A stretch of 64,000 nt of DNA from assembly GCA_902532525.1 (NCBI GenBank), contig CACAIK010000002.1, positions 82,899-146,898 on the forward strand. Direction: 5' to 3'. Source of the stretch: an uncultured Pelagibacteraceae bacterium. GTDB taxonomy: Bacteria > Pseudomonadota > Alphaproteobacteria > Pelagibacterales > Pelagibacteraceae. The first letter of the stretch is position 1, and each line of letters begins with the position of its first letter. This document shows, piece after piece, positions 1 through 64,000 of this stretch. The notes beneath the pieces were generated by a model. It was not told the DNA's origin and did no database searches. It saw only the letters and a list, made by a program, of their open reading frames with translations. The position numbers and the translations under genes were made by a program.

Positions 1-389
1 GCTTTTGGTATTTTGTCTTTTTCAACACTTTCAGCTGCTGCAAATCTATATTGATGATTAAATGCAGCTCCCATTCCAAGAATTAAGCAAGATAGACAAA
101 ATAAATTAAAACTTTTCTGACTGATTGCAAAAGCAGCAAGTAGTGCAGAACATGAACTTCCTATAGCCGCAAATACAAAACCATTTCTCCTTCCAATTTT
201 ACTCATAATATTTGCCGCTAAGACAGTAAAACTTGCAGTTCCAACTACAAATAAAGCAGTTGGTAAGGTTGATAAAGATTGATTTGAGCTAATTTGAGAA
301 CCAACTATTCCGCTAAGAAATACTGTTATTGTTGCTGTGGTAAAACCAAATATCTGACTTAACGTAAGTAAGGATAAATTTCTGTTCAT
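1..389 (-). CDS. MFS transporter, N-terminal part (runs off the window)
   Basis: Only the first 129 codons are present, read from an ATG at 389; the rest lies beyond the left edge. The visible part has about four hydrophobic segments. A remnant of the major facilitator loop motif (SKIGRRNG, residues 63-70) is followed by a Gly-rich helix (LILGMGAAF, about 102-110). This suggests an inner-membrane MFS carrier; the substrate cannot be told. It is divergent from the racemase gene across 83 bases. Whether the gene is full length is not visible. Confidence 0.75.
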   Translation of the reverse strand, partial: MNRNLSLLTLSQIFGFTTATITVFLSGIVGSQISSNQSLSTLPTALFVVGTASFTVLAANIMSKIGRRNGFVFAAIGSSCSALLAAFAISQKSFNLFCLSCLILGMGAAFNHQYRFAAAESVEKDKIPK

Positions 390-472
390 ATTTAGCGATA
401 ATATATTTCTGCTGTTATTTAAATATCTATATAGATGTTTTGTATTTTAATATAGAAGATATTATTTAAATT

Positions 473-1174
473 ATGATTGGAATATTAGGTGGCATGGGAA
501 CTCAAGCGGGCTTAGACTTTTGTGATAAGCTTGCAAAATTAAACAGAGGAAAATTAGATCAAAAATATCCGATGTTTGTCCTCTATAATAAATCAAATAC
601 ACCACGAAGAGCAGAGAATTTAAAGCAATACAAAAATGTTTTAAAAGAATTAATTGCTGGTTGTCGAATGCTTGAAAAAAATAAATGCAAGTTTATTGTA
701 ATGCCATGTAACACAGCACACTATTGGCATGAAGATATTCAAAAAAAAATATCTGTACCATTTCTTAGTATGCCAAAAGAAGTATATTTAAACACACAAA
801 AAAGATTTAAGAAAGATTCAACTATAGGATTGTTATGTACTGAGGCTACTTTAGATACAAAAATCTACCATAAGTATTTTGAAAAAAATTATAATTTGAT
901 AAGTCCGAGTGAAAGATTACAAAAGAGTTCAGTAAATACTGCTATTAAATATGTAAAAAAAGGTAAAGTAAAAGATGCTGAAAAAGCTTTAAAACCAGCG
1001 GTTAAATTTTTAATGAAAAAAAAATGTAAAAAAATAATTCTTGGTTGTACGGAACTACCAATAGCTATTTTTGCTTACAAATCTTTTAAAAAAGCAAAAG
1101 ATTCAAAATTATTTATAGACCCAAATCTTTTGTTAGCTCAAGTTTGTATGAAAAAATATAAAAGTTTAAAATAA
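473..1174 (+). CDS. aspartate/glutamate racemase family protein
   Basis: A 233-residue protein with both cysteine motifs of the PLP-independent Asp/Glu racemase superfamily: MPCNTAHYW (Cys79) and LGCTELP (Cys192). In the family these two cysteines act as opposing acid/base residues that invert the alpha carbon. The N-terminal IGILGGMGTQAG matches aspartate-racemase members of the YgeA/RacX type. Length is normal. The gene stands alone and runs convergently to the methyltransferase, with two bases between the stop codons. The substrate (Asp, Glu or another amino acid) is not decided by sequence. The protein is probably cytoplasmic. Confidence 0.85.
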   Translation: MIGILGGMGTQAGLDFCDKLAKLNRGKLDQKYPMFVLYNKSNTPRRAENLKQYKNVLKELIAGCRMLEKNKCKFIVMPCNTAHYWHEDIQKKISVPFLSMPKEVYLNTQKRFKKDSTIGLLCTEATLDTKIYHKYFEKNYNLISPSERLQKSSVNTAIKYVKKGKVKDAEKALKPAVKFLMKKKCKKIILGCTELPIAIFAYKSFKKAKDSKLFIDPNLLLAQVCMKKYKSLK

Positions 1175-1176
1175 AT

Positions 1177-1830
1177 TTAATTTTTTTTATTACAAATAAA
1201 GTATAATTTTCTTGGAAACGATCCTTCTTCAAAATAGTCAATACTTATGTTTTTAAATCCACTTGTTAAATTAAGTATTTTATCTTTTGAAAAAAAATGA
1301 ATAATAAATCCATCTATTTCATATAGATCTTCTCCTCTATGAATTCCTTTTTTATAGTCCCCATCATCAGTATTTCTGACTGTGTAAATATTTATTCCAC
1401 CTGGTTTTAAAATTCTATGAATCTCGCTATTAAGTTTGTCCAAATCTTTCTGAGTTAAAGCCATGCAATAAAGCATATGTGAATAACAAGCATCAACTGA
1501 ATTATTCTCAAATGGCAAGTCCTCTCTTATATCAAATTTTAATGTAGAAATTGAAGATGTTAGATTTTCTTTTTTTATTTTTTCATTGATAACTTTAATT
1601 CCATTTTCACTATAGTCTAATGCTGTCACGTTTATCGAATTCTTTCCAAAGTAAATGCTATCTCTTCCTAGACCTGCTCCTAGCTCAACAATTTTAGAAT
1701 AATTGTTTTCTTTGAAAATATTTAAAGCTTTTTTTGCAGGTAAACTTGGTTCTAAACCAAACATCTCAGGCTTATTTGAGAAATTAGTTTCCCAATGCTG
1801 AGATTGTCGGTTTAAAATATTTTTATCCAA
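1177..1830 (-). CDS. class I SAM-dependent methyltransferase
   Basis: A 217-residue Rossmann-fold methyltransferase. The SAM-binding motif I is VELGAGLGRD (residues 48-57), followed by ALDYS (motif II) and a motif with DACYSHMLYCMAL. The N-terminal HWET...GLEPS pattern matches the UbiE/tellurite-type methyltransferases. I accept a TTG start at 1830 because the conserved N-terminus needs it and no ATG lies near. It begins one base after the peroxiredoxin stop codon, so the two are almost certainly co-transcribed. The substrate is unknown. Confidence 0.8.
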   Translation of the reverse strand: MDKNILNRQSQHWETNFSNKPEMFGLEPSLPAKKALNIFKENNYSKIVELGAGLGRDSIYFGKNSINVTALDYSENGIKVINEKIKKENLTSSISTLKFDIREDLPFENNSVDACYSHMLYCMALTQKDLDKLNSEIHRILKPGGINIYTVRNTDDGDYKKGIHRGEDLYEIDGFIIHFFSKDKILNLTSGFKNISIDYFEEGSFPRKLYFICNKKN

Positions 1831-1831
1831 T

Positions 1832-2491
1832 TTACTTAGAAGGATCTGGAACCTTTCTTAGATAAGGTTTTACAGTTTCCCATCCATCTGGATATATTTT
1901 TTTAGCTTCGTCATCTTTAATCGCTGGCAAAATAACAACATCCTCTCCCTTTTTCCAATTAGCAGGAGTAGCTACTTTATGTTTAGCTGTTAGCTGCATA
2001 GAGTCTATTGCACGCAAAATCTCTAAAAAGTTTCTTCCAGTTGCCATAGGATATGTAAGATATAATCCAATTCTCTTATCAGGTCTGATTACAAAAATAG
2101 TTCTTACAGTTTCATTATCAACTGCAGTTCTACCCATTGAAGTTGTTCCAGCATCTGCTTCCAACATATTAAACAATTTTGCTACTTTTAAATCTTCATC
2201 AGCAATAATTGGATAATTTGGTTTTGTGCCAGATACGTCTTTAATATCATCTAACCATTTTTTATGATCCTCTACTCCATCAACACTTAAACCAATCACT
2301 TTTACATTTCTTTTATCGAATTCATCTTTCATTAAACCTAAAGCACCAAGTTCAGTAGTACAAACTGGTGTAAAATCTTTAGGGTGTGAAAAAATAACTC
2401 CCCAACTATCACCTAACCATTCGTGAAAAGAAATATCTCCTTCAGTTGTTTTAGCTTGAAAATCAGGACACATACTATTTATTTTTAACAT
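1832..2491 (-). CDS. 1-Cys peroxiredoxin (Prx6/AhpC-TSA family)
   Basis: A 219-residue peroxidase that reduces hydrogen peroxide and alkyl hydroperoxides. The peroxidatic cysteine is Cys44 in FTPVCTTELGAL. The C-terminal arm with VVILPAIKDDEA and GWETVKPYLR is the Prx6-type extension. No cysteine follows in the second half, so this is a 1-Cys type needing an outside reductant. A strong Shine-Dalgarno (AAGGAGGAGACAATG) suggests high expression. It is divergent from the ETHE1-like gene across 74 bases and is followed by the methyltransferase. Confidence 0.92.
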   Translation of the reverse strand: MLKINSMCPDFQAKTTEGDISFHEWLGDSWGVIFSHPKDFTPVCTTELGALGLMKDEFDKRNVKVIGLSVDGVEDHKKWLDDIKDVSGTKPNYPIIADEDLKVAKLFNMLEADAGTTSMGRTAVDNETVRTIFVIRPDKRIGLYLTYPMATGRNFLEILRAIDSMQLTAKHKVATPANWKKGEDVVILPAIKDDEAKKIYPDGWETVKPYLRKVPDPSK

Positions 2492-2565
2492 TGTCTCCTC
2501 CTTATAAAAAAAATATTATATGAAAGATTGTTTTACTAAGCAAACTTTTATAAAGTTAAGTATTT

Positions 2566-3261
2566 ATGATATTTGAACAACTTTTCGATCAAAAATCTTC
2601 TACATACACTTATATAATTGCAAGTGGTGAAGGTAGAGAAGCATTAATAATTGATCCAGTCATTGAACATTCTGATGAGTATTCAACTATATTAAATAAT
2701 TTAGATCTTAAACTTGTAAAAGTAATTGATACTCACATTCATGCTGATCACATCTCAGCATTAAATGAATTAAATAAAAGAACAAACTGTATAAGAGTTA
2801 TGGGAGAAAAATCTAAATCAGAAGTGATAGATCTAAGAATTAAAGATGGTGAAAAAATTAAAGTTGAAGAAGTTGACCTTCAAGCAATTTATACTCCTGG
2901 TCATACTGACTGCTCTTATAGTTTTTTGATGAATGATAGAGTTTTTACTGGAGATACACTTTTAATAAATGGAAGTGGTAGAACAGATTTTCAAAATGGT
3001 AATGCTTATGATGCTTACGACTCTATATTTAATAAATTATTAAAATTACCCGAAAAAACTCTCGTATTTCCAGCTCATGATTATAATGGCAAGAAATTTT
3101 CCACTATTGAAAATGAAAAAAATAATAATCCAAGATTACAAGTAAGTTCAAAGGAAGAATACGCGGATATAATGAATAATCTAAATCTTGCAAATCCAAA
3201 AATGATGGATGTCGCAGTGCCAGCTAATGTAAAAGGGCTTACTTTAGACAATATTAATTAA
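2566..3261 (+). CDS. MBL-fold hydrolase, ETHE1-like (probable persulfide dioxygenase)
   Basis: A 231-residue metallo-beta-lactamase-fold protein with THIHADH (residues 56-62), TPGHTDCSYSF, FTGDTLLINGSGRTDFQ and PAHDYNG. The GRTDFQ element after the metal Asp is characteristic of ETHE1-type sulfur dioxygenases, which oxidise glutathione persulfide to sulfite using one iron. The position just before cysE and cysK supports a sulfur role. A glyoxalase II-like function is less likely given GRTDFQ. It is expected in the cytoplasm and probably initiates a three-gene sulfur operon. Confidence 0.8.
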   Translation: MIFEQLFDQKSSTYTYIIASGEGREALIIDPVIEHSDEYSTILNNLDLKLVKVIDTHIHADHISALNELNKRTNCIRVMGEKSKSEVIDLRIKDGEKIKVEEVDLQAIYTPGHTDCSYSFLMNDRVFTGDTLLINGSGRTDFQNGNAYDAYDSIFNKLLKLPEKTLVFPAHDYNGKKFSTIENEKNNNPRLQVSSKEEYADIMNNLNLANPKMMDVAVPANVKGLTLDNIN

Positions 3262-3298
3262 CTTTAAATTCCAACATTAATAACTATATAGGCAGTCT

Positions 3299-3874
3299 AT
3301 GAATGACTATTTGCAATCAATTATTGATAGGGATCCAGCGGCAAGATCTAAGTTAAGTGTAATATTAACGTACCCTGGCGTTAAGGCTGTATTTTTTCAC
3401 AGAATTGCAAATTTTTTTGCTACTGCAAAATTCGATCTTATCGCAAGAATAATTTCTCAATTTTCAAGATTTTTAACTGGTATTGAAATTCATCCAAGAG
3501 CTAAAATAGGTAAAAATTTATTTATTGATCACGGTATGGGCGTTGTTATAGGTGAAACATCTGACATTGCAGATAACGTAACAATTTATCATATGGTTAC
3601 TTTAGGTGGAATATCTCCAAGCATAAATTCCAATGATCAAAGAGAAATTAAAAGACACCCTACTCTTCATGATAATGTTGTTGTTGGTTCAGGGGCACAA
3701 ATTTTGGGGCCTGTAGTTGTAGGGAAAAATGCAAGAATTGGTGCTAATGCAGTTGTAACAAAAAATGTTCCTGAAAATGCTGTTATGGTAGGAATACCTG
3801 CTAAGAATGTTGGAACAGCAACTGAAGAATTTAAACCTTATGCTGTTACAAATGGCAATGAGGAAAAAGAATAA
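3299..3874 (+). CDS. cysE: serine O-acetyltransferase
   Basis: A 191-residue left-handed beta-helix acetyltransferase that makes O-acetylserine from serine and acetyl-CoA, the first step of cysteine synthesis. The active-site region is [11 protein letters not shown] (catalytic Asp77/His78), followed by [10 protein letters not shown] and hexapeptide repeats to about residue 170. The protein is the short form lacking much of the enterobacterial N-terminal helical domain. The stop codon overlaps the cysK start (TAATG), so translation is coupled. No regulatory element is seen in the 37 bases before it. Confidence 0.93.
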
Positions 3875-4875
3875 TGAAAAATTACAAGGATGATTTTATC
3901 CAATCAATTGGAAATACTCCTTTAATAAAACTGAAAGCTGCATCTGAAATAACTGGCTGTAACATTTATGGTAAAGCCGAATATTTAAATCCAGGAGGAT
4001 CTGTAAAAGACAGAGCAGCACTTGCTTTAATAAGGGATGCTGAACAAAAAAAATTGATATCTAAAGGTGGAATAATTGTAGAAGGAACTGCAGGAAACAC
4101 TGGCATTGGTTTATGCCTTATTGGAAATTCACTTGGTTACAAAACGATTATTGTAATGAATGATAATCAAACTCAAGAAAAAAAAGATACATTAAGAAAT
4201 ATTGGTGCAGAATTAAAATTAGTTCCACCAAAACCTTATAAAGATGAAAATAACTTTGTTAAAGTTGCTGCTAGAATGGCTGAAGACCTAAAAAGTTCAA
4301 ATAATCACGGAGTTGTTTGGGCAAATCAATTTGATAATACAGCAAACTCAAAAGGTCACTATAATACAACGGGTCCTGAGATATGGGAACAAACTGAAGG
4401 TAAAGTTGATGGATTTGTATGTTCTTCTGGAACTGGGGGAACAATTGGTGGAGTAAGTAGTTTTTTAAAAGAAAAAAATAAAGATATAAAAATTTATCTA
4501 TCAGATCCAAAGGGATCCTCTCTTTACAATCACATTGAAAACGGTGAGTTAAAAGCTGAAGGTGGATCAATAACTGAAGGCATTGGATCCAGCAGAGTAA
4601 CTGCTAATTTTGCAGAAGCAAAAATAGATGGAGCCTTTTCAATTGAAGATAAAGAGTCTTTGCCAATACTATATGATTTAATCAAAAATGAAGGTTTAAG
4701 TCTTGGAACAAGTTGTGGAGTAAATATTGCAGGCGCAATAAGATTGGGTAAAAAATTAGGACCAGGAAAAACTATTGTCACTATTCTTTGCGACAAATCA
4801 GACAGATACAACTCAAAGATGTTTAATAAACCTTTTTTAATTGAAAAAGGTTTACCTTATCCCGATTGGATATAA
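3874..4875 (+). CDS. cysK: cysteine synthase (PLP-dependent, O-acetylserine sulfhydrylase type)
   Basis: A 333-residue fold-type II PLP enzyme that replaces the acetyl group of O-acetylserine with sulfide. PLP-binding Lys45 lies in NPGGSVKDRAA, the substrate loop is GTAGNTG (71-77) and the phosphate-binding loop is SSGTGGTIGG. The loop reads EGTAGNTG rather than the common EPTSGNTG, a variant also found in cysteine-synthase/CBS-like subfamilies, so a related specificity cannot be ruled out. Translational coupling to cysE supports the cysteine role. A weak hairpin follows the stop codon. Confidence 0.88.
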   Translation: MKNYKDDFIQSIGNTPLIKLKAASEITGCNIYGKAEYLNPGGSVKDRAALALIRDAEQKKLISKGGIIVEGTAGNTGIGLCLIGNSLGYKTIIVMNDNQTQEKKDTLRNIGAELKLVPPKPYKDENNFVKVAARMAEDLKSSNNHGVVWANQFDNTANSKGHYNTTGPEIWEQTEGKVDGFVCSSGTGGTIGGVSSFLKEKNKDIKIYLSDPKGSSLYNHIENGELKAEGGSITEGIGSSRVTANFAEAKIDGAFSIEDKESLPILYDLIKNEGLSLGTSCGVNIAGAIRLGKKLGPGKTIVTILCDKSDRYNSKMFNKPFLIEKGLPYPDWI

Positions 4876-4891
4876 TAACGCATATCAGCAC

Positions 4892-4914
4892 TGTAATAAA
4901 ACCATTACATTTTT
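4892..4914 (+). terminator. weak intrinsic terminator after cysK
   Basis: Six-base stem TGTAAT/ATTACA with a six-base loop, followed by five T. The stem is AU-only except for one G-C pair, so it is weak. It lies 16 bases after the cysK stop codon and before the small-protein cluster. Confidence 0.35.
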
Positions 4915-4957
4915 AATTTACAATAAATAATAATAATTAAAAAATTAAGGAAATTTT

Positions 4958-5332
4958 ATGGACGCAAAAGAAGTAGTTAAAAAAGGATATGAACTTTTTG
5001 GCAAAGGAGATATGGAGGGATTTATGGAAATGGTACATGATGATATCACTTGGATTTATCCTGGGGATAAGCATCCAATGTCAGGAACTCATAAAGGCAA
5101 AGAGGCATATATGAAAACCATGATGCAAGTTCCAAATCTTTGGAGTAATTTTTCAGTAACCCCTGATATGATGATTAGTGAGGGGAATAAAGTGTTTGTT
5201 AAAGCAACTGCTAAGGCAGATGGCATGGATACTATTTTTGGTCATTATTTTGAAGTAGGCGATGATGGTAAACTGACATTATTTATTGCGTTTGATGACA
5301 CACTAAGCATGTTCAATGCAATTAAGAAGTAA
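4958..5332 (+). CDS. SnoaL-like / NTF2-fold protein
   Basis: A 124-residue protein with the SnoaL pattern: a first helix (VKKGYELFGKGDMEGFMEMV), then HDDITWIYPGD, and later GHYFEVGDDGKLT. SnoaL-like proteins are small cone-shaped barrels used as isomerases, hydrolases or ligand binders. No catalytic residues can be assigned safely. A Shine-Dalgarno (AAGGAAATTTT) precedes the ATG. It is the first gene of a same-strand run of small proteins up to about 8.7 kb. The function is unknown. Confidence 0.75.
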   Translation: MDAKEVVKKGYELFGKGDMEGFMEMVHDDITWIYPGDKHPMSGTHKGKEAYMKTMMQVPNLWSNFSVTPDMMISEGNKVFVKATAKADGMDTIFGHYFEVGDDGKLTLFIAFDDTLSMFNAIKK

Positions 5333-5338
5333 TAGTTT

Positions 5339-5806
5339 ATGAAAAAATTATATTTTATTTTAATTTTCGTATTTATGTCGAGTACAGCTTTTGCTGAGCA
5401 AGGACAAATTAAACAAACTGGTTTTTTCTCTGGCACTTCTAAAGTTATAGGTGATGATAAAGGCAATTTTTCGATAATATATGAAGGAACTATTGGTAAT
5501 AAAGCTATTGAGGGAACAACTTTTGGTGACAGATCTTCATCATATTGTGTTGGATCAATTGTTGGACTTAAAGGAAAAGGTTTTGAGACAGGCGTTTGTA
5601 TAAACAAATTTGAAGATGGTAGTACTACAACAACACATTACGAAGGCGTAATGGGAAAAATATTAAGATGGAAGTTTGTAAGTGGAACAGGTAAATATGA
5701 GAATATTTCTGGAGGTGGAACAACATCTTATGCGCAAATTGATTCAGCTAAAGATGGAGTTGTACAATCTTACAATCAAATCGTTGGTACTTATAATTTG
5801 AACTAA
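5339..5806 (+). CDS. secreted protein of unknown function
   Basis: 155 residues with a clear signal peptide (MKKLYFILIFVFMSSTAFA, cleavage after about residue 19), so it is probably periplasmic. The mature part is rich in Gly, Ser and Thr and looks all-beta. It contains GTGKYENISGGGT, a motif seen in allene-oxide-cyclase/dirigent-like barrels. Two cysteines (in SSSYCVGS and ETGVCINK) could form a disulfide. It starts six bases after the SnoaL-like gene and is probably in the same operon. I do not recognise a specific family. Confidence 0.7.
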   Translation: MKKLYFILIFVFMSSTAFAEQGQIKQTGFFSGTSKVIGDDKGNFSIIYEGTIGNKAIEGTTFGDRSSSYCVGSIVGLKGKGFETGVCINKFEDGSTTTTHYEGVMGKILRWKFVSGTGKYENISGGGTTSYAQIDSAKDGVVQSYNQIVGTYNLN

Positions 5807-5819
5807 CTGAAAGAAAAAA

Positions 5820-6218
5820 ATGAAAAAAACAATTTTAGTATTAATTTTAAGTTTATTTACAGCTAATGTTTACGCAGATAGCCATGTAAAGAGAATTTTA
5901 TCAACAAGTCAAACAGGAATGGGAAATGATATTGTATACCCTACAGGAAAAGCAAAAATAACAGCTTTTGAATTTACTGTACCCGTAGGAGCTCCAGTAA
6001 CTCCTCATACGCACTCATTTCCAGTTCTAATTATGATTCAGCAAGGTGAAATTGAATTAATTCATGAAGGAAAAACCCAAGTATTCAAAGCTGGTGATGC
6101 ATTTGTTGAAGATGTTGGAATTGTACACGAGTCGAAAAATATTGGAAATGTTCCAGTTAAAGCGATTGTAGTTGCAATTGGTGTCGAAGGACAGAAAATT
6201 ATGACACCGGTAAAATAA
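5820..6218 (+). CDS. secreted cupin-domain protein
   Basis: 132 residues: a signal peptide (about residues 1-19, ending VYADSH) and then one cupin barrel. Metal-binding positions appear in PHTHSFPVLIMIQQGEIE (His, His, Glu) and the second motif in GDAFVEDVGIVHES (His). A single-domain periplasmic cupin may bind a small ligand or a metal, but its reaction cannot be read. It follows the previous secreted protein by 13 bases. It is probably one of several cluster members acting on the same small molecule, which is inference only. Confidence 0.78.
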   Translation: MKKTILVLILSLFTANVYADSHVKRILSTSQTGMGNDIVYPTGKAKITAFEFTVPVGAPVTPHTHSFPVLIMIQQGEIELIHEGKTQVFKAGDAFVEDVGIVHESKNIGNVPVKAIVVAIGVEGQKIMTPVK

Positions 6219-6231
6219 AAAGGAAAAAGAA

Positions 6232-6522
6232 ATGATCATAAAAATAGAAGAAAATATAAAATCATTTTCATCTTGGATGAATATGGTAAAGGCGAATGCT
6301 GAAAAAATTAAAGGATTTGGTGCTACTATTATTTTTGCGGGTGTATCTAAAGAAGACCCTTCAAAATTTACTGTAATCGTTAAGTATGCAACCATGCAAG
6401 GTTTTGAAGCATTTAAAAATGACAAAGAACTTCATGCAGCAAGAGCTGAAGCAGGTGTGGATTTAGATTCAGCAAAGGTTACACCAATGCATGAAGATTT
6501 TATGGAAAATTTTAGTGGATAA
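6232..6522 (+). CDS. small ferredoxin-like-fold protein (DUF3764-like)
   Basis: 96 residues, no signal peptide. The pattern of strand, helix, then FAGVSKEDPSKFTVIVKY and a helix with FEAFKNDKEL resembles small dimeric alpha-beta barrel proteins. It is closest by eye to DUF3764, but that call is from memory of the pattern. No catalytic residue is evident. A good Shine-Dalgarno (AAAAGGAAAAAG) precedes it and it starts 13 bases after the cupin gene. The function is unknown. Confidence 0.6.
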   Translation: MIIKIEENIKSFSSWMNMVKANAEKIKGFGATIIFAGVSKEDPSKFTVIVKYATMQGFEAFKNDKELHAARAEAGVDLDSAKVTPMHEDFMENFSG

Positions 6523-6549
6523 ACAATTAATATAAAGAAAGGATAAATT

Positions 6550-6840
6550 ATGGAAACAGAAACATTAGTCGTAGCTCACCTTAAAGAAGGGATGCTAGAA
6601 AAGTTTATGGGCTTTATGCAATCGGATGCTGGTATGGCAGAGAGATCGAAAGTTGCAAATGTATCAAAAACAATTGGAACAGTTGCACCTGACAAAAAAA
6701 CAGTAATGTTTAAAATTTTTGTGACCGATAAAGCTGCTCTAAAAGCGTTTATAGATGGAAGCAATCCAGTATCAGCTCCTGTTATGAAAGAAGTTATGGA
6801 GAGTTACAGTGTCTACGAATTAAATAAAGTAGATATGTAA
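6550..6840 (+). CDS. small protein, possible dimeric alpha-beta barrel
   Basis: 96 residues, the same length as the preceding protein and with a similar strand-helix-strand layout (ETLVVAHLKEGMLEKFMGFM, then TVMFKIFVTDKAALKAFI). It may be a distant paralogue of its neighbour, although identity is low by eye. It is methionine-rich and has no signal peptide. A Shine-Dalgarno (AAAGGATAAATT) precedes it. I do not recognise a named family. It is co-directional with the small-protein cluster. Confidence 0.55.
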   Translation: METETLVVAHLKEGMLEKFMGFMQSDAGMAERSKVANVSKTIGTVAPDKKTVMFKIFVTDKAALKAFIDGSNPVSAPVMKEVMESYSVYELNKVDM

Positions 6841-6863
6841 TAATTTTTGTAATAAGGTTTGTA

Positions 6864-7154
6864 ATGCCTTCAGGATATATCATATTAAATATTAATGTGT
6901 TAAATCCTGAAAATTACAAAGAGTATTTGGAAAAAGCTCCTCCAACTGCTCAAATGTTTGGTGGAGAATACATTATAAGAGGTGGCGAAAATGAAGTCAT
7001 TGAAGGTGAGTGGAAATATCCAAGAACTGTTGTAATTAAATTCCCATCTTATGAAAAAGTTTTTGAGTGGTACAATTCAGAAATATATAAACCTATCAGA
7101 CAGATTAGATTAGATAATACTGTATCAAATACATTAATAATTAAAGGAGCATAA
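6864..7154 (+). CDS. DUF1330 domain protein
   Basis: 96 residues matching DUF1330: GYIILNINVLNPENYKEYL, then GGEYIIRGGENEVIEGEW, a VVIKFPSYEKVFEWYNS segment and YKPIRQIRLDN. DUF1330 proteins are small dimeric alpha-beta barrels of unknown reaction. The start is ATG with AAGG 13 bases upstream. It lies 23 bases after the previous small gene and 12 before the next, so it is probably in the operon. Confidence 0.78.
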   Translation: MPSGYIILNINVLNPENYKEYLEKAPPTAQMFGGEYIIRGGENEVIEGEWKYPRTVVIKFPSYEKVFEWYNSEIYKPIRQIRLDNTVSNTLIIKGA

Positions 7155-7166
7155 AGGAGAAAAAAA

Positions 7167-7487
7167 ATGTCAATATTAGAAAAATATAGTGCTGCAATTA
7201 AAAATAAAGATGAAGCAGCAATGAATGAACTTTTGCATGATGATTTTAAATTCACAATGCATAAATCAGGGAGTGTTTTAACTAAAAGTGATGTTATCAA
7301 ATGGGCAATGAGTGGTGACATTAAGCAAGATAAAACTAGAATTGTTTATGAAAATGATGAAGTTGGTGTTCACCATGCGTTTGTAACATTTGATGATGGT
7401 AATGTAGAAGCAGTTATGGCAGTCTACAAATACAAAGATGGCAAAATGATTAGTTTAGAAACTGGCGCAACGCCAATGCCAAAATAA
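7167..7487 (+). CDS. NTF2-like / SnoaL-like protein
   Basis: 106 residues with an N-terminal helix (ILEKYSAAIKNKDEAAMNELL), then HDDFKFTMHKSG and a C-terminal strand pair (VMAVYKYKDGKMISLETG), typical of the nuclear-transport-factor-2 fold. It is the second such protein in the cluster and is shorter than that at 4958. A strong Shine-Dalgarno (AAAGGAGAAAAAAA) precedes it. Its stop codon abuts the GTG start of the next gene, so translation is probably coupled. The function is unknown. Confidence 0.7.
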   Translation: MSILEKYSAAIKNKDEAAMNELLHDDFKFTMHKSGSVLTKSDVIKWAMSGDIKQDKTRIVYENDEVGVHHAFVTFDDGNVEAVMAVYKYKDGKMISLETGATPMPK

Positions 7488-8084
7488 GTGAACAACATAG
7501 ATTTTTATTTTTCTATTGGAAGTACTTATACTTATCTTTCGGTTACTCGAGCATTAGAAGCAGAAAAACAACATCAAATTAAGTTTAACTGGACTCCTTT
7601 TAGTGTGAGAGCAATAATGAAAGAAATGAACAATGTTCCGTTTCCTAAAGAAAAAAAAAATAAAGTAGATTACATGTGGAGGGACATAGAAAGACGAGCA
7701 AAAAATTATGGATTTTTTGCTAAAACACCAGTCCCTTACCCTTTAACAGAATTTGATTTAGCTAATAAAATTGCAATATTAGGCTTAAAAAATAACTGGG
7801 GTGTAGATTACGTTCAGCTTACGTATAAAAGATGGTTTCAAGAAGGAAAAGAGCCTGCTGTTGAACCCAACTTGAGTGAAATCTGCGAAAAACTAAACTT
7901 AGATAAAGAAAAGATTGTTTCAGAGGCAAGCTCTGAGGAAATAAATAATATTTATTTATCAAATACAGAAAAAGCTAGAAAAAATAAAATATTTGGAAGT
8001 CCGTCATTTGTTGTAAAAAATGAAATATTCTGGGGAGATGATAGAATGGAAGATGCAATCAAATGGTCGAAGGCAAATGAATAA
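7488..8084 (+). CDS. DsbA-fold isomerase, 2-hydroxychromene-2-carboxylate isomerase family
   Basis: 198 residues, GTG start directly after the preceding stop codon. It belongs to the kappa-GST/DsbA-like family: FYFSIGSTYTYLSV near the N-terminus carries the serine that replaces the thioredoxin CxxC, and FGSPSFVVKNEIFWGDDR is the family's C-terminal cis-Pro region. Characterised members are glutathione-dependent isomerases of aromatic breakdown. No other aromatic-degradation gene is nearby, so the substrate here is open. Its last eight bases overlap the next gene. Confidence 0.82.
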   Translation: MNNIDFYFSIGSTYTYLSVTRALEAEKQHQIKFNWTPFSVRAIMKEMNNVPFPKEKKNKVDYMWRDIERRAKNYGFFAKTPVPYPLTEFDLANKIAILGLKNNWGVDYVQLTYKRWFQEGKEPAVEPNLSEICEKLNLDKEKIVSEASSEEINNIYLSNTEKARKNKIFGSPSFVVKNEIFWGDDRMEDAIKWSKANE

Positions 8085-8412
8085 TATAACTGCTTATATA
8101 ATTTTATTAATCGCAGTAATTCTTGGAACAGCATCTAACAGTTTTGCTAAAAGTGCTCAAGGTTTTACATTATTAATACCTAGTATAATCACAGCAGTAA
8201 CAATTGTTGGATGCATGTATACTTTGTCTTTAGTTATGAAAAGTATACCAGTTGGAATAACGTATGCCTCTTTTGCGGGCCTATGTATAATTGCTACAGC
8301 TGCTGTTGGTGTTATAAAATTTAATCAAGTACCAAATTTTTATACAATAATTGGATTGATTTTAATTATATCGGGTGTCTTAATAGTTAACTTATTAGGA
8401 ACAAATAAATGA
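8077..8412 (+). CDS. SMR-type small membrane transporter, subunit 1
   Basis: 111 residues and four membrane helices, the layout of small multidrug resistance proteins. The ATG at 8077 is chosen because the frame further upstream lies inside the previous gene and adds a polar leader. Family marks are FAKSAQGF, IPVGITYASFAG and the final GLILIISGVLIVNLLG. The position of the conserved membrane glutamate (EmrE Glu14) holds glycine (Gly17), so proton-coupled drug export is doubtful. It overlaps the second subunit by four bases, as in paired SMR systems. Confidence 0.82.
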   Translation: MNNITAYIILLIAVILGTASNSFAKSAQGFTLLIPSIITAVTIVGCMYTLSLVMKSIPVGITYASFAGLCIIATAAVGVIKFNQVPNFYTIIGLILIISGVLIVNLLGTNK

Positions 8413-8744
8413 AACCATTATCTGGTTATATTTATTTAGTATTAGCTATATCAACAGGAATTGCCGCAAATAGTTTTGCTAAAATTTCAGATGGATTTTC
8501 AAAATTAACTCCAACGATATTATCAATAGCTTTTATGTGTATAACTATGTATGGACTTGCAAAAGCTATGTCTATGATACCAGTAGGTTTTACTTATGCT
8601 ACTTATAGTGGGATAACAGTGGCTGCTATTTTAGTTTTCGGAATGATTAAATATAACCAGATACCAAATATATATGGTTTAATTGGGATTTTTTTAATTA
8701 TTATTGGCGTTGTAATGGTTAATTATCTTGGAAGAATTAATTAG
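8409..8744 (+). CDS. SMR-type small membrane transporter, subunit 2
   Basis: 111 residues and four helices, clearly paralogous to the preceding gene (ANSFAKISDGF, IPVGFTYATYSG, IIIGVVMVNYLG). The start overlaps the preceding stop (ATGA). The residue aligned with EmrE Glu14 is again glycine. Paired SMR proteins form heterodimers in the inner membrane, and this pair probably does so. The substrate is unknown; the cluster context suggests a small molecule handled by the upstream enzymes, which is inference. It overlaps the convergent EamA gene by four bases. Confidence 0.82.
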   Translation: MKPLSGYIYLVLAISTGIAANSFAKISDGFSKLTPTILSIAFMCITMYGLAKAMSMIPVGFTYATYSGITVAAILVFGMIKYNQIPNIYGLIGIFLIIIGVVMVNYLGRIN

Positions 8745-9640
8745 CTCTTATTAAGTAATAAAATTAGTACACCTACTACAAATATAATTATCCCTAAAAT
8801 TTCTGTAATTTTGACTTTTTCTTTAAACATATACTTTGAAGACACATAACTAAATAATAATTCTATTTGGCCGATAGCTCTAACAAATGAAGACTGTATT
8901 AACGTAAAAGCATAAAACCAAGATAATGTTGCAAGAAATCCAGCTAACCCTGCTGTCAAACATTCATACTTGTTCTCATATAATTTTTTAAACTGCGACT
9001 TTTCAAATATAATTAAATAAATAGTAACTAATGTTGTTTGTATAACTAGACCAAAAAATAGTGTTGCTATAGCTTTTTCAAAGTTATTACTAAAATTTTC
9101 CAATGTTAATGCTGCTGCTCTAAAATATACAACACTTAAACCTAAGAATAGTCCTGCGGATAAACCAATTAAAGTTGTTTTTGAAAATAAGTTTTTTAGA
9201 AATAAACTTAAATCTTTAATCGATAATATAATTACTCCAATTGTAGATACAATAATTCCTGTTATTCCAAATTTATTTAATTTATCCCCTATTATTAAAT
9301 ATTCAAAAATTGCGACTTGAATAACTTCAGTCTTGCTCAATGAAGTTCCAACTACAAAATTAGCAAATCTAAATAAATAGAGTAAAACAAATGTAAAAAT
9401 TATTTGGAAAATTGAACCTAATAATACGTTAAATATAAATTTTTTTTGACTTAGGATTTCAGGAATTACATTTAAATCTTGGAAATACAAAAAAAATAAA
9501 ATAGTCCCGAATGGTAACGCAAAAGCAAATCTTACATAAGTTGATGCAATAGTAGATACTTTTTGATTAAGTTTTTTCTGTAAAGTTGATCTAAGATTTT
9601 GAAAAAAAGCCCCAGAAATAGCTACAATTATCCAATTCAT
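8741..9640 (-). CDS. EamA/DMT family transporter
   Basis: 299 residues with about ten predicted membrane helices arranged as two repeats of five, the EamA (drug/metabolite transporter) layout. The N-terminal NWIIVAISGAFFQNLRSTLQKK and the C-terminal half with QSSFVRAIGQIELLFSYVSS fit the family. The substrate cannot be inferred. It overlaps the convergent SMR gene by four bases. On its 5' side is a 75-base divergent region shared with the TRAP transporter operon. Confidence 0.8.
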   Translation of the reverse strand: MNWIIVAISGAFFQNLRSTLQKKLNQKVSTIASTYVRFAFALPFGTILFFLYFQDLNVIPEILSQKKFIFNVLLGSIFQIIFTFVLLYLFRFANFVVGTSLSKTEVIQVAIFEYLIIGDKLNKFGITGIIVSTIGVIILSIKDLSLFLKNLFSKTTLIGLSAGLFLGLSVVYFRAAALTLENFSNNFEKAIATLFFGLVIQTTLVTIYLIIFEKSQFKKLYENKYECLTAGLAGFLATLSWFYAFTLIQSSFVRAIGQIELLFSYVSSKYMFKEKVKITEILGIIIFVVGVLILLLNKS

Positions 9641-9715
9641 TGATGATTATTAATATTGTATTTAATTTTAAAGTCGACTTAAATAGTCTCATTTAACAAA
9701 AAAGAGGGAAATAAC

Positions 9716-10705
9716 ATGAAAATCTTTAAAAGAATAATATTTTCTCTAATTTTCGTTTCTTTTGCCAGTGCAAGTTTGGCGGAAACAAAAATGAGAATTA
9801 CACTTCAATTACCATTAAAGGCTCACTTAGGTCAGAACCTTTTGGTATTTAAAAAAGAATTAGAATCAAGATCAGACATTAAAGTAGAGATTTACGACTC
9901 CGCACAACTTTACAAAGATAAAGAGGTTCCGCAAGCTGTAGGTTCAGGAGCGATCGAAGCTGGTGTTGCATCTATAACAAGATTTGCAGGAACTAATCCT
10001 GAAGTTGATGTTTTCTATCTTCCATTCTTATTTGATTCAGAACAAAAAGTAAGAAAAGCAACTCAAGCTGGATCTGAGATAAGAGCTATTCTTGATCCTG
10101 CAATAGCAAAGACAGGAGCAGTTCCACTTTATTATCAAGCTTATGGATCAGCAATTATGTTATCCAATGGTGGTCCAATGAAAACTCCGGCTGATTTTAA
10201 AGACAAAAAAATCAGAGTTTTTGGAAAAACACTTGGAGCTTTTGTGAGTTCTTTAGGTGGCAAACCAGCATTAATATCTGGATCTGAGCAATATTTAGCT
10301 TACCAAAGAAATACTGTTGATGCAGGTATGACTGGTGTATCTGGTGTAAAATCTAGAAAATTATATCAAGTAATGGATACTTTAACAGTTACAAATCATG
10401 GCGATATCGAATTCGTAGTTGTTGCTAATGACAAATGGCTAAGCTCATTAACTCAAAAACAAAGAGACGCTATAGCTGAAGCATCAAAAGTAGCTGAAAA
10501 AGCTGTAAGAGATGACATGGCTAACATCGAAGCTGGTGCTTACAAAGAAGCAAAAGCAAATGGAATGAACATTGTAAACCTAAGTAGTTCTGAAGTTTCT
10601 GCTCTTAAAAAAGCATCGTCATCTGTTATTGATGATTACATTTCTAGAACAGGTGGAGCTGGTGGAGTTGGTGATCAACTTGTAAAAGCTGCAAACAAAC
10701 TTTAA
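9716..10705 (+). CDS. TRAP transporter solute-binding protein (DctP family)
   Basis: 329 residues. A signal peptide (about 1-22, ending SLAE) is followed by a DctP-type periplasmic binding protein. The family's carboxylate-binding arginine is in KKIRVFGKTLG. DctP proteins capture organic acids and hand them to the Q/M membrane proteins; the exact ligand is not readable. A strong Shine-Dalgarno (AGAGGGAAATAAC) and a perfect terminator-like hairpin right after the stop codon suggest much higher expression than the membrane genes. It is the first gene of a TRAP operon. Confidence 0.92.
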   Translation: MKIFKRIIFSLIFVSFASASLAETKMRITLQLPLKAHLGQNLLVFKKELESRSDIKVEIYDSAQLYKDKEVPQAVGSGAIEAGVASITRFAGTNPEVDVFYLPFLFDSEQKVRKATQAGSEIRAILDPAIAKTGAVPLYYQAYGSAIMLSNGGPMKTPADFKDKKIRVFGKTLGAFVSSLGGKPALISGSEQYLAYQRNTVDAGMTGVSGVKSRKLYQVMDTLTVTNHGDIEFVVVANDKWLSSLTQKQRDAIAEASKVAEKAVRDDMANIEAGAYKEAKANGMNIVNLSSSEVSALKKASSSVIDDYISRTGGAGGVGDQLVKAANKL

Positions 10706-10717
10706 ATCGTATAAATA

Positions 10718-10741
10718 CCCCGCACTTAAGTGCGGGGTTTT
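10718..10741 (+). terminator. hairpin between dctP and dctQ genes
   Basis: A perfect 20-base palindrome (CCCCGCACTTAAGTGCGGGG) followed by four T, 12 bases after the binding-protein stop codon. It should stop most transcripts and stabilise the 3' end of the binding-protein mRNA. The last GGGG of the 3' arm is also the only Shine-Dalgarno-like sequence for the next gene (ATG at 10745), so folding would hide that ribosome site too. Confidence 0.85.
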
Positions 10742-10744
10742 CAA

Positions 10745-11221
10745 ATGAATACCTACGACAAAATTGTAAAATATTCTGGCTATTTAGCTTCAGCGTTATT
10801 TATTATGATAGGCTTTATAGTTTCTTATGAAGTTATCATGAGATACATATTTAATTCACCTACTATTTGGGTAAACGAAATTTCTCGATTTTTACAAATT
10901 TGGGCTACTTATTTAGCTTTAACTTATACTTTTCATAAAAATGATTTTATCAGAATAACAGTTATATATGACAAAGTAGGAGATAAAGGAAAAAAGATAT
11001 TAGATTTAATAAGTGCAATATTCATTTTAATTTTTAGTGGATTTGTACTTTATTATGGATGGTTAATTGCTTATGACTCTCTTAAAGTTGGAAGAACAAG
11101 CTCTACAATTTTAGATGTTCCATCCTTTCTTACAGAATTTGCGATACCATTATGTTTTGCATTTTTGGTATTAAGAGTGCTTTTCGAAGTACCTAAATAC
11201 ATCAAAGATATAATTAAATGA
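10745..11221 (+). CDS. TRAP transporter small permease (DctQ family)
   Basis: 158 residues with four membrane helices and the DctQ pattern (YEVIMRYIFNSPTIWVNEISRF). I use the ATG at 10745; a GTG at 10730 is in frame but lies inside the hairpin. The protein pairs with the large permease in the inner membrane. Its stop codon overlaps the next start (ATGA). Expression is probably held down by the preceding hairpin. Confidence 0.9.
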   Translation: MNTYDKIVKYSGYLASALFIMIGFIVSYEVIMRYIFNSPTIWVNEISRFLQIWATYLALTYTFHKNDFIRITVIYDKVGDKGKKILDLISAIFILIFSGFVLYYGWLIAYDSLKVGRTSSTILDVPSFLTEFAIPLCFAFLVLRVLFEVPKYIKDIIK

Positions 11222-12489
11222 CAGTAGCAATAATCTTATTTTTGTTATTTTTTGTGCTTTTTTTAGGAGTGCCAATAGCATTTGGTTTAGGTTCTATAGG
11301 ATTGGGTTTAATGTTATTTGGAGATATTTCTCCTTTAATGATCCCACAAACTTTTTACAGTGTGGCAGATAACTTTATTTTATTAGCTGTTCCGATGTTT
11401 TTGATGATGTCTAATATACTGTTAAAAGCAGGTGTTGGAGAAGATCTTTTTAATTTTGCTCAAAGCTGGGTTGGAAATTTTCCAGGGGGTTTAGCTATAG
11501 CAACTATAGTTTCTTGCAGTATTTTTGCTGCTATATCTGGATCATCAGTGGCAACTGCAGCAACAATCTCAACTGTAGCATTTCCTGCAATGATTAATAG
11601 AGGTTATCACAGAAACTTTACTTTAGGTATTTTGGCAGCGGGTGGAACTTTAGGGATTTTAATTCCTCCATCAATTCCAATGATTGTTTATGCATTTGTT
11701 GTTGAAGAGTCTGTACTAAGTATGTTTCTTGCAGGAATTGGGCCAGGAATAGTTTTAGCATTATTTTTTATTATCTTTTCAGTTTTTTACGTGAAATTTT
11801 TTAATAAAGAAGTTCAAAATGTATCCAGTACTTTGGAAGAAAAAATTAAATACACAAAAAGAGGTTTGCCAATATTATTAATGGCCTTCATCATGCTAGG
11901 TGGAATTTATGCTGGAATTTATACACCAACAGAAGCAGGTGGTATTGGTTTTTTAATATCATTTATCTATGTTGTGGCTAAAAAAAGATTAGATTTTAAA
12001 GGTTTTATCGAAGCTGGTTTGGAGACAATGAAAACTACAGTTACTATATTTATAATTATAGCAGGAGCTAAAGTTTTTGGTAAAGCAATTTCTCTTTATA
12101 GAATTCCTCAAGATTTATCATCTTTCATAGTTACTAATATTAATGAGACTGGTTTATTTATACTTGTTGTTTGTATTACTTTGTTAATCTTAGGATTTAT
12201 AATGGAAACCCTGTCATTAATTTTAATCATGATGCCTATATTTTCGATTTCAATTGCTGCAATGAATATTGATTTAATTTGGTTTGGAATAATTTTTACG
12301 TTAATGATTGAGTGCGCATTAATTACACCTCCGGTTGGACTAAATATTTATGTTCTCCAAGCAATTGGTAAAGCAAAAATGTCAGAAATAGCTAAAGGTG
12401 TGATACCTTTTGTCATCATAATGTTATTTACAGTATTTGTTATTTACTTATTCCCTGACCTAGCATTATATATACCTTTTAAATTATAA
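11218..12489 (+). CDS. TRAP transporter large permease (DctM family)
   Basis: 423 residues, about twelve membrane helices. Typical DctM features are present: GVPIAFGLG at the start, SGSSVATAATISTVAFPAM, GTLGILIPPSIPMIVYA, YTPTEAGGIG and CALITPPVGLNIYV. It forms the sodium-coupled channel subunit together with DctQ. Length is normal. The next gene, an isocitrate-lyase-family enzyme, starts two bases later. This makes it likely that the imported acid feeds that enzyme or its neighbours. Confidence 0.93.
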   Translation: MTVAIILFLLFFVLFLGVPIAFGLGSIGLGLMLFGDISPLMIPQTFYSVADNFILLAVPMFLMMSNILLKAGVGEDLFNFAQSWVGNFPGGLAIATIVSCSIFAAISGSSVATAATISTVAFPAMINRGYHRNFTLGILAAGGTLGILIPPSIPMIVYAFVVEESVLSMFLAGIGPGIVLALFFIIFSVFYVKFFNKEVQNVSSTLEEKIKYTKRGLPILLMAFIMLGGIYAGIYTPTEAGGIGFLISFIYVVAKKRLDFKGFIEAGLETMKTTVTIFIIIAGAKVFGKAISLYRIPQDLSSFIVTNINETGLFILVVCITLLILGFIMETLSLILIMMPIFSISIAAMNIDLIWFGIIFTLMIECALITPPVGLNIYVLQAIGKAKMSEIAKGVIPFVIIMLFTVFVIYLFPDLALYIPFKL

Positions 12490-12491
12490 AT

Positions 12492-13367
12492 ATGTTTTCA
12501 AAAATAAAATCAAAAGATAAAGCAGAACAATTAAGACAACTATTAAATGGACCAGAAATAATTGTAATGCCTGGATGCTTTGATGCATTATCAGCAAAAT
12601 TAATTGAAAGAGAAGGTTTGAAAGTTGGATTTATGTCTGGCTTCAGTGTTTCATCTACAAAGCTTGGTATGCCGGACACAGGTTTAATTTCTTTTTCTGA
12701 AATGGCAGAACAAGTAAGAAATATATGCAATGCTACATCAATTCCAATAATATTTGATGGGGATACTGGATATGGAAATTCAGTGAACGTATTTAGAACT
12801 GTAAGAGGATATGCGGATGCAGGAGCAGCTGGTGTGATGATTGAAGACCAAAAGTGGCCAAAAAAATGTGGTCATACAAAGGGTAAGGATGTTGTAGATC
12901 TTGATGAAGCAAACTCAAGAATTAAAGCTGCAGTGGATGCAAGAGAATATGGAAATAAAGATATCTTAATAATGGCAAGAACTGATGCCATAGCAACTAG
13001 AGGATTAGATGATGCAATTAAAAGAATGCAATCTTTTTCAAAACTTGGTGTTGATATTTTATTTATTGAAGCTGTTAAAAATAAAGAAGATATGAAAAGA
13101 ATTATCAAAGAAGTTCCAGGTCATCATATGTTAAATTTGATCGAAGATGGTGAAACCCCATTATTAGAAATTAATGAAATAGAGGAAATTGGTTATAAAA
13201 TTGCTGTAATGCCTCTAACCTTAATGAGTGCATCAGTAAAAACGATGCAAGAATGTTTGAATAATATGAAAAATAAAGTTTATAATAAAAACGTTTCTAA
13301 ATTTTCAGACTTAAGAGATATAGTTGGCTTCAACGAATATTACAATATTGAAGACAAATATAAATAA
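12492..13367 (+). CDS. isocitrate lyase / PEP mutase superfamily enzyme
   Basis: 291 residues. The fold marks are PGCFDALSAKLIE, FDGDTGYGNS (metal-binding Asp), MIEDQKWPKKCGHTKGK and MARTDAIATRG. The cysteine in KKCGH is the general acid of C-C lyases such as methylisocitrate lyase and 2,3-dimethylmalate lyase, and argues against a phosphonomutase. An oxaloacetate-decarboxylase-like role is also possible. It follows the TRAP permease by two bases and overlaps the next gene by one. The true substrate is unknown. Confidence 0.85.
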   Translation: MFSKIKSKDKAEQLRQLLNGPEIIVMPGCFDALSAKLIEREGLKVGFMSGFSVSSTKLGMPDTGLISFSEMAEQVRNICNATSIPIIFDGDTGYGNSVNVFRTVRGYADAGAAGVMIEDQKWPKKCGHTKGKDVVDLDEANSRIKAAVDAREYGNKDILIMARTDAIATRGLDDAIKRMQSFSKLGVDILFIEAVKNKEDMKRIIKEVPGHHMLNLIEDGETPLLEINEIEEIGYKIAVMPLTLMSASVKTMQECLNNMKNKVYNKNVSKFSDLRDIVGFNEYYNIEDKYK

Positions 13368-13588
13368 TGTTTCCAAAAAAATTCTCTAAAATTCTTTTCG
13401 TTTTTTTTATGGGTTTAGGAATGAGTTTGTTAATGACCCTAATTATTACATTTATAAATACAGGTTATGATGAATTTTATTATAAAAGATTTTTCAAAGC
13501 TTGGTCTATTAGTTTGCCAGTTGCATTAGTTGCAACAACTTTTGTTGCACCGTTGGTTAATAAATTAGTGGAAAAAATTACTAAATAG
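13367..13588 (+). CDS. DUF2798 small membrane protein
   Basis: 73 residues with two hydrophobic helices (about 9-31 and 47-64) and a short loop containing FYYKRFFKAWSISLPVA, the usual DUF2798 signature. It is overlapped by one base with the preceding enzyme and followed 12 bases later by the dehydrogenase, so it is part of the operon. Its role is unknown. Confidence 0.75.
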   Translation: MFPKKFSKILFVFFMGLGMSLLMTLIITFINTGYDEFYYKRFFKAWSISLPVALVATTFVAPLVNKLVEKITK

Positions 13589-13600
13589 AGAGGATGTCAT

Positions 13601-14515
13601 ATGAGTGAAAATATAGCTTTTATAGGAGTTGGTAATATGGGAAACCCAATGGCCTGTAATTTAAAGAACGCAGGGAAAAAGGTTAAGGTTTTTGATGTTT
13701 CTAAAGAAATGATTGATAAAGCAGTTGAAAATAATCTTGATGTTGAGAAGGATTTTGGAAAACTAATCAATAGTGAAACGTCTGTAGTAATCACTATGTT
13801 ACCCGAGGGAAAACATTCAAAAGAAGTTTATTTAAAAGAAAATGGTGTTCTAGATAAAGTTTCTAAAAATTGTCTACTAATAGATTGTTCAACAATCGAT
13901 ATAGATACCTCTAAAGAAATAGGAAAGAAAGCAAATGAAAAAGGTATTAAGATGATTGATGCACCAGTAAGTGGTGGAGTGATGGGTGCACAAAAAGCAA
14001 CTTTAAATATTATGGTTGGTGGATCAAATGATGCATTTAATCAAGCTTTACCTATTTTAAAATTAATGGGTAAAAATATTTATCATGCTGGAGAGATAGG
14101 AAGCGGAAACGGTGCAAAGATTTGTAACAACATGTCTCTTGGAATAACAATGATTGCTGCTTCAGAGTCATTAATGTTAGCAAGAAGATTGAATATAGAT
14201 ATAAAGAAAGTTCATGAAATTATGAAAAATGCTTCCGGAAATAGTTGGCCTATTTCAGTTTATCCACCTTTACCTGGATTAATTGAAGGAACTCCATCTA
14301 ACAATAAATATAAGCCAGGCTTTTCTGCAGGTATGATGAACAAAGATTTAAAACTTGCAAATGAATGTGCTAAAAATGCAAATGCATCTACTCCATTAGG
14401 AGAGATGGCATTAGAAATATATTCAAAGTTTTGTGAGGATGGAAACAGTTCGAAAGATTTTTCTGCTATATCAAAGGTAATTGGTGGAGATGCTTGGGAT
14501 TATCCAATAGAATAA
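13601..14515 (+). CDS. NAD(P)-dependent beta-hydroxyacid dehydrogenase (3-hydroxyisobutyrate dehydrogenase family)
   Basis: 304 residues. The N-terminal dinucleotide motif is FIGVGNMGNPMA, substrate-binding DAPVSGGVMGAQ, and the catalytic lysine is in GNGAKICNN. The family covers 3-hydroxyisobutyrate, tartronate-semialdehyde and related substrates, which sequence alone does not separate. A Shine-Dalgarno (GAGAGGATGTCAT) precedes the ATG. It is the last gene of the TRAP operon and abuts the convergent DUF924 gene. With the lyase upstream, it could reduce an aldehyde acid made in lyase cleavage. Confidence 0.87.
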   Translation: MSENIAFIGVGNMGNPMACNLKNAGKKVKVFDVSKEMIDKAVENNLDVEKDFGKLINSETSVVITMLPEGKHSKEVYLKENGVLDKVSKNCLLIDCSTIDIDTSKEIGKKANEKGIKMIDAPVSGGVMGAQKATLNIMVGGSNDAFNQALPILKLMGKNIYHAGEIGSGNGAKICNNMSLGITMIAASESLMLARRLNIDIKKVHEIMKNASGNSWPISVYPPLPGLIEGTPSNNKYKPGFSAGMMNKDLKLANECAKNANASTPLGEMALEIYSKFCEDGNSSKDFSAISKVIGGDAWDYPIE

Positions 14516-15076
14516 TTACCAAGAGGAATTTGGACTCTCCAAAAATTTTAACTCATCCGGTGTAGATTTTCTCCCCATAACTTTATTTCGATGCGGATAT
14601 CTATGAAATCGTTTAATTGCAGCGGTATGATCTTTCCAAAATTTTTTTATCTCATTATAGTTTGGATGATTAGATAAATAATTATCTAACAATTTATATG
14701 CTCTATCATGATCTATAACTTCTTCACTGTGAATGTATGGCAATAGCATGAAAAAACGTTGATATTCATCCATTTGATCAAGATACCCGTTATAGACTGC
14801 ATCATTTACAATCAGTCTTGCTTTATGATCAAACTCAAAAGCTTTTTTATCATCTCTATATAAATTTCTTGAAAATTGATCCAATAAAATAACTAAAGCT
14901 AGAGTACTTAATGGTTCATCTTGCCAATCATCATATTCATTTAAAGTAGCTTTTTCATGATCATCTTTGAATTTGTCTCTAATCAATTGATCAAAATTAT
15001 CATCTCTTTTAAATCGCTTTTCAACGACCATATCATCAAACCAAAAATCTAATATTGCTTTGGCTCTATCATTCAT
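14516..15076 (-). CDS. DUF924 family protein
   Basis: About 186 residues. It matches DUF924: AILDFWFDDMV at the start, LALVILLDQFSRNLYRDDKKAFEFD, FFMLLPYIHSEEV and a C-terminal FHRYPHRNKVMGR. The fold is all-helical and TPR-like; the biochemical role is unknown. I use ATG 15076, which overlaps the preceding gene's stop codon by eight bases; a TTG at 15088 would add four residues. It is the last gene of the peptide-transporter operon. Confidence 0.85.
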   Translation of the reverse strand: MNDRAKAILDFWFDDMVVEKRFKRDDNFDQLIRDKFKDDHEKATLNEYDDWQDEPLSTLALVILLDQFSRNLYRDDKKAFEFDHKARLIVNDAVYNGYLDQMDEYQRFFMLLPYIHSEEVIDHDRAYKLLDNYLSNHPNYNEIKKFWKDHTAAIKRFHRYPHRNKVMGRKSTPDELKFLESPNSSW

Positions 15077-15461
15077 AAACTTTGTCAACTTTTACCTGAT
15101 ATGATTCAACAAGTCTGTTAGTTTCATTTGCCATTGCAACAACTGCAATAAGTTCGCTTAACATCTCTGTAGTAGCGCCTTTAGATTTAGCAGCGATACT
15201 GTGAGATTTAATACAATACTCACAACTATTTGTCATTGAAACTGCAACATAAATAAGCTCTTTTGTCATTTCATCCAAAGCACCTTTTTTCATCACTTGC
15301 TGTATAGAAGTCCAAGTTCTCTCTAAAGTTTCTGGGTTGTTGGCCAACATTTTCCAAAAATTGTTTATGTAGTCTGTATTTCTCTTCTTTTTTATATCTT
15401 CAAATACCTCTTTCACTTTTCCTGTAGCATCAGCTTCTTCAATCATATTAAAAACTGCCAT
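15069..15461 (-). CDS. carboxymuconolactone decarboxylase family protein (AhpD-like)
   Basis: 130 residues, all-helical. The motif NSCEYCIKSHSIAAKSKG carries the CxxC-xxx-H redox site of AhpD-like proteins, so a disulfide reductase or peroxidase role is more likely than a true decarboxylase. A strong Shine-Dalgarno (GGAGGTGAA) lies before the ATG. It starts nine bases after the ABC ATPase gene and overlaps the DUF924 gene. Confidence 0.87.
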   Translation of the reverse strand: MAVFNMIEEADATGKVKEVFEDIKKKRNTDYINNFWKMLANNPETLERTWTSIQQVMKKGALDEMTKELIYVAVSMTNSCEYCIKSHSIAAKSKGATTEMLSELIAVVAMANETNRLVESYQVKVDKVYE

Positions 15462-15470
15462 TTCACCTCC

Positions 15471-17153
15471 TTAATTGTAAATTGTTTCTATTTTAGGCAT
15501 TAATCTTAATAATTCCTTAGTATATTCATGATTTGGATTTTTAAACAACTCTTCCGTCTCAGACACCTCGCATAGTTTTCCATTCCTTAAAACTCCAATA
15601 TCATCACACATTTGTCGAACAACTGGTAGATCATGACTTATAAAAAGGATAGTTAAATTAAGTTGTTCTTGTAAATCTTTAAGTAAATTTAGTATTTGAG
15701 CCTGAATACTCACATCCAAAGCAGATGTTGGCTCATCACAAACTAATAATCTTGGTTTTGTTGCTAATGCTCTTGCAATAGAAATTCTTTGTCTCTGTCC
15801 TCCTGAAAACTCATGAGGATATCTTTCGGCTGAAGACTTGGATAACTCCACAGAGTCTAAGAGATCATTTATATACTCATTTAATTCATTAGAGCTAATA
15901 TTTGCATCATGTAACTTTATAGGTTCAGCAATGATATCTTTAACCTTAAGCCTACCATTCAACGAAGAGTACGGATCTTGGAATATCATTTGAATTTGTT
16001 TTCTAAATTTAAGTAATTCTTTGTTACTTTTTATATTATTAATACATACATCATCAAAATAAATTTCACCTGAGGTGGGTTTAAATAAATTAACAATCAT
16101 TTTTGCAATTGTAGTTTTTCCACTGCCACTTTCACCAACAAGTCCAAAAGATTTTCCCTCTTGTATATTAAATGAAACAGTATCAACTGCTAATACATTA
16201 TTTTGAGATTTTTCTGTAAAAAAACCTTCATTAAAAGTTTTACAGAGATTTTTTATTTGAACTAAATCTTTTTTTAAAATCTCTCTTTTATTCCATCTGT
16301 TTAAAATTTTTAAATTAATGTTTTCCTGGTTATTGCTTTCTTTCTCTATAATTTTAAATCTGGATATTTTTTTATTTGTTGGAGGAACAGAACTAACTAA
16401 ACTTTTCGTATAAGTTTCTTTTGGCTCTGTTAATATTTGCTTTGTTGTTCCCAATTCTACCAAATTGCCATTTTTCATGACAGCAACTCTATTGGTAGTC
16501 TCTGCTATAACTCCCATATCATGTGTAATTAATATAACTGCTAAGTTTCTCTCTTTAGTCAGTTTTTTGATAAGTTCTAATATTTGTGATTGTATTGATA
16601 CATCAAGTGCAGTTGTGGGCTCATCTGCAATTAACAACTCTGGTTCACAACATAGAGAAAGTGATATAACAACCCTTTGTCTCATACCTCCTGAAAATTG
16701 ATGAGGATAATCATTAAATCTTTTTTCAGCATCTTTTATGCCTACTTCTTTTAAAAGATTTATTGCTTTTTCTTTTGCTTTTGAGTTACTGAGGTTTAAA
16801 TGAGTTTGGATTGTTTCAATAAGTTGTTGTCCAATTGTTAAGATAGGATTTAAAGATGTCTGAGGATCTTGAAAAATAAATCCAATTTTTTTTCCTCTTA
16901 AACTTAGAATATTTTTTTTATTTTCATGAATATTTATATCGCTTAAATAAATTGATCCTTCAGATACTTTCCCTGGTTCGTCAATTAAATCAATTATTGC
17001 ATTTGCTACAGTACTTTTTCCAGACCCAGATTCCCCAACTAGTCCTACAATTTCTCCTCTTTTTATCTCAATATTAATATCTTTTGCAGCATGAACTGTC
17101 TCTTTTCTCAATTTATAATCCACACTTAAATTTTGTATTTTTAAAAAACTCAT
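15471..17153 (-). CDS. fused oligopeptide-type ABC transporter ATP-binding protein (two NBDs)
   Basis: 560 residues containing two complete nucleotide-binding domains, equivalent to DppD and DppF joined (as in YejF). The first has Walker A GESGSGKST (about 39-47) and signature SGGMRQR; the second has GESGSGKTT (about 345) and SGGQRQR. Each has an LLxADEP/LLVCDEP Walker B and an oligopeptide-type C-terminal region after the switch His. It drives import of peptides or similar solutes. The ATG overlaps the upstream permease stop codon (ATGA). Confidence 0.93.
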   Translation of the reverse strand: MSFLKIQNLSVDYKLRKETVHAAKDINIEIKRGEIVGLVGESGSGKSTVANAIIDLIDEPGKVSEGSIYLSDINIHENKKNILSLRGKKIGFIFQDPQTSLNPILTIGQQLIETIQTHLNLSNSKAKEKAINLLKEVGIKDAEKRFNDYPHQFSGGMRQRVVISLSLCCEPELLIADEPTTALDVSIQSQILELIKKLTKERNLAVILITHDMGVIAETTNRVAVMKNGNLVELGTTKQILTEPKETYTKSLVSSVPPTNKKISRFKIIEKESNNQENINLKILNRWNKREILKKDLVQIKNLCKTFNEGFFTEKSQNNVLAVDTVSFNIQEGKSFGLVGESGSGKTTIAKMIVNLFKPTSGEIYFDDVCINNIKSNKELLKFRKQIQMIFQDPYSSLNGRLKVKDIIAEPIKLHDANISSNELNEYINDLLDSVELSKSSAERYPHEFSGGQRQRISIARALATKPRLLVCDEPTSALDVSIQAQILNLLKDLQEQLNLTILFISHDLPVVRQMCDDIGVLRNGKLCEVSETEELFKNPNHEYTKELLRLMPKIETIYN

Positions 17154-18079
17154 TTTTTCAATTTAGGATTAAGAGTGTCTCTCATCCAGTCTCCTAATAG
17201 ATTAATGGAAAAAGCCAAAACAACTAAGAATATTGCTGGAAAAAAAGTTATCCACCATTCACCAGAAAATAAAAAGTCATTTCCAAGTCTTATTAATGTT
17301 CCTAAAGAAGGAGTAGTTGGAGGAATGCCAACACCTAGAAAACTCAATGTGGCTTCTGCAATTATTGCTAATGCAAGACCTATAGTTCCTATAACAAGTA
17401 CTGGTCTCATAATGTTTGGAAGAATATGTTTAAACATTACTATAAAATTAGAAACTCCAATAATTGTTGATGCTGATACATAATCTTTATTTTTTTCAAC
17501 TAAAGTTGCTGCTCTTGATACTCTTGCAAACTGTGGCCACTCTGAAATACCAATTGCAAAAATTAAAACATATATTGCCATCTCGTCATGAAGTTCACGC
17601 GAAATTATACCTCGCGCAATACCATCAACAAGAAGTGCCATCAAAATACTTGGAACCGTTAACTGAACATCTGTTAATCTCATAACAATCATTTCATACT
17701 TGCCGCCAAAAAAACCAGCAGTAAGACCTAATCCAACTCCTAAAATTAAACTAAATAAAATTGCTGAGAAACCAACAATCAAAGATATTCTAGATCCATA
17801 AAGAATAGTTGATAACATATCTCTTCCTTGTCCATCAGTACCAAGTAAAAATTCTACTTTTCCTTCGCTAGTCCAAGATGGTGGGGTGAATGCATCCATT
17901 AAAGATAAAGAAGATGGGTCGAATGGATTATAAGGTGTAATAAATTCTACAAAAAATGAACAGAAAAATATTATTGCTAATAAAATTGATGAAACTATTG
18001 CTGTAGGAGATTTTATAAAACTAAAATAAATTTCACTATCTTTTATTTTATCCAAAGTTGTTAAAGCTTTGTTATCCAC
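17150..18079 (-). CDS. oligopeptide-type ABC transporter permease (DppC family)
   Basis: 309 residues. An N-terminal helix is followed by a periplasmic loop and five helices in the binding-protein-dependent transport domain. The EAA-type cytoplasmic loop is near RVSRAATLVEKNKDYVSASTI, followed by HILPNIMRPVLV. GLGTDGQGRDMLSTILYGSR-like sequence is typical of DppC proteins. The start is GTG at 18079, overlapping the upstream permease by eight bases. It partners with the upstream DppB-type permease. Confidence 0.92.
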   Translation of the reverse strand: MDNKALTTLDKIKDSEIYFSFIKSPTAIVSSILLAIIFFCSFFVEFITPYNPFDPSSLSLMDAFTPPSWTSEGKVEFLLGTDGQGRDMLSTILYGSRISLIVGFSAILFSLILGVGLGLTAGFFGGKYEMIVMRLTDVQLTVPSILMALLVDGIARGIISRELHDEMAIYVLIFAIGISEWPQFARVSRAATLVEKNKDYVSASTIIGVSNFIVMFKHILPNIMRPVLVIGTIGLALAIIAEATLSFLGVGIPPTTPSLGTLIRLGNDFLFSGEWWITFFPAIFLVVLAFSINLLGDWMRDTLNPKLKK

Positions 18080-19055
18080 TAGCTGAATCTCCTTTAACTC
18101 TAATTCTTGGATCTATAAAGTAATACAAGATATCGACTATAAAATTTATCATTACAAAAACGAATGCTATAAATACTAAATATGCTGACATAATTGGAAT
18201 ATCTACAAACTGAACAGCTTGAATAAAAAGAAATCCCATACCTGGCCATTGAAATACTGTTTCCGTAATTATTGAAAAAGCAATTAATGTTCCAATATTT
18301 ATTCCAGCAATAGTTATTACTGGAATTAGTCCATTTTTAAGTGCGTGCTTATAATTAATGCTTTTTTCATTAATGCCTCTAGCTCTTGCAAACTTTATGT
18401 AATCAGTCTGAAGTATTTCCATCATTTCAGCTCTGACGAGTCTTATTATATAGGTCATTTGAAAAAGACTTAAAGTAACTGATGGTAATATAATTGCTTT
18501 TAAACCTGATAAGGTTAAAAAGCCTGTCGACCAAAATCCTAGATCTACCACCTCACCTCTTCCAAACGATGGTAGAACGCCTAATATAACTGCAAAAAGA
18601 TAAATAAATAAAATACCAATTACAAAAGTTGGAAGAGAAACACCTAATAAAGAAACTGCTAAGATAAAATCACTCAAAAAACCTTTTCTTTTTATGCCTG
18701 TATATACTCCCAATAAAGTACCAGAAACCAATGCAATTAGAGCAGATATTAAAACTAATTCAATTGTTGCTGGTAATCTTTCAATGATTAATTCAGATAC
18801 AGGTCTTCTTAATTGATAAGATATTCCAAATTCTCCTTTAGAGGCATTAATTATAAACCTAGTAAATTGTACATGAATTGGGTCCATTAAACCCAAGGTT
18901 TCTCTTAACTCAGCTCTTTCTTCATCTGATGTTTCCTCACCCACCATATTATTTATTGGGTCTCCTACAAAATTAAAAAGAGAAAAAGATACAAAAGCTA
19001 CGACAAGCATAACCATTGCAGATTGAAACAATCGTTTAAAAAAATACTTTATCAA
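18072..19055 (-). CDS. oligopeptide-type ABC transporter permease (DppB family)
   Basis: 327 residues, six membrane helices; the DppB N-terminus (YFFKRLFQSAMVMLVV) and the EAA loop (FARARGINEKSINYKHALKNGL) are clear. The start is a TTG at 19055 with no obvious Shine-Dalgarno, and a hairpin lies between it and the binding-protein gene. Both imply low translation compared with the binding protein. It forms the inner-membrane channel with DppC. Confidence 0.9.
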   Translation of the reverse strand: MIKYFFKRLFQSAMVMLVVAFVSFSLFNFVGDPINNMVGEETSDEERAELRETLGLMDPIHVQFTRFIINASKGEFGISYQLRRPVSELIIERLPATIELVLISALIALVSGTLLGVYTGIKRKGFLSDFILAVSLLGVSLPTFVIGILFIYLFAVILGVLPSFGRGEVVDLGFWSTGFLTLSGLKAIILPSVTLSLFQMTYIIRLVRAEMMEILQTDYIKFARARGINEKSINYKHALKNGLIPVITIAGINIGTLIAFSIITETVFQWPGMGFLFIQAVQFVDIPIMSAYLVFIAFVFVMINFIVDILYYFIDPRIRVKGDSASG

Positions 19056-19076
19056 TTTATGAAATTTTATTTTTAT

Positions 19077-19104
19077 ACAAGCCCTTTAATTAAAAAGGGC
19101 TTGT
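19077..19104 (-). terminator. hairpin between the peptide-binding protein and permease genes
   Basis: Eleven-base perfect stem ACAAGCCCTTT/AAAGGGCTTGT with a six-base loop, 11 bases after the binding-protein stop codon on the minus strand. The downstream strand is A/T rich but not a clean T run, so it may be a partial terminator or mRNA-stabilising hairpin rather than a full stop. Confidence 0.65.
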
Positions 19105-19114
19105 AATAAATTAT

Positions 19115-20677
19115 TTAGTCAAAGCTCGCAAAACGGAATAACGGCTCGTTATTCGGTCTTATCGGAACATTGACATCTTTTTTTGCAGCCCAAGATATAA
19201 CTTGGTGATGTAAAGGAAGATAAGAAATATCATCTTTTACTATTTTCCAAGCTTTAGCTATCGCAGCATTTCTCTTATCTAGGTTAACTTCACCTTCCAT
19301 AACTCTTATCGCAGCATCTACATCAGAGTTGCTAAAGTTAACTCTGTTCCAGCTTGCTCCACTTTCATATAAGTAATGGAAAACATAATGACTATCTAAA
19401 GTTGGAACTCCCCAACCTAACATATAAAAGTCACCTTGATTATCTTTTAGTTCTTTAAAGTGCTTACTTTTTGTTTGGGCAAATAAATTTACTTTAACAC
19501 CGATTTTACCTAACATACCAACAACAGCTGTGCATATAGCTTCATCATTTACATATCTGTCATTTGGACATCTAAGCTCAACTTCAAATCCATTCGGATA
19601 TCCAGCATCAGCTAGAAGTTTTTTTGCAGCAGCTACATCATAAGGAAGTCTTTTATCAAGTTCCTCTGTGTATCCATTAACACCTGGAAAAGTAATTATT
19701 CCAGCAGGTTCACTTAAACCTCTCATTACTTTTTTCTTAATTGCCTCAATATCTATAGCTTGATAAAGAGCTTGTCTAACTGCTTTCTTTTTGAATGGAT
19801 TATCACCTGTATTACCTGTTCTAAGTTTATCTGCTCCCTGATCCATACCAAGGAATATAGTTCTCATTTGAGCAGTGCTTTCAACTTTGTGAGCAGGTGA
19901 ATTTTTAATTCTAGCTAAATCTTGCACAGGTGCATCAGTAACAACATCAATTTCACCAGATAAAAGAGCTGCAACTCTAGTAGCTGCATTTTTTATAGGT
20001 AGTAGATGAATTTCTGTTACTTTGTCATCCTTCATAGTACCCCACCATTTTTTATTACGTTTGAAAACTGTTTTAGTATTTGGTTCTCTTAATGTAATTT
20101 TAAATGGTCCAGTTCCCATAGCATTTGTAGCTGAAAATGTTTCTTGTCCAGCATCCCAGTTCTGCGCCATGACTGCAAAATTCTTTTCACTCCATTTTTT
20201 TGACATTATAAAAATGTTTGAAAGTTGGTTTAAAAGAATTGGATTTGGTTTACTTGTTGTAATTTCTACTGTGTAGTCATTAACTGCTTTTACACCTGAT
20301 ACTGTACTAATATATTCTTTAAAATCAGATGTTCTTTGTTTTGCTCTTAAAATACTAAATACAACGTCTTCAGATGTAAATGGAGTTCCATCAGAAAATT
20401 TAACATCTTCTCTTAATTTAAAGATCCAAGTATTAGGACCTTGAGTTCTCCACTCTGTTGCTAGTTGAGGTCCAATTTTCATATCTAATCCTCTGGTAAC
20501 TAGAGCTTCGTATACTTGTCTAGATACTTGAGTGGTAGGACCTTCGTTTTGAGCATGAGGATCAAGTGTTAAACTATCACCCTGCATTGACCATTTAATA
20601 GTTTTTGCAAACGCTTGTGTTGGAGCAAAAGCTAGAAAAAAAGCCAATAAAATTTTTATAAAATACCCATACTTCAT
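19115..20677 (-). CDS. ABC transporter substrate-binding protein, family 5 (peptide type)
   Basis: 520 residues. A signal peptide (about 1-24, ending AFA) precedes a family 5 binding protein with DSLTLDPHAQNEGPT, LREDVKFSDGTPFTSEDVVFS and AVRQALYQAIDIEAI. Members bind peptides, nickel, glutathione or opines; the ligand is not determined here. A strong Shine-Dalgarno (AGGAGAGAA) precedes the ATG. It is the first gene of the transporter set and is followed by a hairpin, so it should be the most abundant product. Confidence 0.93.
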   Translation of the reverse strand: MKYGYFIKILLAFFLAFAPTQAFAKTIKWSMQGDSLTLDPHAQNEGPTTQVSRQVYEALVTRGLDMKIGPQLATEWRTQGPNTWIFKLREDVKFSDGTPFTSEDVVFSILRAKQRTSDFKEYISTVSGVKAVNDYTVEITTSKPNPILLNQLSNIFIMSKKWSEKNFAVMAQNWDAGQETFSATNAMGTGPFKITLREPNTKTVFKRNKKWWGTMKDDKVTEIHLLPIKNAATRVAALLSGEIDVVTDAPVQDLARIKNSPAHKVESTAQMRTIFLGMDQGADKLRTGNTGDNPFKKKAVRQALYQAIDIEAIKKKVMRGLSEPAGIITFPGVNGYTEELDKRLPYDVAAAKKLLADAGYPNGFEVELRCPNDRYVNDEAICTAVVGMLGKIGVKVNLFAQTKSKHFKELKDNQGDFYMLGWGVPTLDSHYVFHYLYESGASWNRVNFSNSDVDAAIRVMEGEVNLDKRNAAIAKAWKIVKDDISYLPLHHQVISWAAKKDVNVPIRPNNEPLFRFASFD

Positions 20678-20738
20678 TTCTCTCTCCTATATTATTAAAA
20701 TAAAAATCTAACTTATTAATTATGTAAACTAAAGTGAT

Positions 20739-21464
20739 TTAATTCACTATTTTTTTGAAGTTTTCGTAAAGAATTTTAGAATATTTGTTCATAGATTGAA
20801 TATTGTCTTTCGCATCACTATCAAATTTATCAAGAGCTCCCTGTCCTAACTGACTCTCTAATGCAGACTTATATTCAGGCACACATCCCCATTCTCCTAC
20901 AGTGGTATCTTTTATCTCTATGTGAAATTGAATACCGTAAGCATGTTTTTTGTATTTAAAAATTTGGTATTTCGTTTCAGGAGACGACGCTAAAAGAGTT
21001 ATATCATTATTATTTTCTAGATTTTGAACTTCATATGAATGCCATTGGAGTGATTTAATAATATCAGGATATTCTTTAAATAATAAATCGTCCTTTTTAC
21101 TGTTTAAAAAATTAATGTCTAAAATACCTATCTCTGGATTTTTTGATTTAACTACTTTACCTCCAACTACCTCTCCTAATAATTGACAACCTAAACAAAA
21201 ACCTAAATATGGTTTATTTAAGTCTACTACAAATTCTTTGATTTTTTTTTTCTCTTCTATTAACCAAGGGTAATCTTTTTCCATCCAAGTATCCATTGGT
21301 CCGCCCATACAAAACATTGCATCAAATCCAGTTAAATCATCAGGTATTTTTTCTCCTTCGTCAAGTTCTACAGTTTTAATATGAACTTTATCCTTTAACA
21401 TTAAATCTTTAATATAACCAGGATCCTCAATTTTAATGTGTTGAAGAACAATTATATTTTTCAT
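20739..21464 (-). CDS. class I glutamine amidotransferase domain protein
   Basis: 241 residues, a stand-alone GATase1. The nucleophile elbow is YLGFCLGCQLLGE (first Cys catalytic), with the His and Glu of the triad in GIQFHIE. The N-terminal part (VLQHIKIEDPGYI, MGGPMDTW) matches the GMP-synthase-like amidotransferases of no fixed function. It could hydrolyse gamma-glutamyl amides. It overlaps the upstream phosphatase gene by four bases and lies 61 bases ahead of the peptide-transporter genes. Confidence 0.85.
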   Translation of the reverse strand: MKNIIVLQHIKIEDPGYIKDLMLKDKVHIKTVELDEGEKIPDDLTGFDAMFCMGGPMDTWMEKDYPWLIEEKKKIKEFVVDLNKPYLGFCLGCQLLGEVVGGKVVKSKNPEIGILDINFLNSKKDDLLFKEYPDIIKSLQWHSYEVQNLENNNDITLLASSPETKYQIFKYKKHAYGIQFHIEIKDTTVGEWGCVPEYKSALESQLGQGALDKFDSDAKDNIQSMNKYSKILYENFKKIVN

Positions 21465-22264
21465 GTAGCTGGCTTGAGTAATTTTAAAATTTTTTTATGA
21501 TTTGATAAATTATTTGAAACAATTATGTTTCCACCTAATGAAGCATCTTTATTATCCCATGTAGTAATTATTCCACCTGATGCTTTAATAATTGGTATTA
21601 TCGGATGTATATCCCAAATTTTGTTTGCACATTGAGCTACAATATCTAGTCTTCCCTCTGCTAATTGGCAATATGTTAGTGCATCGAAACATGGAAACTG
21701 CATTCTCTTGATAAATTTCATTATTTTTTTTTGTTTTTGAAAAGATAAAGTTCCGTGAAAAGCAGCAGCGAATTTCAAATAATCAAATTTTATTTTTTTG
21801 TTTACTTTTAATTTTCTTTTTTTTCCATTTTCAAACACAAAAGCAGATTTATCATCTTGATTTAAATAGTATCTTTTCATTCTTGGAAAATTTGCTAAAC
21901 CAACTATAGGGGCGTCGTTATAATTTAGAGAAATTAAATTGCTCCATGTAGGATTTCCAGCGACAAATGATCTTGTCCCATCAATTGGGTCAATTATCCA
22001 TGAAAATAGACTTTTTGTTTTTTTTGCACCAAACTCTTCACCGATAATTTGATGATCTGGGAACTTATCATTAATCTTTTTTCTTATAAATTTTTCAAAA
22101 GCTTTATCAGCACTGGTAACGGGATCATAACCTTTACCTTTTAACTTGTTATTAATTGTAAAAGTTTTGTTAAGTTTAGTGTAATAAAAATTAGTTAAAT
22201 CCTTAGCAAGCTTATTCAAAAAGGTGTAATAAATCTTGAAATCTTTTGTTTTTTTGAAGGTCAT
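21461..22264 (-). CDS. inositol monophosphatase family phosphatase (histidinol-phosphatase-like)
   Basis: 267 residues. It has the metal site motifs GEEFG, WIIDPIDGTRSFVAGNPTW and WDIHPIIPIIKASGGIITTW. DPIDGTRSF followed by G-x-P-x-W resembles HisN-type histidinol phosphatases more than inositol monophosphatase. The C-terminal WDIHP has replaced the usual WDxAA/P, a variation worth noting. It begins a minus-strand operon with the amidotransferase, and is divergent from the dioxygenase across 87 bases. Histidine synthesis, nucleotide (CysQ-like) or inositol phosphate roles remain possible. Confidence 0.78.
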   Translation of the reverse strand: MTFKKTKDFKIYYTFLNKLAKDLTNFYYTKLNKTFTINNKLKGKGYDPVTSADKAFEKFIRKKINDKFPDHQIIGEEFGAKKTKSLFSWIIDPIDGTRSFVAGNPTWSNLISLNYNDAPIVGLANFPRMKRYYLNQDDKSAFVFENGKKRKLKVNKKIKFDYLKFAAAFHGTLSFQKQKKIMKFIKRMQFPCFDALTYCQLAEGRLDIVAQCANKIWDIHPIIPIIKASGGIITTWDNKDASLGGNIIVSNNLSNHKKILKLLKPAT

Positions 22265-22351
22265 TTATCTGACGAGTAATAGTTAAAATATACAACTAGT
22301 TCAAATAAAATATCTTGAAAATTTTAGAATTTGATAGAAGAATCCAGGTAG

Positions 22352-23455
22352 ATGAAAATAGAAATCGATTCTAAAAAAGTATTTATAAATAGTGGGAATA
22401 ATAAAGAAGAAATACATCCATTTTGGCTTAGAGAAAGAATAAATAACGAAGATGCTCTGGATAAAGGAAATCAACAAAGATTATTTGATCCAAATTCTAT
22501 AAATACTAACATTGATATAGAAAAAATTGAGTATGAAGGTGGATTACTTAATTTATTTTTCAATGATGGAACCAATTATAAAATAAAAGAAGATCAAATA
22601 TTAAATGAGTATAAATCGCAAAATCTTGATCCTATTTCAATTGATAAAATTAAATGGGATTCAAATTTTAATAATTTTCAAAAATTTAAATTTGAAAATG
22701 ATATTTTTGAAAAAAAAATCATGTATGATTTATTAGTATCATTCTATAAATATGGTTTTGTAGTTTTAACTAATGTTAGAACTGAAGATAATTTTATTAT
22801 TAAATTTGCAAATTCAATTGGCAGTGTAAGAAGAACTAATTTTGGGGAATTTTTTAATGTAAGATCTGTACCTAATCCAAATGATTTGGCTTATACATCG
22901 TTAGCATTATCTCCACATACAGATAATCCGTATAGAAAACCAGTTCCTTGTGTTCAATTATTGCATTGTATTACAAATAATGTGAGTGGAGGAAATTCTA
23001 CCTTGGTTGATGGTTACACAGTAAGTGAAAAAATCAAAGAGGATTATCCAGAATATTATGAAATTTTATCTTCAGTTAAAGTAAAATTTAAATTTATAGA
23101 CAATACAGTTGTTCTAGAAGATATGTCTGAGTTAATTAAATTGGATGAAAAAAATAATTTTAAACAAGTTAGATTTAGTCCAAGATTAGATTATGCGCCG
23201 ATATTAGAAAAATCAAAATTGGATTTATTCTATAAAGCTAGAAATAAAATTTCTGAATTATATAACTCTGATAAATATAAAGTTGAATTTAAATTAGAAA
23301 CCGGAGATTTATTAATGATGGACAATCATAGATTACTTCATGGAAGAACAAAGTATGATGTTAACGAAGGTGATAGATATTTACAAGGATGCTACATTGA
23401 TTTCGATAGTACAGAAGGTAAACTTAGACATTTAAAAAGAAAATTTAATCTTTAA
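22352..23455 (+). CDS. TauD/TfdA dioxygenase, gamma-butyrobetaine hydroxylase-like
   Basis: 367 residues. An N-terminal DUF971-like domain (HPFWLRER, about 22-29) precedes a TauD-type double-stranded beta-helix domain. The Fe(II) ligands appear as SPHTDNPY (His, Asp) and HRLLHGRT (distal His), with the nearby Arg for 2-oxoglutarate. This two-domain layout is that of gamma-butyrobetaine and trimethyllysine dioxygenases. Marine homologues may process betaine-like compounds, which is inference. Its 3' end overlaps the convergent azoreductase gene by 11 bases. Confidence 0.87.
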   Translation: MKIEIDSKKVFINSGNNKEEIHPFWLRERINNEDALDKGNQQRLFDPNSINTNIDIEKIEYEGGLLNLFFNDGTNYKIKEDQILNEYKSQNLDPISIDKIKWDSNFNNFQKFKFENDIFEKKIMYDLLVSFYKYGFVVLTNVRTEDNFIIKFANSIGSVRRTNFGEFFNVRSVPNPNDLAYTSLALSPHTDNPYRKPVPCVQLLHCITNNVSGGNSTLVDGYTVSEKIKEDYPEYYEILSSVKVKFKFIDNTVVLEDMSELIKLDEKNNFKQVRFSPRLDYAPILEKSKLDLFYKARNKISELYNSDKYKVEFKLETGDLLMMDNHRLLHGRTKYDVNEGDRYLQGCYIDFDSTEGKLRHLKRKFNL

Positions 23456-24032
23456 ATAATTCTTTTATTCTTTCTTCAGCGTTTTTTATAGACTTTTCAT
23501 AATCTATAGCCATTTGATCTGCTGCAACTATATCGATTTTTTTAATACCAAAAAAATTTAACATATGTATCAACCACGGGGTTAAAAAGTCTTCTTCACC
23601 TTGTATTTTTGTTCCACCAGAAGTAATTACTAAATAGACCTGCTTATCTTCTAATAAACCTTTTCTTCTTCCATCTTCTCCGTATTTAAATGTCAATTTT
23701 ACTCTGGCTGCAAGATCAGCCCAAGCTTTCAGTGTTGCTGGTGGGCCAAAATTATAAATTGGAACTGATATAATGATTACATCACATTCTTTTAACTCCG
23801 ATACTAACTTGTCAGACAATTCAAACATTTTTTTATGTTCATCTGTTTGTTCATTCTCTGGAATTTTCATTCCAGATTCAGTTAAACCAGATATAAAAAG
23901 CATTTCATCATCTAGGTCTCTATAAATGACCTCATCATTATCTTTTTTAACTTTATCAAGTATTTTTTTTGCAAGCATCCTTGAGGTAGAACCTTCTTTT
24001 CTAGCACTGCAATCGATTTGGTATATTTTCAT
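23445..24032 (-). CDS. FMN-dependent NADH azoreductase-like flavoprotein
   Basis: 195 residues when started at ATG 24032 (MKIYQIDCSARKEGSTS). An upstream in-frame extension to 24344 lies wholly inside ccdA and is rejected. The N-terminus and VPIYNFGPPATLKAWAD, plus VITSGGT, identify the flavodoxin-fold AzoR/NQO family, which reduces quinones or azo compounds with FMN and NADH. It follows ccdA by two bases. It probably protects against quinone or redox stress. Confidence 0.88.
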   Translation of the reverse strand: MKIYQIDCSARKEGSTSRMLAKKILDKVKKDNDEVIYRDLDDEMLFISGLTESGMKIPENEQTDEHKKMFELSDKLVSELKECDVIIISVPIYNFGPPATLKAWADLAARVKLTFKYGEDGRRKGLLEDKQVYLVITSGGTKIQGEEDFLTPWLIHMLNFFGIKKIDIVAADQMAIDYEKSIKNAEERIKELFKD

Positions 24033-24034
24033 TT

Positions 24035-24742
24035 TTATCCAAGTTTTTGAAGTATAGGAAAATACTTTAATATGTAAAATCCTAAAGCTTGCAACTGGTT
24101 TGTAATCATTAATATTCCTGTTATCAATAATAATCCTCCACCAACTCTTGAAATAGTTATCATTTTTGATTTTAGATTTTTTGTAACAACCATAAAACGT
24201 TGAATCAAATAACCTGATGCAATAAATGGCAATGCTAACCCAAGCGAATAAGACACAAGTAACAATATACCTTGGTTCAAACTTTGCTCGATCGAAGCTA
24301 AAGCTAATATTGATCCCAAAATAGGACCAATACATGGTGTCCATCCAAATCCAAAAGCCATACCAACTAATATGGAGCTAAAATTTCCTGATTTAATCTC
24401 AGTATTAATTCTTTTTTCATAATTTAAAAACTTAATATTAATTAATCCCATAATATGAAGGGAGAAAATGATTATAATACTTCCTGCAATAATTCTTAAT
24501 TCAAAAGAGTTACTTAAAATTAAAGAACCTAAAAAAGTTGCGGTAGCTCCAAAGCTTATAAAAACAATTGAAAAACCAAAAGTAAATAAAACTATAGGGA
24601 ATATATTAATTGTTTTTTTTTCTAATAACTCATTTAAAGAGCTTCCAGAAATATAAGATATATATCCAGGTATTAATGGAAGTACACATGGAGACAAAAA
24701 GCTTATCAATCCAGCTCCAAATGCAACAAATAATTCTATCAT
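24035..24742 (-). CDS. ccdA: cytochrome c biogenesis / thiol transport protein CcdA
   Basis: 235 residues and six membrane helices. The redox cysteines lie in LSPCVLPLIPGYISYISG (helix 1) and GWTPCIGPILGSIL (helix 4), the conserved CcdA/DsbD-beta positions. It passes electrons from cytoplasmic thioredoxin to periplasmic partners for cytochrome c maturation. Only the membrane domain is present, so partners are encoded elsewhere. The stop codon of ppc abuts its ATG, so it is probably co-transcribed. Confidence 0.9.
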   Translation of the reverse strand: MIELFVAFGAGLISFLSPCVLPLIPGYISYISGSSLNELLEKKTINIFPIVLFTFGFSIVFISFGATATFLGSLILSNSFELRIIAGSIIIIFSLHIMGLINIKFLNYEKRINTEIKSGNFSSILVGMAFGFGWTPCIGPILGSILALASIEQSLNQGILLLVSYSLGLALPFIASGYLIQRFMVVTKNLKSKMITISRVGGGLLLITGILMITNQLQALGFYILKYFPILQKLG

Positions 24743-27424
24743 TTAACCAGTATTTTTCATTGCAGCTGAAATACCTGCAATAGATGTTAATAATGCATCA
24801 TTAAGATCATTTTTTTTATCTGAATTTAATTTTTTGTTTTTAATTTTATTCATAACTACTGCTTGAATTATATTTAAAACCTCTGTGTAAATATTTCTTA
24901 CAATAACTCCTGATCTAAATTTTTTTCTTTCATTTATAATTTCTTTTGGCGTAATTTTTTTATTTAATTTCTTAATAACTTCGAATTGGAACCTAAGTTT
25001 TTTTCCAACTCTTTTTAAATCTTTGTCTGCTAAATACTCCTCATATATTTTTGAAATATCTGGGTCCACTTTTGAAATTACCATATCCAAGATATCCATC
25101 ATTGAATTGAAGAAAGGCCAGTTTTTTTCCATATCTATTAGTGTTTTTTCAAATTTTTTAATTGATGAATATCTTAAAGCTTCTGCACTTCCAAGCCATG
25201 CTGGGAGCATTAGTCTTATTTGTGTCCAAGCAAATACCCAGGGTATTGCTCTTAAACCTTTGATATTATCAATATTCTTTCTTTTAGACGGTCTTGATCC
25301 AATTGAAAGTTTTCCTAAAGACACATGTGGCGTAACGGTTTTAAAATATTTAATAAAATCTGAACTTTGATTAATATTTTTTCTATATGAGCTTTTTGAA
25401 ATATCAGACATTTTTTCAATTAGATTTCTCCAATCTTTTTTAGGGACTGGCGGTGGGGTTAATGTTGCCTCCATTACCGCTCCTATATAGCTACATAAAT
25501 TATAAATTGCTAAAGGCTGATATCCATATTTCTGTTGAATTACTTCTCCTTGATCTGTTATTCTGATTTTTCCATTTACAGTATTTGGTGGTTGAGATTT
25601 TAAAGTAGCTTGAATTGGACCTCCTCCTCTACCCGCAGAACCTCCTCTTCCATGAAAGAACGTAACATCTATGTTATATTTTTTAGCAATTTTAATAATT
25701 TCTTCTTGAGCCTTATATTGATGCCAACTTGCACAAATTTTTCCAGCATCTTTACTTGAGTCTGAATATCCAATCATGACTTCTTGTTTATTTTTTATTA
25801 AATCTCTGTACCACTTTAATGAAAACAAACTGGCCATTATTGATTTTGCGTTAATTAAGTCATCTAATGTTTCAAATAAAGGGACAACTCTTAATTTGTT
25901 TTTAATATTTGCTTCTTTTTGCAAATATAAAACAGAGAGAATGTCAGATGCAGATGATGTCATTGAAATAACATAAGCTCCTAAACATTCAGGCGGCTCT
26001 TCAGATAAAATTTTAAATGTTGACCAAACTTCTTTATTTTCTTTATTTTTAAAATTAAAGTTTTTTATGAAATTTGATTTTTTTTTCATCTTAGAAGATA
26101 AAAATTTAATTTTTTCCTCCTCACTCCATTTTAAATAATTAAGTTTATTTTTTTTCTTAATAAGTTCATTAATTAACTGTGAGTGTCTAGTTGACTCTTG
26201 TCTAATATCTAGTTTTGCAAGATTAACTCCAAAACATTTTGCTCTTCTCATTAAATCTAATAATTCGCCACTTGCTATATTTTCACTTTGATTTTCCTCT
26301 AAAGACTCACGGACAATTCTAAGAGGTTTTAAAATTTCCTCTTTTGAGTTTAGCAATTTTTTATAGTCCAAAGGTTTTTTATTCACTATGAACTGTTCAA
26401 TTGCTCTGTGAGTAAATCTCATTTTATCCCTTAGAGGTCTTAAGAAAACTCTGTAAGGCTCAAATGATTTTCCTGTTAGTTTTTGAATTTTTTTAGAACA
26501 TTTTCTCATTGAATACGATCTAATTAATTTAGTAAGTTCTTTTTCATACAATTTTGCTGCTTCCCATCTTGATAATAACAAAACTTCTTTGGTTACTTTT
26601 GAAGTTACATTTGGATTTCCATCTCTATCACCTCCCATCCATGATCCAAACTCAATAGGATTAAAATTTTTTGGCAAACCTTTACCCATATTTTTCAAAA
26701 ATATATCATTGAGTCTTCTGTAGACTTTTGGAATAGTTTCCCAAAGACTATCCTCTATTATTGCAAGACCCCATCGCGCTTCATCGGCTGGAGACGGTTT
26801 TGATCTTTTTAAGTCATCTGTATTCCAGATAATGGTAAATTCATCATGAATTTTTTTATTTAAAGATTTTATTTTTAAAGCGTGATCTTTAAATAACTCT
26901 CTTTCTTCAAGTATTTCTGTAATTTTATGATATTTTTGAATTAAAGTTCTTCTTTTGACCTCTGTTGGATGAGCTGTCAAAACTATTCCAATATTTAAAT
27001 TTTTCGCAAAATTATATATTTTATTATTATTAATTTTTTTATTTTTAAATAATTTCTCAAAAATTTCTTCTATAAAAATATTTTTTTGATTTTTACCGTC
27101 TCTTTTATTTTCATATTGGTTGAGTTGTCTAGATGCATCAATAGACTCGGCTAGATTTATAAAATTCATAAAATGATTAAATGCTCTTGCAAGCTTGTAA
27201 GTATTTTTAGGATTAATACTTTTTATTTCACTAGAAATTTTTTTATATGATCTTTTTTGGATTTTATTTGCTTTTGATAACTTTCTAATTTTCTCAACAA
27301 GATTATAAAAGCTTTTACCTTCTTGTTCTTTAATTACATTTCCTAATGAATTTCCTAAAAACCTAACATCCTCTCTTAAAGATTTTGTTGGAATTCTTTC
27401 ATAATATAAGTCTCTTTTGATCAC
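24743..27424 (-). CDS. ppc: phosphoenolpyruvate carboxylase
   Basis: 893 residues, full length. Active-site motifs are VLTAHPTEVKRR (His about 152), GGDRDGNP, the glycine-rich FHGRGGSAGRGGGPIQ loop, and the family C-terminus MKNTG. It makes oxaloacetate from PEP and bicarbonate, refilling the TCA cycle. The start is GTG at 27424. The whole protein is unusually lysine-rich, as expected at this base composition. It follows the FAH-family gene by 34 bases. Confidence 0.96.
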   Translation of the reverse strand: MIKRDLYYERIPTKSLREDVRFLGNSLGNVIKEQEGKSFYNLVEKIRKLSKANKIQKRSYKKISSEIKSINPKNTYKLARAFNHFMNFINLAESIDASRQLNQYENKRDGKNQKNIFIEEIFEKLFKNKKINNNKIYNFAKNLNIGIVLTAHPTEVKRRTLIQKYHKITEILEERELFKDHALKIKSLNKKIHDEFTIIWNTDDLKRSKPSPADEARWGLAIIEDSLWETIPKVYRRLNDIFLKNMGKGLPKNFNPIEFGSWMGGDRDGNPNVTSKVTKEVLLLSRWEAAKLYEKELTKLIRSYSMRKCSKKIQKLTGKSFEPYRVFLRPLRDKMRFTHRAIEQFIVNKKPLDYKKLLNSKEEILKPLRIVRESLEENQSENIASGELLDLMRRAKCFGVNLAKLDIRQESTRHSQLINELIKKKNKLNYLKWSEEEKIKFLSSKMKKKSNFIKNFNFKNKENKEVWSTFKILSEEPPECLGAYVISMTSSASDILSVLYLQKEANIKNKLRVVPLFETLDDLINAKSIMASLFSLKWYRDLIKNKQEVMIGYSDSSKDAGKICASWHQYKAQEEIIKIAKKYNIDVTFFHGRGGSAGRGGGPIQATLKSQPPNTVNGKIRITDQGEVIQQKYGYQPLAIYNLCSYIGAVMEATLTPPPVPKKDWRNLIEKMSDISKSSYRKNINQSSDFIKYFKTVTPHVSLGKLSIGSRPSKRKNIDNIKGLRAIPWVFAWTQIRLMLPAWLGSAEALRYSSIKKFEKTLIDMEKNWPFFNSMMDILDMVISKVDPDISKIYEEYLADKDLKRVGKKLRFQFEVIKKLNKKITPKEIINERKKFRSGVIVRNIYTEVLNIIQAVVMNKIKNKKLNSDKKNDLNDALLTSIAGISAAMKNTG

Positions 27425-27458
27425 AATTTATTATACCAAAAAAGAGATTATATTTGGA

Positions 27459-28301
27459 TTAAATTGCTACTACTTTTGATTTTTGTTCACCAAGAAGTTC
27501 AATTGAAAGCCTCATTTCATCACCTGCTTTTAAAAATTTTTGTGGCTTCATTCCCATTCCAACTCCTGGGGGTGTTCCTGTGGTAATGATATCTCCTGGT
27601 TGAAGGGACATATATCGACTAACATATGAAACAATATGATCTACATTAAAAATCATTGTTTTTGTATTACCTGTTTGCATTCGTTCACCATTTAAATCTA
27701 ATTCCATGTTTAGGTTGTTTACATCATTAATCTCATCTTTGGTCACAAGGTATGGACCAATAGGACCAAATGTATCGTGCGACTTACCTTTTACCCACTG
27801 TCCCATTTTTTCTATTTGCCACTCTCTTTCACTTACATCATTCACTAAACAATAACCTAAGATATAATCTTGTGAATTTTTCTCTGGGATATTTTTAGCA
27901 TTTTTTCCTATAACTAAACCTAGCTCAACTTCCCAATCTAGTTTTTTTGAATAGCTTGTAATTTCAATATCATCATTTGGTCCATTGATTGAACTACTGG
28001 CTTTCATAAACACAATTGGTTCTGTTGGTGGTTTTGCTCCAGTTTCCGCTGCATGGTCAGAAAAATTTAATCCAATTGCAATAAATTTTCCTGGTTTAGT
28101 TATGCATGAACCAATCCTTGTATTATTTGAAATCACAGGCAAGGATGATAAATCAATTTGTTTAATTTTTTCAATTGTTTCAAAATTTAAATGAGTTGGA
28201 TCTAAATCATTTATATGTTTGGATATATCTCTCAACTTTCCATCTTTATCTAATATAGCTGGCTTTTCTTGACTTTTTTCTCCCACTCTTAGTAATTTCA
28301 T
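27459..28301 (-). CDS. fumarylacetoacetate hydrolase family protein
   Basis: 280 residues. The C-terminal FAH domain has FIAIGLNFSDHAAETGAK, the metal ligands in DWEVELGLVIG, and SHDTFGPIGPYLV and TTGTPPGVGMG. This pattern is that of 2,4-diketo-3-deoxy-L-fuconate/rhamnonate hydrolases and ureidoglycolate lyase-like proteins. It closes a sugar-enzyme run that includes FucU, making an acid-sugar hydrolase likely, but no family member here is proven. A good Shine-Dalgarno (TGGAGATAAA) precedes it. Confidence 0.83.
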   Translation of the reverse strand: MKLLRVGEKSQEKPAILDKDGKLRDISKHINDLDPTHLNFETIEKIKQIDLSSLPVISNNTRIGSCITKPGKFIAIGLNFSDHAAETGAKPPTEPIVFMKASSSINGPNDDIEITSYSKKLDWEVELGLVIGKNAKNIPEKNSQDYILGYCLVNDVSEREWQIEKMGQWVKGKSHDTFGPIGPYLVTKDEINDVNNLNMELDLNGERMQTGNTKTMIFNVDHIVSYVSRYMSLQPGDIITTGTPPGVGMGMKPQKFLKAGDEMRLSIELLGEQKSKVVAI

Positions 28302-28315
28302 TTTATCTCCAATAA

Positions 28316-29170
28316 TTATTTATAGCTTTTGTATAACGAACTATGATCATAATTACCCAATCCTTTTTTAACGAGATTATTATACATTTTTTTAACTATT
28401 TTAGATAAAGGTAATTCTAGCTTTTTATTTTTTGCACAATCAAGGATGTTGTTCATATCTTTTAATTGAGAAAAATTTTTTCCTCTTGGTTTAAAATCTT
28501 TTTTGATCATTCTTAATCCATGAGTTTGTAAAACTTTACTGTCAGCCCACCCCCCTTTTAATGCTTTGAGAATATTTATTGGATTTACATTATTTTTTTG
28601 TGCTAATTTAATAGCCTCTGCAACAGATCCAATTGTAATTCCTACTATTATTTGATTAGCTAATTTTGCTATTTGACCTGCAGAATTTTTTCCAACTAAA
28701 ACAGGATTGCCTAATTTCTTTAGTATATTTAAATTTTTAGAAAAAACTTTCTTATCTCCGCCAACCATTATGGCCAGCTGAGCATTCTCTGCACCATTTG
28801 TGCCTCCAGAAACTGGCGCGTCCAAAAAATTAACTTTATATTTTTTTAATAATTTTGATAAATTAATTGCTGTTTTAGGATTTGCAGAACTCATATCTAT
28901 AACTGTAGATCCTGCTTTTAAATTTTTTAAAAATTCTAAGTTTGAATATATTTTTTTTAGAGCCTTATCATCAGATAACATAGTAATTATTAAATCCTGG
29001 TCAGAAACAACTTCCTTTAATGAATTACATACTTTTGCGCCATAATTTTTTAATTTATCAGCTTTTTTTTTAGTTCTATTAAAAACTTTGACTTGATATT
29101 TAGATTTTAGAAGATTTTTTGCCATAGGAGCACCCATTAATCCAATTCCTATAAAACCGATTTTTGTCAT
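28316..29170 (-). CDS. NAD(P)-dependent beta-hydroxyacid dehydrogenase (3-hydroxyisobutyrate dehydrogenase family)
   Basis: 284 residues. Rossmann motif FIGIGLMGAPMAKNL at the N-terminus, DAPVSGGTNGAENA, and catalytic lysine in GQIAKLANQ. This is a second member of the family in the window and is clearly different from that at 13601. It starts one base after the ROK kinase stop codon. Plausible substrates are tartronate semialdehyde, threonate or similar acids. Expected to be cytoplasmic. Confidence 0.85.
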   Translation of the reverse strand: MTKIGFIGIGLMGAPMAKNLLKSKYQVKVFNRTKKKADKLKNYGAKVCNSLKEVVSDQDLIITMLSDDKALKKIYSNLEFLKNLKAGSTVIDMSSANPKTAINLSKLLKKYKVNFLDAPVSGGTNGAENAQLAIMVGGDKKVFSKNLNILKKLGNPVLVGKNSAGQIAKLANQIIVGITIGSVAEAIKLAQKNNVNPINILKALKGGWADSKVLQTHGLRMIKKDFKPRGKNFSQLKDMNNILDCAKNKKLELPLSKIVKKMYNNLVKKGLGNYDHSSLYKSYK

Positions 29171-29171
29171 A

Positions 29172-30047
29172 TTAATAATTCAACCGTGCCGCTCCTCTTA
29201 CTCCACTTGCATCTCCATACTTAGCCTTTAAAAATTTCGTATTTATATATTTAATTTCCATATTTTTTGTAACCATTTTCTTTAATTCATTTAATGAAGA
29301 GATTTCATTAGATAATCCACCTCCAAATACAAATACATCAGGATCAATTGTATAAATTAAGTTAACAAGTGCTCTAGCCAACCGTATTTTAAAATGTTTA
29401 ATAAAAATTGATTTTGTAAACTTATCAGATTTATTAAATATTTCTCTCGCAGTAATTTTTTTATGATAAAGTTTTTCCAAACCTTTTCCTGAGGTAAACT
29501 TTTGTATTTGCATAAGTGATATCTTTTTTTTAATATATTTTTTATCGTTTAGATTTCCAAAAATTGGTAGAGGAAGATGTCCCCACTCTCCAGAAATATA
29601 ATTTGCACCTTTTAAGATTTTCTTATTAATAACTATTCCACCTCCAGTGCCTGATCCAATAATTATTCCGAAAACAACATTATAATTTTTTGCAGCTCCA
29701 TCCATTGCTTCAGATAATGCAAAACAATTTGCATCATTTTCACATTTTATATTTCTTTTTAAAGCTTTTGATAAATCTATGTTTAATTTTTTATTATTTA
29801 ATTGTTTGGCATTTACTGAATTTTTAAGTAGTCCAGTTTTATAATCTATAGATCCGGGATGACACACGCCTACTTGAAATTTTTTTTTATACTTCCGATC
29901 TAGTGAAAAAACTATTTTACTAACATCTTTTATTATTTTTTTATAACTCTTTGGGCAAGGGATCCTTGATCTCTCAATTTCATCACCATTTTTTTTTAAG
30001 ATGACGCTTTCAATTTTTGTTGCCCCAATATCTATTCCAATTTTCAT
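29172..30047 (-). CDS. ROK family sugar kinase (zinc motif missing)
   Basis: 291 residues. The N-terminal phosphate motif IGIDIGATKIESV, catalytic aspartate in CENDANCFALSE, and SGTGGGIVINKKI and GEWGHLPLP are typical of ROK kinases. The usual CxCGxxGCxE zinc cluster after the GH motif is absent; that stretch is lysine-rich (KKYIKKKISL). Family members phosphorylate glucose, fructose, mannose or N-acetylated sugars. The Zn site usually helps fold the active site, so either activity is Zn-independent or specificity has shifted. It abuts its neighbours. Confidence 0.82.
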   Translation of the reverse strand: MKIGIDIGATKIESVILKKNGDEIERSRIPCPKSYKKIIKDVSKIVFSLDRKYKKKFQVGVCHPGSIDYKTGLLKNSVNAKQLNNKKLNIDLSKALKRNIKCENDANCFALSEAMDGAAKNYNVVFGIIIGSGTGGGIVINKKILKGANYISGEWGHLPLPIFGNLNDKKYIKKKISLMQIQKFTSGKGLEKLYHKKITAREIFNKSDKFTKSIFIKHFKIRLARALVNLIYTIDPDVFVFGGGLSNEISSLNELKKMVTKNMEIKYINTKFLKAKYGDASGVRGAARLNY

Positions 30048-30048
30048 T

Positions 30049-31077
30049 TTAGTAAGAGCTTGATTCTTTCCAAATATTTATATCCCCTTCTTTAGCGGTT
30101 TTATTAATTATTCTCATTTCAGAAGGTGTAAAATTAAGTTTGTTTAGACTTTCTATATTTTCTTTTAACTGGTTAATATTTCTAACTCCGATTAGAGCAG
30201 ATGTTACATAATTATTTGACAAGACCCAGGAAATTGCCATTTGAGATAAAGATTGACCTCTTTTATTTGCAATCTTATTTAAATCTGAAACTATCTTTAA
30301 GTTTTTTTTTGTTATTAAAGATTTATCTAAATAAGATGTAACATCACTCGCTCTTGAAACTCTAGGTATCTTTTTTAAATATTTGTCTGATAGCATTCCT
30401 TGAGCAAGAGGAGAAAAGGCAATACATCCAATTTTAAGTTTTTTTATAGTTTTAGTTAAATCTTTTTCAATCCATCTATTAATTAAAGAATATGAAGGCT
30501 GGTGAATAAACAATTTAATATTTCTTGATTTTAGAATTTTGTAAATTTGGTTCGTCTTTTTGGAAGAATAAGATGATATACCAACATATAAAGCTTTTCC
30601 CGATTTATAAATACTCTCTAATGCATCTGCTGTTTCTTCTAAAGGTGTATTTGGATCAAATCTATGTGAGTAAAATATATCAAAGTAATCAATTTTCATT
30701 CTTTTTAAACTTTGATCACAACTTGCGATAATATGTTTTTTTGACCCCCATTCTCCATAAGGTCCTTCCCACATATCATAACCAGCTTTTGATGATATAA
30801 TCAGTTCATCTCTATATTTTTTTAAATCTTTGCTTATTATTTTTCCAAAATTACTTTCTGTACTACCGTAAGGGGGGCCATAATTATTTGCCAAATCAAA
30901 ATGAGTGATGCCTTTATCAAAAGCATAGAATAATATTTTTTTAATATTAGAAAGTGGAACTTTACCTCCAAAGTTATGCCAAAGCCCAAGGCTTATTAGT
31001 GGTAATTTAACTCCACTATCGCCACAAGTTCTATATAACATCTCTGAATATCTTTTATTATCAGCGTTATATTTCAT
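30049..31077 (-). CDS. aldo/keto reductase (YghZ-like)
   Basis: 342 residues. It resembles L-glyceraldehyde-3-phosphate reductase: RTCGDSGVKLPLISLGLWHNFGG, catalytic Asp/Tyr in HFDLANNYGPPYG, Lys in SSKAGYDMW and His in FYSHRFDP. It probably reduces a sugar aldehyde with NADPH. It lies between ribokinase and a ROK kinase with 1-2 base gaps, so it belongs to a sugar operon. Confidence 0.88.
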   Translation of the reverse strand: MKYNADNKRYSEMLYRTCGDSGVKLPLISLGLWHNFGGKVPLSNIKKILFYAFDKGITHFDLANNYGPPYGSTESNFGKIISKDLKKYRDELIISSKAGYDMWEGPYGEWGSKKHIIASCDQSLKRMKIDYFDIFYSHRFDPNTPLEETADALESIYKSGKALYVGISSYSSKKTNQIYKILKSRNIKLFIHQPSYSLINRWIEKDLTKTIKKLKIGCIAFSPLAQGMLSDKYLKKIPRVSRASDVTSYLDKSLITKKNLKIVSDLNKIANKRGQSLSQMAISWVLSNNYVTSALIGVRNINQLKENIESLNKLNFTPSEMRIINKTAKEGDINIWKESSSY

Positions 31078-31079
31078 AT

Positions 31080-31994
31080 TTAGTAAACCTCGACCTCTTC
31101 ATATGTTGGCATGGAATTCGCGGCTCCTTCTTTAGTTGTAGAAATACCAGCAACTTTATTAGAAAATTCTAATGCATCAACAATTTTTAATGATTTGGCT
31201 AATGCTACACTAAAAGCTCCATTAAAAGCATCACCTGCTCCAGTAGTATCTTTTACATCCTCTTTTAATTCATGGGCGTCTACAAAATGGCTTTCAGTTC
31301 CATTTGAAAAATAAACTCCTTTAGAACCTAGAGTTATTAAGATATTTTTTATTCCTTTTTTTAAAAATTCTTTAGCTGCATTTTCTATTTCAGATTTTGT
31401 TTCTATTTTTTTTTCTAAATAAAAACTAGCTTCAGTTTCATTTGGTGTAAAATAGTCTATATTTTTAAAGTCATTCTCAGATATTTTCGAAGCAGGAGCT
31501 GGATTTAATATTGTAATTGAACCAGTATCTTTAGCTTTTTGTAAAGCATAGCTTGTAACATCATATGGTGTTTCTAATTGTGTTAAGAATATATCTGACT
31601 TGTCGATTGCTTTTAAATTATTATCTATATCAGAACTATTTAAAGTGCCAGCAGCGCCTGGTATGATGTTTATTGCATTATCACCTGTATTAGCATTAAT
31701 CATAATACCAGCAACGCCAGTTGATTGATTTTTATCTTTGATAATATAATCGGTATTTACTCCAGAGGATTTATATAAATTTAGTGCCATTTCAGCATTA
31801 TTATCATCACCTATTTTTGTAATAAAACTTATGTTTCCGCCAAGTCTTGCTGCGGCAATGGCTTGGTTAGATCCTTTTCCACCAGGTCCTATTAAGTGTT
31901 TTGTTCCTAAAATAGTTTGCCCCACTTCAGGAATTTTTTCACCAATAAAACATAAGTCTGCAACAAATACCCCAAATACACATATAGACTTCAT
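31080..31994 (-). CDS. rbsK: ribokinase family (PfkB) kinase
   Basis: 304 residues. The ribokinase N-terminal signature PGGKGSNQAIAAARLGG and the PfkB C-terminal motif DTTGAGDAFNGAF (catalytic Asp) are intact. It phosphorylates ribose or another sugar at the 5 position. The neighbouring FucU/RbsD mutarotase and sugar ABC transporter support a sugar kinase role. A link to inositol (IolC is a PfkB kinase) is not supported, because the N-terminal signature is ribokinase-like. Confidence 0.88.
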   Translation of the reverse strand: MKSICVFGVFVADLCFIGEKIPEVGQTILGTKHLIGPGGKGSNQAIAAARLGGNISFITKIGDDNNAEMALNLYKSSGVNTDYIIKDKNQSTGVAGIMINANTGDNAINIIPGAAGTLNSSDIDNNLKAIDKSDIFLTQLETPYDVTSYALQKAKDTGSITILNPAPASKISENDFKNIDYFTPNETEASFYLEKKIETKSEIENAAKEFLKKGIKNILITLGSKGVYFSNGTESHFVDAHELKEDVKDTTGAGDAFNGAFSVALAKSLKIVDALEFSNKVAGISTTKEGAANSMPTYEEVEVY

Positions 31995-31998
31995 TTAA

Positions 31999-32460
31999 TT
32001 AAGACCAGACTTTACCGTCAGGAAGAATAACTCCTTTAGTTATAATAAAACATCCAAAAGGTCGAGCATCTGTAGTGGTTACAATACAATATGCTTTTTT
32101 TGCTTCTTCATAAAAATTTTGTCTTGAAATTGATCCAACTTTCCATTGGGGACCAGAATTATTTTTTACTGCTTCAATAAATTCTTTATGAGTTTCAGTT
32201 AGTTCTTCTGGTTTATCATCTACTTCCATTCTAAGTGCAGGTGAGCCCCCTTGTGATACGGTAAAACTATCTAATGGAAAAACAGATAAAATTGCATTTG
32301 CTGCACTTTTAATATCTACACCATCTAATCGTATTACATTCTTGTTCATAGAGTTTGCAGGAAAATTAGCATCAGCAAGAATAATTTTCTCACCATGACC
32401 CATAGATCTTAAATGAAAGAGTAAATCAGGGCTTAAAACTGGGTTAATATTTATTAACAT
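31999..32460 (-). CDS. RbsD/FucU family sugar mutarotase
   Basis: 153 residues. The motif MGHGEKIILADANFPA (His22, Asp30) and the C-terminal TTDARPFGCFIITKG identify the RbsD/FucU fold, closer to FucU. The protein interconverts sugar anomers or ring forms ahead of the kinase. It is separated from the binding-protein gene by a strong terminator, so its transcription depends on read-through or another promoter. Confidence 0.87.
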   Translation of the reverse strand: MLININPVLSPDLLFHLRSMGHGEKIILADANFPANSMNKNVIRLDGVDIKSAANAILSVFPLDSFTVSQGGSPALRMEVDDKPEELTETHKEFIEAVKNNSGPQWKVGSISRQNFYEEAKKAYCIVTTTDARPFGCFIITKGVILPDGKVWS

Positions 32461-32482
32461 TAAAAGATTATATTACATAAAA

Positions 32483-32514
32483 AAAAAGGGTGGAATAAAA
32501 ATTCCACCCTTTTT
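32483..32514 (-). terminator. strong intrinsic terminator after the ribose-type binding protein gene
   Basis: Fourteen-base stem AAAAAGGGTGGAAT/ATTCCACCCTTTTT with a four-base loop. On the minus strand it is followed by a run of T. It lies 20 bases after the binding-protein stop codon (32534) and before the mutarotase gene. Confidence 0.88.
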
Positions 32515-32533
32515 AAATGTTATATACTAATGA

Positions 32534-33466
32534 TTATTTAAAATCGTTAGCGTTTTCTTTTGTCACTAGTTGTGTTCCAGTATCAATGTTTGGATCAATA
32601 CTTCCACCATTAGCTAGCTCAAGTGCATATTTAACACCGTAAGCACCCATGTTATATGAGAACTGAGCAATAGTTGCAGTCATTTCACCTTTTAAGATAC
32701 TTGTAGCAGCATCTGGAGTTGCATCAAAACCAACAACAACAACATCATTCATATCTGCATCTTTAAGAGCTTGCATAGCACCTAAGCCCATATTGTCATT
32801 TGAAGCAAAAATTGCTTTGATGTTAGGATTTTTCAAAATAATAGACTCTGTAACTGATCTACCTTTTGCAGTATCCCACTCAGCTGTTTGAGTAGCAACT
32901 ATATTTAAACCACAATTTTTAAATCCTTTAATTGCACCGTCTCTTCTTAGTAAAGCTGTTGATTGAGACTCTATTCCAGTCAAAATTGCAACATCTGAAC
33001 CTTTTGGAGTTTTATCACAAATGAATTTAGCAGCTAATTCTGCTCCATTCATATTGTTAGTTCCAATAAAAGTAACACCTTCATTAATCCCTTTTGTATC
33101 TACGAATACAACTGGAACACCACTTTTGATAGCGTCATCTACAATTGGAGCAAATGCATTTGGATCTCCTGGTGCAAGAGCTAAAGCATCAACACCTTTA
33201 GCAAGTTGGTCTTCAACTTGGTTAATTTGTGCTTGAACATCACCTTCTTGAGGTGGCGCAACCAAGATTAACTTAACACCTAATTTTTTAGCTTCTTCTT
33301 CAGCACCTTTTGTAACAGAAGCCCAGAAAGGATTTCCAGACCCAGGACCTTTAATACTGAACAAGATTTTTTTACCATGACCATCAGCAAAAGAAGCTGA
33401 AATCATGCTTATCGATAAAAAAATTGCTGATACTAAAACAGCAATTTTTCTTGATAGTTCTCTCAT
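32534..33466 (-). CDS. rbsB: sugar ABC transporter substrate-binding protein (ribose type)
   Basis: 310 residues. A signal peptide (about 1-27, ending SFA) precedes a periplasmic binding protein 4/1-type fold: FSIKGPGSGNPFWASVTKG, VAPPQEGDVQAQINQVED, and FASNDNMGLGAMQAL. The fold and neighbours fit the RbsB/CUT2 group. Ligand unknown; ribokinase nearby suggests a pentose. A strong Shine-Dalgarno (AAAGGGGAAATTT) precedes it and a strong terminator follows it. Confidence 0.87.
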   Translation of the reverse strand: MRELSRKIAVLVSAIFLSISMISASFADGHGKKILFSIKGPGSGNPFWASVTKGAEEEAKKLGVKLILVAPPQEGDVQAQINQVEDQLAKGVDALALAPGDPNAFAPIVDDAIKSGVPVVFVDTKGINEGVTFIGTNNMNGAELAAKFICDKTPKGSDVAILTGIESQSTALLRRDGAIKGFKNCGLNIVATQTAEWDTAKGRSVTESIILKNPNIKAIFASNDNMGLGAMQALKDADMNDVVVVGFDATPDAATSILKGEMTATIAQFSYNMGAYGVKYALELANGGSIDPNIDTGTQLVTKENANDFK

Positions 33467-33475
33467 AAATTTCCC

Positions 33476-33573
33476 CTTTAATAATTATTAAAGCTTAATT
33501 TAATAAAATTTTTAAAAAAAATTCAACTGTTTACAGGGTCTCTTATGATAGCATCTATTCAACTTTGACGTGT
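33476..33573 (-). promoter_or_regulatory. possible promoter/operator region of the ribose-type binding protein gene
   Basis: The 107 bases between the permease stop and the binding-protein start hold an 18-base perfect palindrome (CTTTAATAATTATTAAAG, 33476-33493) just upstream of the Shine-Dalgarno, and a possible -35 TTGAAT with AT-rich -10 candidates. The gap is large for this genome, so a separate promoter is likely. No known operator is recognised. Confidence 0.35.
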
Positions 33574-34587
33574 TTATTTTCTCGTACCGAAATCTCTTCT
33601 TAAAACATCCACGTAAACTGCTAATACAATGATCGAGCCAATCAATACCTGTTGCCAGAATGAGCTTACATCCATCAAATTAAGTCCATTTCTTAAAATT
33701 CCCATAATCATTACTCCGGCAAAAACTCCAAGAACAGTTCCTCTACCACCAAAGAAACTAGCTCCACCAATTATACATGCTGCGATAGCATCCAATTCAG
33801 ATTGTAATCCTGCATTAGGATAACCAGAGTCTGTTCTTCCTGCTAAAATTAATGCTCCAATACCTGATAAAAATCCACAAAGTGAATAAACAATTATTAA
33901 AATTTTATTAACATTAATTCCTGAAGCTCTTGCTGCGCTTGGGTTGCCACCAATTGCATAAATCCACTTTCCTGTTCGACTATGATTCAAGAAAACCCAA
34001 AAAACAAAATATACAACCGCGATTAAAACTAAACTTACGGGAAGATATTGAGATTTCTCTAATCCTAACCAAGTAAGATCTATTCTACCATGACCTAAGT
34101 ACCTAACTTCATCGGTAAATCCACTTATGGGTGTTCCGCCTGAAATTAAGTTTCCTGTTCCTCTAAAAATATAAAGAGTTCCTAAAGTCATTATAAAAGG
34201 ATGAGGCATTCTTAAAAGTGTTATCCCCAAACCATTTATCAACCCACATAAAAATCCAGCAAATAAAGGAACTAGAACAACTATAAACCAAGGTGCTCCA
34301 GCTTTAGCTACTATTGCTAAAATCATCAATGAAAGCATCATTATTGAGCCAACTGATAGATCTATTCCCGCAGTCACAATCACCATAAAAACACCTAAAG
34401 CTAACATTGATTGCCAAGATATTTGTTTGAATACGTTTGTTACATTTCTCCAAGACAAGAAGACATCTGGTTGCAAAATATGCATTACCAAGATCATGAT
34501 AACTAATAATAGTAAAATCCCATATTTTTCAAAATATGGAATAAGTTTTACATATAAGCTATCTTGTTTTTTTTCCTTATCGTCCAT
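33574..34587 (-). CDS. rbsC: sugar ABC transporter permease (ribose/CUT2 type)
   Basis: 337 residues from ATG 34587. An in-frame ATG at 34623 lies inside the ATPase gene and is rejected, because 34587 leaves the two genes adjacent (TAAAATG). About eight to ten membrane helices are present, with VTAGIDLSVGSIM and IMTLGTLYIFRGTGN typical of RbsC/BPD_transp_2 permeases. It transports a sugar across the inner membrane with the ATPase upstream. Confidence 0.9.
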   Translation of the reverse strand: MDDKEKKQDSLYVKLIPYFEKYGILLLLVIMILVMHILQPDVFLSWRNVTNVFKQISWQSMLALGVFMVIVTAGIDLSVGSIMMLSLMILAIVAKAGAPWFIVVLVPLFAGFLCGLINGLGITLLRMPHPFIMTLGTLYIFRGTGNLISGGTPISGFTDEVRYLGHGRIDLTWLGLEKSQYLPVSLVLIAVVYFVFWVFLNHSRTGKWIYAIGGNPSAARASGINVNKILIIVYSLCGFLSGIGALILAGRTDSGYPNAGLQSELDAIAACIIGGASFFGGRGTVLGVFAGVMIMGILRNGLNLMDVSSFWQQVLIGSIIVLAVYVDVLRRDFGTRK

Positions 34588-34588
34588 T

Positions 34589-35338
34589 TTATTTTTTTCC
34601 CATAATCCAACCAATGACTTCATCTCTTGAAGTTTTATCTAATTGAGACTCAGCAAAGTTTGTTCCTTGAAAAAGTGCCATTACTCTGTCGCAAACAGTA
34701 AAAATATCATCCATTCTATGACTTATTACTATAACACCTACGCCAGTACTCTTTAATTTATTAATTAAGTCTAATACTTTTCCAACTTCTTTTATTGCTA
34801 AAGCTGCAGTTGGTTCATCCATTATAACAACTTTAGCATTAAATGCTGTTGACCTAGCTATCGCAACTGCTTGTCTTTGTCCTCCAGATAATTCCTCCAC
34901 TTTTTGGTCAGCACTTTTAACATTTATTTTTAGTTTCTCTAAGTGAGCACTAGTCATTTCTTGAATTTTTTTAAAATCTAGAAATTTTAAGAAGCCAATA
35001 TTTTTTGTAGGCTCTCTTCCTAAGAATATATTTTCTCCAATGGGTAAATTACCTGCCAATGCAAGATCTTGATAAACCATTTCTAAACCTAAATTTTGAG
35101 AGTCTTTTGGGCTATCTAATATATGTTCTTTGCCCTCGAAAAATAAAGCGCCTGCACTCGGTTTGTACAAACCAGATAAAACTTTCATTAGTGTAGATTT
35201 GCCTGCACCATTATCTCCCACAACACCTAAACATTCACCTTCGTGTACTTTTAAATTTACATTTTCTAGAGCAGTTATTGTTCCAAAATACTTTGTGATA
35301 CCTTTAGCCTCTAAGAGCAATTTATTTGTTGAAGTCAT
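34589..35338 (-). CDS. single-domain sugar ABC transporter ATP-binding protein
   Basis: 249 residues with one nucleotide-binding domain: Walker [11 protein letters not shown], signature SGGQRQA, Walker B VVIMDEPTAALA. Sugar importers such as E. coli RbsA normally carry two such domains; this one has a single copy, as in FrcA-type systems, and would act as a homodimer. It starts with ATG 22 bases after the dehydrogenase gene. Together with the permease and binding protein it makes a complete importer. Confidence 0.9.
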   Translation of the reverse strand: MTSTNKLLLEAKGITKYFGTITALENVNLKVHEGECLGVVGDNGAGKSTLMKVLSGLYKPSAGALFFEGKEHILDSPKDSQNLGLEMVYQDLALAGNLPIGENIFLGREPTKNIGFLKFLDFKKIQEMTSAHLEKLKINVKSADQKVEELSGGQRQAVAIARSTAFNAKVVIMDEPTAALAIKEVGKVLDLINKLKSTGVGVIVISHRMDDIFTVCDRVMALFQGTNFAESQLDKTSRDEVIGWIMGKK

Positions 35339-35360
35339 TTAATTTAAATTAAAAAAAAAA

Positions 35361-36380
35361 TTAATTAATTGCAACAGGTTTTGACCTTAAAAGATGAACA
35401 GTTTTTCTTAGAGCTTTTTTACAAAATCTTGGATTAAGATTTTTTGAAATTAATTTCATATCTTCAAAAACAATATTGCCCATTTCCTTGAATGCCTCGT
35501 CTAAAGCACCCGCTCTATGTGCAGAAAATAAAACATTTTTTAATTTTCTTATTGGGTCATTTTTTTTAACTGGTTCTTCCGGAAAAACATCAAGCGCTGC
35601 ATAAATATCACCTTTTTTAAGCCTATTTTTTAAATCTTCAAAGTTAACAACTGCAGCTCTACTCATTAATATAAAAAGTGAGTTCGATTTCATAAGATTG
35701 AGTAATTTTTTATTAATCAGTCCTTTGTTTTTTGTAGTAATTGCAGCAAGCACATAAATAACTTCGCATTCTTTAAACATTTTTTTTAAAGTAATTGGTT
35801 TAAATCCTTGATTAATAATTTTTTTGTTTGGTATCCAAGGATCATAGATATTTATTTTACTCGAAAATGGTTTCAATAATGGAACCAAAGCTTTCCCTAG
35901 GTCTCCAAATCCCAATAATCCAATTTTTTTGTCTGATAATAATGAAGCCTTAAGATTTCCATCTAATCCATACTTTTCCTTTTTATTAATGAAATCCTGA
36001 TTTGCTCCATGAATATTTCTAAGAAGAGAAAGTGTAAATCCAAGAGCAATTTCTGCGACTGGTTTCGAGAAAACGGGTGAAGTTGCAATAACATGAATAC
36101 CTTTATCAAAGCAATAATTATAATCCATATTATCTAGAAAGTTACTTTCGACATTTATTACTGCTTTCAACTTTTTTGCTTTCATTAATAAAAATTTAGG
36201 AAGATTAGGCTGTCCAATTATAAATTTCGCTTTATGAATATTATTAATATAAAATTTTTGTTTATTTGTTTTTGGTGCGAAAATAAGATTAAATTTATTT
36301 TTTAACTCATTTAATTTAGGTTTTGAAAAAATAAGCTCCATGGTTCTTGGATATGGATCAACAATTGCAATATCTTTCAT
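35361..36380 (-). CDS. D-isomer-specific 2-hydroxyacid dehydrogenase
   Basis: 339 residues. The NAD motif is GLLGFGDLGKAL, with the catalytic Arg in MSRAAVVNFEDL, Glu in FPEEPV and His in FSAHRAG. Members reduce 2-oxoacids or oxidise D-2-hydroxyacids, including hydroxypyruvate. It lies between Gfo/Idh and ABC genes, three bases from the Gfo gene. I infer a possible hydroxypyruvate reductase or sugar-acid dehydrogenase role in the inositol pathway. Confidence 0.87.
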   Translation of the reverse strand: MKDIAIVDPYPRTMELIFSKPKLNELKNKFNLIFAPKTNKQKFYINNIHKAKFIIGQPNLPKFLLMKAKKLKAVINVESNFLDNMDYNYCFDKGIHVIATSPVFSKPVAEIALGFTLSLLRNIHGANQDFINKKEKYGLDGNLKASLLSDKKIGLLGFGDLGKALVPLLKPFSSKINIYDPWIPNKKIINQGFKPITLKKMFKECEVIYVLAAITTKNKGLINKKLLNLMKSNSLFILMSRAAVVNFEDLKNRLKKGDIYAALDVFPEEPVKKNDPIRKLKNVLFSAHRAGALDEAFKEMGNIVFEDMKLISKNLNPRFCKKALRKTVHLLRSKPVAIN

Positions 36381-36383
36381 GAT

Positions 36384-37538
36384 CTATAAGAGAATTTTTT
36401 TTACTTCTTCTTCTGTAAATCTTTTTGGCTTTTCACACTTAGTTTTTATTTTTTGAGGTACTCCAGTTGTTGCGGCTTTCATAGTAGACTCAATTATATC
36501 TAAAACATGAAGAGATAGTTCTCCTGAACATCGATGTTTTTTCTTTTTTTCAATTGAATATAACATCTCAGACATTCCAACACTTCTATAGTTAGCATTT
36601 GTTGGTGACTCATTGGATCTACCACTTGCAGATGTAACATTTATTTTTCCTAAATGCATTTTATCAGTTTTATGTTCGCCCCAACGACCACCTTCAGTAA
36701 CAGAAATATAAACAGATCCACCAAACATATTTGGATCAGGAACAATAATTGAACCTTTAGTTCCATAAAGTTCCATATGATTTCTTTGATGATTTATCAC
36801 ATCAAAGGATAAAGTGACTTGAATAATTGCTTCATTATGAAATTGAATCGTTGCTAAATAAGTTGTTGGTGTTTCAACCTTAAATGTTTTTCCTTTATTT
36901 GGACCTGCTCTATAATTTCTTCTTTTAAATGCCGTTAATGTTCTTCCTTGCACCTGCTTAGCTGGACCTAATAGATTAACAAGCGTTGTAAAAAAATAAG
37001 GACCCATATCTATGACTGGTCCTCCCTCTTTTTTATACCAAGACTCTGGTTTTGGATGAAAGTTTTCAACACCAGGAAATGCAAAGATTGCGTTTCCAAG
37101 TTTGATTTGTCCAATTAAATCAGAGTCGATTAATTCCTTTGCTTTTTGTCCACCTCCTCCAAGAAAAGTATCTGGCGCATTACCAATGTATAATTTTTTT
37201 TGTTTTGCCAAAGCCACTAGCTCTTTTCCTTTTTGAAAGTATGTTGCTAATGGTTTTTCTGAATAAACATGCTTTCCTGCGTTTAATACTTTTTTTGACA
37301 CAGAATAATGTGATTGAGGAATTGTTAAATTTAAAATTACCTCGATATCTTTATCTTTTAGTATTTCATTAACAGTCATTGATTTGATGTTGTATAATTT
37401 TGCACATTTTTCAGCTGCTTTTTGATTAATATCTGCACAAGCAATAATTTTGAAATTATTAAAATGTTGGTGTCCTCTAAAATATGTTTCTGCGATATGG
37501 CCACATCCTATGAGACCAACCTTAAAAACTTTATTCAT
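36384..37538 (-). CDS. Gfo/Idh/MocA family oxidoreductase
   Basis: 384 residues. The N-terminal Rossmann motif is VGLIGCGHIAETYFRG, with the catalytic lysine motif YSEKPLA and the second-domain KEGGPVIDMGPYF. It oxidises or epimerises a sugar or cyclitol with NAD(P). It starts six bases after iolD and is therefore likely in inositol or related-cyclitol use, such as scyllo-inositol or an inosose. Sequence does not fix the substrate. Confidence 0.87.
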   Translation of the reverse strand: MNKVFKVGLIGCGHIAETYFRGHQHFNNFKIIACADINQKAAEKCAKLYNIKSMTVNEILKDKDIEVILNLTIPQSHYSVSKKVLNAGKHVYSEKPLATYFQKGKELVALAKQKKLYIGNAPDTFLGGGGQKAKELIDSDLIGQIKLGNAIFAFPGVENFHPKPESWYKKEGGPVIDMGPYFFTTLVNLLGPAKQVQGRTLTAFKRRNYRAGPNKGKTFKVETPTTYLATIQFHNEAIIQVTLSFDVINHQRNHMELYGTKGSIIVPDPNMFGGSVYISVTEGGRWGEHKTDKMHLGKINVTSASGRSNESPTNANYRSVGMSEMLYSIEKKKKHRCSGELSLHVLDIIESTMKAATTGVPQKIKTKCEKPKRFTEEEVKKILL

Positions 37539-37543
37539 GAATT

Positions 37544-39388
37544 TTAGACACCTTGTCTTTGCTTAGATTTTCCTTCTTTATGAAGTTTTAATGCCTCTTC
37601 ATTTTCTTTTGTAGATGGCATTTCTAAAGTAGGACTTTCCCAATAAGCTGAACCTTCTAGCCACTCATAAGAATGAGTTTTTATTGAAATTAAGTAAGTC
37701 ACATCAGATTTTTTAGCTCTTTTAAATGCTTCCTCTAATTCAGAAATAGATGATACCTCCTCAGATTTTGCACCCATACTCTCTGCATGTTTAGCAAAAT
37801 TAACAGGGACTAGATTTGGAGCTTTTGAACTATTAAATAGACAATTAAATTCTTTTCCACCTTTAAATAATTGTAGCCTATTAATAACGGCATGGCCTCC
37901 ATTATCACATAAAACTATTATTAATTTATTATTTGTTATAACTGATGAATAAATATCTGAATTAAAAAGTAAATAAGATCCATCTCCTACAAAAGCTATT
38001 ACTTCTTTATCTGGGTTGGCCATTTTAACTCCTAATGCACCAGAAATTTCATAACTCATACAACTAAAACCCCATTCGGTTTCATGTGTATTTAATTCTT
38101 TTGGCCTCCAAATTTGTACAACTTCTCCAACCAATCCCCCTGCAGCGGTAACAGCAATGTCTGTTGGATCTGAATTACGATATATTGCTCCTACAGCATG
38201 TGCATAACTAGGTAGTTCTTGATTTGTTGGACCGCTTTCTTTATCTACATAATCATTCCAATTTTTTAATTCATCTCTTGATTTTTTATGCCATTCATCA
38301 GGTGCTTTCCAATCTCCCAAGGCATTTGATAGCTCTTGTAAGCTTACTTTTGCATCACCTATTACTGATTGCGCCAAATGCTTACTGGCATCAAATCTAG
38401 AGACATTAACACTAACAAGTGAAAAGTCTGGGTTCTCAAAATTTGCCCACGAACCAGTTGTGAAATCAGCTAACTTTGTTCCAACAGCAATAGCTAGGTC
38501 AGTTTGTTTTGCTAAATTATTTGCTGCTTTGCCACCAAGACCACCTATGGGACCTAAGAAATGAGAGTGGTCTCTCTTCATTGTAGAGTAGCCCATAACT
38601 GTTTGTGTAACTGGTATATTGTGTTTAATTGCAAAATTACTTAGATCTTCCATTGCATCAGAGTAGAAAACCCCTCCACCTGAAATCAATAAAGGATTTT
38701 TAGATATTTTAATTTGCTCAGCTGCTTGTTTTATTTGAAAATCATCGGGTCTTGGTCGTCTAATATTGTGAACTCTCTCTTTAAAAAATTCTTCAGGATA
38801 TTCATATGTTTCACCTTGAACATCTTGTGATAATGATAAGCAAGCAGGTCCACAATCTGCTGGGTCTAACATTGTTTGGATTGCTTGAGGTAATGTTTGT
38901 AAAATTTGTTCTGGTCTTGTAATTCTATCAAAATATTTTGTTACTGGCTTGAAAGCATCATTCTGAGTAATGCCAGGATTATTAAAATGCTCAACTTGTT
39001 GAAGAACTGGGTCAGGCATTCTGTTTGCATATGTGTCTCCAGGTAAAAATAAAATTGGTAATCTGTTGCTCATAGCAACAGCCGAGGCTGTAACCATATT
39101 TGTAGATCCTGGTCCAACTGAACTAGTTGCAACAAAAAATTGTTTTCTTCTTTTAGCTCTAGCATATGCTATTCCAGTCAGAGCCATATTTTGCTCATGA
39201 TGCCCTCTATAAGTTGGTAATTTATCTTGATTTTCTTGTAGAGCTTGTCCTAAACAAGCAACATTGCCATGTCCAAAAATACCAAAAGCTCCAGCAAATA
39301 ACTGCTCTTTTTTACCGTCTATTAAAATTTTTTGAGCAATAAGATGTTTTATTATTGCATGTGCACAAGTGAGCTTTATTTTTTTCAT
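37544..39388 (-). CDS. iolD: trihydroxycyclohexane-1,2-dione hydrolase
   Basis: 614 residues, a thiamine-diphosphate enzyme. The N-terminal half has FGIFGHGNVACLGQAL and ATSSVGPGSTNMVTA, and the cofactor motif is FVGDGSYLLFNSDIYSS. The overall pattern matches IolD, which opens the ring of 3D-trihydroxycyclohexane-1,2-dione to give 5-deoxyglucuronate. Length is close to known IolD proteins. It starts a minus operon and is divergent across 52 bases from the aldehyde dehydrogenase operon. Acetolactate synthase is a less likely alternative, because the N-terminus is IolD-like. Confidence 0.88.
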   Translation of the reverse strand: MKKIKLTCAHAIIKHLIAQKILIDGKKEQLFAGAFGIFGHGNVACLGQALQENQDKLPTYRGHHEQNMALTGIAYARAKRRKQFFVATSSVGPGSTNMVTASAVAMSNRLPILFLPGDTYANRMPDPVLQQVEHFNNPGITQNDAFKPVTKYFDRITRPEQILQTLPQAIQTMLDPADCGPACLSLSQDVQGETYEYPEEFFKERVHNIRRPRPDDFQIKQAAEQIKISKNPLLISGGGVFYSDAMEDLSNFAIKHNIPVTQTVMGYSTMKRDHSHFLGPIGGLGGKAANNLAKQTDLAIAVGTKLADFTTGSWANFENPDFSLVSVNVSRFDASKHLAQSVIGDAKVSLQELSNALGDWKAPDEWHKKSRDELKNWNDYVDKESGPTNQELPSYAHAVGAIYRNSDPTDIAVTAAGGLVGEVVQIWRPKELNTHETEWGFSCMSYEISGALGVKMANPDKEVIAFVGDGSYLLFNSDIYSSVITNNKLIIVLCDNGGHAVINRLQLFKGGKEFNCLFNSSKAPNLVPVNFAKHAESMGAKSEEVSSISELEEAFKRAKKSDVTYLISIKTHSYEWLEGSAYWESPTLEMPSTKENEEALKLHKEGKSKQRQGV

Positions 39389-39440
39389 TATTCTATATAT
39401 AAATATTTAACTTTTAACAATTAAACACAATTTAAAAAAT

Positions 39441-40883
39441 ATGTATAGCAATTTTGGTCAATTCATTAATGGTCAGTGGCAACAAGCAGAAAAAAAAGAA
39501 ACTTATAAAGTTATCAATCCAGCAACAGAAGAAGTTTTAGGAGAAGCATCAAAAGCATCGTCTGTTGACGTTCAAAAAGCATTAAAATCAGCAGAGAAAG
39601 GACTCGAAACTTGGAAAAATACTACTCCATGGCAAAGGTCTTATGTAATAAGAAAAATTGCAGATTTGATGCGTGAAAGAAAAGATGTATTGGCCAAATG
39701 GCTTACACTTGAAGTTGGAAAACCTCTTAAAGAAGCAATTGGAGAAGTTGGTGGTGGAGCAGATATATTTGAATGGAATGCAGAAGAAACTAAAAGAATT
39801 TATGGTGAAACATTACAAAGTAGATTTCCAGAAACAAGAGTTCATGTTTACTATCAGCCAGTAGGTGTTGTAGCAGCACTTGTGCCATGGAATTTTCCTA
39901 TAGTTTTAGCATCTAGAAAAATTTCAACTGCACTGGCTGCTGGTTGTTCAGTTATTTGTAAACCAGATGTGATTACGCCTGGAGCAGTTATGGAACTTGT
40001 AAATATTTGTAAAGATGCTGGAGTTCCTGATGGAGTAGTCAATTTATTATCTGGAGACCCAGCTGAAATATCAAATGAATTACTTGAATCAGATATAATA
40101 AAAAAAGTTTCTATAACTGGCTCAACACGTGTTGGAAAATTAATACTTAAAAAAGCTGCAGATAAAGTTCAAAGAGTTACAATGGAATTAAGTGGTCATT
40201 CTCCATTTATAGTATTTGACGATGTTGACATGAATAAAGTTGCAGATATGGCAATAACAGCAAAATTTCGTAACAATGGTCAAGTTTGTATATCCCCAAA
40301 TAGGTTTTATATTCAAGAAACAAGAAAAGAAGAATTTATAAACGCTTTCGTAGATAGAGCAAAAAAATTAAAAATTGGAAATGGTATGGATGAAGGCACT
40401 GACTTAGGACCTTTAACAACAGCAAAACGTTTGGAGGAGATTGAAAAATTAGTTGAAACGACAAAGAGTGAAGGCGCAAAAGTTGTTTTAGGTGGGGGTA
40501 GACCTTCAGGATTTAATAAAGGTTATTATTTTGAACCAACTGTATTTGATGAAGTGCAGGACAATTTTACAATTATGAAAGAAGAACCTTTTGGTCCCTT
40601 AGTGCCCGTTTTAACTTTCAAGGATTTTGACGAAGTAGTAGAGAGAGCAAATAATAATGACCTGGGGCTTTGTAGCTATTTATATACAAACTCAATGGAC
40701 AAAGCTAATAGGGCATCAGAGATGATGGAAACCGGTTGTGTAGCAGTAAATACAGCTGCAGTTGCAGTTGCTGAAGCTCCATTCGGTGGAATAAAACAAA
40801 CCGGTTATGGTCGTGAAGGTGGATCTATGGCTATAAAAGATTACCTTAATATAAAGTATACCCATATGGGTCTCAAAACCTGA
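39441..40883 (+). CDS. NAD(P)-dependent aldehyde dehydrogenase
   Basis: 480 residues. Catalytic Cys is in NNGQVCISPNRF, the general-base Glu in MELSGHSPF, and the cofactor loop in SITGSTRVGK. It resembles succinate-semialdehyde and lactaldehyde dehydrogenases, without the CoA-acylating MmsA/IolA hallmark that I would expect for malonate-semialdehyde dehydrogenase. It is the first gene of a plus operon next to iolD. I infer that it may oxidise a sugar-acid aldehyde such as 5-deoxyglucuronate. Confidence 0.88.
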   Translation: MYSNFGQFINGQWQQAEKKETYKVINPATEEVLGEASKASSVDVQKALKSAEKGLETWKNTTPWQRSYVIRKIADLMRERKDVLAKWLTLEVGKPLKEAIGEVGGGADIFEWNAEETKRIYGETLQSRFPETRVHVYYQPVGVVAALVPWNFPIVLASRKISTALAAGCSVICKPDVITPGAVMELVNICKDAGVPDGVVNLLSGDPAEISNELLESDIIKKVSITGSTRVGKLILKKAADKVQRVTMELSGHSPFIVFDDVDMNKVADMAITAKFRNNGQVCISPNRFYIQETRKEEFINAFVDRAKKLKIGNGMDEGTDLGPLTTAKRLEEIEKLVETTKSEGAKVVLGGGRPSGFNKGYYFEPTVFDEVQDNFTIMKEEPFGPLVPVLTFKDFDEVVERANNNDLGLCSYLYTNSMDKANRASEMMETGCVAVNTAAVAVAEAPFGGIKQTGYGREGGSMAIKDYLNIKYTHMGLKT

Positions 40884-40887
40884 CTTA

Positions 40888-41679
40888 ATGAGAAAAAATA
40901 AAGCCAAAGAAATAATTAAAAATGGCAAAGCTGTAATCAATGGTTGGTTACAAATTCCAAGTACTGTTTCGGCAGAAACAATGGCTCAACAAGGATGGGA
41001 TTCATTAACAATTGATATGCAACACGGGCTCGTTGATTACACGAATGCAATGCCAATGATGCAAGTGATTTCAGCGACTGAAGTCGTGCCTTTGGCAAGA
41101 GTTAATTGGAATGAACCTGGTCAAATTATGAAAATTTTAGATGCCGGATGTTATGGAATCATTTGCCCAATGGTAAGTAATCGAAATGAAGCAGAAAGAT
41201 TTGTTCAAGCATGTAAATATCCACCAGATGGATATAGAAGTTTCGGTCCAATGAGAGGGTTAATCTATGGAGGACCTGATTATGGAGATCATGCAAACGA
41301 TGAAATATTAAAAATGGCTATGATTGAAACTAAAGAAGCTTTAGAAAATCTTGATGAAATTATGAGTACCCCAGGCCTTGATGGAATCTATATAGGGCCC
41401 GCTGATTTAAGTTTGGCTATAGGAGAAAAGCCTGGTTTTGACAAAGGTGAAGATACTAAAGCTTATTCAGAAATACTTAGAATATTAGAGCATGCAAAAA
41501 AAAATAATATATTTGCTGGAATTCATAACGGAAGCACTGACTATGCAAAAAAAATGATTGAAAAAGGTTTTCAATTTGTAACAGTTGGAGCAGACTCCAG
41601 ATTTATAAGTTCGGGTGCGAAAAATACAGTTGAAAATTTAAAAGGCACAGTGAAATCAGAATTATCTAAAGCCTATTAA
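40888..41679 (+). CDS. HpcH/HpaI aldolase family protein
   Basis: 263 residues. The TIM-barrel class II pyruvate aldolase signs are LTIDMQHGLVD (catalytic His), ARVNWNEPG (Arg) and MIETKEALENLDEI (metal-binding Glu) with IYIGPADLSLAIG. Members cleave 4-hydroxy-2-oxoacids, and some use hydroxypyruvate as well as pyruvate. It starts four bases after the aldehyde dehydrogenase. The substrate in this operon is unknown; see the inositol hypothesis. Confidence 0.88.
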   Translation: MRKNKAKEIIKNGKAVINGWLQIPSTVSAETMAQQGWDSLTIDMQHGLVDYTNAMPMMQVISATEVVPLARVNWNEPGQIMKILDAGCYGIICPMVSNRNEAERFVQACKYPPDGYRSFGPMRGLIYGGPDYGDHANDEILKMAMIETKEALENLDEIMSTPGLDGIYIGPADLSLAIGEKPGFDKGEDTKAYSEILRILEHAKKNNIFAGIHNGSTDYAKKMIEKGFQFVTVGADSRFISSGAKNTVENLKGTVKSELSKAY

Positions 41680-41703
41680 TAAATAAAGTATAAACTTTTA
41701 CTT

Positions 41704-42663
41704 ATGAAAAAAATCTTAATAATAGGATCGATACATAATCATGGTATTGATTTACTAAAAGGAAATAAAAAATTTGAATTTGAAGTTGTAGACAATACAG
41801 ATACAGAATTTTTGAAAGATAAAATAAAAGACTGTGATGGAATAAGTATTAGAACATCTAAATTGTCAAAAGAAATTATAGACTCAGCTAAGAATTTAAA
41901 AGTGATATCTAGACATGGTGTAGGCTATGACAATATAGATCTTAAAGCAACCAAGCAAAACAATATCACATTAGCAATAACAGCTACAGCAAATGCTCAA
42001 GCTGTAGCAGAACATGTTTTATTCATGCTATTCAGCATTGCAAAAAGAAATAATATGTACAACGAGACTGTAAAAACTGGAAAGTTCAGTGATAGAACTA
42101 AGCTTCCTAAAACAATTGAGTTATGGAATAAAAGTATCTTAATTGCAGGTTTTGGTCGAATTGGAAAATGCTTACTTAAAAAATGTAAGGGTTTAGAAAT
42201 GAACATTTTTGTTTATGATCCTTTTGTCAGCGAAGAGGAAATTAAAAAAGTTGGTGGTACTAAAATTAATGATTTAAATGAGAGTTTAAATAAAATGGAT
42301 GCAATTTCAATTCATATGCCTCTAAACGAAAATACAAAACATTTAATCAATTATGAAATGATAAAAAAAATGAAAAAAAATTGTATTTTAATTAATGCTG
42401 CAAGAGGTGGTATTATTAACGAGGAAGATCTTAATAAGGCATTAAATGAAGATTTAATTTTTGGTGCAGGGCTTGATGTTTTTGAAAAGGAGCCTCCATC
42501 TTTAGATAATCCATTGCTAAAAAATAAGAAAGCATTTTTAAGCCCTCATTCAGCAGTATTTACCGAAGAATGTTTGTCTAGAATGGGTATTGAAACAGTC
42601 CAAAATATTATTGATTTTTTTGACAATAAATTGGAAAAGTCAAAAATAGTAAAAATCTCATGA
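41704..42663 (+). CDS. D-isomer-specific 2-hydroxyacid dehydrogenase
   Basis: 319 residues. NAD-binding GFGRIGKCL, catalytic Arg in NAARGGIINEEDL, Glu in FEKEPPSLDNP, and His in LSPHSAVFTEE are in place. It is closer to SerA-type phosphoglycerate/2-hydroxyacid dehydrogenases than the one at 35361. It follows the aldolase by 24 bases and overlaps the next gene by four. Its place beside aldehyde dehydrogenase and aldolase suggests it oxidises a sugar diacid or reduces the aldolase product. Confidence 0.87.
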   Translation: MKKILIIGSIHNHGIDLLKGNKKFEFEVVDNTDTEFLKDKIKDCDGISIRTSKLSKEIIDSAKNLKVISRHGVGYDNIDLKATKQNNITLAITATANAQAVAEHVLFMLFSIAKRNNMYNETVKTGKFSDRTKLPKTIELWNKSILIAGFGRIGKCLLKKCKGLEMNIFVYDPFVSEEEIKKVGGTKINDLNESLNKMDAISIHMPLNENTKHLINYEMIKKMKKNCILINAARGGIINEEDLNKALNEDLIFGAGLDVFEKEPPSLDNPLLKNKKAFLSPHSAVFTEECLSRMGIETVQNIIDFFDNKLEKSKIVKIS

Positions 42664-43160
42664 GCTTAAAATTAAAAAATTTTGGATTGTTAGAGTTTCT
42701 TATCATTATATCAGCTGTTTATGTGGTAGGAATGTTGATATGGACAGCGAGTACAAGGCCTGAAGTTGAAGCTCGTGCAAATTTAGTAAAAGAAAATCAT
42801 AAAAAAGTTGTCGATTTTATTAATGGCGAAATTAATAATTGTGGAAATAATGATGAAGGGAAGATAACAGTTTGGGGTGATCCATGTAATGCTGAATGGA
42901 TAGCTGAAAAGGTTGTTAATCATATAAATGATAATCTTAAGATTGAAAATCCATTTTCAGATGACAATAAAGTTAAAACAGACCCTGACCCAAGAATAAA
43001 AGCAGAAGGAAAAGCTGGTCAGTCAGTTGAAATGGGAGTTATTTTTATAATGTCATCAAATTTTTTAGCAGAACCAGGATCAGAATGGATAGTTGGTACT
43101 TGTTTTAAATCTCCATGTGTTGCTGCTGGTAATAATGAATTAACTTCTTTATATAGATAG
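42660..43160 (+). CDS. membrane-anchored protein with pilin-like N-terminus
   Basis: 166 residues, single N-terminal hydrophobic helix (about 8-30), then a soluble domain, so probably anchored at the inner membrane with the rest in the periplasm. The start of the helix (FGLLEFLIII) copies the type IV pilin pattern FTLIELLIVI with Glu at +5, but the residue before the Phe is Asn, not the Gly that prepilin peptidase needs. Four cysteines (NNCGN, DPCNA, GTCFKSPC) could make disulfides. It overlaps the dehydrogenase by four bases (ATGA). I do not recognise the family. Confidence 0.55.
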   Translation: MSLKLKNFGLLEFLIIISAVYVVGMLIWTASTRPEVEARANLVKENHKKVVDFINGEINNCGNNDEGKITVWGDPCNAEWIAEKVVNHINDNLKIENPFSDDNKVKTDPDPRIKAEGKAGQSVEMGVIFIMSSNFLAEPGSEWIVGTCFKSPCVAAGNNELTSLYR

Positions 43161-44063
43161 CTAATTATTTTCAATTTCTAAATTTGCACTTTTTAAAGTT
43201 TCAATTAGATATTTGTATCCAATTTTAGCATATTCAAAAGGATTTGCTTTTGCTGGATCTTGCTCCGCTTCTACAACTAACCATCCAGAATAATTTTGTT
43301 CTTTTAACAATTCAAAAAAAGGCTTGTAATCAATGCAACCATCTCCTGGAACAGTGAAGGCTCCTTCCAAAAAGGCCTGTCTAAAACTATAATCGTGATT
43401 TAACGAATTATCTAAAACATTTTTTCTCATATCTTTGCAATGTATATGAATTATTCTTTCTTTAAATTCTTTATAAATTTTCAAACTATCTCCTTTTGCG
43501 AATAACATGTGTCCAGTATCTAAAGTTAGTTTGACACTACCATCTGTGTTTTCTAATAATCTTCTTGTATCTTCTTCACTTTCAATGCAAGTTCCCATAT
43601 GATGATGGTAAGCAAGAGGCATGTCTTGGTCCTCTAGATATTTTCCCATTTCTGAAATTTTTTTATAATATTTTTTAGACTCGTCTAAATCCATTCTAGG
43701 TCTTTTAGACAGATTTATATTTGGATCACCTTGAATAGAACCATAAACTTCGGCAAAAACCATGCAGGGCGCTTTACAATCTTGAAATAGTTTCAATTGG
43801 TTTTGAATTTTTGATTTTTCCTCTTCAAAAGTATTTTTTCTTAAATTTGCTCCATACCAACCTGAGCATAATTTTAAATTATATTTATTTAATATAGGAA
43901 TTAATTCTTTTGATGTTTTTGGAAATTTCCCCCCAGACTCTATTCCTTTAAATCCTGCTTCACTAGCTTCGGAAAGACATTGTTCAAGCGGAGTATCACC
44001 ACCAAGCTCAGGCATGTCATCATTGCTCCAAGCTATTGGGGCTATACCTAATTTTACTGACAT
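43161..44063 (-). CDS. iolE: myo-inosose-2 dehydratase
   Basis: 300 residues. The N-terminus IAPIAWSNDDMPELGGDTPLE is the family signature of IolE, followed by the TIM-barrel isomerase-like core with AYHHHMGTCIE (metal site), TLDTGHMLFA and HCKDMRK. IolE dehydrates 2-keto-myo-inositol to the dione that IolD then hydrolyses. It is convergent with the pilin-like gene (no gap) and divergent from the Gfo/Idh gene across only 26 bases. Confidence 0.92.
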   Translation of the reverse strand: MSVKLGIAPIAWSNDDMPELGGDTPLEQCLSEASEAGFKGIESGGKFPKTSKELIPILNKYNLKLCSGWYGANLRKNTFEEEKSKIQNQLKLFQDCKAPCMVFAEVYGSIQGDPNINLSKRPRMDLDESKKYYKKISEMGKYLEDQDMPLAYHHHMGTCIESEEDTRRLLENTDGSVKLTLDTGHMLFAKGDSLKIYKEFKERIIHIHCKDMRKNVLDNSLNHDYSFRQAFLEGAFTVPGDGCIDYKPFFELLKEQNYSGWLVVEAEQDPAKANPFEYAKIGYKYLIETLKSANLEIENN

Positions 44064-44089
44064 AAATAATAGTTTTGTTATGATATTAG

Positions 44090-45235
44090 ATGCTTCAAAA
44101 AATTAAACCTAAAAAATTTAAACTTGGAATTGTTGGAGGCGGACCTGGATCTTGGATTGGGCATGTTCATAGAATTTCATCTAGATATGATGACAAATAT
44201 GAAATCGTTGCAGGGGTATTTTCTAGAAGTGTTGATAAATCTAGGAAATTTGGACAAAGTATAGGCTTAGATAAATCGAGATGTTATTCAAATTACAAGG
44301 AGATGTCTGAAAAAGAAGCGAAAAGAAAAGATGGTATTAATGTAGTAGCAATAATGACTCCACCATCAAGTCATCAAATTATTGCAGAGAATTTTATAAA
44401 AAAAAATATACATGTAATTTCAGACAAGCCATTTGCTGGAAATCTTGAGCAGGGAAAAAAACTTTATAAAGCAATTAAAAATAACAAAAAAATTAAATAT
44501 GCACTGACTCACAACTATTCATCTTATCCAATGGTAAGAGAAGCAAAAAATTTAGTGGAAAAAGGAAAAATTGGAAAAGTTGAATATATCAATGTTGAAT
44601 ATATTCAGGATTGGACGGATGGTAATAAAATTTCAAAAACAAATTCAAAAAAGGTTTTTAAATGGAAAGTTGATAAAAAAATTGTTGGTGTATCAGCAGT
44701 TCTCAATGAAATAGGATCACACGCATATCATCTAGCAATTTATATTACAGGCCTTAAAGGAGAAAAACTGATTGCCGATGTAAGTAAATATTCGAAGGAC
44801 GTTAATATGGATAATAACGCACAAGTTTTTGTTAATTTTAATAATGGTGCTAAAGGAATTGTATGGACATGTGTAACAGCTAAAGGTGGTGTTTATGGTT
44901 TAAGAATTAGAGTATATGGGTCTAAAGGAAGTTTAGAATGGGTTCAAAATGATCCAAATTATCTAAAATTTAATCCAAGCAAAGGAGCAGTAAAGTTTTT
45001 AGAAAGAGGATATACAAAGGCAAATTTTTCAAAAAAATTTTCTAGAGTAAAATTTGGTCACCCTGAAGGATATTTAGATGCTTTTGCAAATATATATAAG
45101 GAATTTGCTGAATATTTAAAAACAAATACAAAAAAAAGATTTTATTTTCCTAACGAAGAAGAAGGTTTGGAGACTGCTAAATTCATTGATGCATGCAAGA
45201 AATCATCATTAAAAAAACAATGGGTAAAAATTTAA
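44090..45235 (+). CDS. Gfo/Idh/MocA family oxidoreductase
   Basis: 381 residues. Rossmann motif LGIVGGGPGSWIGHVH, catalytic Lys in ISDKPFAG, and second-domain LNEIGSHAYHLA. It differs from canonical IolG and fits the group of sugar/inositol dehydrogenases acting on other inositol isomers or epimers. It overlaps the following IolG-like gene by 16 bases. The preceding gap is only 26 bases, so the promoter probably lies partly inside iolE. Confidence 0.85.
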   Translation: MLQKIKPKKFKLGIVGGGPGSWIGHVHRISSRYDDKYEIVAGVFSRSVDKSRKFGQSIGLDKSRCYSNYKEMSEKEAKRKDGINVVAIMTPPSSHQIIAENFIKKNIHVISDKPFAGNLEQGKKLYKAIKNNKKIKYALTHNYSSYPMVREAKNLVEKGKIGKVEYINVEYIQDWTDGNKISKTNSKKVFKWKVDKKIVGVSAVLNEIGSHAYHLAIYITGLKGEKLIADVSKYSKDVNMDNNAQVFVNFNNGAKGIVWTCVTAKGGVYGLRIRVYGSKGSLEWVQNDPNYLKFNPSKGAVKFLERGYTKANFSKKFSRVKFGHPEGYLDAFANIYKEFAEYLKTNTKKRFYFPNEEEGLETAKFIDACKKSSLKKQWVKI

Positions 45236-46233
45236 TTAACGTAGCATTATTCGGTTTGGGAAGAATAGGACTAATGCATGCAAATAATTTAATAAATAAT
45301 AAAAATTTTAATCTTAAATATATTTTTGATGTTAATAGAAAACTTGCAAAAAAAGTTTCAAAAAATCTAAATTGTCAAAATATTGAAAGCCCTCAAATAG
45401 CATATAAAGATAAAAAAATTGATTGTATTTTTATATCTTCTATTACATCAACTCATCTTAAATTTATATATGAAAGTATAAAAAGTAATAAAACAGTATT
45501 TTGTGAAAAACCTTTAGATTTAAATTTAAAAAAAATTCAAAATTACGAAAAAAAAATAAATAAATTTAATCATAAAATTCAAATTGGATTTAATAGGAGA
45601 TACGATCCAGGTCACAGTTCTCTAAAAAGTAATTTAATAAAAGGCAAAATAGGAAAGCTAGAGAAAATTATTATTACTAGCAGAGATCCGGCTGCTCCAT
45701 CTATAAATTATTTAAAGGCTTCAGGTGGTATTTTTAAAGATATGATGATCCATGATTTCGATCTAGCAAGATATTATGCAGGTAAAGATGAATTTGTTTC
45801 TATATTTGCTACAGGGAGTAATATTTCTAATAAATACTTTAATAAACTTAAAGATTTTGAGCTTGCTACTGCAATTTTGAAAACAAAAAATGGTGTTCAA
45901 TGTATTATAAGTAATTCGAGACATTGTAGTTTTGGATATGATCAAAGAGTAGAGCTCTTTGGAAGTAAAGGAATGATTATTTCTGATAATATCAAAGAAA
46001 ATGAGATTAGTTTGTATTCTAATAAAAGTACGAATGCACGTTCAAGCTTTAAACATTTTTTTATAGAAAGATACGATCAGGCATACAAAGAACAATTAAA
46101 TGATCTTGCCAAATTATTTAAATCAAATTCGAGACCTAAAAGTGGTTTTATTGATGGAAAGATTTCAATTCAAATTGCTGAAAGTGCTATCAGGTCATTA
46201 AAATCAAAAAAGTTTGAAAAAATAAAATACTAG
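45220..46233 (+). CDS. iolG: myo-inositol 2-dehydrogenase-like (Gfo/Idh/MocA)
   Basis: 337 residues from ATG 45220 (MGKNLINVALFGLG); an upstream ATG at 45193 would sit within the previous gene. It matches IolG: ALFGLGRIGLMHANNL, CEKPLDL (catalytic Lys), IQIGFNRRYDPG, ITSRDPAAPS and GGIFKDMMIHDFDLARY. It oxidises myo-inositol to 2-keto-myo-inositol, step one of the pathway. The short C-terminal part is normal for the family. It is followed by the transporter genes after a weak hairpin. Confidence 0.85.
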   Translation: MGKNLINVALFGLGRIGLMHANNLINNKNFNLKYIFDVNRKLAKKVSKNLNCQNIESPQIAYKDKKIDCIFISSITSTHLKFIYESIKSNKTVFCEKPLDLNLKKIQNYEKKINKFNHKIQIGFNRRYDPGHSSLKSNLIKGKIGKLEKIIITSRDPAAPSINYLKASGGIFKDMMIHDFDLARYYAGKDEFVSIFATGSNISNKYFNKLKDFELATAILKTKNGVQCIISNSRHCSFGYDQRVELFGSKGMIISDNIKENEISLYSNKSTNARSSFKHFFIERYDQAYKEQLNDLAKLFKSNSRPKSGFIDGKISIQIAESAIRSLKSKKFEKIKY

Positions 46234-46244
46234 GAATCAACTTT

Positions 46245-46268
46245 AGGTTGAATACAACCTGCTTCTTT
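46245..46268 (+). terminator. weak hairpin after iolG
   Basis: Six-base stem AGGTTG/CAACCT with a four-base loop, 11 bases after the iolG stop codon, followed by a T/C-rich stretch. It may separate the dehydrogenase transcript from the transporter genes, but it lacks a strong T run. Confidence 0.4.
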
Positions 46269-46303
46269 ACAATCTAAATAAATTTATGTTAGCTTTAATG
46301 TTT

Positions 46304-46317
46304 AAAAGTTAACTTTT
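46304..46317 (+). promoter_or_regulatory. 14-base palindrome upstream of the inositol-type binding protein gene
   Basis: The perfect palindrome AAAAGTTAACTTTT lies 22 bases before the ATG at 46339 and just before the Shine-Dalgarno (AGAGAGGAAA). It could be an operator. AT-rich palindromes are frequent at this base composition, so support is slight. Confidence 0.25.
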
Positions 46318-46338
46318 ATTTAAGAGAGGAAATTAAAA

Positions 46339-47262
46339 ATGAAAAAAATAAAGAACTTTATATTAGCTGTTGCTGCATGGGCAATGATGTCTGTATCAGC
46401 ATTAGCAACTGATATAATTGTTGTTTCACATGGACAAGCTAATGACCCTTTTTGGTCGGTAGCTAAAAATGGAGTTGATGCTGCTTGTAAAGATATGGGA
46501 GTATCTTGCAAATACACTGCGCCTGGAACTTTTGACATGGTTGAAATGGCAAAACTAATTGATAACGCTGTATCACAAAAACCAAAAGGTATTGTAATTA
46601 CTTTGCCTGATGCAGCTGCATTAGGAAAATCTGTTAAAGCAGCAATAGCTGCTGGTATACCAGTAGTCTCTATGAACTCTGGTTCGGATGACTATGCATC
46701 ATTAGGGATTAGTGCACACGTAGGTCAAACTGAATTTGAAGCTGGCGTTGGTGGCGGACAAAAAATGAAAGCTGCTGGAGGAAAAAAAGCTTTATGCGTT
46801 AACCACGAAGTTGGAAACGTAGCGCTTGATAGAAGATGTGCAGGTTTCAAAAAAGGTTTTGGTGGATCTGTTGATATTCTTGGAACATCAAATGACCCAA
46901 CTGAAATTCAAAAAGCTGTTGCTGCAAAATTAGGTGGTGGATATGACACTATTCTAACTTTAGGAGCTGGTTTATCTGGTGAAGCAGCACTAAAAGCTTT
47001 AGAAGCTGCTGGTAAAGTTGGAAATGTTAAATTAGGAACATTTGATATGTCACCTAACATGTTAAAAGCTGCTGCTGCAGGTAAAGTAGAGTTTTTAATT
47101 GACCAACAACAGTATCTACAAGGTTATTTGCCTATAGCTATTTTTGCTCAGTACATGAGATGGGGAACAATGCCTGCTGGTGTAGTTATGACTGGACCTG
47201 GATTTGTTACTCCTGATAATGCTGCTAAAGTAATTAAATGGGCAGCTCAAGGTTATAGATAA
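46339..47262 (+). CDS. sugar/inositol ABC transporter substrate-binding protein
   Basis: 307 residues. A signal peptide (about 1-24, ending ALA) precedes a periplasmic binding protein with VVSHGQANDPFWSVAKNGVD, MVEMAKLIDNAVSQ and GIVITLPDAAALG. It belongs to the CUT2 group near FrcB. The position after IolE/IolG suggests an inositol or related cyclitol ligand, which is inference. A good Shine-Dalgarno precedes it and a strong terminator follows, so it is probably far more abundant than the membrane parts. Confidence 0.87.
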   Translation: MKKIKNFILAVAAWAMMSVSALATDIIVVSHGQANDPFWSVAKNGVDAACKDMGVSCKYTAPGTFDMVEMAKLIDNAVSQKPKGIVITLPDAAALGKSVKAAIAAGIPVVSMNSGSDDYASLGISAHVGQTEFEAGVGGGQKMKAAGGKKALCVNHEVGNVALDRRCAGFKKGFGGSVDILGTSNDPTEIQKAVAAKLGGGYDTILTLGAGLSGEAALKALEAAGKVGNVKLGTFDMSPNMLKAAAAGKVEFLIDQQQYLQGYLPIAIFAQYMRWGTMPAGVVMTGPGFVTPDNAAKVIKWAAQGYR

Positions 47263-47273
47263 AATCTATATTT

Positions 47274-47308
47274 AAGGCCTGACTAAATTTTATAGTCAGG
47301 CCTTTTTT
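47274..47308 (+). terminator. strong intrinsic terminator after the inositol-type binding protein gene
   Basis: Twelve-base stem AAGGCCTGACTA/TAGTCAGGCCTT with a seven-base loop; the stem runs into six T. It lies 11 bases after the binding-protein stop codon and ten bases before the permease ATG, which has no evident Shine-Dalgarno. Confidence 0.92.
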
Positions 47309-47318
47309 CAAAATATAA

Positions 47319-48446
47319 ATGTCATTAAAATCAAAAAGTATTTCATCAAAAAGTAGTCTTAATGAAGACGAGCGTCTAAAAAAAATATCACCACTAAGAG
47401 TTTTATTGAATAGGCCTGAGTTAGGTGCATTAGGTGGATCAATACTTGTATTTATATTTTTTGGAATCGTAGCTGGTGATACTGGTATGTTTAGCGCCTA
47501 TGGAATGCTTAATTTCCTCGATGTTTCAGCTAATTTAGGAATTATAGCAATAGCAGCAGCGATGTTAATGATTGGCGGTGAATTTGATTTGTCAATTGGA
47601 TCAATGATTGGCTTTGCTGGAATTTGTATTGCAATTCCTGCAATTTACTGGGGTTGGCCTTTATGGATGAGTATAATTTTTGCTTTCGCTATGGCAGTAT
47701 TGGTTGGATACTTTAATGGAATAATGGTCGTCAAAACTGGTTTGCCATCTTTTATTGTAACACTTGCAATGCTTTTTATTTTAAGAGGTTTGACATTAGC
47801 AATAACAAGATTGATTACTGGTAGAACTCAAGTTCCAGGACTAAGAGTATTAATTGAAGATGATCCATTAGCTTGGTTATTTGCTACAGATACTTTTAAA
47901 TGGCTTTTTACTTGGTTGGGATCATTAAAATTAATTGAACTAAGAACTGATGGAACTCCTCTTGCAACTGGAATACCTCCATCAGTTATTTGGTTTATTG
48001 CATTAACATTGTTTGCAACATGGATATTGATGAAAACAAGATACGGGAATTGGATCTTCGCATCTGGAGGCGATAAGGTTGGAGCAACAAATGTGGGTGT
48101 GCCTGTTGGAAGGGTAAAAATAAGTCTATTTATTGGTACGGCAGTCGCTTCTACTATTTTTGCTTGTATTCAAGTATTAGATGCGGGTTCTGCAGATACT
48201 ATGAGAGGTACTTTAAAAGAACTAGAAGCTATTGCAGCTGCTGTTGTTGGTGGGTGTCTCTTAACTGGAGGGTATGGATCTGCAATAGGTGCTGCTTTTG
48301 GTGCAATTATATTTGGCACTGTATCTATGGGAATATTTTATACAGATGTTGACACTGATTGGTTTAAAGTTTTCTTAGGAGCAATGATGTTGATAGCTGT
48401 AGTGTTTAATAACTATATCAGAAAGAAAGTGACTGAAAGTAAATAA
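47319..48446 (+). CDS. sugar/inositol ABC transporter permease (CUT2 type)
   Basis: 375 residues with about ten membrane helices. Motifs [16 protein letters not shown] and [16 protein letters not shown] match RbsC/FrcC-type permeases. The N-terminal 30 residues are polar and cytoplasmic ([19 protein letters not shown]). The C-terminal [18 protein letters not shown] loop is the ATPase contact region. The stop codon overlaps the ATPase start by one base. Confidence 0.9.
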
Positions 48447-49244
48447 TGTCAGACTATCTCGTTCAATTTAATAATATTAGTAAGTTTTTTGGGAAGGTAA
48501 TAGCGCTTAAAGATGTCACTATGAGATTAAAAAAAGGTGAGATCATGTGCTTACTTGGAGATAATGGAGCAGGAAAGTCGACTTTAATTAAAACTTTAGC
48601 AGGTGTTCATAAGCCTGATGAAGGAGAAATTATATTTGAGGATAATAAAATTGTTTTTGACTCACCTAAAGATGCTTTAGATATTGGTATAGGAACAGTT
48701 TATCAAGATCTAGCATTAGTTCCTTTAATGAGTGTTACTAGAAATTTTTTTATGGGAAGAGAGCCTCAAAAAGGTATTCCTTTCCTTAAAACTTTTGATG
48801 TGGAGACAGCAAATAAGATAGCAGCAGATAGAATGGGACAGATTGGTATCGATGTTAGAGATCCATCTCAGGCAGTTGGAACTATGTCCGGTGGTGAAAG
48901 ACAATGCCTAGCAATATCAAGAGCTATATATTTTGGAGCAAAAGTTTTAGTTTTAGATGAACCAACTTCTGCTTTAGGAGTTCATCAAGCATCAATGGTA
49001 TTAAAATATATTGTAAAGGCTGCGTCTGAGGGATTGGCTGTAATTTTAATTACTCATAATGTACATCATGCTTACCCTGTTGGTAATAGTTTCACTGTAC
49101 TTAACCGAGGAAAAAGCATGGGAACATTCCAAAAAAAAAGAGATTTCTAGAGAAAAGCTTCTTAGTATGATGGCTGGTGGTGAAGAATTAGACAAACTTG
49201 AAGTCGAACTTCAAGAAATGGATAGAATTCACAACAAAAATTAG
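48446..49244 (+). CDS. sugar/inositol ABC transporter ATP-binding protein, frameshifted as sequenced
   Basis: A single-domain FrcA-type ATPase of about 265 residues if repaired. Walker A is [10 protein letters not shown], signature SGGERQ, Walker [12 protein letters not shown]. As written the frame stops at 49150, after [15 protein letters not shown]. In the next frame the expected family C-terminus ([18 protein letters not shown]) continues to 49244. Nine A at 49131-49139 in place of eight explain the break. The ABC core is before the break, so a truncated 234-residue product may still be made. Confidence 0.88.
49131..49139 (+). other. frameshift site in ABC ATPase (A9 run)
   Basis: Nine A after CAttcc-type coding; removing one A joins the two reading frames in the order expected from related ATPases (GTFQKK then EISREKLL). 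Confidence 0.8.
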
Positions 49245-49267
49245 ATATTACGCCATATATCTTTAAC

Positions 49268-50129
49268 ATGACAAAATCATTTCCTTTGCTCTTTATATTA
49301 TTATGGTCGTCGGCATTCATATCTGGGAAAGAAATTGTTCAAAACGCTTCTCCATTTGCAGCTTTAGCATTTAGATTTGGGATTGTAACAATTGGTTTTC
49401 TTGTATTTGCTTATCTCAGTAATGATAAAATTTTCGGAAAATTAAAAAATATTATTGAAAGTCTTTCAACAGGTATTTTATTTCATGGGATTTATTTAGG
49501 TGGATGTTGGTATGCATTTTCAATTGGGATGCCAGCTGCAATTGTAGCTTTAATAGTTACACTTCAACCGATTTTAACAAATATTTTATCTGGTCCTATT
49601 TTTGGAGAAAAAATATCTTGGAAACAGTGGGTGGGTATCAGTTTAGGGTTCATTGGTTCTGTCACTGTCTTAGGTATTGATTTTGGAAAAGAAATTCCTC
49701 CTTTAGGATTGTTAGCTACTGTCTTAGCTTTATTTGCAATAACGGCTGGAACATTGTGGCAAAAAAAAATTGAGTGGAAATTTAGCTTTGTCAGTTAATA
49801 ACGCATATCAAGCAATTGGTGGTTGCCTTTTTAATCTATTATTAATGTTTATATTTGAAAATGCTTACATAAATTTTACAACTAGTTTTATATTGGGTAT
49901 GTCTCACCAAATTATATTAGTTTCATTTGGGGCTTTTACTATTCTTATGTTTTTAATCAAAAGGGGTACTGTGGGCAAAACTACTACTTTATTTTTTTTA
50001 GTACCTCCTACTTCAGCAGTGATGGCATGGATATTTTTAAATGAACAATTAACATTTACTGACATAATTGGTTTTTTAATAACAACCGTTGGGGTATTTA
50101 TAGCTACAAGGGATAAAAAGAATGGATAA
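49268..50129 (+). CDS. EamA/DMT family transporter, frameshifted as sequenced
   Basis: About 286 residues if repaired, with ten helices in two EamA repeats. The first frame (49268-49798) ends with LWQKKIEWKFSFVS; the second continues with LSGNLALSVNNAYQAIGG to 50129. Nine A at 49761-49769 explain the break; eight give LWQKKLSGNLALS. The N-terminus SFPLLFILLWSSAFISGK is the usual EamA start. The substrate is unknown. Its end overlaps the next gene by eight bases. Confidence 0.85.
49761..49769 (+). other. frameshift site in EamA gene (A9 run)
   Basis: Nine A following GTGGC. Dropping one A joins the two halves of the EamA transporter in frame. The codon setting (CAA AAA AAA A) equals that at 49130. 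Confidence 0.8.
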
Positions 50130-51042
50130 CAATTTTTTTAAAAAAATAAGAATTTTAGATGGTGGTATGGGTCAATTATTACTTGAAAAAGGAATGTTAT
50201 CTATGGGGACTTTATGGTCTGCCAGCGCTTTATTAGATGAAAAATATCATCAAATGTTAGTTGATACTCATCTATCATATATCAACGCAGGCTCAGATGT
50301 TATTGTTACTAATACCTTTAGTTGTAGAAAATTTAGATTAATAGAAAATAAAGTTGGTGATGAATTCAAAAAATTAAATGAAATTGCATGTAAACTTGCA
50401 ATCAAAGCTAAAGATTTATCTAAGAAAAATGTATTAGTAGCTGGATCAATTCCAAGCCAAAGAGACACTTATATTACTGATAATCGCGATATCAAATTAA
50501 TAGAGGAAGATATGTTTGAACAAGCTGATATTTTAAGTGAATTTACTGATTTTTTATATTTAGATGTTATTAGCAGCACTAATGAAGTTAAAGCTGCTCT
50601 TAATATATCTAAAAAATTAAACAAAAAAGTTTTAATTGGAATACATTTAAAAAAAAATGGTGACCTACCCTCAGAAGAGAAAATTGAGCAATTACTTGAA
50701 ATTATTCAAGATGAAAATACACTTGGTGTAGTTTGTGCGTGTATTTCTCCAGAAATATCTCTATCCGTATTAGATAAATTTTTAAATTGTGAAGTACCAT
50801 TTGGATTTAAAATAAATTTGTGGGGAGTTGATGAACCAGGCCCAATTCAGACATTTAATACAGCAAAACCTAATGAAATTGGAGTAAATCCTAATCAATC
50901 TTTAGGAAAAAGAGATAATTTTGATACAAATGCATTTTATAATTTATCAAAAAAATTCATAGAAGGCGGGGCAACAATTTTAGGTGGGTGTTGTGAGACA
51001 AAACCAGAACATATTAGCTCTATTTCTTCACTTAAATCATAA
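50122..51042 (+). CDS. homocysteine S-methyltransferase family protein
   Basis: 306 residues. The barrel starts with LDGGMGQLLLEKG and has SDVIVTNTFSCRKFRL; the zinc-binding cysteines are in the C-terminal GGCCETKPEHI, with a third probably in VVCACISPE. The family moves a methyl group from S-methylmethionine or betaine to homocysteine, making methionine. The donor here is not determined. It overlaps the previous gene by eight bases and the convergent EamA gene by 11. No riboswitch is visible, as there is no leader. Confidence 0.87.
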   Translation: MDNNFFKKIRILDGGMGQLLLEKGMLSMGTLWSASALLDEKYHQMLVDTHLSYINAGSDVIVTNTFSCRKFRLIENKVGDEFKKLNEIACKLAIKAKDLSKKNVLVAGSIPSQRDTYITDNRDIKLIEEDMFEQADILSEFTDFLYLDVISSTNEVKAALNISKKLNKKVLIGIHLKKNGDLPSEEKIEQLLEIIQDENTLGVVCACISPEISLSVLDKFLNCEVPFGFKINLWGVDEPGPIQTFNTAKPNEIGVNPNQSLGKRDNFDTNAFYNLSKKFIEGGATILGGCCETKPEHISSISSLKS

Positions 51043-51919
51043 TTTTTGTATCTGCCTTTCTAACAAAATAAATTCCTACAACTACAGCCAATAAAGATAT
51101 TAATACCTTGTAAGTTATTAATTCATTTAAAAATATATAGCCTAAAATAATTCCAAAGATTGGGATTAAGTATGAGACCTGAGATTGAAAAATTAAACCA
51201 TTCTTTTTTAAAATTTTAAACCTTAAAAGCCATGCAACTCCTGTTGGTACTATACCAAGATAAATTACTGACATAGTTGAATTTAATGATGGAGTATTTT
51301 CCAATGGAGTTTCTAATAAACACATTAAAGGAAATAAAATCAGAGTTGCCCAAATTAATATTGATCCAGTAACGTTTTCGTTTTTTTTCTTACTAATTTT
51401 AAGTGTTAAAACTCCACCTATTACATAACATGTTGATCCTACTAAAATTAATATTGCTGAAAGAAAATTATTTTCATCAATTAAAATATTATCAGAAAAT
51501 AAATAAACAATTCCTGCAAATCCAATTAATATTCCTATAGTTTTGGCAACATTAAATTTTTCGTTTTTTGTATAAAAGTGACCTAATATAGTAGAGCTCA
51601 AAGGAGTAGTAGACATCAAAATTGCTGCCAAATTACTTTGCACAGATTTTACCCCGTAAGCAATTAAAAAGAATGGTATAACTAAATTTATTAATCCTAT
51701 TAACATGAACCAATGCCAATCTTTTGAAAATGCTTCAATTACTATTTTTTTATAAAAACATAAAATTAATACTGGTATAGATCCAAAAAATACTCTCAAA
51801 AAAGCAATTGTCATTGGACCGAAAGATTCTGTTGCAATTTTTATGTTAAAAAAAGCAGATGCCCAAATTATTGATAATAATGTTAATAAAATATAATCTG
51901 TTAAATTAGCTTGCTTCAT
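51032..51919 (-). CDS. EamA/DMT family transporter
   Basis: 295 residues with about ten helices in two repeats, typical EamA layout (LLSIIWASAFFNIKIATESF at the N-terminus). It is the third EamA-type transporter in the window and the only one in an operon with ybaK, whose stop codon overlaps its start (ATGA). The substrate is unknown. The C-terminus (YFVRKADTKIMI) is short and cytoplasmic. Confidence 0.85.
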   Translation of the reverse strand: MKQANLTDYILLTLLSIIWASAFFNIKIATESFGPMTIAFLRVFFGSIPVLILCFYKKIVIEAFSKDWHWFMLIGLINLVIPFFLIAYGVKSVQSNLAAILMSTTPLSSTILGHFYTKNEKFNVAKTIGILIGFAGIVYLFSDNILIDENNFLSAILILVGSTCYVIGGVLTLKISKKKNENVTGSILIWATLILFPLMCLLETPLENTPSLNSTMSVIYLGIVPTGVAWLLRFKILKKNGLIFQSQVSYLIPIFGIILGYIFLNELITYKVLISLLAVVVGIYFVRKADTKIMI

Positions 51920-52396
51920 TCTGTAATATCTTTCACATCACCATTTGTAATTTGAATTAGTTTTTCATAATTGATCTTAAAAATTGCATTAGGATGTCCA
52001 GCTGCAGCAAAAATATCTTTAAACCTACTCAAAGAATTATCTATAAATATTTGAATTTTATTTATATGACCTACAGGAGATACACCTCCAATTGTATATC
52101 CTGTTTGAGATTTAACCTCTTCAGCTGAAGCCATTCTCACATTTTTTTTTTCAGAAATTTTTTTTAATTTATTTAACGAACATCTTTTGTCACCAGAAAC
52201 TAAACAAAGTAAAAAATCATTTTCAATCTTAATAAGTAGACTTTTTACAATTGCTCCAACTTCACAATTTAATGAATTTGCTGCATCCAAAGCTGTTTTT
52301 TGCTGAATCTTTTAATTCTACAACTGATAAATTTTCATCAAACTCTTTAAGACACTTCTCTGCTCTTTTAACTGGTTCTTTATTTAATAAAGTCAT
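51916..52396 (-). CDS. YbaK/EbsC family protein (aminoacyl-tRNA deacylase), frameshifted as sequenced
   Basis: About 159 residues if repaired, starting at ATG 52396. The N-terminus reads MTLLNKEPVKRAEKCLKEFD; removing one base from the T6 run at 52296-52301 joins it to SAKTALDAANSLNCEVGAIV. The core has VKSLLIKIENDFLLCLVSGD, YTIGGVSPVGH and AAGHPNAIFKI, typical of YbaK/ProX editing domains that hydrolyse mischarged tRNA. As written, the frame from the ATG stops after about 45 codons. It precedes the EamA gene. Confidence 0.87.
52296..52301 (-). other. frameshift site in ybaK (A6 on coding strand)
   Basis: Six A on the coding strand; five restore the YbaK frame (GCA AAA ACA GCT). Confidence 0.75.
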
Positions 52397-52541
52397 ATTC
52401 AACTTATGATTGATAAAAAAGCACTGAAATTATTGGCATAATTATATGTTTAAATTGCATAGGTGATATCCTCATTATATGTATTCTTTATTATAACAAT
52501 ATTGGTAATTAACCCAGATATTTAATTCTACAGGAGATAAT
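52397..52541 (+). promoter_or_regulatory. glnA upstream region
   Basis: This 145-base gap is the longest in the window. It holds a possible -35 TTGCAT with a TATATG or TATGTA -10 candidate, and a Shine-Dalgarno CAGGAGA before the glnA ATG. No NtrC site, sigma-54 promoter or riboswitch fold was recognised. Confidence 0.35.
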
Positions 52542-53949
52542 ATGAGCGCAAGCAAAGTTCTAAAAATGATGAAAGACAAGCAAATTGAGTTTGTCGATTT
52601 AAGATTTACAGACCCAAGAGGTAAATTACAGCACTTAACTATGGATGCATCGGTAGTCGATGGGGACATGTTAACCGATGGTGTATTTTTTGATGGATCA
52701 TCTATTGCTGGATGGAAAGCAATAAATGAATCTGACATGATATTAAAACCAGATTTAAACAGACAAATTGTTGATCCATTCACATCTCATAATACTCTTG
52801 TTTTATTTTGCGATATTTTAGATGCAATTAAAAGAAATCCTTATGAAAGAGATCCAAGAGGGATAGCGAAGAAAGCTGAAGCTTATTTAAAGAAGACTGG
52901 TATAGGTGATAAAGCTTACTTTGGTCCTGAACCAGAATTTTTTGTTTTTGATGATGTAAAAATCAAAAACGATATGAACGAGACAAGTTTTTCGATAGAT
53001 AGTACAGAAGGACCATATAATTCTGGTAAAAAATTATGAAAATGGTAATATGGGTCATAGACCTGGAGTTAAAGGTGGATATTTTCCAGTTCCACCAGTA
53101 GATAGTGCTCAGGATATAAGAGGTGAATACCTAAAGGGTTTAAGAGATGTGGGTATTACAGTTGAAAAACACCACCATGAAGTTGCCCCAAGTCAGCACG
53201 AACTTGGAATGTTATTTGGTACGTTAGTTGATCAAGCTGATAATGTTCAGCTATACAAATATGTAGTTCAGATGGTTTCGCATTCATTTGGTAAAACTGC
53301 TACTTTTATGCCTAAACCTGTAAAAGGTGATAATGGATCAGGAATGCACGTTCACCAATCAGTTTGGAAGGGAAAAACTCCAGTTTTTTCCGGAAATAAA
53401 TATTCAGGTTTGTCACAAACTGCACTTTATTATATTGGTGGTATACTTAAACATGCTAAGGCGATTAACGCGTTTTCAAATGCTACAACAAATAGTTACA
53501 AAAGATTAATACCAGGTTTTGAAGCTCCGGTATTACTTGCTTATTCTGCAAGAAACAGATCTGCATCTTGTAGAATTCCGATAACTCTAAGCAAAAAAGG
53601 AGCAAGATGTGAAATTAGATTCCCAGACGCATCTGGTAATCCTTATTTAACATTTGCATCTATGTTAATGGCGGGAATTGACGGTATCAAAAATAAAATT
53701 GATCCAGGCAAATCCTTTGATAAAGATCTTTACGCTTTATCAGAGAAGGAAGTTAAAAAAGTTCCAACAGTTTGCGGATCATTAAGAGAAGCAATGGAAA
53801 GTTTAGATAAAGATAGAAAGTTTTTAACTCAAGGTGGAGTATTTACTGACGATCAAATTGATGCTTATATTGCTCTTAAATTTGAGGAGATACACAACTT
53901 TGAACATACACCTCATCCTATTGAGTTTGATATGTACTATAGTTGTTAA
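52542..53949 (+). CDS. glnA: type I glutamine synthetase, frameshifted as sequenced
   Basis: About 468 residues if repaired, the normal GS-I length. The first frame runs to 53039 and the second resumes with [17 protein letters not shown]. The ATP/glutamate sites are [33 protein letters not shown] and [11 protein letters not shown] Tyr in [10 protein letters not shown] sits where type I-beta enzymes are adenylylated. One extra base in A6-T2 at 53028-53035 causes the break. glnA makes glutamine from glutamate and ammonia; loss would be severe, so error is likely. Confidence 0.93.
53028..53035 (+). other. frameshift site in glnA
   Basis: GGT AAA AAA TTA TGA as written; removing one base gives GGT AAA AAT TAT GAA or GGT AAA AAA TAT GAA, joining [13 protein letters not shown]. 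This is the expected family sequence. Confidence 0.85.
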
Positions 53950-53983
53950 ATAGCTTTTTTATTTTTTAGCTATTTTATTTTTT
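53948..53983 (+). terminator. intrinsic terminator after glnA
   Basis: Eight-base stem AAATAGCT/AGCTATTT around a T-rich loop, starting in the glnA stop codon and followed by TATTTTTTT. It also covers the stop codon of the small minus-strand gene. Confidence 0.6.
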
Positions 53984-54123
53984 CCTAAACCTTTTTTAAC
54001 CACGTAGTTGAGGGTGCCATGTGCGCCCGCCTCTACTGGTTTAATTAGACTTCTGAATAAAGATTTTCTTTTTTGAGTTTTAACTTCAGAGTTAATTAGG
54101 TTTTTATGCTCAAAAGTATTCAT
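53959..54123 (-). CDS. small basic protein of unknown function
   Basis: 54 residues from ATG 54123. An upstream ATG at 54159 would add 12 residues, but a promoter-like TTGCGT-N17-TAGAAT lies across this region, favouring the shorter form. The protein is very basic (many Lys/Arg, ending GLGKNKIAKK) and contains KPVEAGAHGTLNYVVKKGLG. It is soluble and could bind nucleic acid, but nothing else can be said. It lies downstream of sufA and convergent to glnA. Confidence 0.5.
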   Translation of the reverse strand: MNTFEHKNLINSEVKTQKRKSLFRSLIKPVEAGAHGTLNYVVKKGLGKNKIAKK

Positions 54124-54182
54124 ATGAATGATTCTATCATAGATATGCAATAAACGCAATGCTGATATGCGTATATTAAATA

Positions 54183-54518
54183 CTATATTTTAAAGGATTC
54201 TCCACATCCACATCTTTCCGTTTCATTCGGATTATTGAATACAAATTGTGAAGAAAATTTTTCTTTTTTAAAATCCATTTCTGTTCCAAGTAAATACATT
54301 ACCGCTGCAGAGTCTATGAAGACTTTCACACCCTTATCTTCTACTACTTCGTCATTTGGGTTTGCCTCTTTTGTATACTCCATAATATAAGACATCCCTG
54401 CGCACCCGCCTGACTTAACTCCAATTCTAACACCCAAAGAGTCTTTTTCAGCATTAGACATAATTTCTTTTATTCTTTGAGCTGCGTTATCGCTTAATGT
54501 TATAATTTGTTTTGTCAT
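54183..54518 (-). CDS. sufA: Fe-S cluster carrier of the IscA/SufA/ErpA type
   Basis: 111 residues. The three conserved cysteines are in KSGGCAGMSY and GCGESF (CGCGESF). It takes assembled Fe-S clusters from SufBCD to target proteins. It is the last gene of the suf operon, overlapping the start-stop region with sufT by four bases. The family cannot be split between SufA and ErpA by sequence alone. Confidence 0.9.
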   Translation of the reverse strand: MTKQIITLSDNAAQRIKEIMSNAEKDSLGVRIGVKSGGCAGMSYIMEYTKEANPNDEVVEDKGVKVFIDSAAVMYLLGTEMDFKKEKFSSQFVFNNPNETERCGCGESFKI

Positions 54519-54811
54519 AAATTTAATTCAAGTTTTGCAGCTTCAGACATCATTGATTTATCCCATGGTGGTTCCCAGACTAAATCAAGATCTACTTTTG
54601 AAACTTCTTTAATTTCTAATATACTGTCTTTAACTTCTTTAGGCAAACTTTCAGCAACTGGACAATTTGGTGTGGTTAAAGTCATTTTAACCTTAACTTC
54701 AGAATTATTAACGATAATATCGTATATCAATCCTAATTCATAAATATTAACAGGTATCTCAGGATCATAAATTTTTTTTATTTCAGCAATTACTTTTTCT
54801 TTAAGATCCAC
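54515..54811 (-). CDS. sufT: SufT-type DUF59 protein
   Basis: 98 residues with the MIP18/DUF59 motif IYDPEIPVNIYELGLIYDI and MTLTTPNCPVAESLP. SufT proteins help mature Fe-S enzymes under high demand. The start is a GTG at 54811, two bases after the sufU stop codon. The C-terminal WEPPWDKSMMSEAAKLEL is the standard family end. Confidence 0.9.
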   Translation of the reverse strand: MDLKEKVIAEIKKIYDPEIPVNIYELGLIYDIIVNNSEVKVKMTLTTPNCPVAESLPKEVKDSILEIKEVSKVDLDLVWEPPWDKSMMSEAAKLELNL

Positions 54812-54813
54812 TA

Positions 54814-55278
54814 TTAATCCTCTGTTTTTACAATTTGATCTGAATTATCTAATGCTGATGTAAGAGTGTGCCAAGATAAAGTTGCGCACTTTACTCTCAT
54901 AGGATATTGTTTAACACCAGATAAACTCATTAATTTAGTTTTTTCGTCGTCTTTTAAAATATTAGTTTCTAAAGAGTCTTTTTCTTTTATCATTCCTAAA
55001 AAATCTGTTACAATTTCTTTTACTTCTTTCTCTTCTTTGCCTCTAACCATATCAGTCATAATAGATGCCGATGCCATTGAAATAGCGCAGCCATGACCTT
55101 CAAATGCAATATCTTCAACTTTTTTATTTTCATTTAATCTGAGATAAACATGAACATTATCGCCACATAAAGGATTATTTCCCTTTGCATCTTTATTATA
55201 ATTATCAAACTTTCCTAAATTCCTTGGATTTTTTCCATGGTCTAATATTATTTCTTGATATAGATCTTTTAAGTCCAT
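54814..55278 (-). CDS. sufU: SufU-type Fe-S assembly / sulfurtransferase protein
   Basis: 154 residues. Zinc/sulfur-binding residues lie in GNNPLCGDNVHVYLR, GHGCAISMASAS and KCATLSWHTL. SufU takes sulfur from SufS, acting with it in cluster building; here it replaces the SufE partner. Overlaps sufS by one base (TAATG). Confidence 0.9.
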   Translation of the reverse strand: MDLKDLYQEIILDHGKNPRNLGKFDNYNKDAKGNNPLCGDNVHVYLRLNENKKVEDIAFEGHGCAISMASASIMTDMVRGKEEKEVKEIVTDFLGMIKEKDSLETNILKDDEKTKLMSLSGVKQYPMRVKCATLSWHTLTSALDNSDQIVKTED

Positions 55279-56495
55279 TATAAGTTAAAAATTTTTTTAC
55301 ATTTATTTATTGCTTCATCAAGCTTATCAATATCATCTTTTGTATTATAAACTCCAAATGAAGCTCTTGCAGTTGCAGGTAAATTTAATTTATCATGTAA
55401 TATTTGACAGCAGTGATGCCCTGCTCTAATAGCTACTCCATCTTCATCAAGAATTGTTGCAATATCATGCGGATGAACACCTTCAATAGTAAATGATATA
55501 ACTCCACCTTTTTCTTTTGGGTTTCCTATAATATTAACTGAATTATTTTTTCTTAACTTTTCTAGTCCGTAGTCTAATAATTCTTTTTCATGTTTTTCGA
55601 TATTTTGAATACCAATTTTTTCCATAAATTTTATAGATTCATTAAAAGCTATAACTTGAGCTGTAGCCATTGTGCCAGCCTCGTATTTATTAGGTAATTC
55701 GCCATAAGTAATACCTTCTTTTTTAACTTCATTTATCATTCCTCCTCCACCTTGATATGGGGGTAAATCTTCAAGCCATTTTTTTTTAGCATATAGAACA
55801 CCTATTCCGGTTGGTCCGTACATTTTATGTCCAGATATTGCGTAAAAATCACAATCTATATCTTGCATATCTAATTTTAAATGAGGCGCACCTTGGCAAC
55901 CATCAATTAGAACAGGTATATTTTTCGAATGAGCCATTTGTACAATTTCTTTAATTGGTAAAATTGCGCCTGTTACATTCGATAAATGACTTACACTAAT
56001 TATCTTTGTTTTGTTTGTAATTTTTTTTTCTATAGCTTCTAATGTTACTTCGCCATTATCATTAATTTCAGCAAATTCTATTTTTATATTTTTTGCTTTT
56101 CTAAGAAAATGCCAAGGAACATAATTTGAATGATGCTCGAGTTCAGTCAACAATACTTCATCTCCTTCAGATAAATATTTTTGACCAAAAGTGTTAGCGA
56201 CTAAATTAATTGCTTCTGTAGCACCTTTAGTAAATACGATTTCATCTTTATCTTTAGCATTAATATATTTTTGAACTGAAACTCTTGTTTGTTCATATAA
56301 ATTAGTAGCAGCAACCGCTAAATAGTGAACGCTTCTACCTACATTAGAAAACTCTTTTGTATAAAAATCATAAATTCTATCTACAACAACTCTTGGTTTT
56401 TGAGATGAATTAGCACTATCTAAATATACTAAATCATTATTTTTAATTTTATCGTCAAAAATTGGAAATTCTCTTTTTATATCATCTATGTTCAT
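55278..56495 (-). CDS. sufS: cysteine desulfurase SufS
   Basis: 405 residues. The PLP lysine is in YAISGHKMYGPTG, the catalytic cysteine in AIRAGHHCCQ, and the substrate region in ELEHHSNYVPWH. It takes sulfur from cysteine for Fe-S clusters. Its ATG overlaps the sufD stop codon by one base. Length and motifs are normal for the type II enzymes. Confidence 0.95.
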   Translation of the reverse strand: MNIDDIKREFPIFDDKIKNNDLVYLDSANSSQKPRVVVDRIYDFYTKEFSNVGRSVHYLAVAATNLYEQTRVSVQKYINAKDKDEIVFTKGATEAINLVANTFGQKYLSEGDEVLLTELEHHSNYVPWHFLRKAKNIKIEFAEINDNGEVTLEAIEKKITNKTKIISVSHLSNVTGAILPIKEIVQMAHSKNIPVLIDGCQGAPHLKLDMQDIDCDFYAISGHKMYGPTGIGVLYAKKKWLEDLPPYQGGGGMINEVKKEGITYGELPNKYEAGTMATAQVIAFNESIKFMEKIGIQNIEKHEKELLDYGLEKLRKNNSVNIIGNPKEKGGVISFTIEGVHPHDIATILDEDGVAIRAGHHCCQILHDKLNLPATARASFGVYNTKDDIDKLDEAINKCKKIFNL

Positions 56496-57739
56496 TAATT
56501 TAATCCAATCATATTTTTTAACAATTTTTTAATTTCATCATCTGTAATTTTCTCAACAACATCTAAAAGAAAACCATTAATTAATAATTCTTTTGCAGTT
56601 GTTTGATTTAATCCCCTAGACATTAAATAAAAAATAGAATTGTCGTCTAAACTTCCTGAAGCAGAACCATGTGAACATTTAACATCATCAGCATAAATCT
56701 CTAGTTCAGGCTTTGCATTAAATTCTGCTTGTTCATTTAAGAGTAGAGCTTTACTTAATTGATAACCATCTGTTTTTTGAGCTTTTGAATCTACATATAT
56801 TTTCCCTTGATAGACAGACTTTGAACTATCATTAATTACACTTTTTATTAACTGATAACTTTTTGTGTTTTCGTACAAATGGTTAGTATTAGTTCTTATT
56901 TCATGGTGTTTATTTTTAGATAATAAGTGTATTCCGTTAATAAATGCTGACGAATATTGACCTTCAAGATTACAGCTGACTTCATTTTTTATATAATCTG
57001 AACCGGATGAAAATATAAATATTTCAGAAATACTATTTTCTTTTTGAATAATGTTAGAATAATCATACTTAATATTTGCATTACTTTTTATATCTATTTT
57101 ATAATTCTTAAGAATTGCATTTTTGCCAAGATTAAAATTAAATAAATTGTTAATGAAATTCTTTTCTGAATTATCGTCAGAAAGATTAATTATTTTTATT
57201 GAGCTGTTTTCTTCCAGCTCAAAGTTTATTTGAAAATTAATATTAGTGTTGCTCACTTTCTCATTTGTTATTTGATAGATAATTAAAGGCTTTTTGAATG
57301 AATAATTTTTTTTAACTAAAATATTATGTATTTTATTAGAAAAAGAATTATTTAGACTTAAAAGAGAATTATCGTCATTTAAGTTTTGGTTAAAATTATC
57401 TAAAGATGACAAATTAATTTTATCTTTTTCTTCATATTCAAAACTCAATCGCTCAACTTTACCATTAACAATAACAATTTTATTATGCTCAATTTCCTTT
57501 ATAAAAATATTATCATTAATTTCATTTTCAATATTATAATTATTATAAAATGCTAGTTCTCCAATATTTTTTTGGATTATCTGGTTTATATCTGAGAATT
57601 TCCAGTTTTCTAATTTTCTACTAGGAAATCCATTTTTCAAAAAATTATCAAGAGCTTCTTTTTTTAGTTTAATCTCTTGGTTTGAGAAATTAGAATTGTT
57701 TATAAATTTATCAAAATCTGTTTTTAATTTTTGTTCCAT
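56495..57739 (-). CDS. sufD: Fe-S assembly protein SufD
   Basis: 414 residues. It is Asn/Lys-rich and divergent, but the C-terminal SufBD core is clear: YQGKIYVDSKAQKTDGYQL, NAKPELEIYADDVKCSHGSASG (conserved His) and LMSRGL. SufD joins SufB and SufC in the scaffold complex and helps iron entry. It lies 13 bases after sufC. The N-terminal half is poorly conserved in this family. Confidence 0.92.
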   Translation of the reverse strand: MEQKLKTDFDKFINNSNFSNQEIKLKKEALDNFLKNGFPSRKLENWKFSDINQIIQKNIGELAFYNNYNIENEINDNIFIKEIEHNKIVIVNGKVERLSFEYEEKDKINLSSLDNFNQNLNDDNSLLSLNNSFSNKIHNILVKKNYSFKKPLIIYQITNEKVSNTNINFQINFELEENSSIKIINLSDDNSEKNFINNLFNFNLGKNAILKNYKIDIKSNANIKYDYSNIIQKENSISEIFIFSSGSDYIKNEVSCNLEGQYSSAFINGIHLLSKNKHHEIRTNTNHLYENTKSYQLIKSVINDSSKSVYQGKIYVDSKAQKTDGYQLSKALLLNEQAEFNAKPELEIYADDVKCSHGSASGSLDDNSIFYLMSRGLNQTTAKELLINGFLLDVVEKITDDEIKKLLKNMIGLN

Positions 57740-57752
57740 TTAATTGAAATTT

Positions 57753-58475
57753 TCATATCCTTTTTTTTTCTAACTCTATAGCTAATTCTGCACCTCCTGA
57801 TTTAATAATTTTTCCACCCATAAGAACATGCACAAAGTCAGGTTTTATATAATCAAGTAGTCTTTGATAGTGTGTTATTATAAGAAAGGAATTATTTTTT
57901 TTTCTTAATGCATTAACTCCATCTGCAACTATTTTAAGAGCATCTATATCTAAACCAGAGTCTGTTTCATCCAGTATAGATAATTTTGGATCTAAAATTG
58001 ACATTTGTAAAATTTCGTTTTTCTTTTTTTCGCCTCCAGAAAAACCAACATTTAATTGTCTATTTAATTTTTCTTCATCAAATTTTAATTCTTTTGCTTT
58101 TTCTTTAACTAATTTTAAAAATTCCAAAGCATCTAACTCTTTTTCACCTTTGGCTTTTCTAATTGAATTTAGAGAAGTTTTTAAAAATATATTAGTATTT
58201 ACTCCGGGGATTTCCAAAGGGTATTGGAAAGCTAAAAAGATACCTTTGTGTGCTCTTTCCTCTGTTTCAAGATCAAACAAATTTTTATTTTCATACAATA
58301 CTTCTCCTGATACCTCGTATCCTTTTTTACCTGATAGAATATTTGATAAAGTACTTTTTCCTGATCCATTAGGACCCATTATTGCATGAACCTCACCAGG
58401 TTTTATCTCGAGATTAAAACCACTTAATATGATTTTTTCCTGAATTTTTGCATTTAAATTGTTTATTTTTAACAT
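57753..58475 (-). CDS. sufC: Fe-S assembly ATPase SufC
   Basis: 240 residues of ABC-ATPase fold: Walker A MGPNGSGKST, signature GFSGGEKKKNEILQM (SufC-specific), Walker B SILDETDSGLD. It powers conformational change of SufBD. The start codon abuts the sufB stop codon. Confidence 0.96.
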   Translation of the reverse strand: MLKINNLNAKIQEKIILSGFNLEIKPGEVHAIMGPNGSGKSTLSNILSGKKGYEVSGEVLYENKNLFDLETEERAHKGIFLAFQYPLEIPGVNTNIFLKTSLNSIRKAKGEKELDALEFLKLVKEKAKELKFDEEKLNRQLNVGFSGGEKKKNEILQMSILDPKLSILDETDSGLDIDALKIVADGVNALRKKNNSFLIITHYQRLLDYIKPDFVHVLMGGKIIKSGGAELAIELEKKRI

Positions 58476-59912
58476 TTAACCAACGCTTCCTTCTAAACTT
58501 ATTCCGACTAGTTTTTGAGCCTCAACAGCAAACTCCATAGGTAATTGTTGTAAAACCTCTTTACAAAAGCCATTAACAATAAGTCCTACTGCTTCTTCTT
58601 GATTTAGTCCCCTTTGCTGACAATAATGTAGTTGATCTTCACTTATCTTAGATGTTGTCGCTTCATGAGCAATATTTGAATTTGAATTTTTATTCTTAAT
58701 GTAAGGTACTGTGTGTGCTCCACATTTATTACCCATTAATAATGAATCACATTGAGTATAATTTGTTGAATTAGATGCATTTTTTGAAATATCTACCAAA
58801 CCTCTATAGGTCATATCTGATTTACCTGCACTAATACCTTTTGAGATAATTTTACTTTTTGTATTTTTTCCTAAATGAATCATCTTAGTTCCGGTGTCGG
58901 CTTTCTGATAATTGTTTGTAATTGCGATTGAATAAAACTCTCCAATTGAGTTATCTCCCTTTAAAATACAACTTGGATATTTCCAGGTGATTGCAGAACC
59001 TGTTTCTACTTGTGTCCATGAAATTTTTGAATTTTTGCCTTTACACAATCCTCTTTTAGTTACAAAATTATATATACCTCCTTTTCCATCTTTATCTCCT
59101 GGATACCAATTTTGTACTGTAGAATATTTAATCTCTGCATCATCTAAAGCAACCAACTCGACGTTAGCTGCATGCAACTGATTTTCATCTCTCATTGGTG
59201 CAGTGCATCCTTCTAAATAACTTACATAGCTTCCTTTATCTGCAATTATTAATGTTCTTTCGAATTGACCAGTGTCAGATGCATTAATTCTAAAATAAGT
59301 TGATAATTCCATCGGACATTTTACATTTGGTGGTATGTAAACAAAAGATCCATCAGTGAAAACTGCTGAGTTTAATGTAGCAAAGAAGTGATCAGTAATT
59401 GGTATAACTGAACCTAAATATTTTTTAACTAAGTCTGGATGTTTTTGTATTGCTTCAGAAATAGAGCAAAAAATAATTCCTTTTTCTGTTAAAGTATCTT
59501 TAAAAGTTGTAGCAACAGATACTGAGTCGAATACCGCATCAACTGCGATGCCATTTAATCTTTTTTGTTCTTGTAAAGGTATCCCTAATTTTTTATAAGT
59601 TTCTAAAAGTTTAGGATCTAAATCTTCCAAATTTTTTGGTTTTTCTTTAAAACTTTTAGGTGCAGAATAATAATATAAATCTTGGTAATCAATTTTTGGA
59701 TATTTTGGTTTTTGCCAATCAGGTTCTTTCAATACTTTTAATCTTTCAAAAGCTTTTAATCTCCATTGAAGCAACCAATCTGGTTCTTTTTTTATATTAG
59801 ATATGAATCTTATAACTTCTTCGTTTAAGCCCTTAGGTGCTTTAAAACTTTCAATATCAGTAGAAAAGCCATATTTATAATCTTTTAAATCTTCAATTTG
59901 TTTATCTCTCAT
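58476..59912 (-). CDS. sufB: Fe-S assembly scaffold SufB
   Basis: 478 residues, normal SufB length. Family signatures include [33 protein letters not shown] (conserved Cys), and the C-terminal [20 protein letters not shown]. It is the scaffold on which the cluster is assembled. It follows iscR by 18 bases and is followed by sufC without a gap. Confidence 0.96.
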
Positions 59913-59930
59913 TATAGTCTATTTTCAGCT

Positions 59931-60335
59931 TTATTTAGTAGGTCTCCAAGATTTTTTTTCTTGAAAGAATATGTTTATATGTGTCTCCAATTCATCCCAT
60001 AGGTTATGGGTAATGCATTTAGCGGATTTTCCATTGCAACCTTTTTTTGAATGCTTCTGACATCCGATTGTTTTGACCTTTTCTTCTACTGCAAAAAGAA
60101 TCTCTGAGATCTTAATATCTTTTGGTGTTTTGTTTAAAGTATATCCACCTTTTTTTCCTCTAATACTTTTAACAATTCCATTTTTTTTTAATTTTAAAAA
60201 TAACTGCTCAAGATAAACTAAAGATATACCTTGTCTTATGGACACATCTCTTAGTGAAATTGGCTCGTTATTTTTAAATCTTCCTATGTCAGCTAATGCC
60301 ATAACTGCATATCTGCTTTTGGTAGATAATTTCAT
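59931..60335 (-). CDS. iscR: Rrf2 family Fe-S-sensing regulator (IscR type)
   Basis: 134 residues. A winged helix-turn-helix is at the N-terminus (SLRDVSIRQGISLVYLEQL, then IRGKKGGYTL), and three cysteines lie in GCQKHSKKGCNGKSAKC (C-x7-C-x6-C), suitable for a [2Fe-2S] cluster. It should sense cluster status and control the suf operon; a matching operator lies just upstream. It is the only clear transcription factor in the window. Confidence 0.92.
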   Translation of the reverse strand: MKLSTKSRYAVMALADIGRFKNNEPISLRDVSIRQGISLVYLEQLFLKLKKNGIVKSIRGKKGGYTLNKTPKDIKISEILFAVEEKVKTIGCQKHSKKGCNGKSAKCITHNLWDELETHINIFFQEKKSWRPTK

Positions 60336-60355
60336 ATTTTCCGCAATTCACGGGC

Positions 60356-60383
60356 TTTATATATACCTGACTAAATTAGTCAA
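60356..60383 (-). promoter_or_regulatory. suf operon promoter
   Basis: On the minus strand a -35 TTGACT (60378-60383), a 16-base spacer and a -10 TATAAA (60356-60361) sit 20 bases before the iscR ATG. The leader would be very short. The -35 is inside the predicted IscR site. Confidence 0.65.
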
Positions 60384-60387
60384 GATT
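60363..60387. promoter_or_regulatory. IscR type-1 binding site
   Basis: Twenty-five bases centred on the near-palindrome TGACTAAATTAGTCA. By hand it matches 23 of 25 positions of the E. coli IscR type-1 consensus (ATASYYGACTRWWWYAGTCRRSTAT, recalled). It covers the -35 and spacer, fitting repression by cluster-loaded IscR. Confidence 0.8.
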
Positions 60388-60464
60388 GTGTAAATTAATA
60401 ATACTTGCATTTTGTCGCTCAATTTTGATAGAAAAATGTAATTTTTTTTTGAGACTGATAATCA

Positions 60465-61130
60465 ATGCTATCTACAGACACAAAAATTACTGAAATTTTT
60501 ATTCCTGGCCCTGCTGGAAGATTAGAAGCCAAGTATTTTAAAAGTAAGAAGAATACATCTCCAATTGCTTTAGTGCTTCATCCACATCCTCAATACGGAG
60601 GAACTATGAATAATAAAGTAGTTGTTGATACCTTTCAAACTTTTGTTGATAATAATTTTTCTGTTTGCAGAGTAAACTTTAGAGGAGTTGGAAAAAGTGA
60701 TGGAGAATTTGACAACGGGCAAGGAGAACTTGCAGATGCTGCAGCAGCATTAGATTGGTTGGAAAGAGAAAACTTTGATAACTCACAATGTTGGATTTCT
60801 GGATTTTCTTTTGGATCTTTAATAGCAATGCAATTATTGATGAGAAGACCAGAAATAAATAGATTTATAGCTATATCACCTCAACCAAATGTATATGATT
60901 TTTCATTTCTATCGCCCTGTCCTACCTCTGGTCTTGTAATACATGGAAAAAAAGATGAATTAGTTCCTTTTGAAGATATAAATGAATTAAATAAAAGGTT
61001 AAGTGCTCAGAAAGGTATTAAAGTAGAATTTGATATTATATCTGAAGCAAACCATTTTTTTTCAAAGGCTGATGCTTATTTAATAAAATCTCTTGGTAAA
61101 TATATAAAAAAAGAAACTGCTTTATATTAA
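60465..61130 (+). CDS. alpha/beta hydrolase
   Basis: 221 residues. The oxyanion/His motif is LHPHPQYGGTMNN, the nucleophile is in SGFSFGSLIAMQL (Ser), with an Asp in HGKKDELVP and His in ANHFF. It resembles the dienelactone-hydrolase-like proteins of Proteobacteria. The substrate is unknown. It is divergent from the suf operon across 129 bases, which contain the IscR site, so it might be influenced by it. Ends overlap the anmK gene by four bases. Confidence 0.85.
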   Translation: MLSTDTKITEIFIPGPAGRLEAKYFKSKKNTSPIALVLHPHPQYGGTMNNKVVVDTFQTFVDNNFSVCRVNFRGVGKSDGEFDNGQGELADAAAALDWLERENFDNSQCWISGFSFGSLIAMQLLMRRPEINRFIAISPQPNVYDFSFLSPCPTSGLVIHGKKDELVPFEDINELNKRLSAQKGIKVEFDIISEANHFFSKADAYLIKSLGKYIKKETALY

Positions 61131-62224
61131 TAATTAATTTTAATATCACCACCTGTAACAGGAAAATTAACTTTTGTAGTACTTGGATAAGTTATTGGTT
61201 TTTTTAAATAAGATCTAATCGATAAATATGCAAACGCTTGGGATTCTATAAAATCTCCATCTATATTAAAATCATCTATTAACTTAATTTCATATTTTAT
61301 TAAGTTTTTTAAATGATTGACTAGTGTCAAATTTTTTCTTCCTCCACCACATAAAATAATATTAATTTTACTTTTAAATATTTTTTTTATATTTTTTGAG
61401 ATTATCAATGCTGTAAAATAGGTTAAAGTAGCTACAGCATCCGCAAATTCTAAACCTCTAACAAAATTAATATCAAATTCTTTTCTGTCATAAGAATGTT
61501 TTTCATCGACGTTATAAAATTCATGTTCATAAAATTGATTAATTATATCTTGATTAATATTTCCAGAGGATGCAATATCGCCATTATAATCAAATTTTAT
61601 TTCTTTTGTTTTTTTTAAGTATTCATCAATTAAAACATTGCCAGGCCCTACATCTTTTGCCAGTAATTTATCTTTAAAACAATAAGTATAATTCGATATT
61701 CCTCCAATATTTAAAATTAATGTGGGATCATTTATCTGAAGTTTTTTTACTAAAAGCTTATGATAAATAGGAGCTAAGGGCGCCCCTTCACCATTATTTT
61801 TAATATCATTAGCTCTAAAATTATAAATCACTTTCTCATTTAACAATTGTGAAAGTAATTTTGCATCTCCCATTTGCACAGAATAACCATCTTTAGGTTT
61901 GTGAATTATTGTTTGTCCATGGAGTCCAACTAACTGAATTTTACACTTATTATCGTTAATTATACTTTGAGATATTCTGGAATGATAAAGCGTTAGATCT
62001 CTTTCTAAAGATTTATAAATGTTAATATTTTCCTCTATATCTGCTCTATTATTTATATTTAAAATAAAAGTAGAAAGTCTTTTTCTAAATTCTTCAGGAT
62101 AATTGAAGTATTTATTATCTATTATATCTAAATTATTTTCACCATCTGATTTGATAATACTTGCGTCAATGCCGTCAAGAGATGTACCGCTCATTAAACC
62201 CAGTGCTATAAAAGAATTATCCAT
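61127..62224 (-). CDS. anmK: anhydro-N-acetylmuramic acid kinase
   Basis: 365 residues. The phosphate motif is LGLMSGTSLDGIDASI and further marks are LVGLHGQTIIHKP, LNIGGISNYTY and KDVGPGNVLIDEY. It phosphorylates anhydro-MurNAc from cell-wall turnover to MurNAc-6-phosphate. Length is normal. It is divergent from tyrS across 47 bases, an arrangement common in Alphaproteobacteria. Confidence 0.94.
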   Translation of the reverse strand: MDNSFIALGLMSGTSLDGIDASIIKSDGENNLDIIDNKYFNYPEEFRKRLSTFILNINNRADIEENINIYKSLERDLTLYHSRISQSIINDNKCKIQLVGLHGQTIIHKPKDGYSVQMGDAKLLSQLLNEKVIYNFRANDIKNNGEGAPLAPIYHKLLVKKLQINDPTLILNIGGISNYTYCFKDKLLAKDVGPGNVLIDEYLKKTKEIKFDYNGDIASSGNINQDIINQFYEHEFYNVDEKHSYDRKEFDINFVRGLEFADAVATLTYFTALIISKNIKKIFKSKINIILCGGGRKNLTLVNHLKNLIKYEIKLIDDFNIDGDFIESQAFAYLSIRSYLKKPITYPSTTKVNFPVTGGDIKINY

Positions 62225-62271
62225 TGTTGATTATTATTTTTATTTAAATATGTATATTAAAAGTACCATTT

Positions 62272-63495
62272 ATGAATGAATTTTTAAAAGAATTTAAAGA
62301 TAGAGGATATTTTTATCAATGCACAAACGAAAAGGCTCTCTCAAAGAAGCTGAGTGAAGAGAGTATAAAAGGGTATATAGGCTTTGATTGCACTGCTCAA
62401 AGCTTGCATGTAGGTAGCTTGCTTCAAATCATGTGCTTAAGACTGATGCAAAAACATGGGCATAAACCAATTGTTTTGCTTGGAGGAGGAACAACTAGAA
62501 TAGGAGATCCATCTGGAAAAGATAAAACTAGAAAAATTTTAGAGGAAAATGAAATAGAAAAAAATATAAAAAGTATAGAGAACATACTAAAAAAATTTTT
62601 AGAAACAGAAGATGAAAAAGTAGCTCCGATTTTTGTTAACAACTACACTTGGCTAAAAAATTTAAATTATATATCTTTTCTAAGAGATATAGGAAAACAT
62701 TTTACTATAAATAAAATGTTAAGTTTTGATAGTGTTAAGTTAAGATTAGAGAGAGAGCAATCATTAAGTTATATGGAATTTAATTATATGATTTTACAAG
62801 CCTATGATTTTCTAGAATTAAATAAGAAAGAAAATTGTTTGCTTCAAATTGGGGGATCAGATCAATGGGGCAATATTGTAAACGGAGTTGAACTAATTAA
62901 AAGATATTCATCTAACGAAGTTTATGGTTTAACAACAGAACTTATAACTTTAGCATCAGGTGCTAAGATGGGTAAAACTGAAAGTGGTGCTATTTGGTTA
63001 GATAAAAAATTGTTTTCAGTTTTTGATTATTGGCAATTTTGGAGAAATGTTGATGATAAAGATGTGTTGAAATTTCTTAAGATGTTTACAGATTTAAATT
63101 TAAAAGAAATCGCGGAAATAAGTAATCGTGAAATTAATGAACAAAAAATTATTTTAGCAAACCAAGCTACCTCTATTTTACATGGAGCTAATGAGGCTGC
63201 TAAAGCAGAAGAAATAGCTAAGAATTCTTTTTTCGAGAACTCATCTGGAGAAAATTTGCCAGATACAAAAATAGATATCTCTAATATTGATAATGATGTA
63301 GTTAATTTAGTCTCAATTATAGATAAAAACTTATCTAAAAGCGAAATAAGAAGATTGATAAAATCTAATGGTATTAAAATCAATAATGAAATTATTTCAG
63401 ATGATAAATTTATAATTTCAAATGAGCTTATGAGAAAAAATAATTTTATTAAAGTCTCAATCGGTAAGAAAAAACACTATAAAATAATAATTTAA
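62272..63495 (+). CDS. tyrS: tyrosyl-tRNA synthetase
   Basis: 407 residues. The HIGH-type motif is in IGFDCTAQSLHVGSL, the KMSKS-type in GAKMGKTESGA, and a C-terminal S4 RNA-binding domain (LVSIIDKNLSKSEIRRLI) is present. It charges tRNA-Tyr. Overlaps the convergent AsmA-like gene by four bases. No T-box leader is visible. Confidence 0.97.
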   Translation: MNEFLKEFKDRGYFYQCTNEKALSKKLSEESIKGYIGFDCTAQSLHVGSLLQIMCLRLMQKHGHKPIVLLGGGTTRIGDPSGKDKTRKILEENEIEKNIKSIENILKKFLETEDEKVAPIFVNNYTWLKNLNYISFLRDIGKHFTINKMLSFDSVKLRLEREQSLSYMEFNYMILQAYDFLELNKKENCLLQIGGSDQWGNIVNGVELIKRYSSNEVYGLTTELITLASGAKMGKTESGAIWLDKKLFSVFDYWQFWRNVDDKDVLKFLKMFTDLNLKEIAEISNREINEQKIILANQATSILHGANEAAKAEEIAKNSFFENSSGENLPDTKIDISNIDNDVVNLVSIIDKNLSKSEIRRLIKSNGIKINNEIISDDKFIISNELMRKNNFIKVSIGKKKHYKIII

Positions 63496-64000
63496 TTAGA
63501 AATTTTCTCCAAAGTTCTTGTAATAAATCTTGGGGTTAGAGTTTTTATTGGATTAACAGTAGATTTGAGTTTTTTCGGTGGCCCTTTAATTTTAAAACTT
63601 ACACCAAAGACTCCTTCACCAATTTTTTTTCCAACCAATATATCACCTAACATTGGTATTTTTGAAATTGTTTTATTAACAGTTGTTGCTGGCACAAGCG
63701 TTCCTTTCAAACTAGTTAATTCATCTTTTACAATATAACCTTCCATCATAAGTGAAATTGCTGGGCCTATTGCATACATCTCTTTTATTTTTGTGTTATT
63801 TCCTAAAGTTTCATAATCCATCTCAAAATCAGTAAATCGTATACCTTCGCCAGTGAGAAGATCAGCTATACCTTGAAGAGATGCTAATGTTAAAAGTTTA
63901 GCAAGAACGGGAACCTCTTGGACTTTAAAATCATTAATTCTTAAATTTGACATTGTTTTACCATCATAATTGGATGACACGTATATCAATTTACCCTCCT
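63492..64000 (-). CDS. AsmA-like / DUF3971 protein, C-terminal part (runs off the window)
   Basis: Only the C-terminal 168 codons are seen; the reading frame is open to base 64000 so the start lies outside. The region (NDFKVQEVPVLAKLLTLASL, GPAISLMMEGYIV, GTLVPATTVNKTISKIPMLG, SFKIKGPPKKLKSTVNP) matches the AsmA-like C-terminal domain of YhdP/DUF3971 proteins, which are large inner-membrane-anchored proteins linked to outer-membrane lipid homeostasis. It is convergent to tyrS. Confidence 0.85.
   Translation of the reverse strand, partial: EGKLIYVSSNYDGKTMSNLRINDFKVQEVPVLAKLLTLASLQGIADLLTGEGIRFTDFEMDYETLGNNTKIKEMYAIGPAISLMMEGYIVKDELTSLKGTLVPATTVNKTISKIPMLGDILVGKKIGEGVFGVSFKIKGPPKKLKSTVNPIKTLTPRFITRTLEKISN

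What the first reader, a model, noticed from the sequence alone, without database searches (positions are those of the whole stretch)
35361..46233. Possible phosphorylation-free myo-inositol pathway
Seen: IolG, IolE and IolD are present, but I find no IolB, IolC or IolJ in the window. Divergent from iolD, and adjacent to each other, are an aldehyde dehydrogenase, an HpcH-type aldolase and a D-2-hydroxyacid dehydrogenase. A second D-2-hydroxyacid dehydrogenase follows iolD. Inference: the IolD product 5-deoxyglucuronate could be oxidised to 5-deoxyglucarate, then at C2 to a 4-hydroxy-2-oxoacid, and cleaved to hydroxypyruvate plus malonate semialdehyde. Hydroxypyruvate would then be reduced to glycerate. 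Each step matches one neighbouring gene class, and no kinase is needed.
Basis: partly seen in the sequence, partly recalled or inferred. Interest (0 to 1): 0.75.

Follow-up and report, generated by a model that had tools for sequence, protein, structure and literature searches.

The report
Kinase-free inositol pathway in SAR11
In this SAR11 ocean bacterium the genes for the first steps of inositol breakdown sit beside genes for an aldehyde dehydrogenase, an aldolase and a hydroxyacid dehydrogenase, while searches of its draft genome and of two single-contig relatives found neither the usual isomerase nor the usual kinase, so it likely finishes inositol breakdown by a predicted route that needs no phosphate.

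Summary
IolD, IolE and IolG lie at the stated place; an aldehyde dehydrogenase (ALDH), an HpcH-type aldolase and a D-2-hydroxyacid dehydrogenase (HADH) run divergently from iolD. The order is not chance: in 80 related loci iolD-ALDH-HpcH holds wherever the contig reaches. IolB was found in 0 of 47 same-genus genomes and IolC in 0 of 15, two of them single-contig. IolA is present elsewhere. The same ALDH-HpcH-HADH set stands near iolD on plasmids of Rhizobium, Paracoccus, Acidiphilium and Pantoea. The aldolase's nearest solved relative, by sequence and predicted fold, is SwHKA, which accepts hydroxypyruvate.

Nothing was assayed. Glycerate as the end is weakest: no MOFRL-type glycerate kinase in 15 genomes; serine may be the exit. 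Against it: equally near HpcH relatives sit in likely pyruvate-forming clusters, and HADH is not always adjacent. Ten paper searches showed me no description. New variant of a known kind.

The parts
37544..39388 (-). iolD, THcHDO hydrolase (decyclizing), predicted to give 5-deoxyglucuronate
   Evidence: TIGR04377 796.8 bits, cut-off 715
39389..39440 (.). 52-base divergent intergenic stretch between iolD and the ALDH gene
   Evidence: sequence
39441..40883 (+). ALDH, SSADH-like; predicted to oxidise C1 of 5-deoxyglucuronate to 5-deoxyglucarate
   Evidence: PF00171 541 bits; TIGR01780 496.6, below cut-off 646; 264 bits to IolA/MMSDH, below 448.5
40888..41679 (+). HpcH/HpaI class II aldolase; predicted to split 3,4-dihydroxy-2-oxoadipate into hydroxypyruvate and malonate semialdehyde
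   Evidence: PF03328 113.5 bits; nearest PDB SwHKA; H46 R71 E147 D173 conserved in 105 of 105 same-genus rows, 87 of them distinct sequences
41704..42663 (+). HADH, NAD-type D-2-hydroxyacid dehydrogenase; predicted C2 oxidation (and/or hydroxypyruvate reduction)
   Evidence: PF02826/PF00389; R234 E263 H282 and Asp172 in 20 of 20 same-genus rows over 60% identical (window counted) and 9 of 9 plasmid modules
42660..43160 (+). p166, conserved protein of unknown function with a long N-terminal helix, in the compact clusters
   Evidence: no NCBIfam or Pfam match; 78-100% identical in relatives; model too poor to use
43161..44063 (-). iolE, myo-inosose-2 dehydratase
   Evidence: TIGR04379 398.7 bits, cut-off 290
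44090..45235 (+). second Gfo/Idh/MocA dehydrogenase (gfo2); absent from the most compact clusters
   Evidence: PF01408
45193..46233 (+). iolG, inositol 2-dehydrogenase
   Evidence: TIGR04380 352.4 bits, cut-off 355
46339..49150 (+). ABC transporter, rhizopine/inositol-like (binding protein, permease, ATPase)
   Evidence: NF052284 320.2 bits, cut-off 420; permease and ATPase 57 and 65% identical to those beside a classical iol cluster in G284
36384..37538 (-). gfo1, Gfo/Idh/MocA dehydrogenase behind iolD; present also in the compact clusters
   Evidence: PF01408
35361..36380 (-). HADH2, divergent D-2-hydroxyacid dehydrogenase; absent from the compact clusters
   Evidence: PF02826

Best explanation
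The locus encodes a likely phosphorylation-free branch of inositol breakdown, in which IolG, IolE and IolD would turn imported inositol into 5-deoxyglucuronate and the neighbouring aldehyde dehydrogenase, hydroxyacid dehydrogenase and HpcH aldolase are predicted to oxidise and split it into hydroxypyruvate and malonate semialdehyde. Shown: the genes, their intact catalytic residues, the conserved order iolD-ALDH-HpcH, and that searches found no IolB and no IolC. Inferred: (1) ALDH oxidises the C1 aldehyde to 5-deoxyglucarate; (2) HADH (or gfo1) oxidises C2, a D-type hydroxyl, to give 3,4-dihydroxy-2-oxoadipate; (3) HpcH, which needs a 2-oxoacid and has no dehydratase but IolE beside it in the compact cluster, cleaves C3-C4; (4) IolA, coded elsewhere in the genome, takes malonate semialdehyde to acetyl-CoA. 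Hydroxypyruvate would leave by reduction to glycerate or, perhaps likelier here, by transamination to serine.
Against: No assay, no growth data. The own genome is 86% complete, so absence rests on relatives. Aldolases as near to the window's (about 50-52%) as those of the plasmid iol modules (45-52%) occur in other settings: beside garD and a 2-hydroxy-3-oxopropionate reductase in Leisingera, beside a mandelate-racemase-type enzyme in Agrobacterium and Mesorhizobium, where pyruvate is the likely product. His213, in place of SwHKA's Phe210, is common in the wider family (36 of 38 other rows), so it does not mark this function; SwHKA's aldehyde-orienting Arg120 is not conserved. By recalled stereochemistry SwHKA's products are anti 3,4-diols, whereas glucose-type C3/C4 hydroxyls have the other relation. 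HADH directly follows HpcH in only 53 of 80 loci; in 3 of 22 relatives, and in single-contig G514, only 36-38% paralogues are near, and in G514 iolE and a close iolG are not within the 20 kb fetched (not sought elsewhere in it). G469 has no ALDH and only an iolE fragment in its cluster, G135 no HADH or iolE, Rhizobium NXC24 no ALDH found in the stretch. G135 and G190 have IolB elsewhere; P. ferrooxidans has the module and iolB/iolC together. ALDH is no closer to the plasmid ALDHs (41-43%) than to E. coli GabD (41%). One origin of the SAR11 and plasmid aldolases is neither shown nor rejected (AU p 0.30). Confidence lowered from 0.60 to 0.57 after G514 was read.
Confidence: 0.57

Rival explanations
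1. Dehydration route: ALDH makes 5-deoxyglucarate, an acid-sugar dehydratase removes water, and HpcH cleaves the 3-deoxy product to pyruvate and malonate semialdehyde; HADH does something else.
For: HpcH relatives sit beside garD or mandelate-racemase-type enzymes. A mandelate-racemase-type gene (PF13378) lies beyond rbsK or gfo1 in several clusters of relatives.
Against: That gene is not among the annotated genes of 27459-49150 in the window nor in the compact clusters of G327, G037 and G020. No dehydratase other than IolE lies in the compact cluster; dehydrogenases do.
Confidence: 0.14
2. Ordinary phosphorylated pathway with unrelated enzymes standing in for IolB, IolC and IolJ, for instance the ribokinase at 31080-31994 as kinase.
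For: Kinases matching the IolC model at E 0.001 occur in 31 of 31 genomes searched, and one stands in the iolD gene row. IolJ-type aldolases were not searched genome-wide.
Against: That kinase is over the ribokinase cut-off (312.2 of 299.65) and far under IolC (84.8 of 300). It is missing beside the compact clusters. It would leave ALDH, HpcH and HADH without a role.
Confidence: 0.13
3. ALDH, HpcH and HADH serve another sugar acid and merely neighbour iolD.
For: All three belong to broad families; some relatives carry other genes between HpcH and HADH, and in G514 iolE and a close iolG are not near.
Against: Unbroken iolD-ALDH-HpcH linkage, co-occurrence in the genus, the compact cluster of single-contig G327 that holds only iol genes, these three, gfo1, p166 and the transporter, and recurrence on plasmids.
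Confidence: 0.11

Closest known systems
Bacillus-type myo-inositol pathway (IolG-IolE-IolD-IolB-IolC-IolJ-IolA; IolC-DUF2090 fusion in many bacteria)
   Same: IolG, IolE, IolD and IolA are shared.
   Different: IolB and IolC were not found. From 5-deoxyglucuronate on, isomerase, kinase and phosphate-sugar aldolase would be replaced by ALDH, HADH and HpcH. DUF2090 as the common alternative aldolase is from PMC9007349 (passages).
SwHKA, hydroxyketoacid aldolase of Sphingomonas wittichii RW1 (PDB 6r62)
   Same: Closest solved relative by sequence and fold; catalytic His, Arg and metal-binding Glu, Asp kept.
   Different: 40% identity. Phe210 is His213, Arg120 is Met122. An HpcH gene on an RW1 plasmid lies among dioxygenase and hydrolase genes, not iol genes (whether it is SwHKA itself was not checked).
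Galactarate/glucarate route with GarL (recalled)
   Same: An oxidised C6 dicarboxylate cleaved by an HpcH-family aldolase to a C3 oxoacid plus a C3 semialdehyde.
   Different: GarL works behind a dehydratase and yields pyruvate; no such dehydratase is in the compact cluster, and the aldolase is far under the GarL cut-off (141.7 of 406.75).
Thermotoga inositol route via 5-keto-L-gluconate (recalled; an IolO model appears)
   Same: Also avoids IolB and IolC.
   Different: Uses no IolD (recalled); here IolD is over cut-off.

Membership tests
Bacillus-type inositol pathway | IolD and IolE | tested here: met
   796.8 of 715 and 398.7 of 290 bits
Bacillus-type inositol pathway | IolG | tested here: inconclusive
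   352.4 bits, cut-off 355; counterpart in G327 356.8
Bacillus-type inositol pathway | IolB isomerase | tested here: not met
   PF04962: none in own genome, 0 of 31, none in G327 and G417, 0 of 14; controls positive
Bacillus-type inositol pathway | IolC kinase (with or without DUF2090) | tested here: not met
   0 of 31 over the TIGR04382 cut-off; IolC-DUF2090 protein in 0 of 15 same-genus genomes, control G284 found
Bacillus-type inositol pathway | IolJ aldolase | not tested
   none among the annotated cluster genes; no genome search made
Bacillus-type inositol pathway | IolA (MMSDH) | tested here: met
   G000:C1:69684-71117, 708.3 bits, cut-off 448.5
HpcH/HpaI class II aldolases | Pfam HpcH_HpaI and catalytic His, Arg, metal Glu, Asp | tested here: met
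   113.5 of 25 bits; H46, R71, E147, D173
Hydroxypyruvate aldolases like SwHKA | use of hydroxypyruvate as donor | not testable with these tools
   only resemblance:
HpaI and GarL equivalogs | NCBIfam cut-off | tested here: not met
   163.6 of 368.8 and 141.7 of 406.75
IolA/MMSDH (for the ALDH at 39441) | TIGR01722 cut-off | tested here: not met
   264.0 of 448.5 bits
D-2-hydroxyacid dehydrogenases | Rossmann GxGxxG and Arg/Glu/His triad | tested here: met
   GFGRIG from residue 149, R234, E263, H282
iolD-linked ALDH-HpcH-HADH module of plasmids | ALDH, HpcH, HADH in a row near iolD | tested here: met
   window order
iolD-linked ALDH-HpcH-HADH module of plasmids | common descent of the aldolases | tested here: inconclusive
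   AU test p 0.301

The most novel reading that the evidence does not exclude
SAR11 turns inositol into serine: a phosphate-free pathway through 5-deoxyglucarate delivers hydroxypyruvate, which an AGXT-type transaminase makes into serine (and then glycine), so inositol meets the glycine/serine requirement of these cells, while malonate semialdehyde feeds acetyl-CoA. The same second way to break down inositol is spread on plasmids through rhizobia, paracocci, Acidiphilium and Enterobacterales, unseen because surveys ask for IolB and IolC.
Probability: 0.22. Interest if true: 0.86.

Novelty: new variant of a known kind. Interest (0 to 1): 0.72.

Why it matters
Inositol is a common plant-, algal- and lipid-derived compound (general knowledge), and IolB and IolC are taken as essential markers of its use: the large survey PMC9430895 counts a genome only with at least three of iolB, iolC, iolD, iolE in one cluster (passages), so this locus would be missed. 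If the reading holds, some of the most abundant cells in the ocean use inositol by chemistry that spends no ATP on phosphorylation and yields hydroxypyruvate, the immediate keto-precursor of serine, in a group reported to lack canonical serine and glycine synthesis (PMC6775983 and PMC12636525, passages). It would also give a natural role to a kind of aldolase that accepts hydroxypyruvate and that I met in the literature only in synthesis and mechanistic work (passages).

Tried and rejected
Association of IolB loss with an HpcH homologue over 56 iolD-bearing alphaproteobacterial genomes was only borderline (15 of 23 against 12 of 33, Fisher p 0.056), because HpcH homologues are widespread; I do not lean on it. 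Independent recruitment of HpcH in SAR11 and in the plasmid modules was tested and not supported (AU p 0.30). The Phe210-to-His change looked like a specificity mark but is general in the wider family. A model of p166 was too poor to search (mean pLDDT 48.6). Papers: in the listings of ten searches and the passages I read, nothing described this route; most listed papers were not opened. iolD with inositol and hydroxypyruvate gave 0 papers, 5-deoxyglucuronate with inositol 0, myo-inositol with SAR11 and catabolism 2: the SAR116 one mentions di-myo-inositol phosphate and a reference on it, the SAR86 one was seen in the listing only.
Full report
What is there. The window lies in a 1.18-Mb draft genome, 86% complete; the window is 30% GC. 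Loci nearly identical to it are titled uncultured Pelagibacteraceae, so this is SAR11; below, same-genus means the window's genus as coded by the genome search. Between 35361 and 49150 stand, on the minus strand, iolD, a Gfo/Idh dehydrogenase (gfo1) and a divergent 2-hydroxyacid dehydrogenase (HADH2), followed below 35338 by a ribose-type ABC transporter, FucU and a ribokinase; on the plus strand ALDH, HpcH aldolase, HADH and p166; then iolE (minus), gfo2, iolG and a rhizopine/inositol-like ABC transporter (plus). IolD and IolE pass the curated cut-offs; IolG misses by under 3 bits, while its counterpart in single-contig relative G327 passes.

Is the classical end of the pathway missing? IolB (PF04962) was not found in the own genome, in any of 31 same-genus genomes (own included; 23 with iolD, 8 without), in G327 and G417 or in 14 further same-genus genomes that carry HpcH: 0 of 47 distinct genomes, 38 of them with iolD or HpcH. 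Control genomes rang each time. A kinase matches the IolC model in 31 of 31 genomes but none passes the cut-off (best 99.7 of 300), and a real IolC-DUF2090 protein finds nothing in 15 same-genus genomes while it finds itself and four weaker kinases in its own genome. Two of those 15, G327 and G514, are single-contig genomes rated 99% complete; IolB is absent from both. In G150, a 1.41-Mb genome of another family (by its length I take it for HIMB59, recalled), PF04962 finds IolB (152.3 bits with the NCBIfam IolB model, under its cut-off of 205), next to an IolC-like kinase at 296.4 of 300 bits and a class II FBA-type aldolase, so the approach works in such genomes. IolJ itself was not searched. 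IolA passes its cut-off in the own genome and in 8 of the 9 other same-genus genomes given (G518 is the miss).

Is the neighbourhood more than chance? Of 121 genomes searched, own included, 23 have an IolD over cut-off, all in the own genus. In the 22 neighbourhoods other than the window's, iolD is followed divergently by ALDH and HpcH in 22 (one HpcH cut by a contig end). HADH over 60% identical is present in 16 of the 22; three have only 36-38% paralogues, one shows none in the stretch, two are cut. Among G000-G072, HpcH matches in 24 genomes and iolD in 23; 22 have both (one search does not list all its genomes without a match). The other three: G054 has HpcH cut by a contig end; G021's contig starts inside ALDH; G050's contig ends in a piece of iolD fused to a truncated ALDH, which looks like an assembly or amplification chimera. 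In 80 loci chosen by HpcH similarity alone, ALDH precedes HpcH in 76 and the locus ends in 4; iolD comes next in 72 and the locus ends in 4; HADH follows at once in 53, another gene in 27. In G327, G037 and G020 the cluster is stripped down to gfo1, iolD, ALDH, HpcH, HADH, p166, iolE, iolG and the three transporter genes; the ribose-type genes and HADH2 are not there. That compact form says which genes belong together. The other single-contig genome, G514, has rbs genes-HADH2-gfo1-iolD-ALDH-HpcH, then a six-gene insert and only a 37% HADH; iolE and a close iolG are not in the 20 kb read.

Beyond SAR11. In 385 Alphaproteobacteria, 56 have IolD over cut-off, 47 have a PF04962 match and 95 an HpcH match at 1e-40; 27 have both IolD and HpcH. 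In 5 of the 27 HpcH lies within 3 kb of iolD: G000, G327, G135, G190 and G469. G190 has the whole set, iolG-ALDH-HpcH-HADH-Gfo divergent from iolD-iolE; G469 lacks ALDH and has only an iolE fragment there, G135 has no HADH or iolE in the stretch. G135 and G190 have IolB elsewhere, G469 does not. On named plasmids I looked at 16 places in 15 records (re-read one). Nine show ALDH-HpcH-HADH in a row with iolD: Rhizobium leguminosarum, Paracoccus alcaliphilus, Acidiphilium multivorum, Qingshengfaniella alkalisoli, Rhizobium daejeonense, Shinella sp. WSC3-e (iolD 8 kb off), two Pantoea strains and Paracoccus ferrooxidans. Jiella pelagia has the set with iolD and ALDH each broken into two reading frames. 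Rhizobium sp. NXC24, unannotated, has HpcH, HADH and iolD but no ALDH match. Leisingera, Paraburkholderia, S. wittichii, Agrobacterium and Mesorhizobium have HpcH without iolD. Of the 60 iolD-bearing plasmid records listed (181 matched), at least 26 have an HpcH within 12 kb, 17 of them within 3 kb. In P. ferrooxidans iolB and iolC stand next door, so outside SAR11 the module can coexist with the classical genes and may serve another inositol isomer. In G150, HpcH (41% identical) adjoins iolG, iolE and an inositol-like transporter while a HADH adjoins iolD elsewhere.

How it most likely works. Chemistry narrows the choice. An HpcH aldolase needs a 2-oxoacid (recalled, and PMC7610986). 5-Deoxyglucuronate offers one only if C1 becomes a carboxylate and C2 a ketone. 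The compact cluster has an aldehyde dehydrogenase and a hydroxyacid dehydrogenase for exactly that, and no dehydratase but IolE. Cleavage between C3 and C4 then gives hydroxypyruvate and malonate semialdehyde. C2 of glucarate is a D-type (R) hydroxyl, which suits a D-2-hydroxyacid dehydrogenase (recalled). C2 oxidation with NAD is uphill (recalled) and would be pulled by the cleavage, or balanced if the same HADH also reduces hydroxypyruvate. I give this mechanism 0.57. Since SAR11 is reported to lack canonical serine and glycine synthesis (PMC6775983, passages) and some SAR11 genera carry an agxt transaminase suggested to relieve this (PMC12636525, passages), transamination of hydroxypyruvate to serine is an attractive exit; whether this genome has agxt was not tested.

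Against it. Aldolases as near to the window's as the plasmid-module ones sit in other pathways: beside garD in Leisingera, beside mandelate-racemase-type enzymes in Agrobacterium and Mesorhizobium. ALDH and HADH are ordinary members of large families; ALDH is no nearer to the plasmid ALDHs than to GabD, though G135's ALDH, 9 kb from iolD, is 50-56% identical to the window's or to the module's. Some SAR11 clusters carry an insert (PanB-like, unknown, DUF1907, PanE-like, two oxygenases) between HpcH and HADH. The plasmid aldolases form one clade (100/100), SAR11's another (100/99); whether they are sisters is open.

Novelty. In the listings of ten paper searches and the passages read I saw no description of this route. 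The survey of inositol clusters requires three of iolB, iolC, iolD, iolE (PMC9430895, passages) and would not count it. I call it a new variant of a known kind: the upper pathway is familiar, the lower half likely replaced.

Noticed in passing
class survey, 56 iolD-bearing alphaproteobacterial genomes: 23 of 56 have no PF04962 (IolB) match at all, several of them 94-99% complete, so IolB-less iolD loci are common and not all explained by HpcH beside iolD.
   Followed up: partly
L180:7065-8905: In G229 (no IolB match) a PfkB-like sugar kinase ORF of 312 aa (23% to the window's ribokinase) directly follows iolD-iolE; possibly a further variant of the lower pathway.
   Followed up: no
42660-43160: p166, a conserved protein with a long N-terminal helix and no family match, is part of the compact SAR11 inositol cluster.
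   Followed up: partly
L031:2053-6697: Insert between HpcH and HADH in relatives: PanB-like, DUF1907, PanE-like, 2OG-Fe(II) oxygenase and PhyH genes.
   Followed up: partly
L227:2160-9302; L228:5232-10532: A HIMB59-like genome (G150) has an IolB match, an iolC-like kinase and an FBA-type aldolase behind an SSADH-like ALDH and a gfo1 homologue, and separately HpcH beside iolG, iolE and an inositol-like transporter.
   Followed up: partly
L234:10313-17356: Single-contig G514 has iolD-ALDH-HpcH but no iolE or close iolG within the 20 kb read; where they lie is open.
   Followed up: partly
L232:2470-3723: G050: a piece of iolD is fused to a truncated ALDH at a contig end, probably a chimera.
   Followed up: partly
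52542-53949: A sequence that looks like glutamine synthetase (by eye) is split into two ORFs.
   Followed up: no
49268-50129: An EamA-like transporter (by eye) is split over two overlapping ORFs.
   Followed up: no
L211:4569-8990: Jiella pelagia: iolD and the module's ALDH each match in two pieces, in different frames or with a break.
   Followed up: no
29172-35338: The iolD gene row of the window and many relatives runs on into ribose-type ABC, FucU and ribokinase genes, which the compact clusters lack; what sugar this part serves is open.
   Followed up: no
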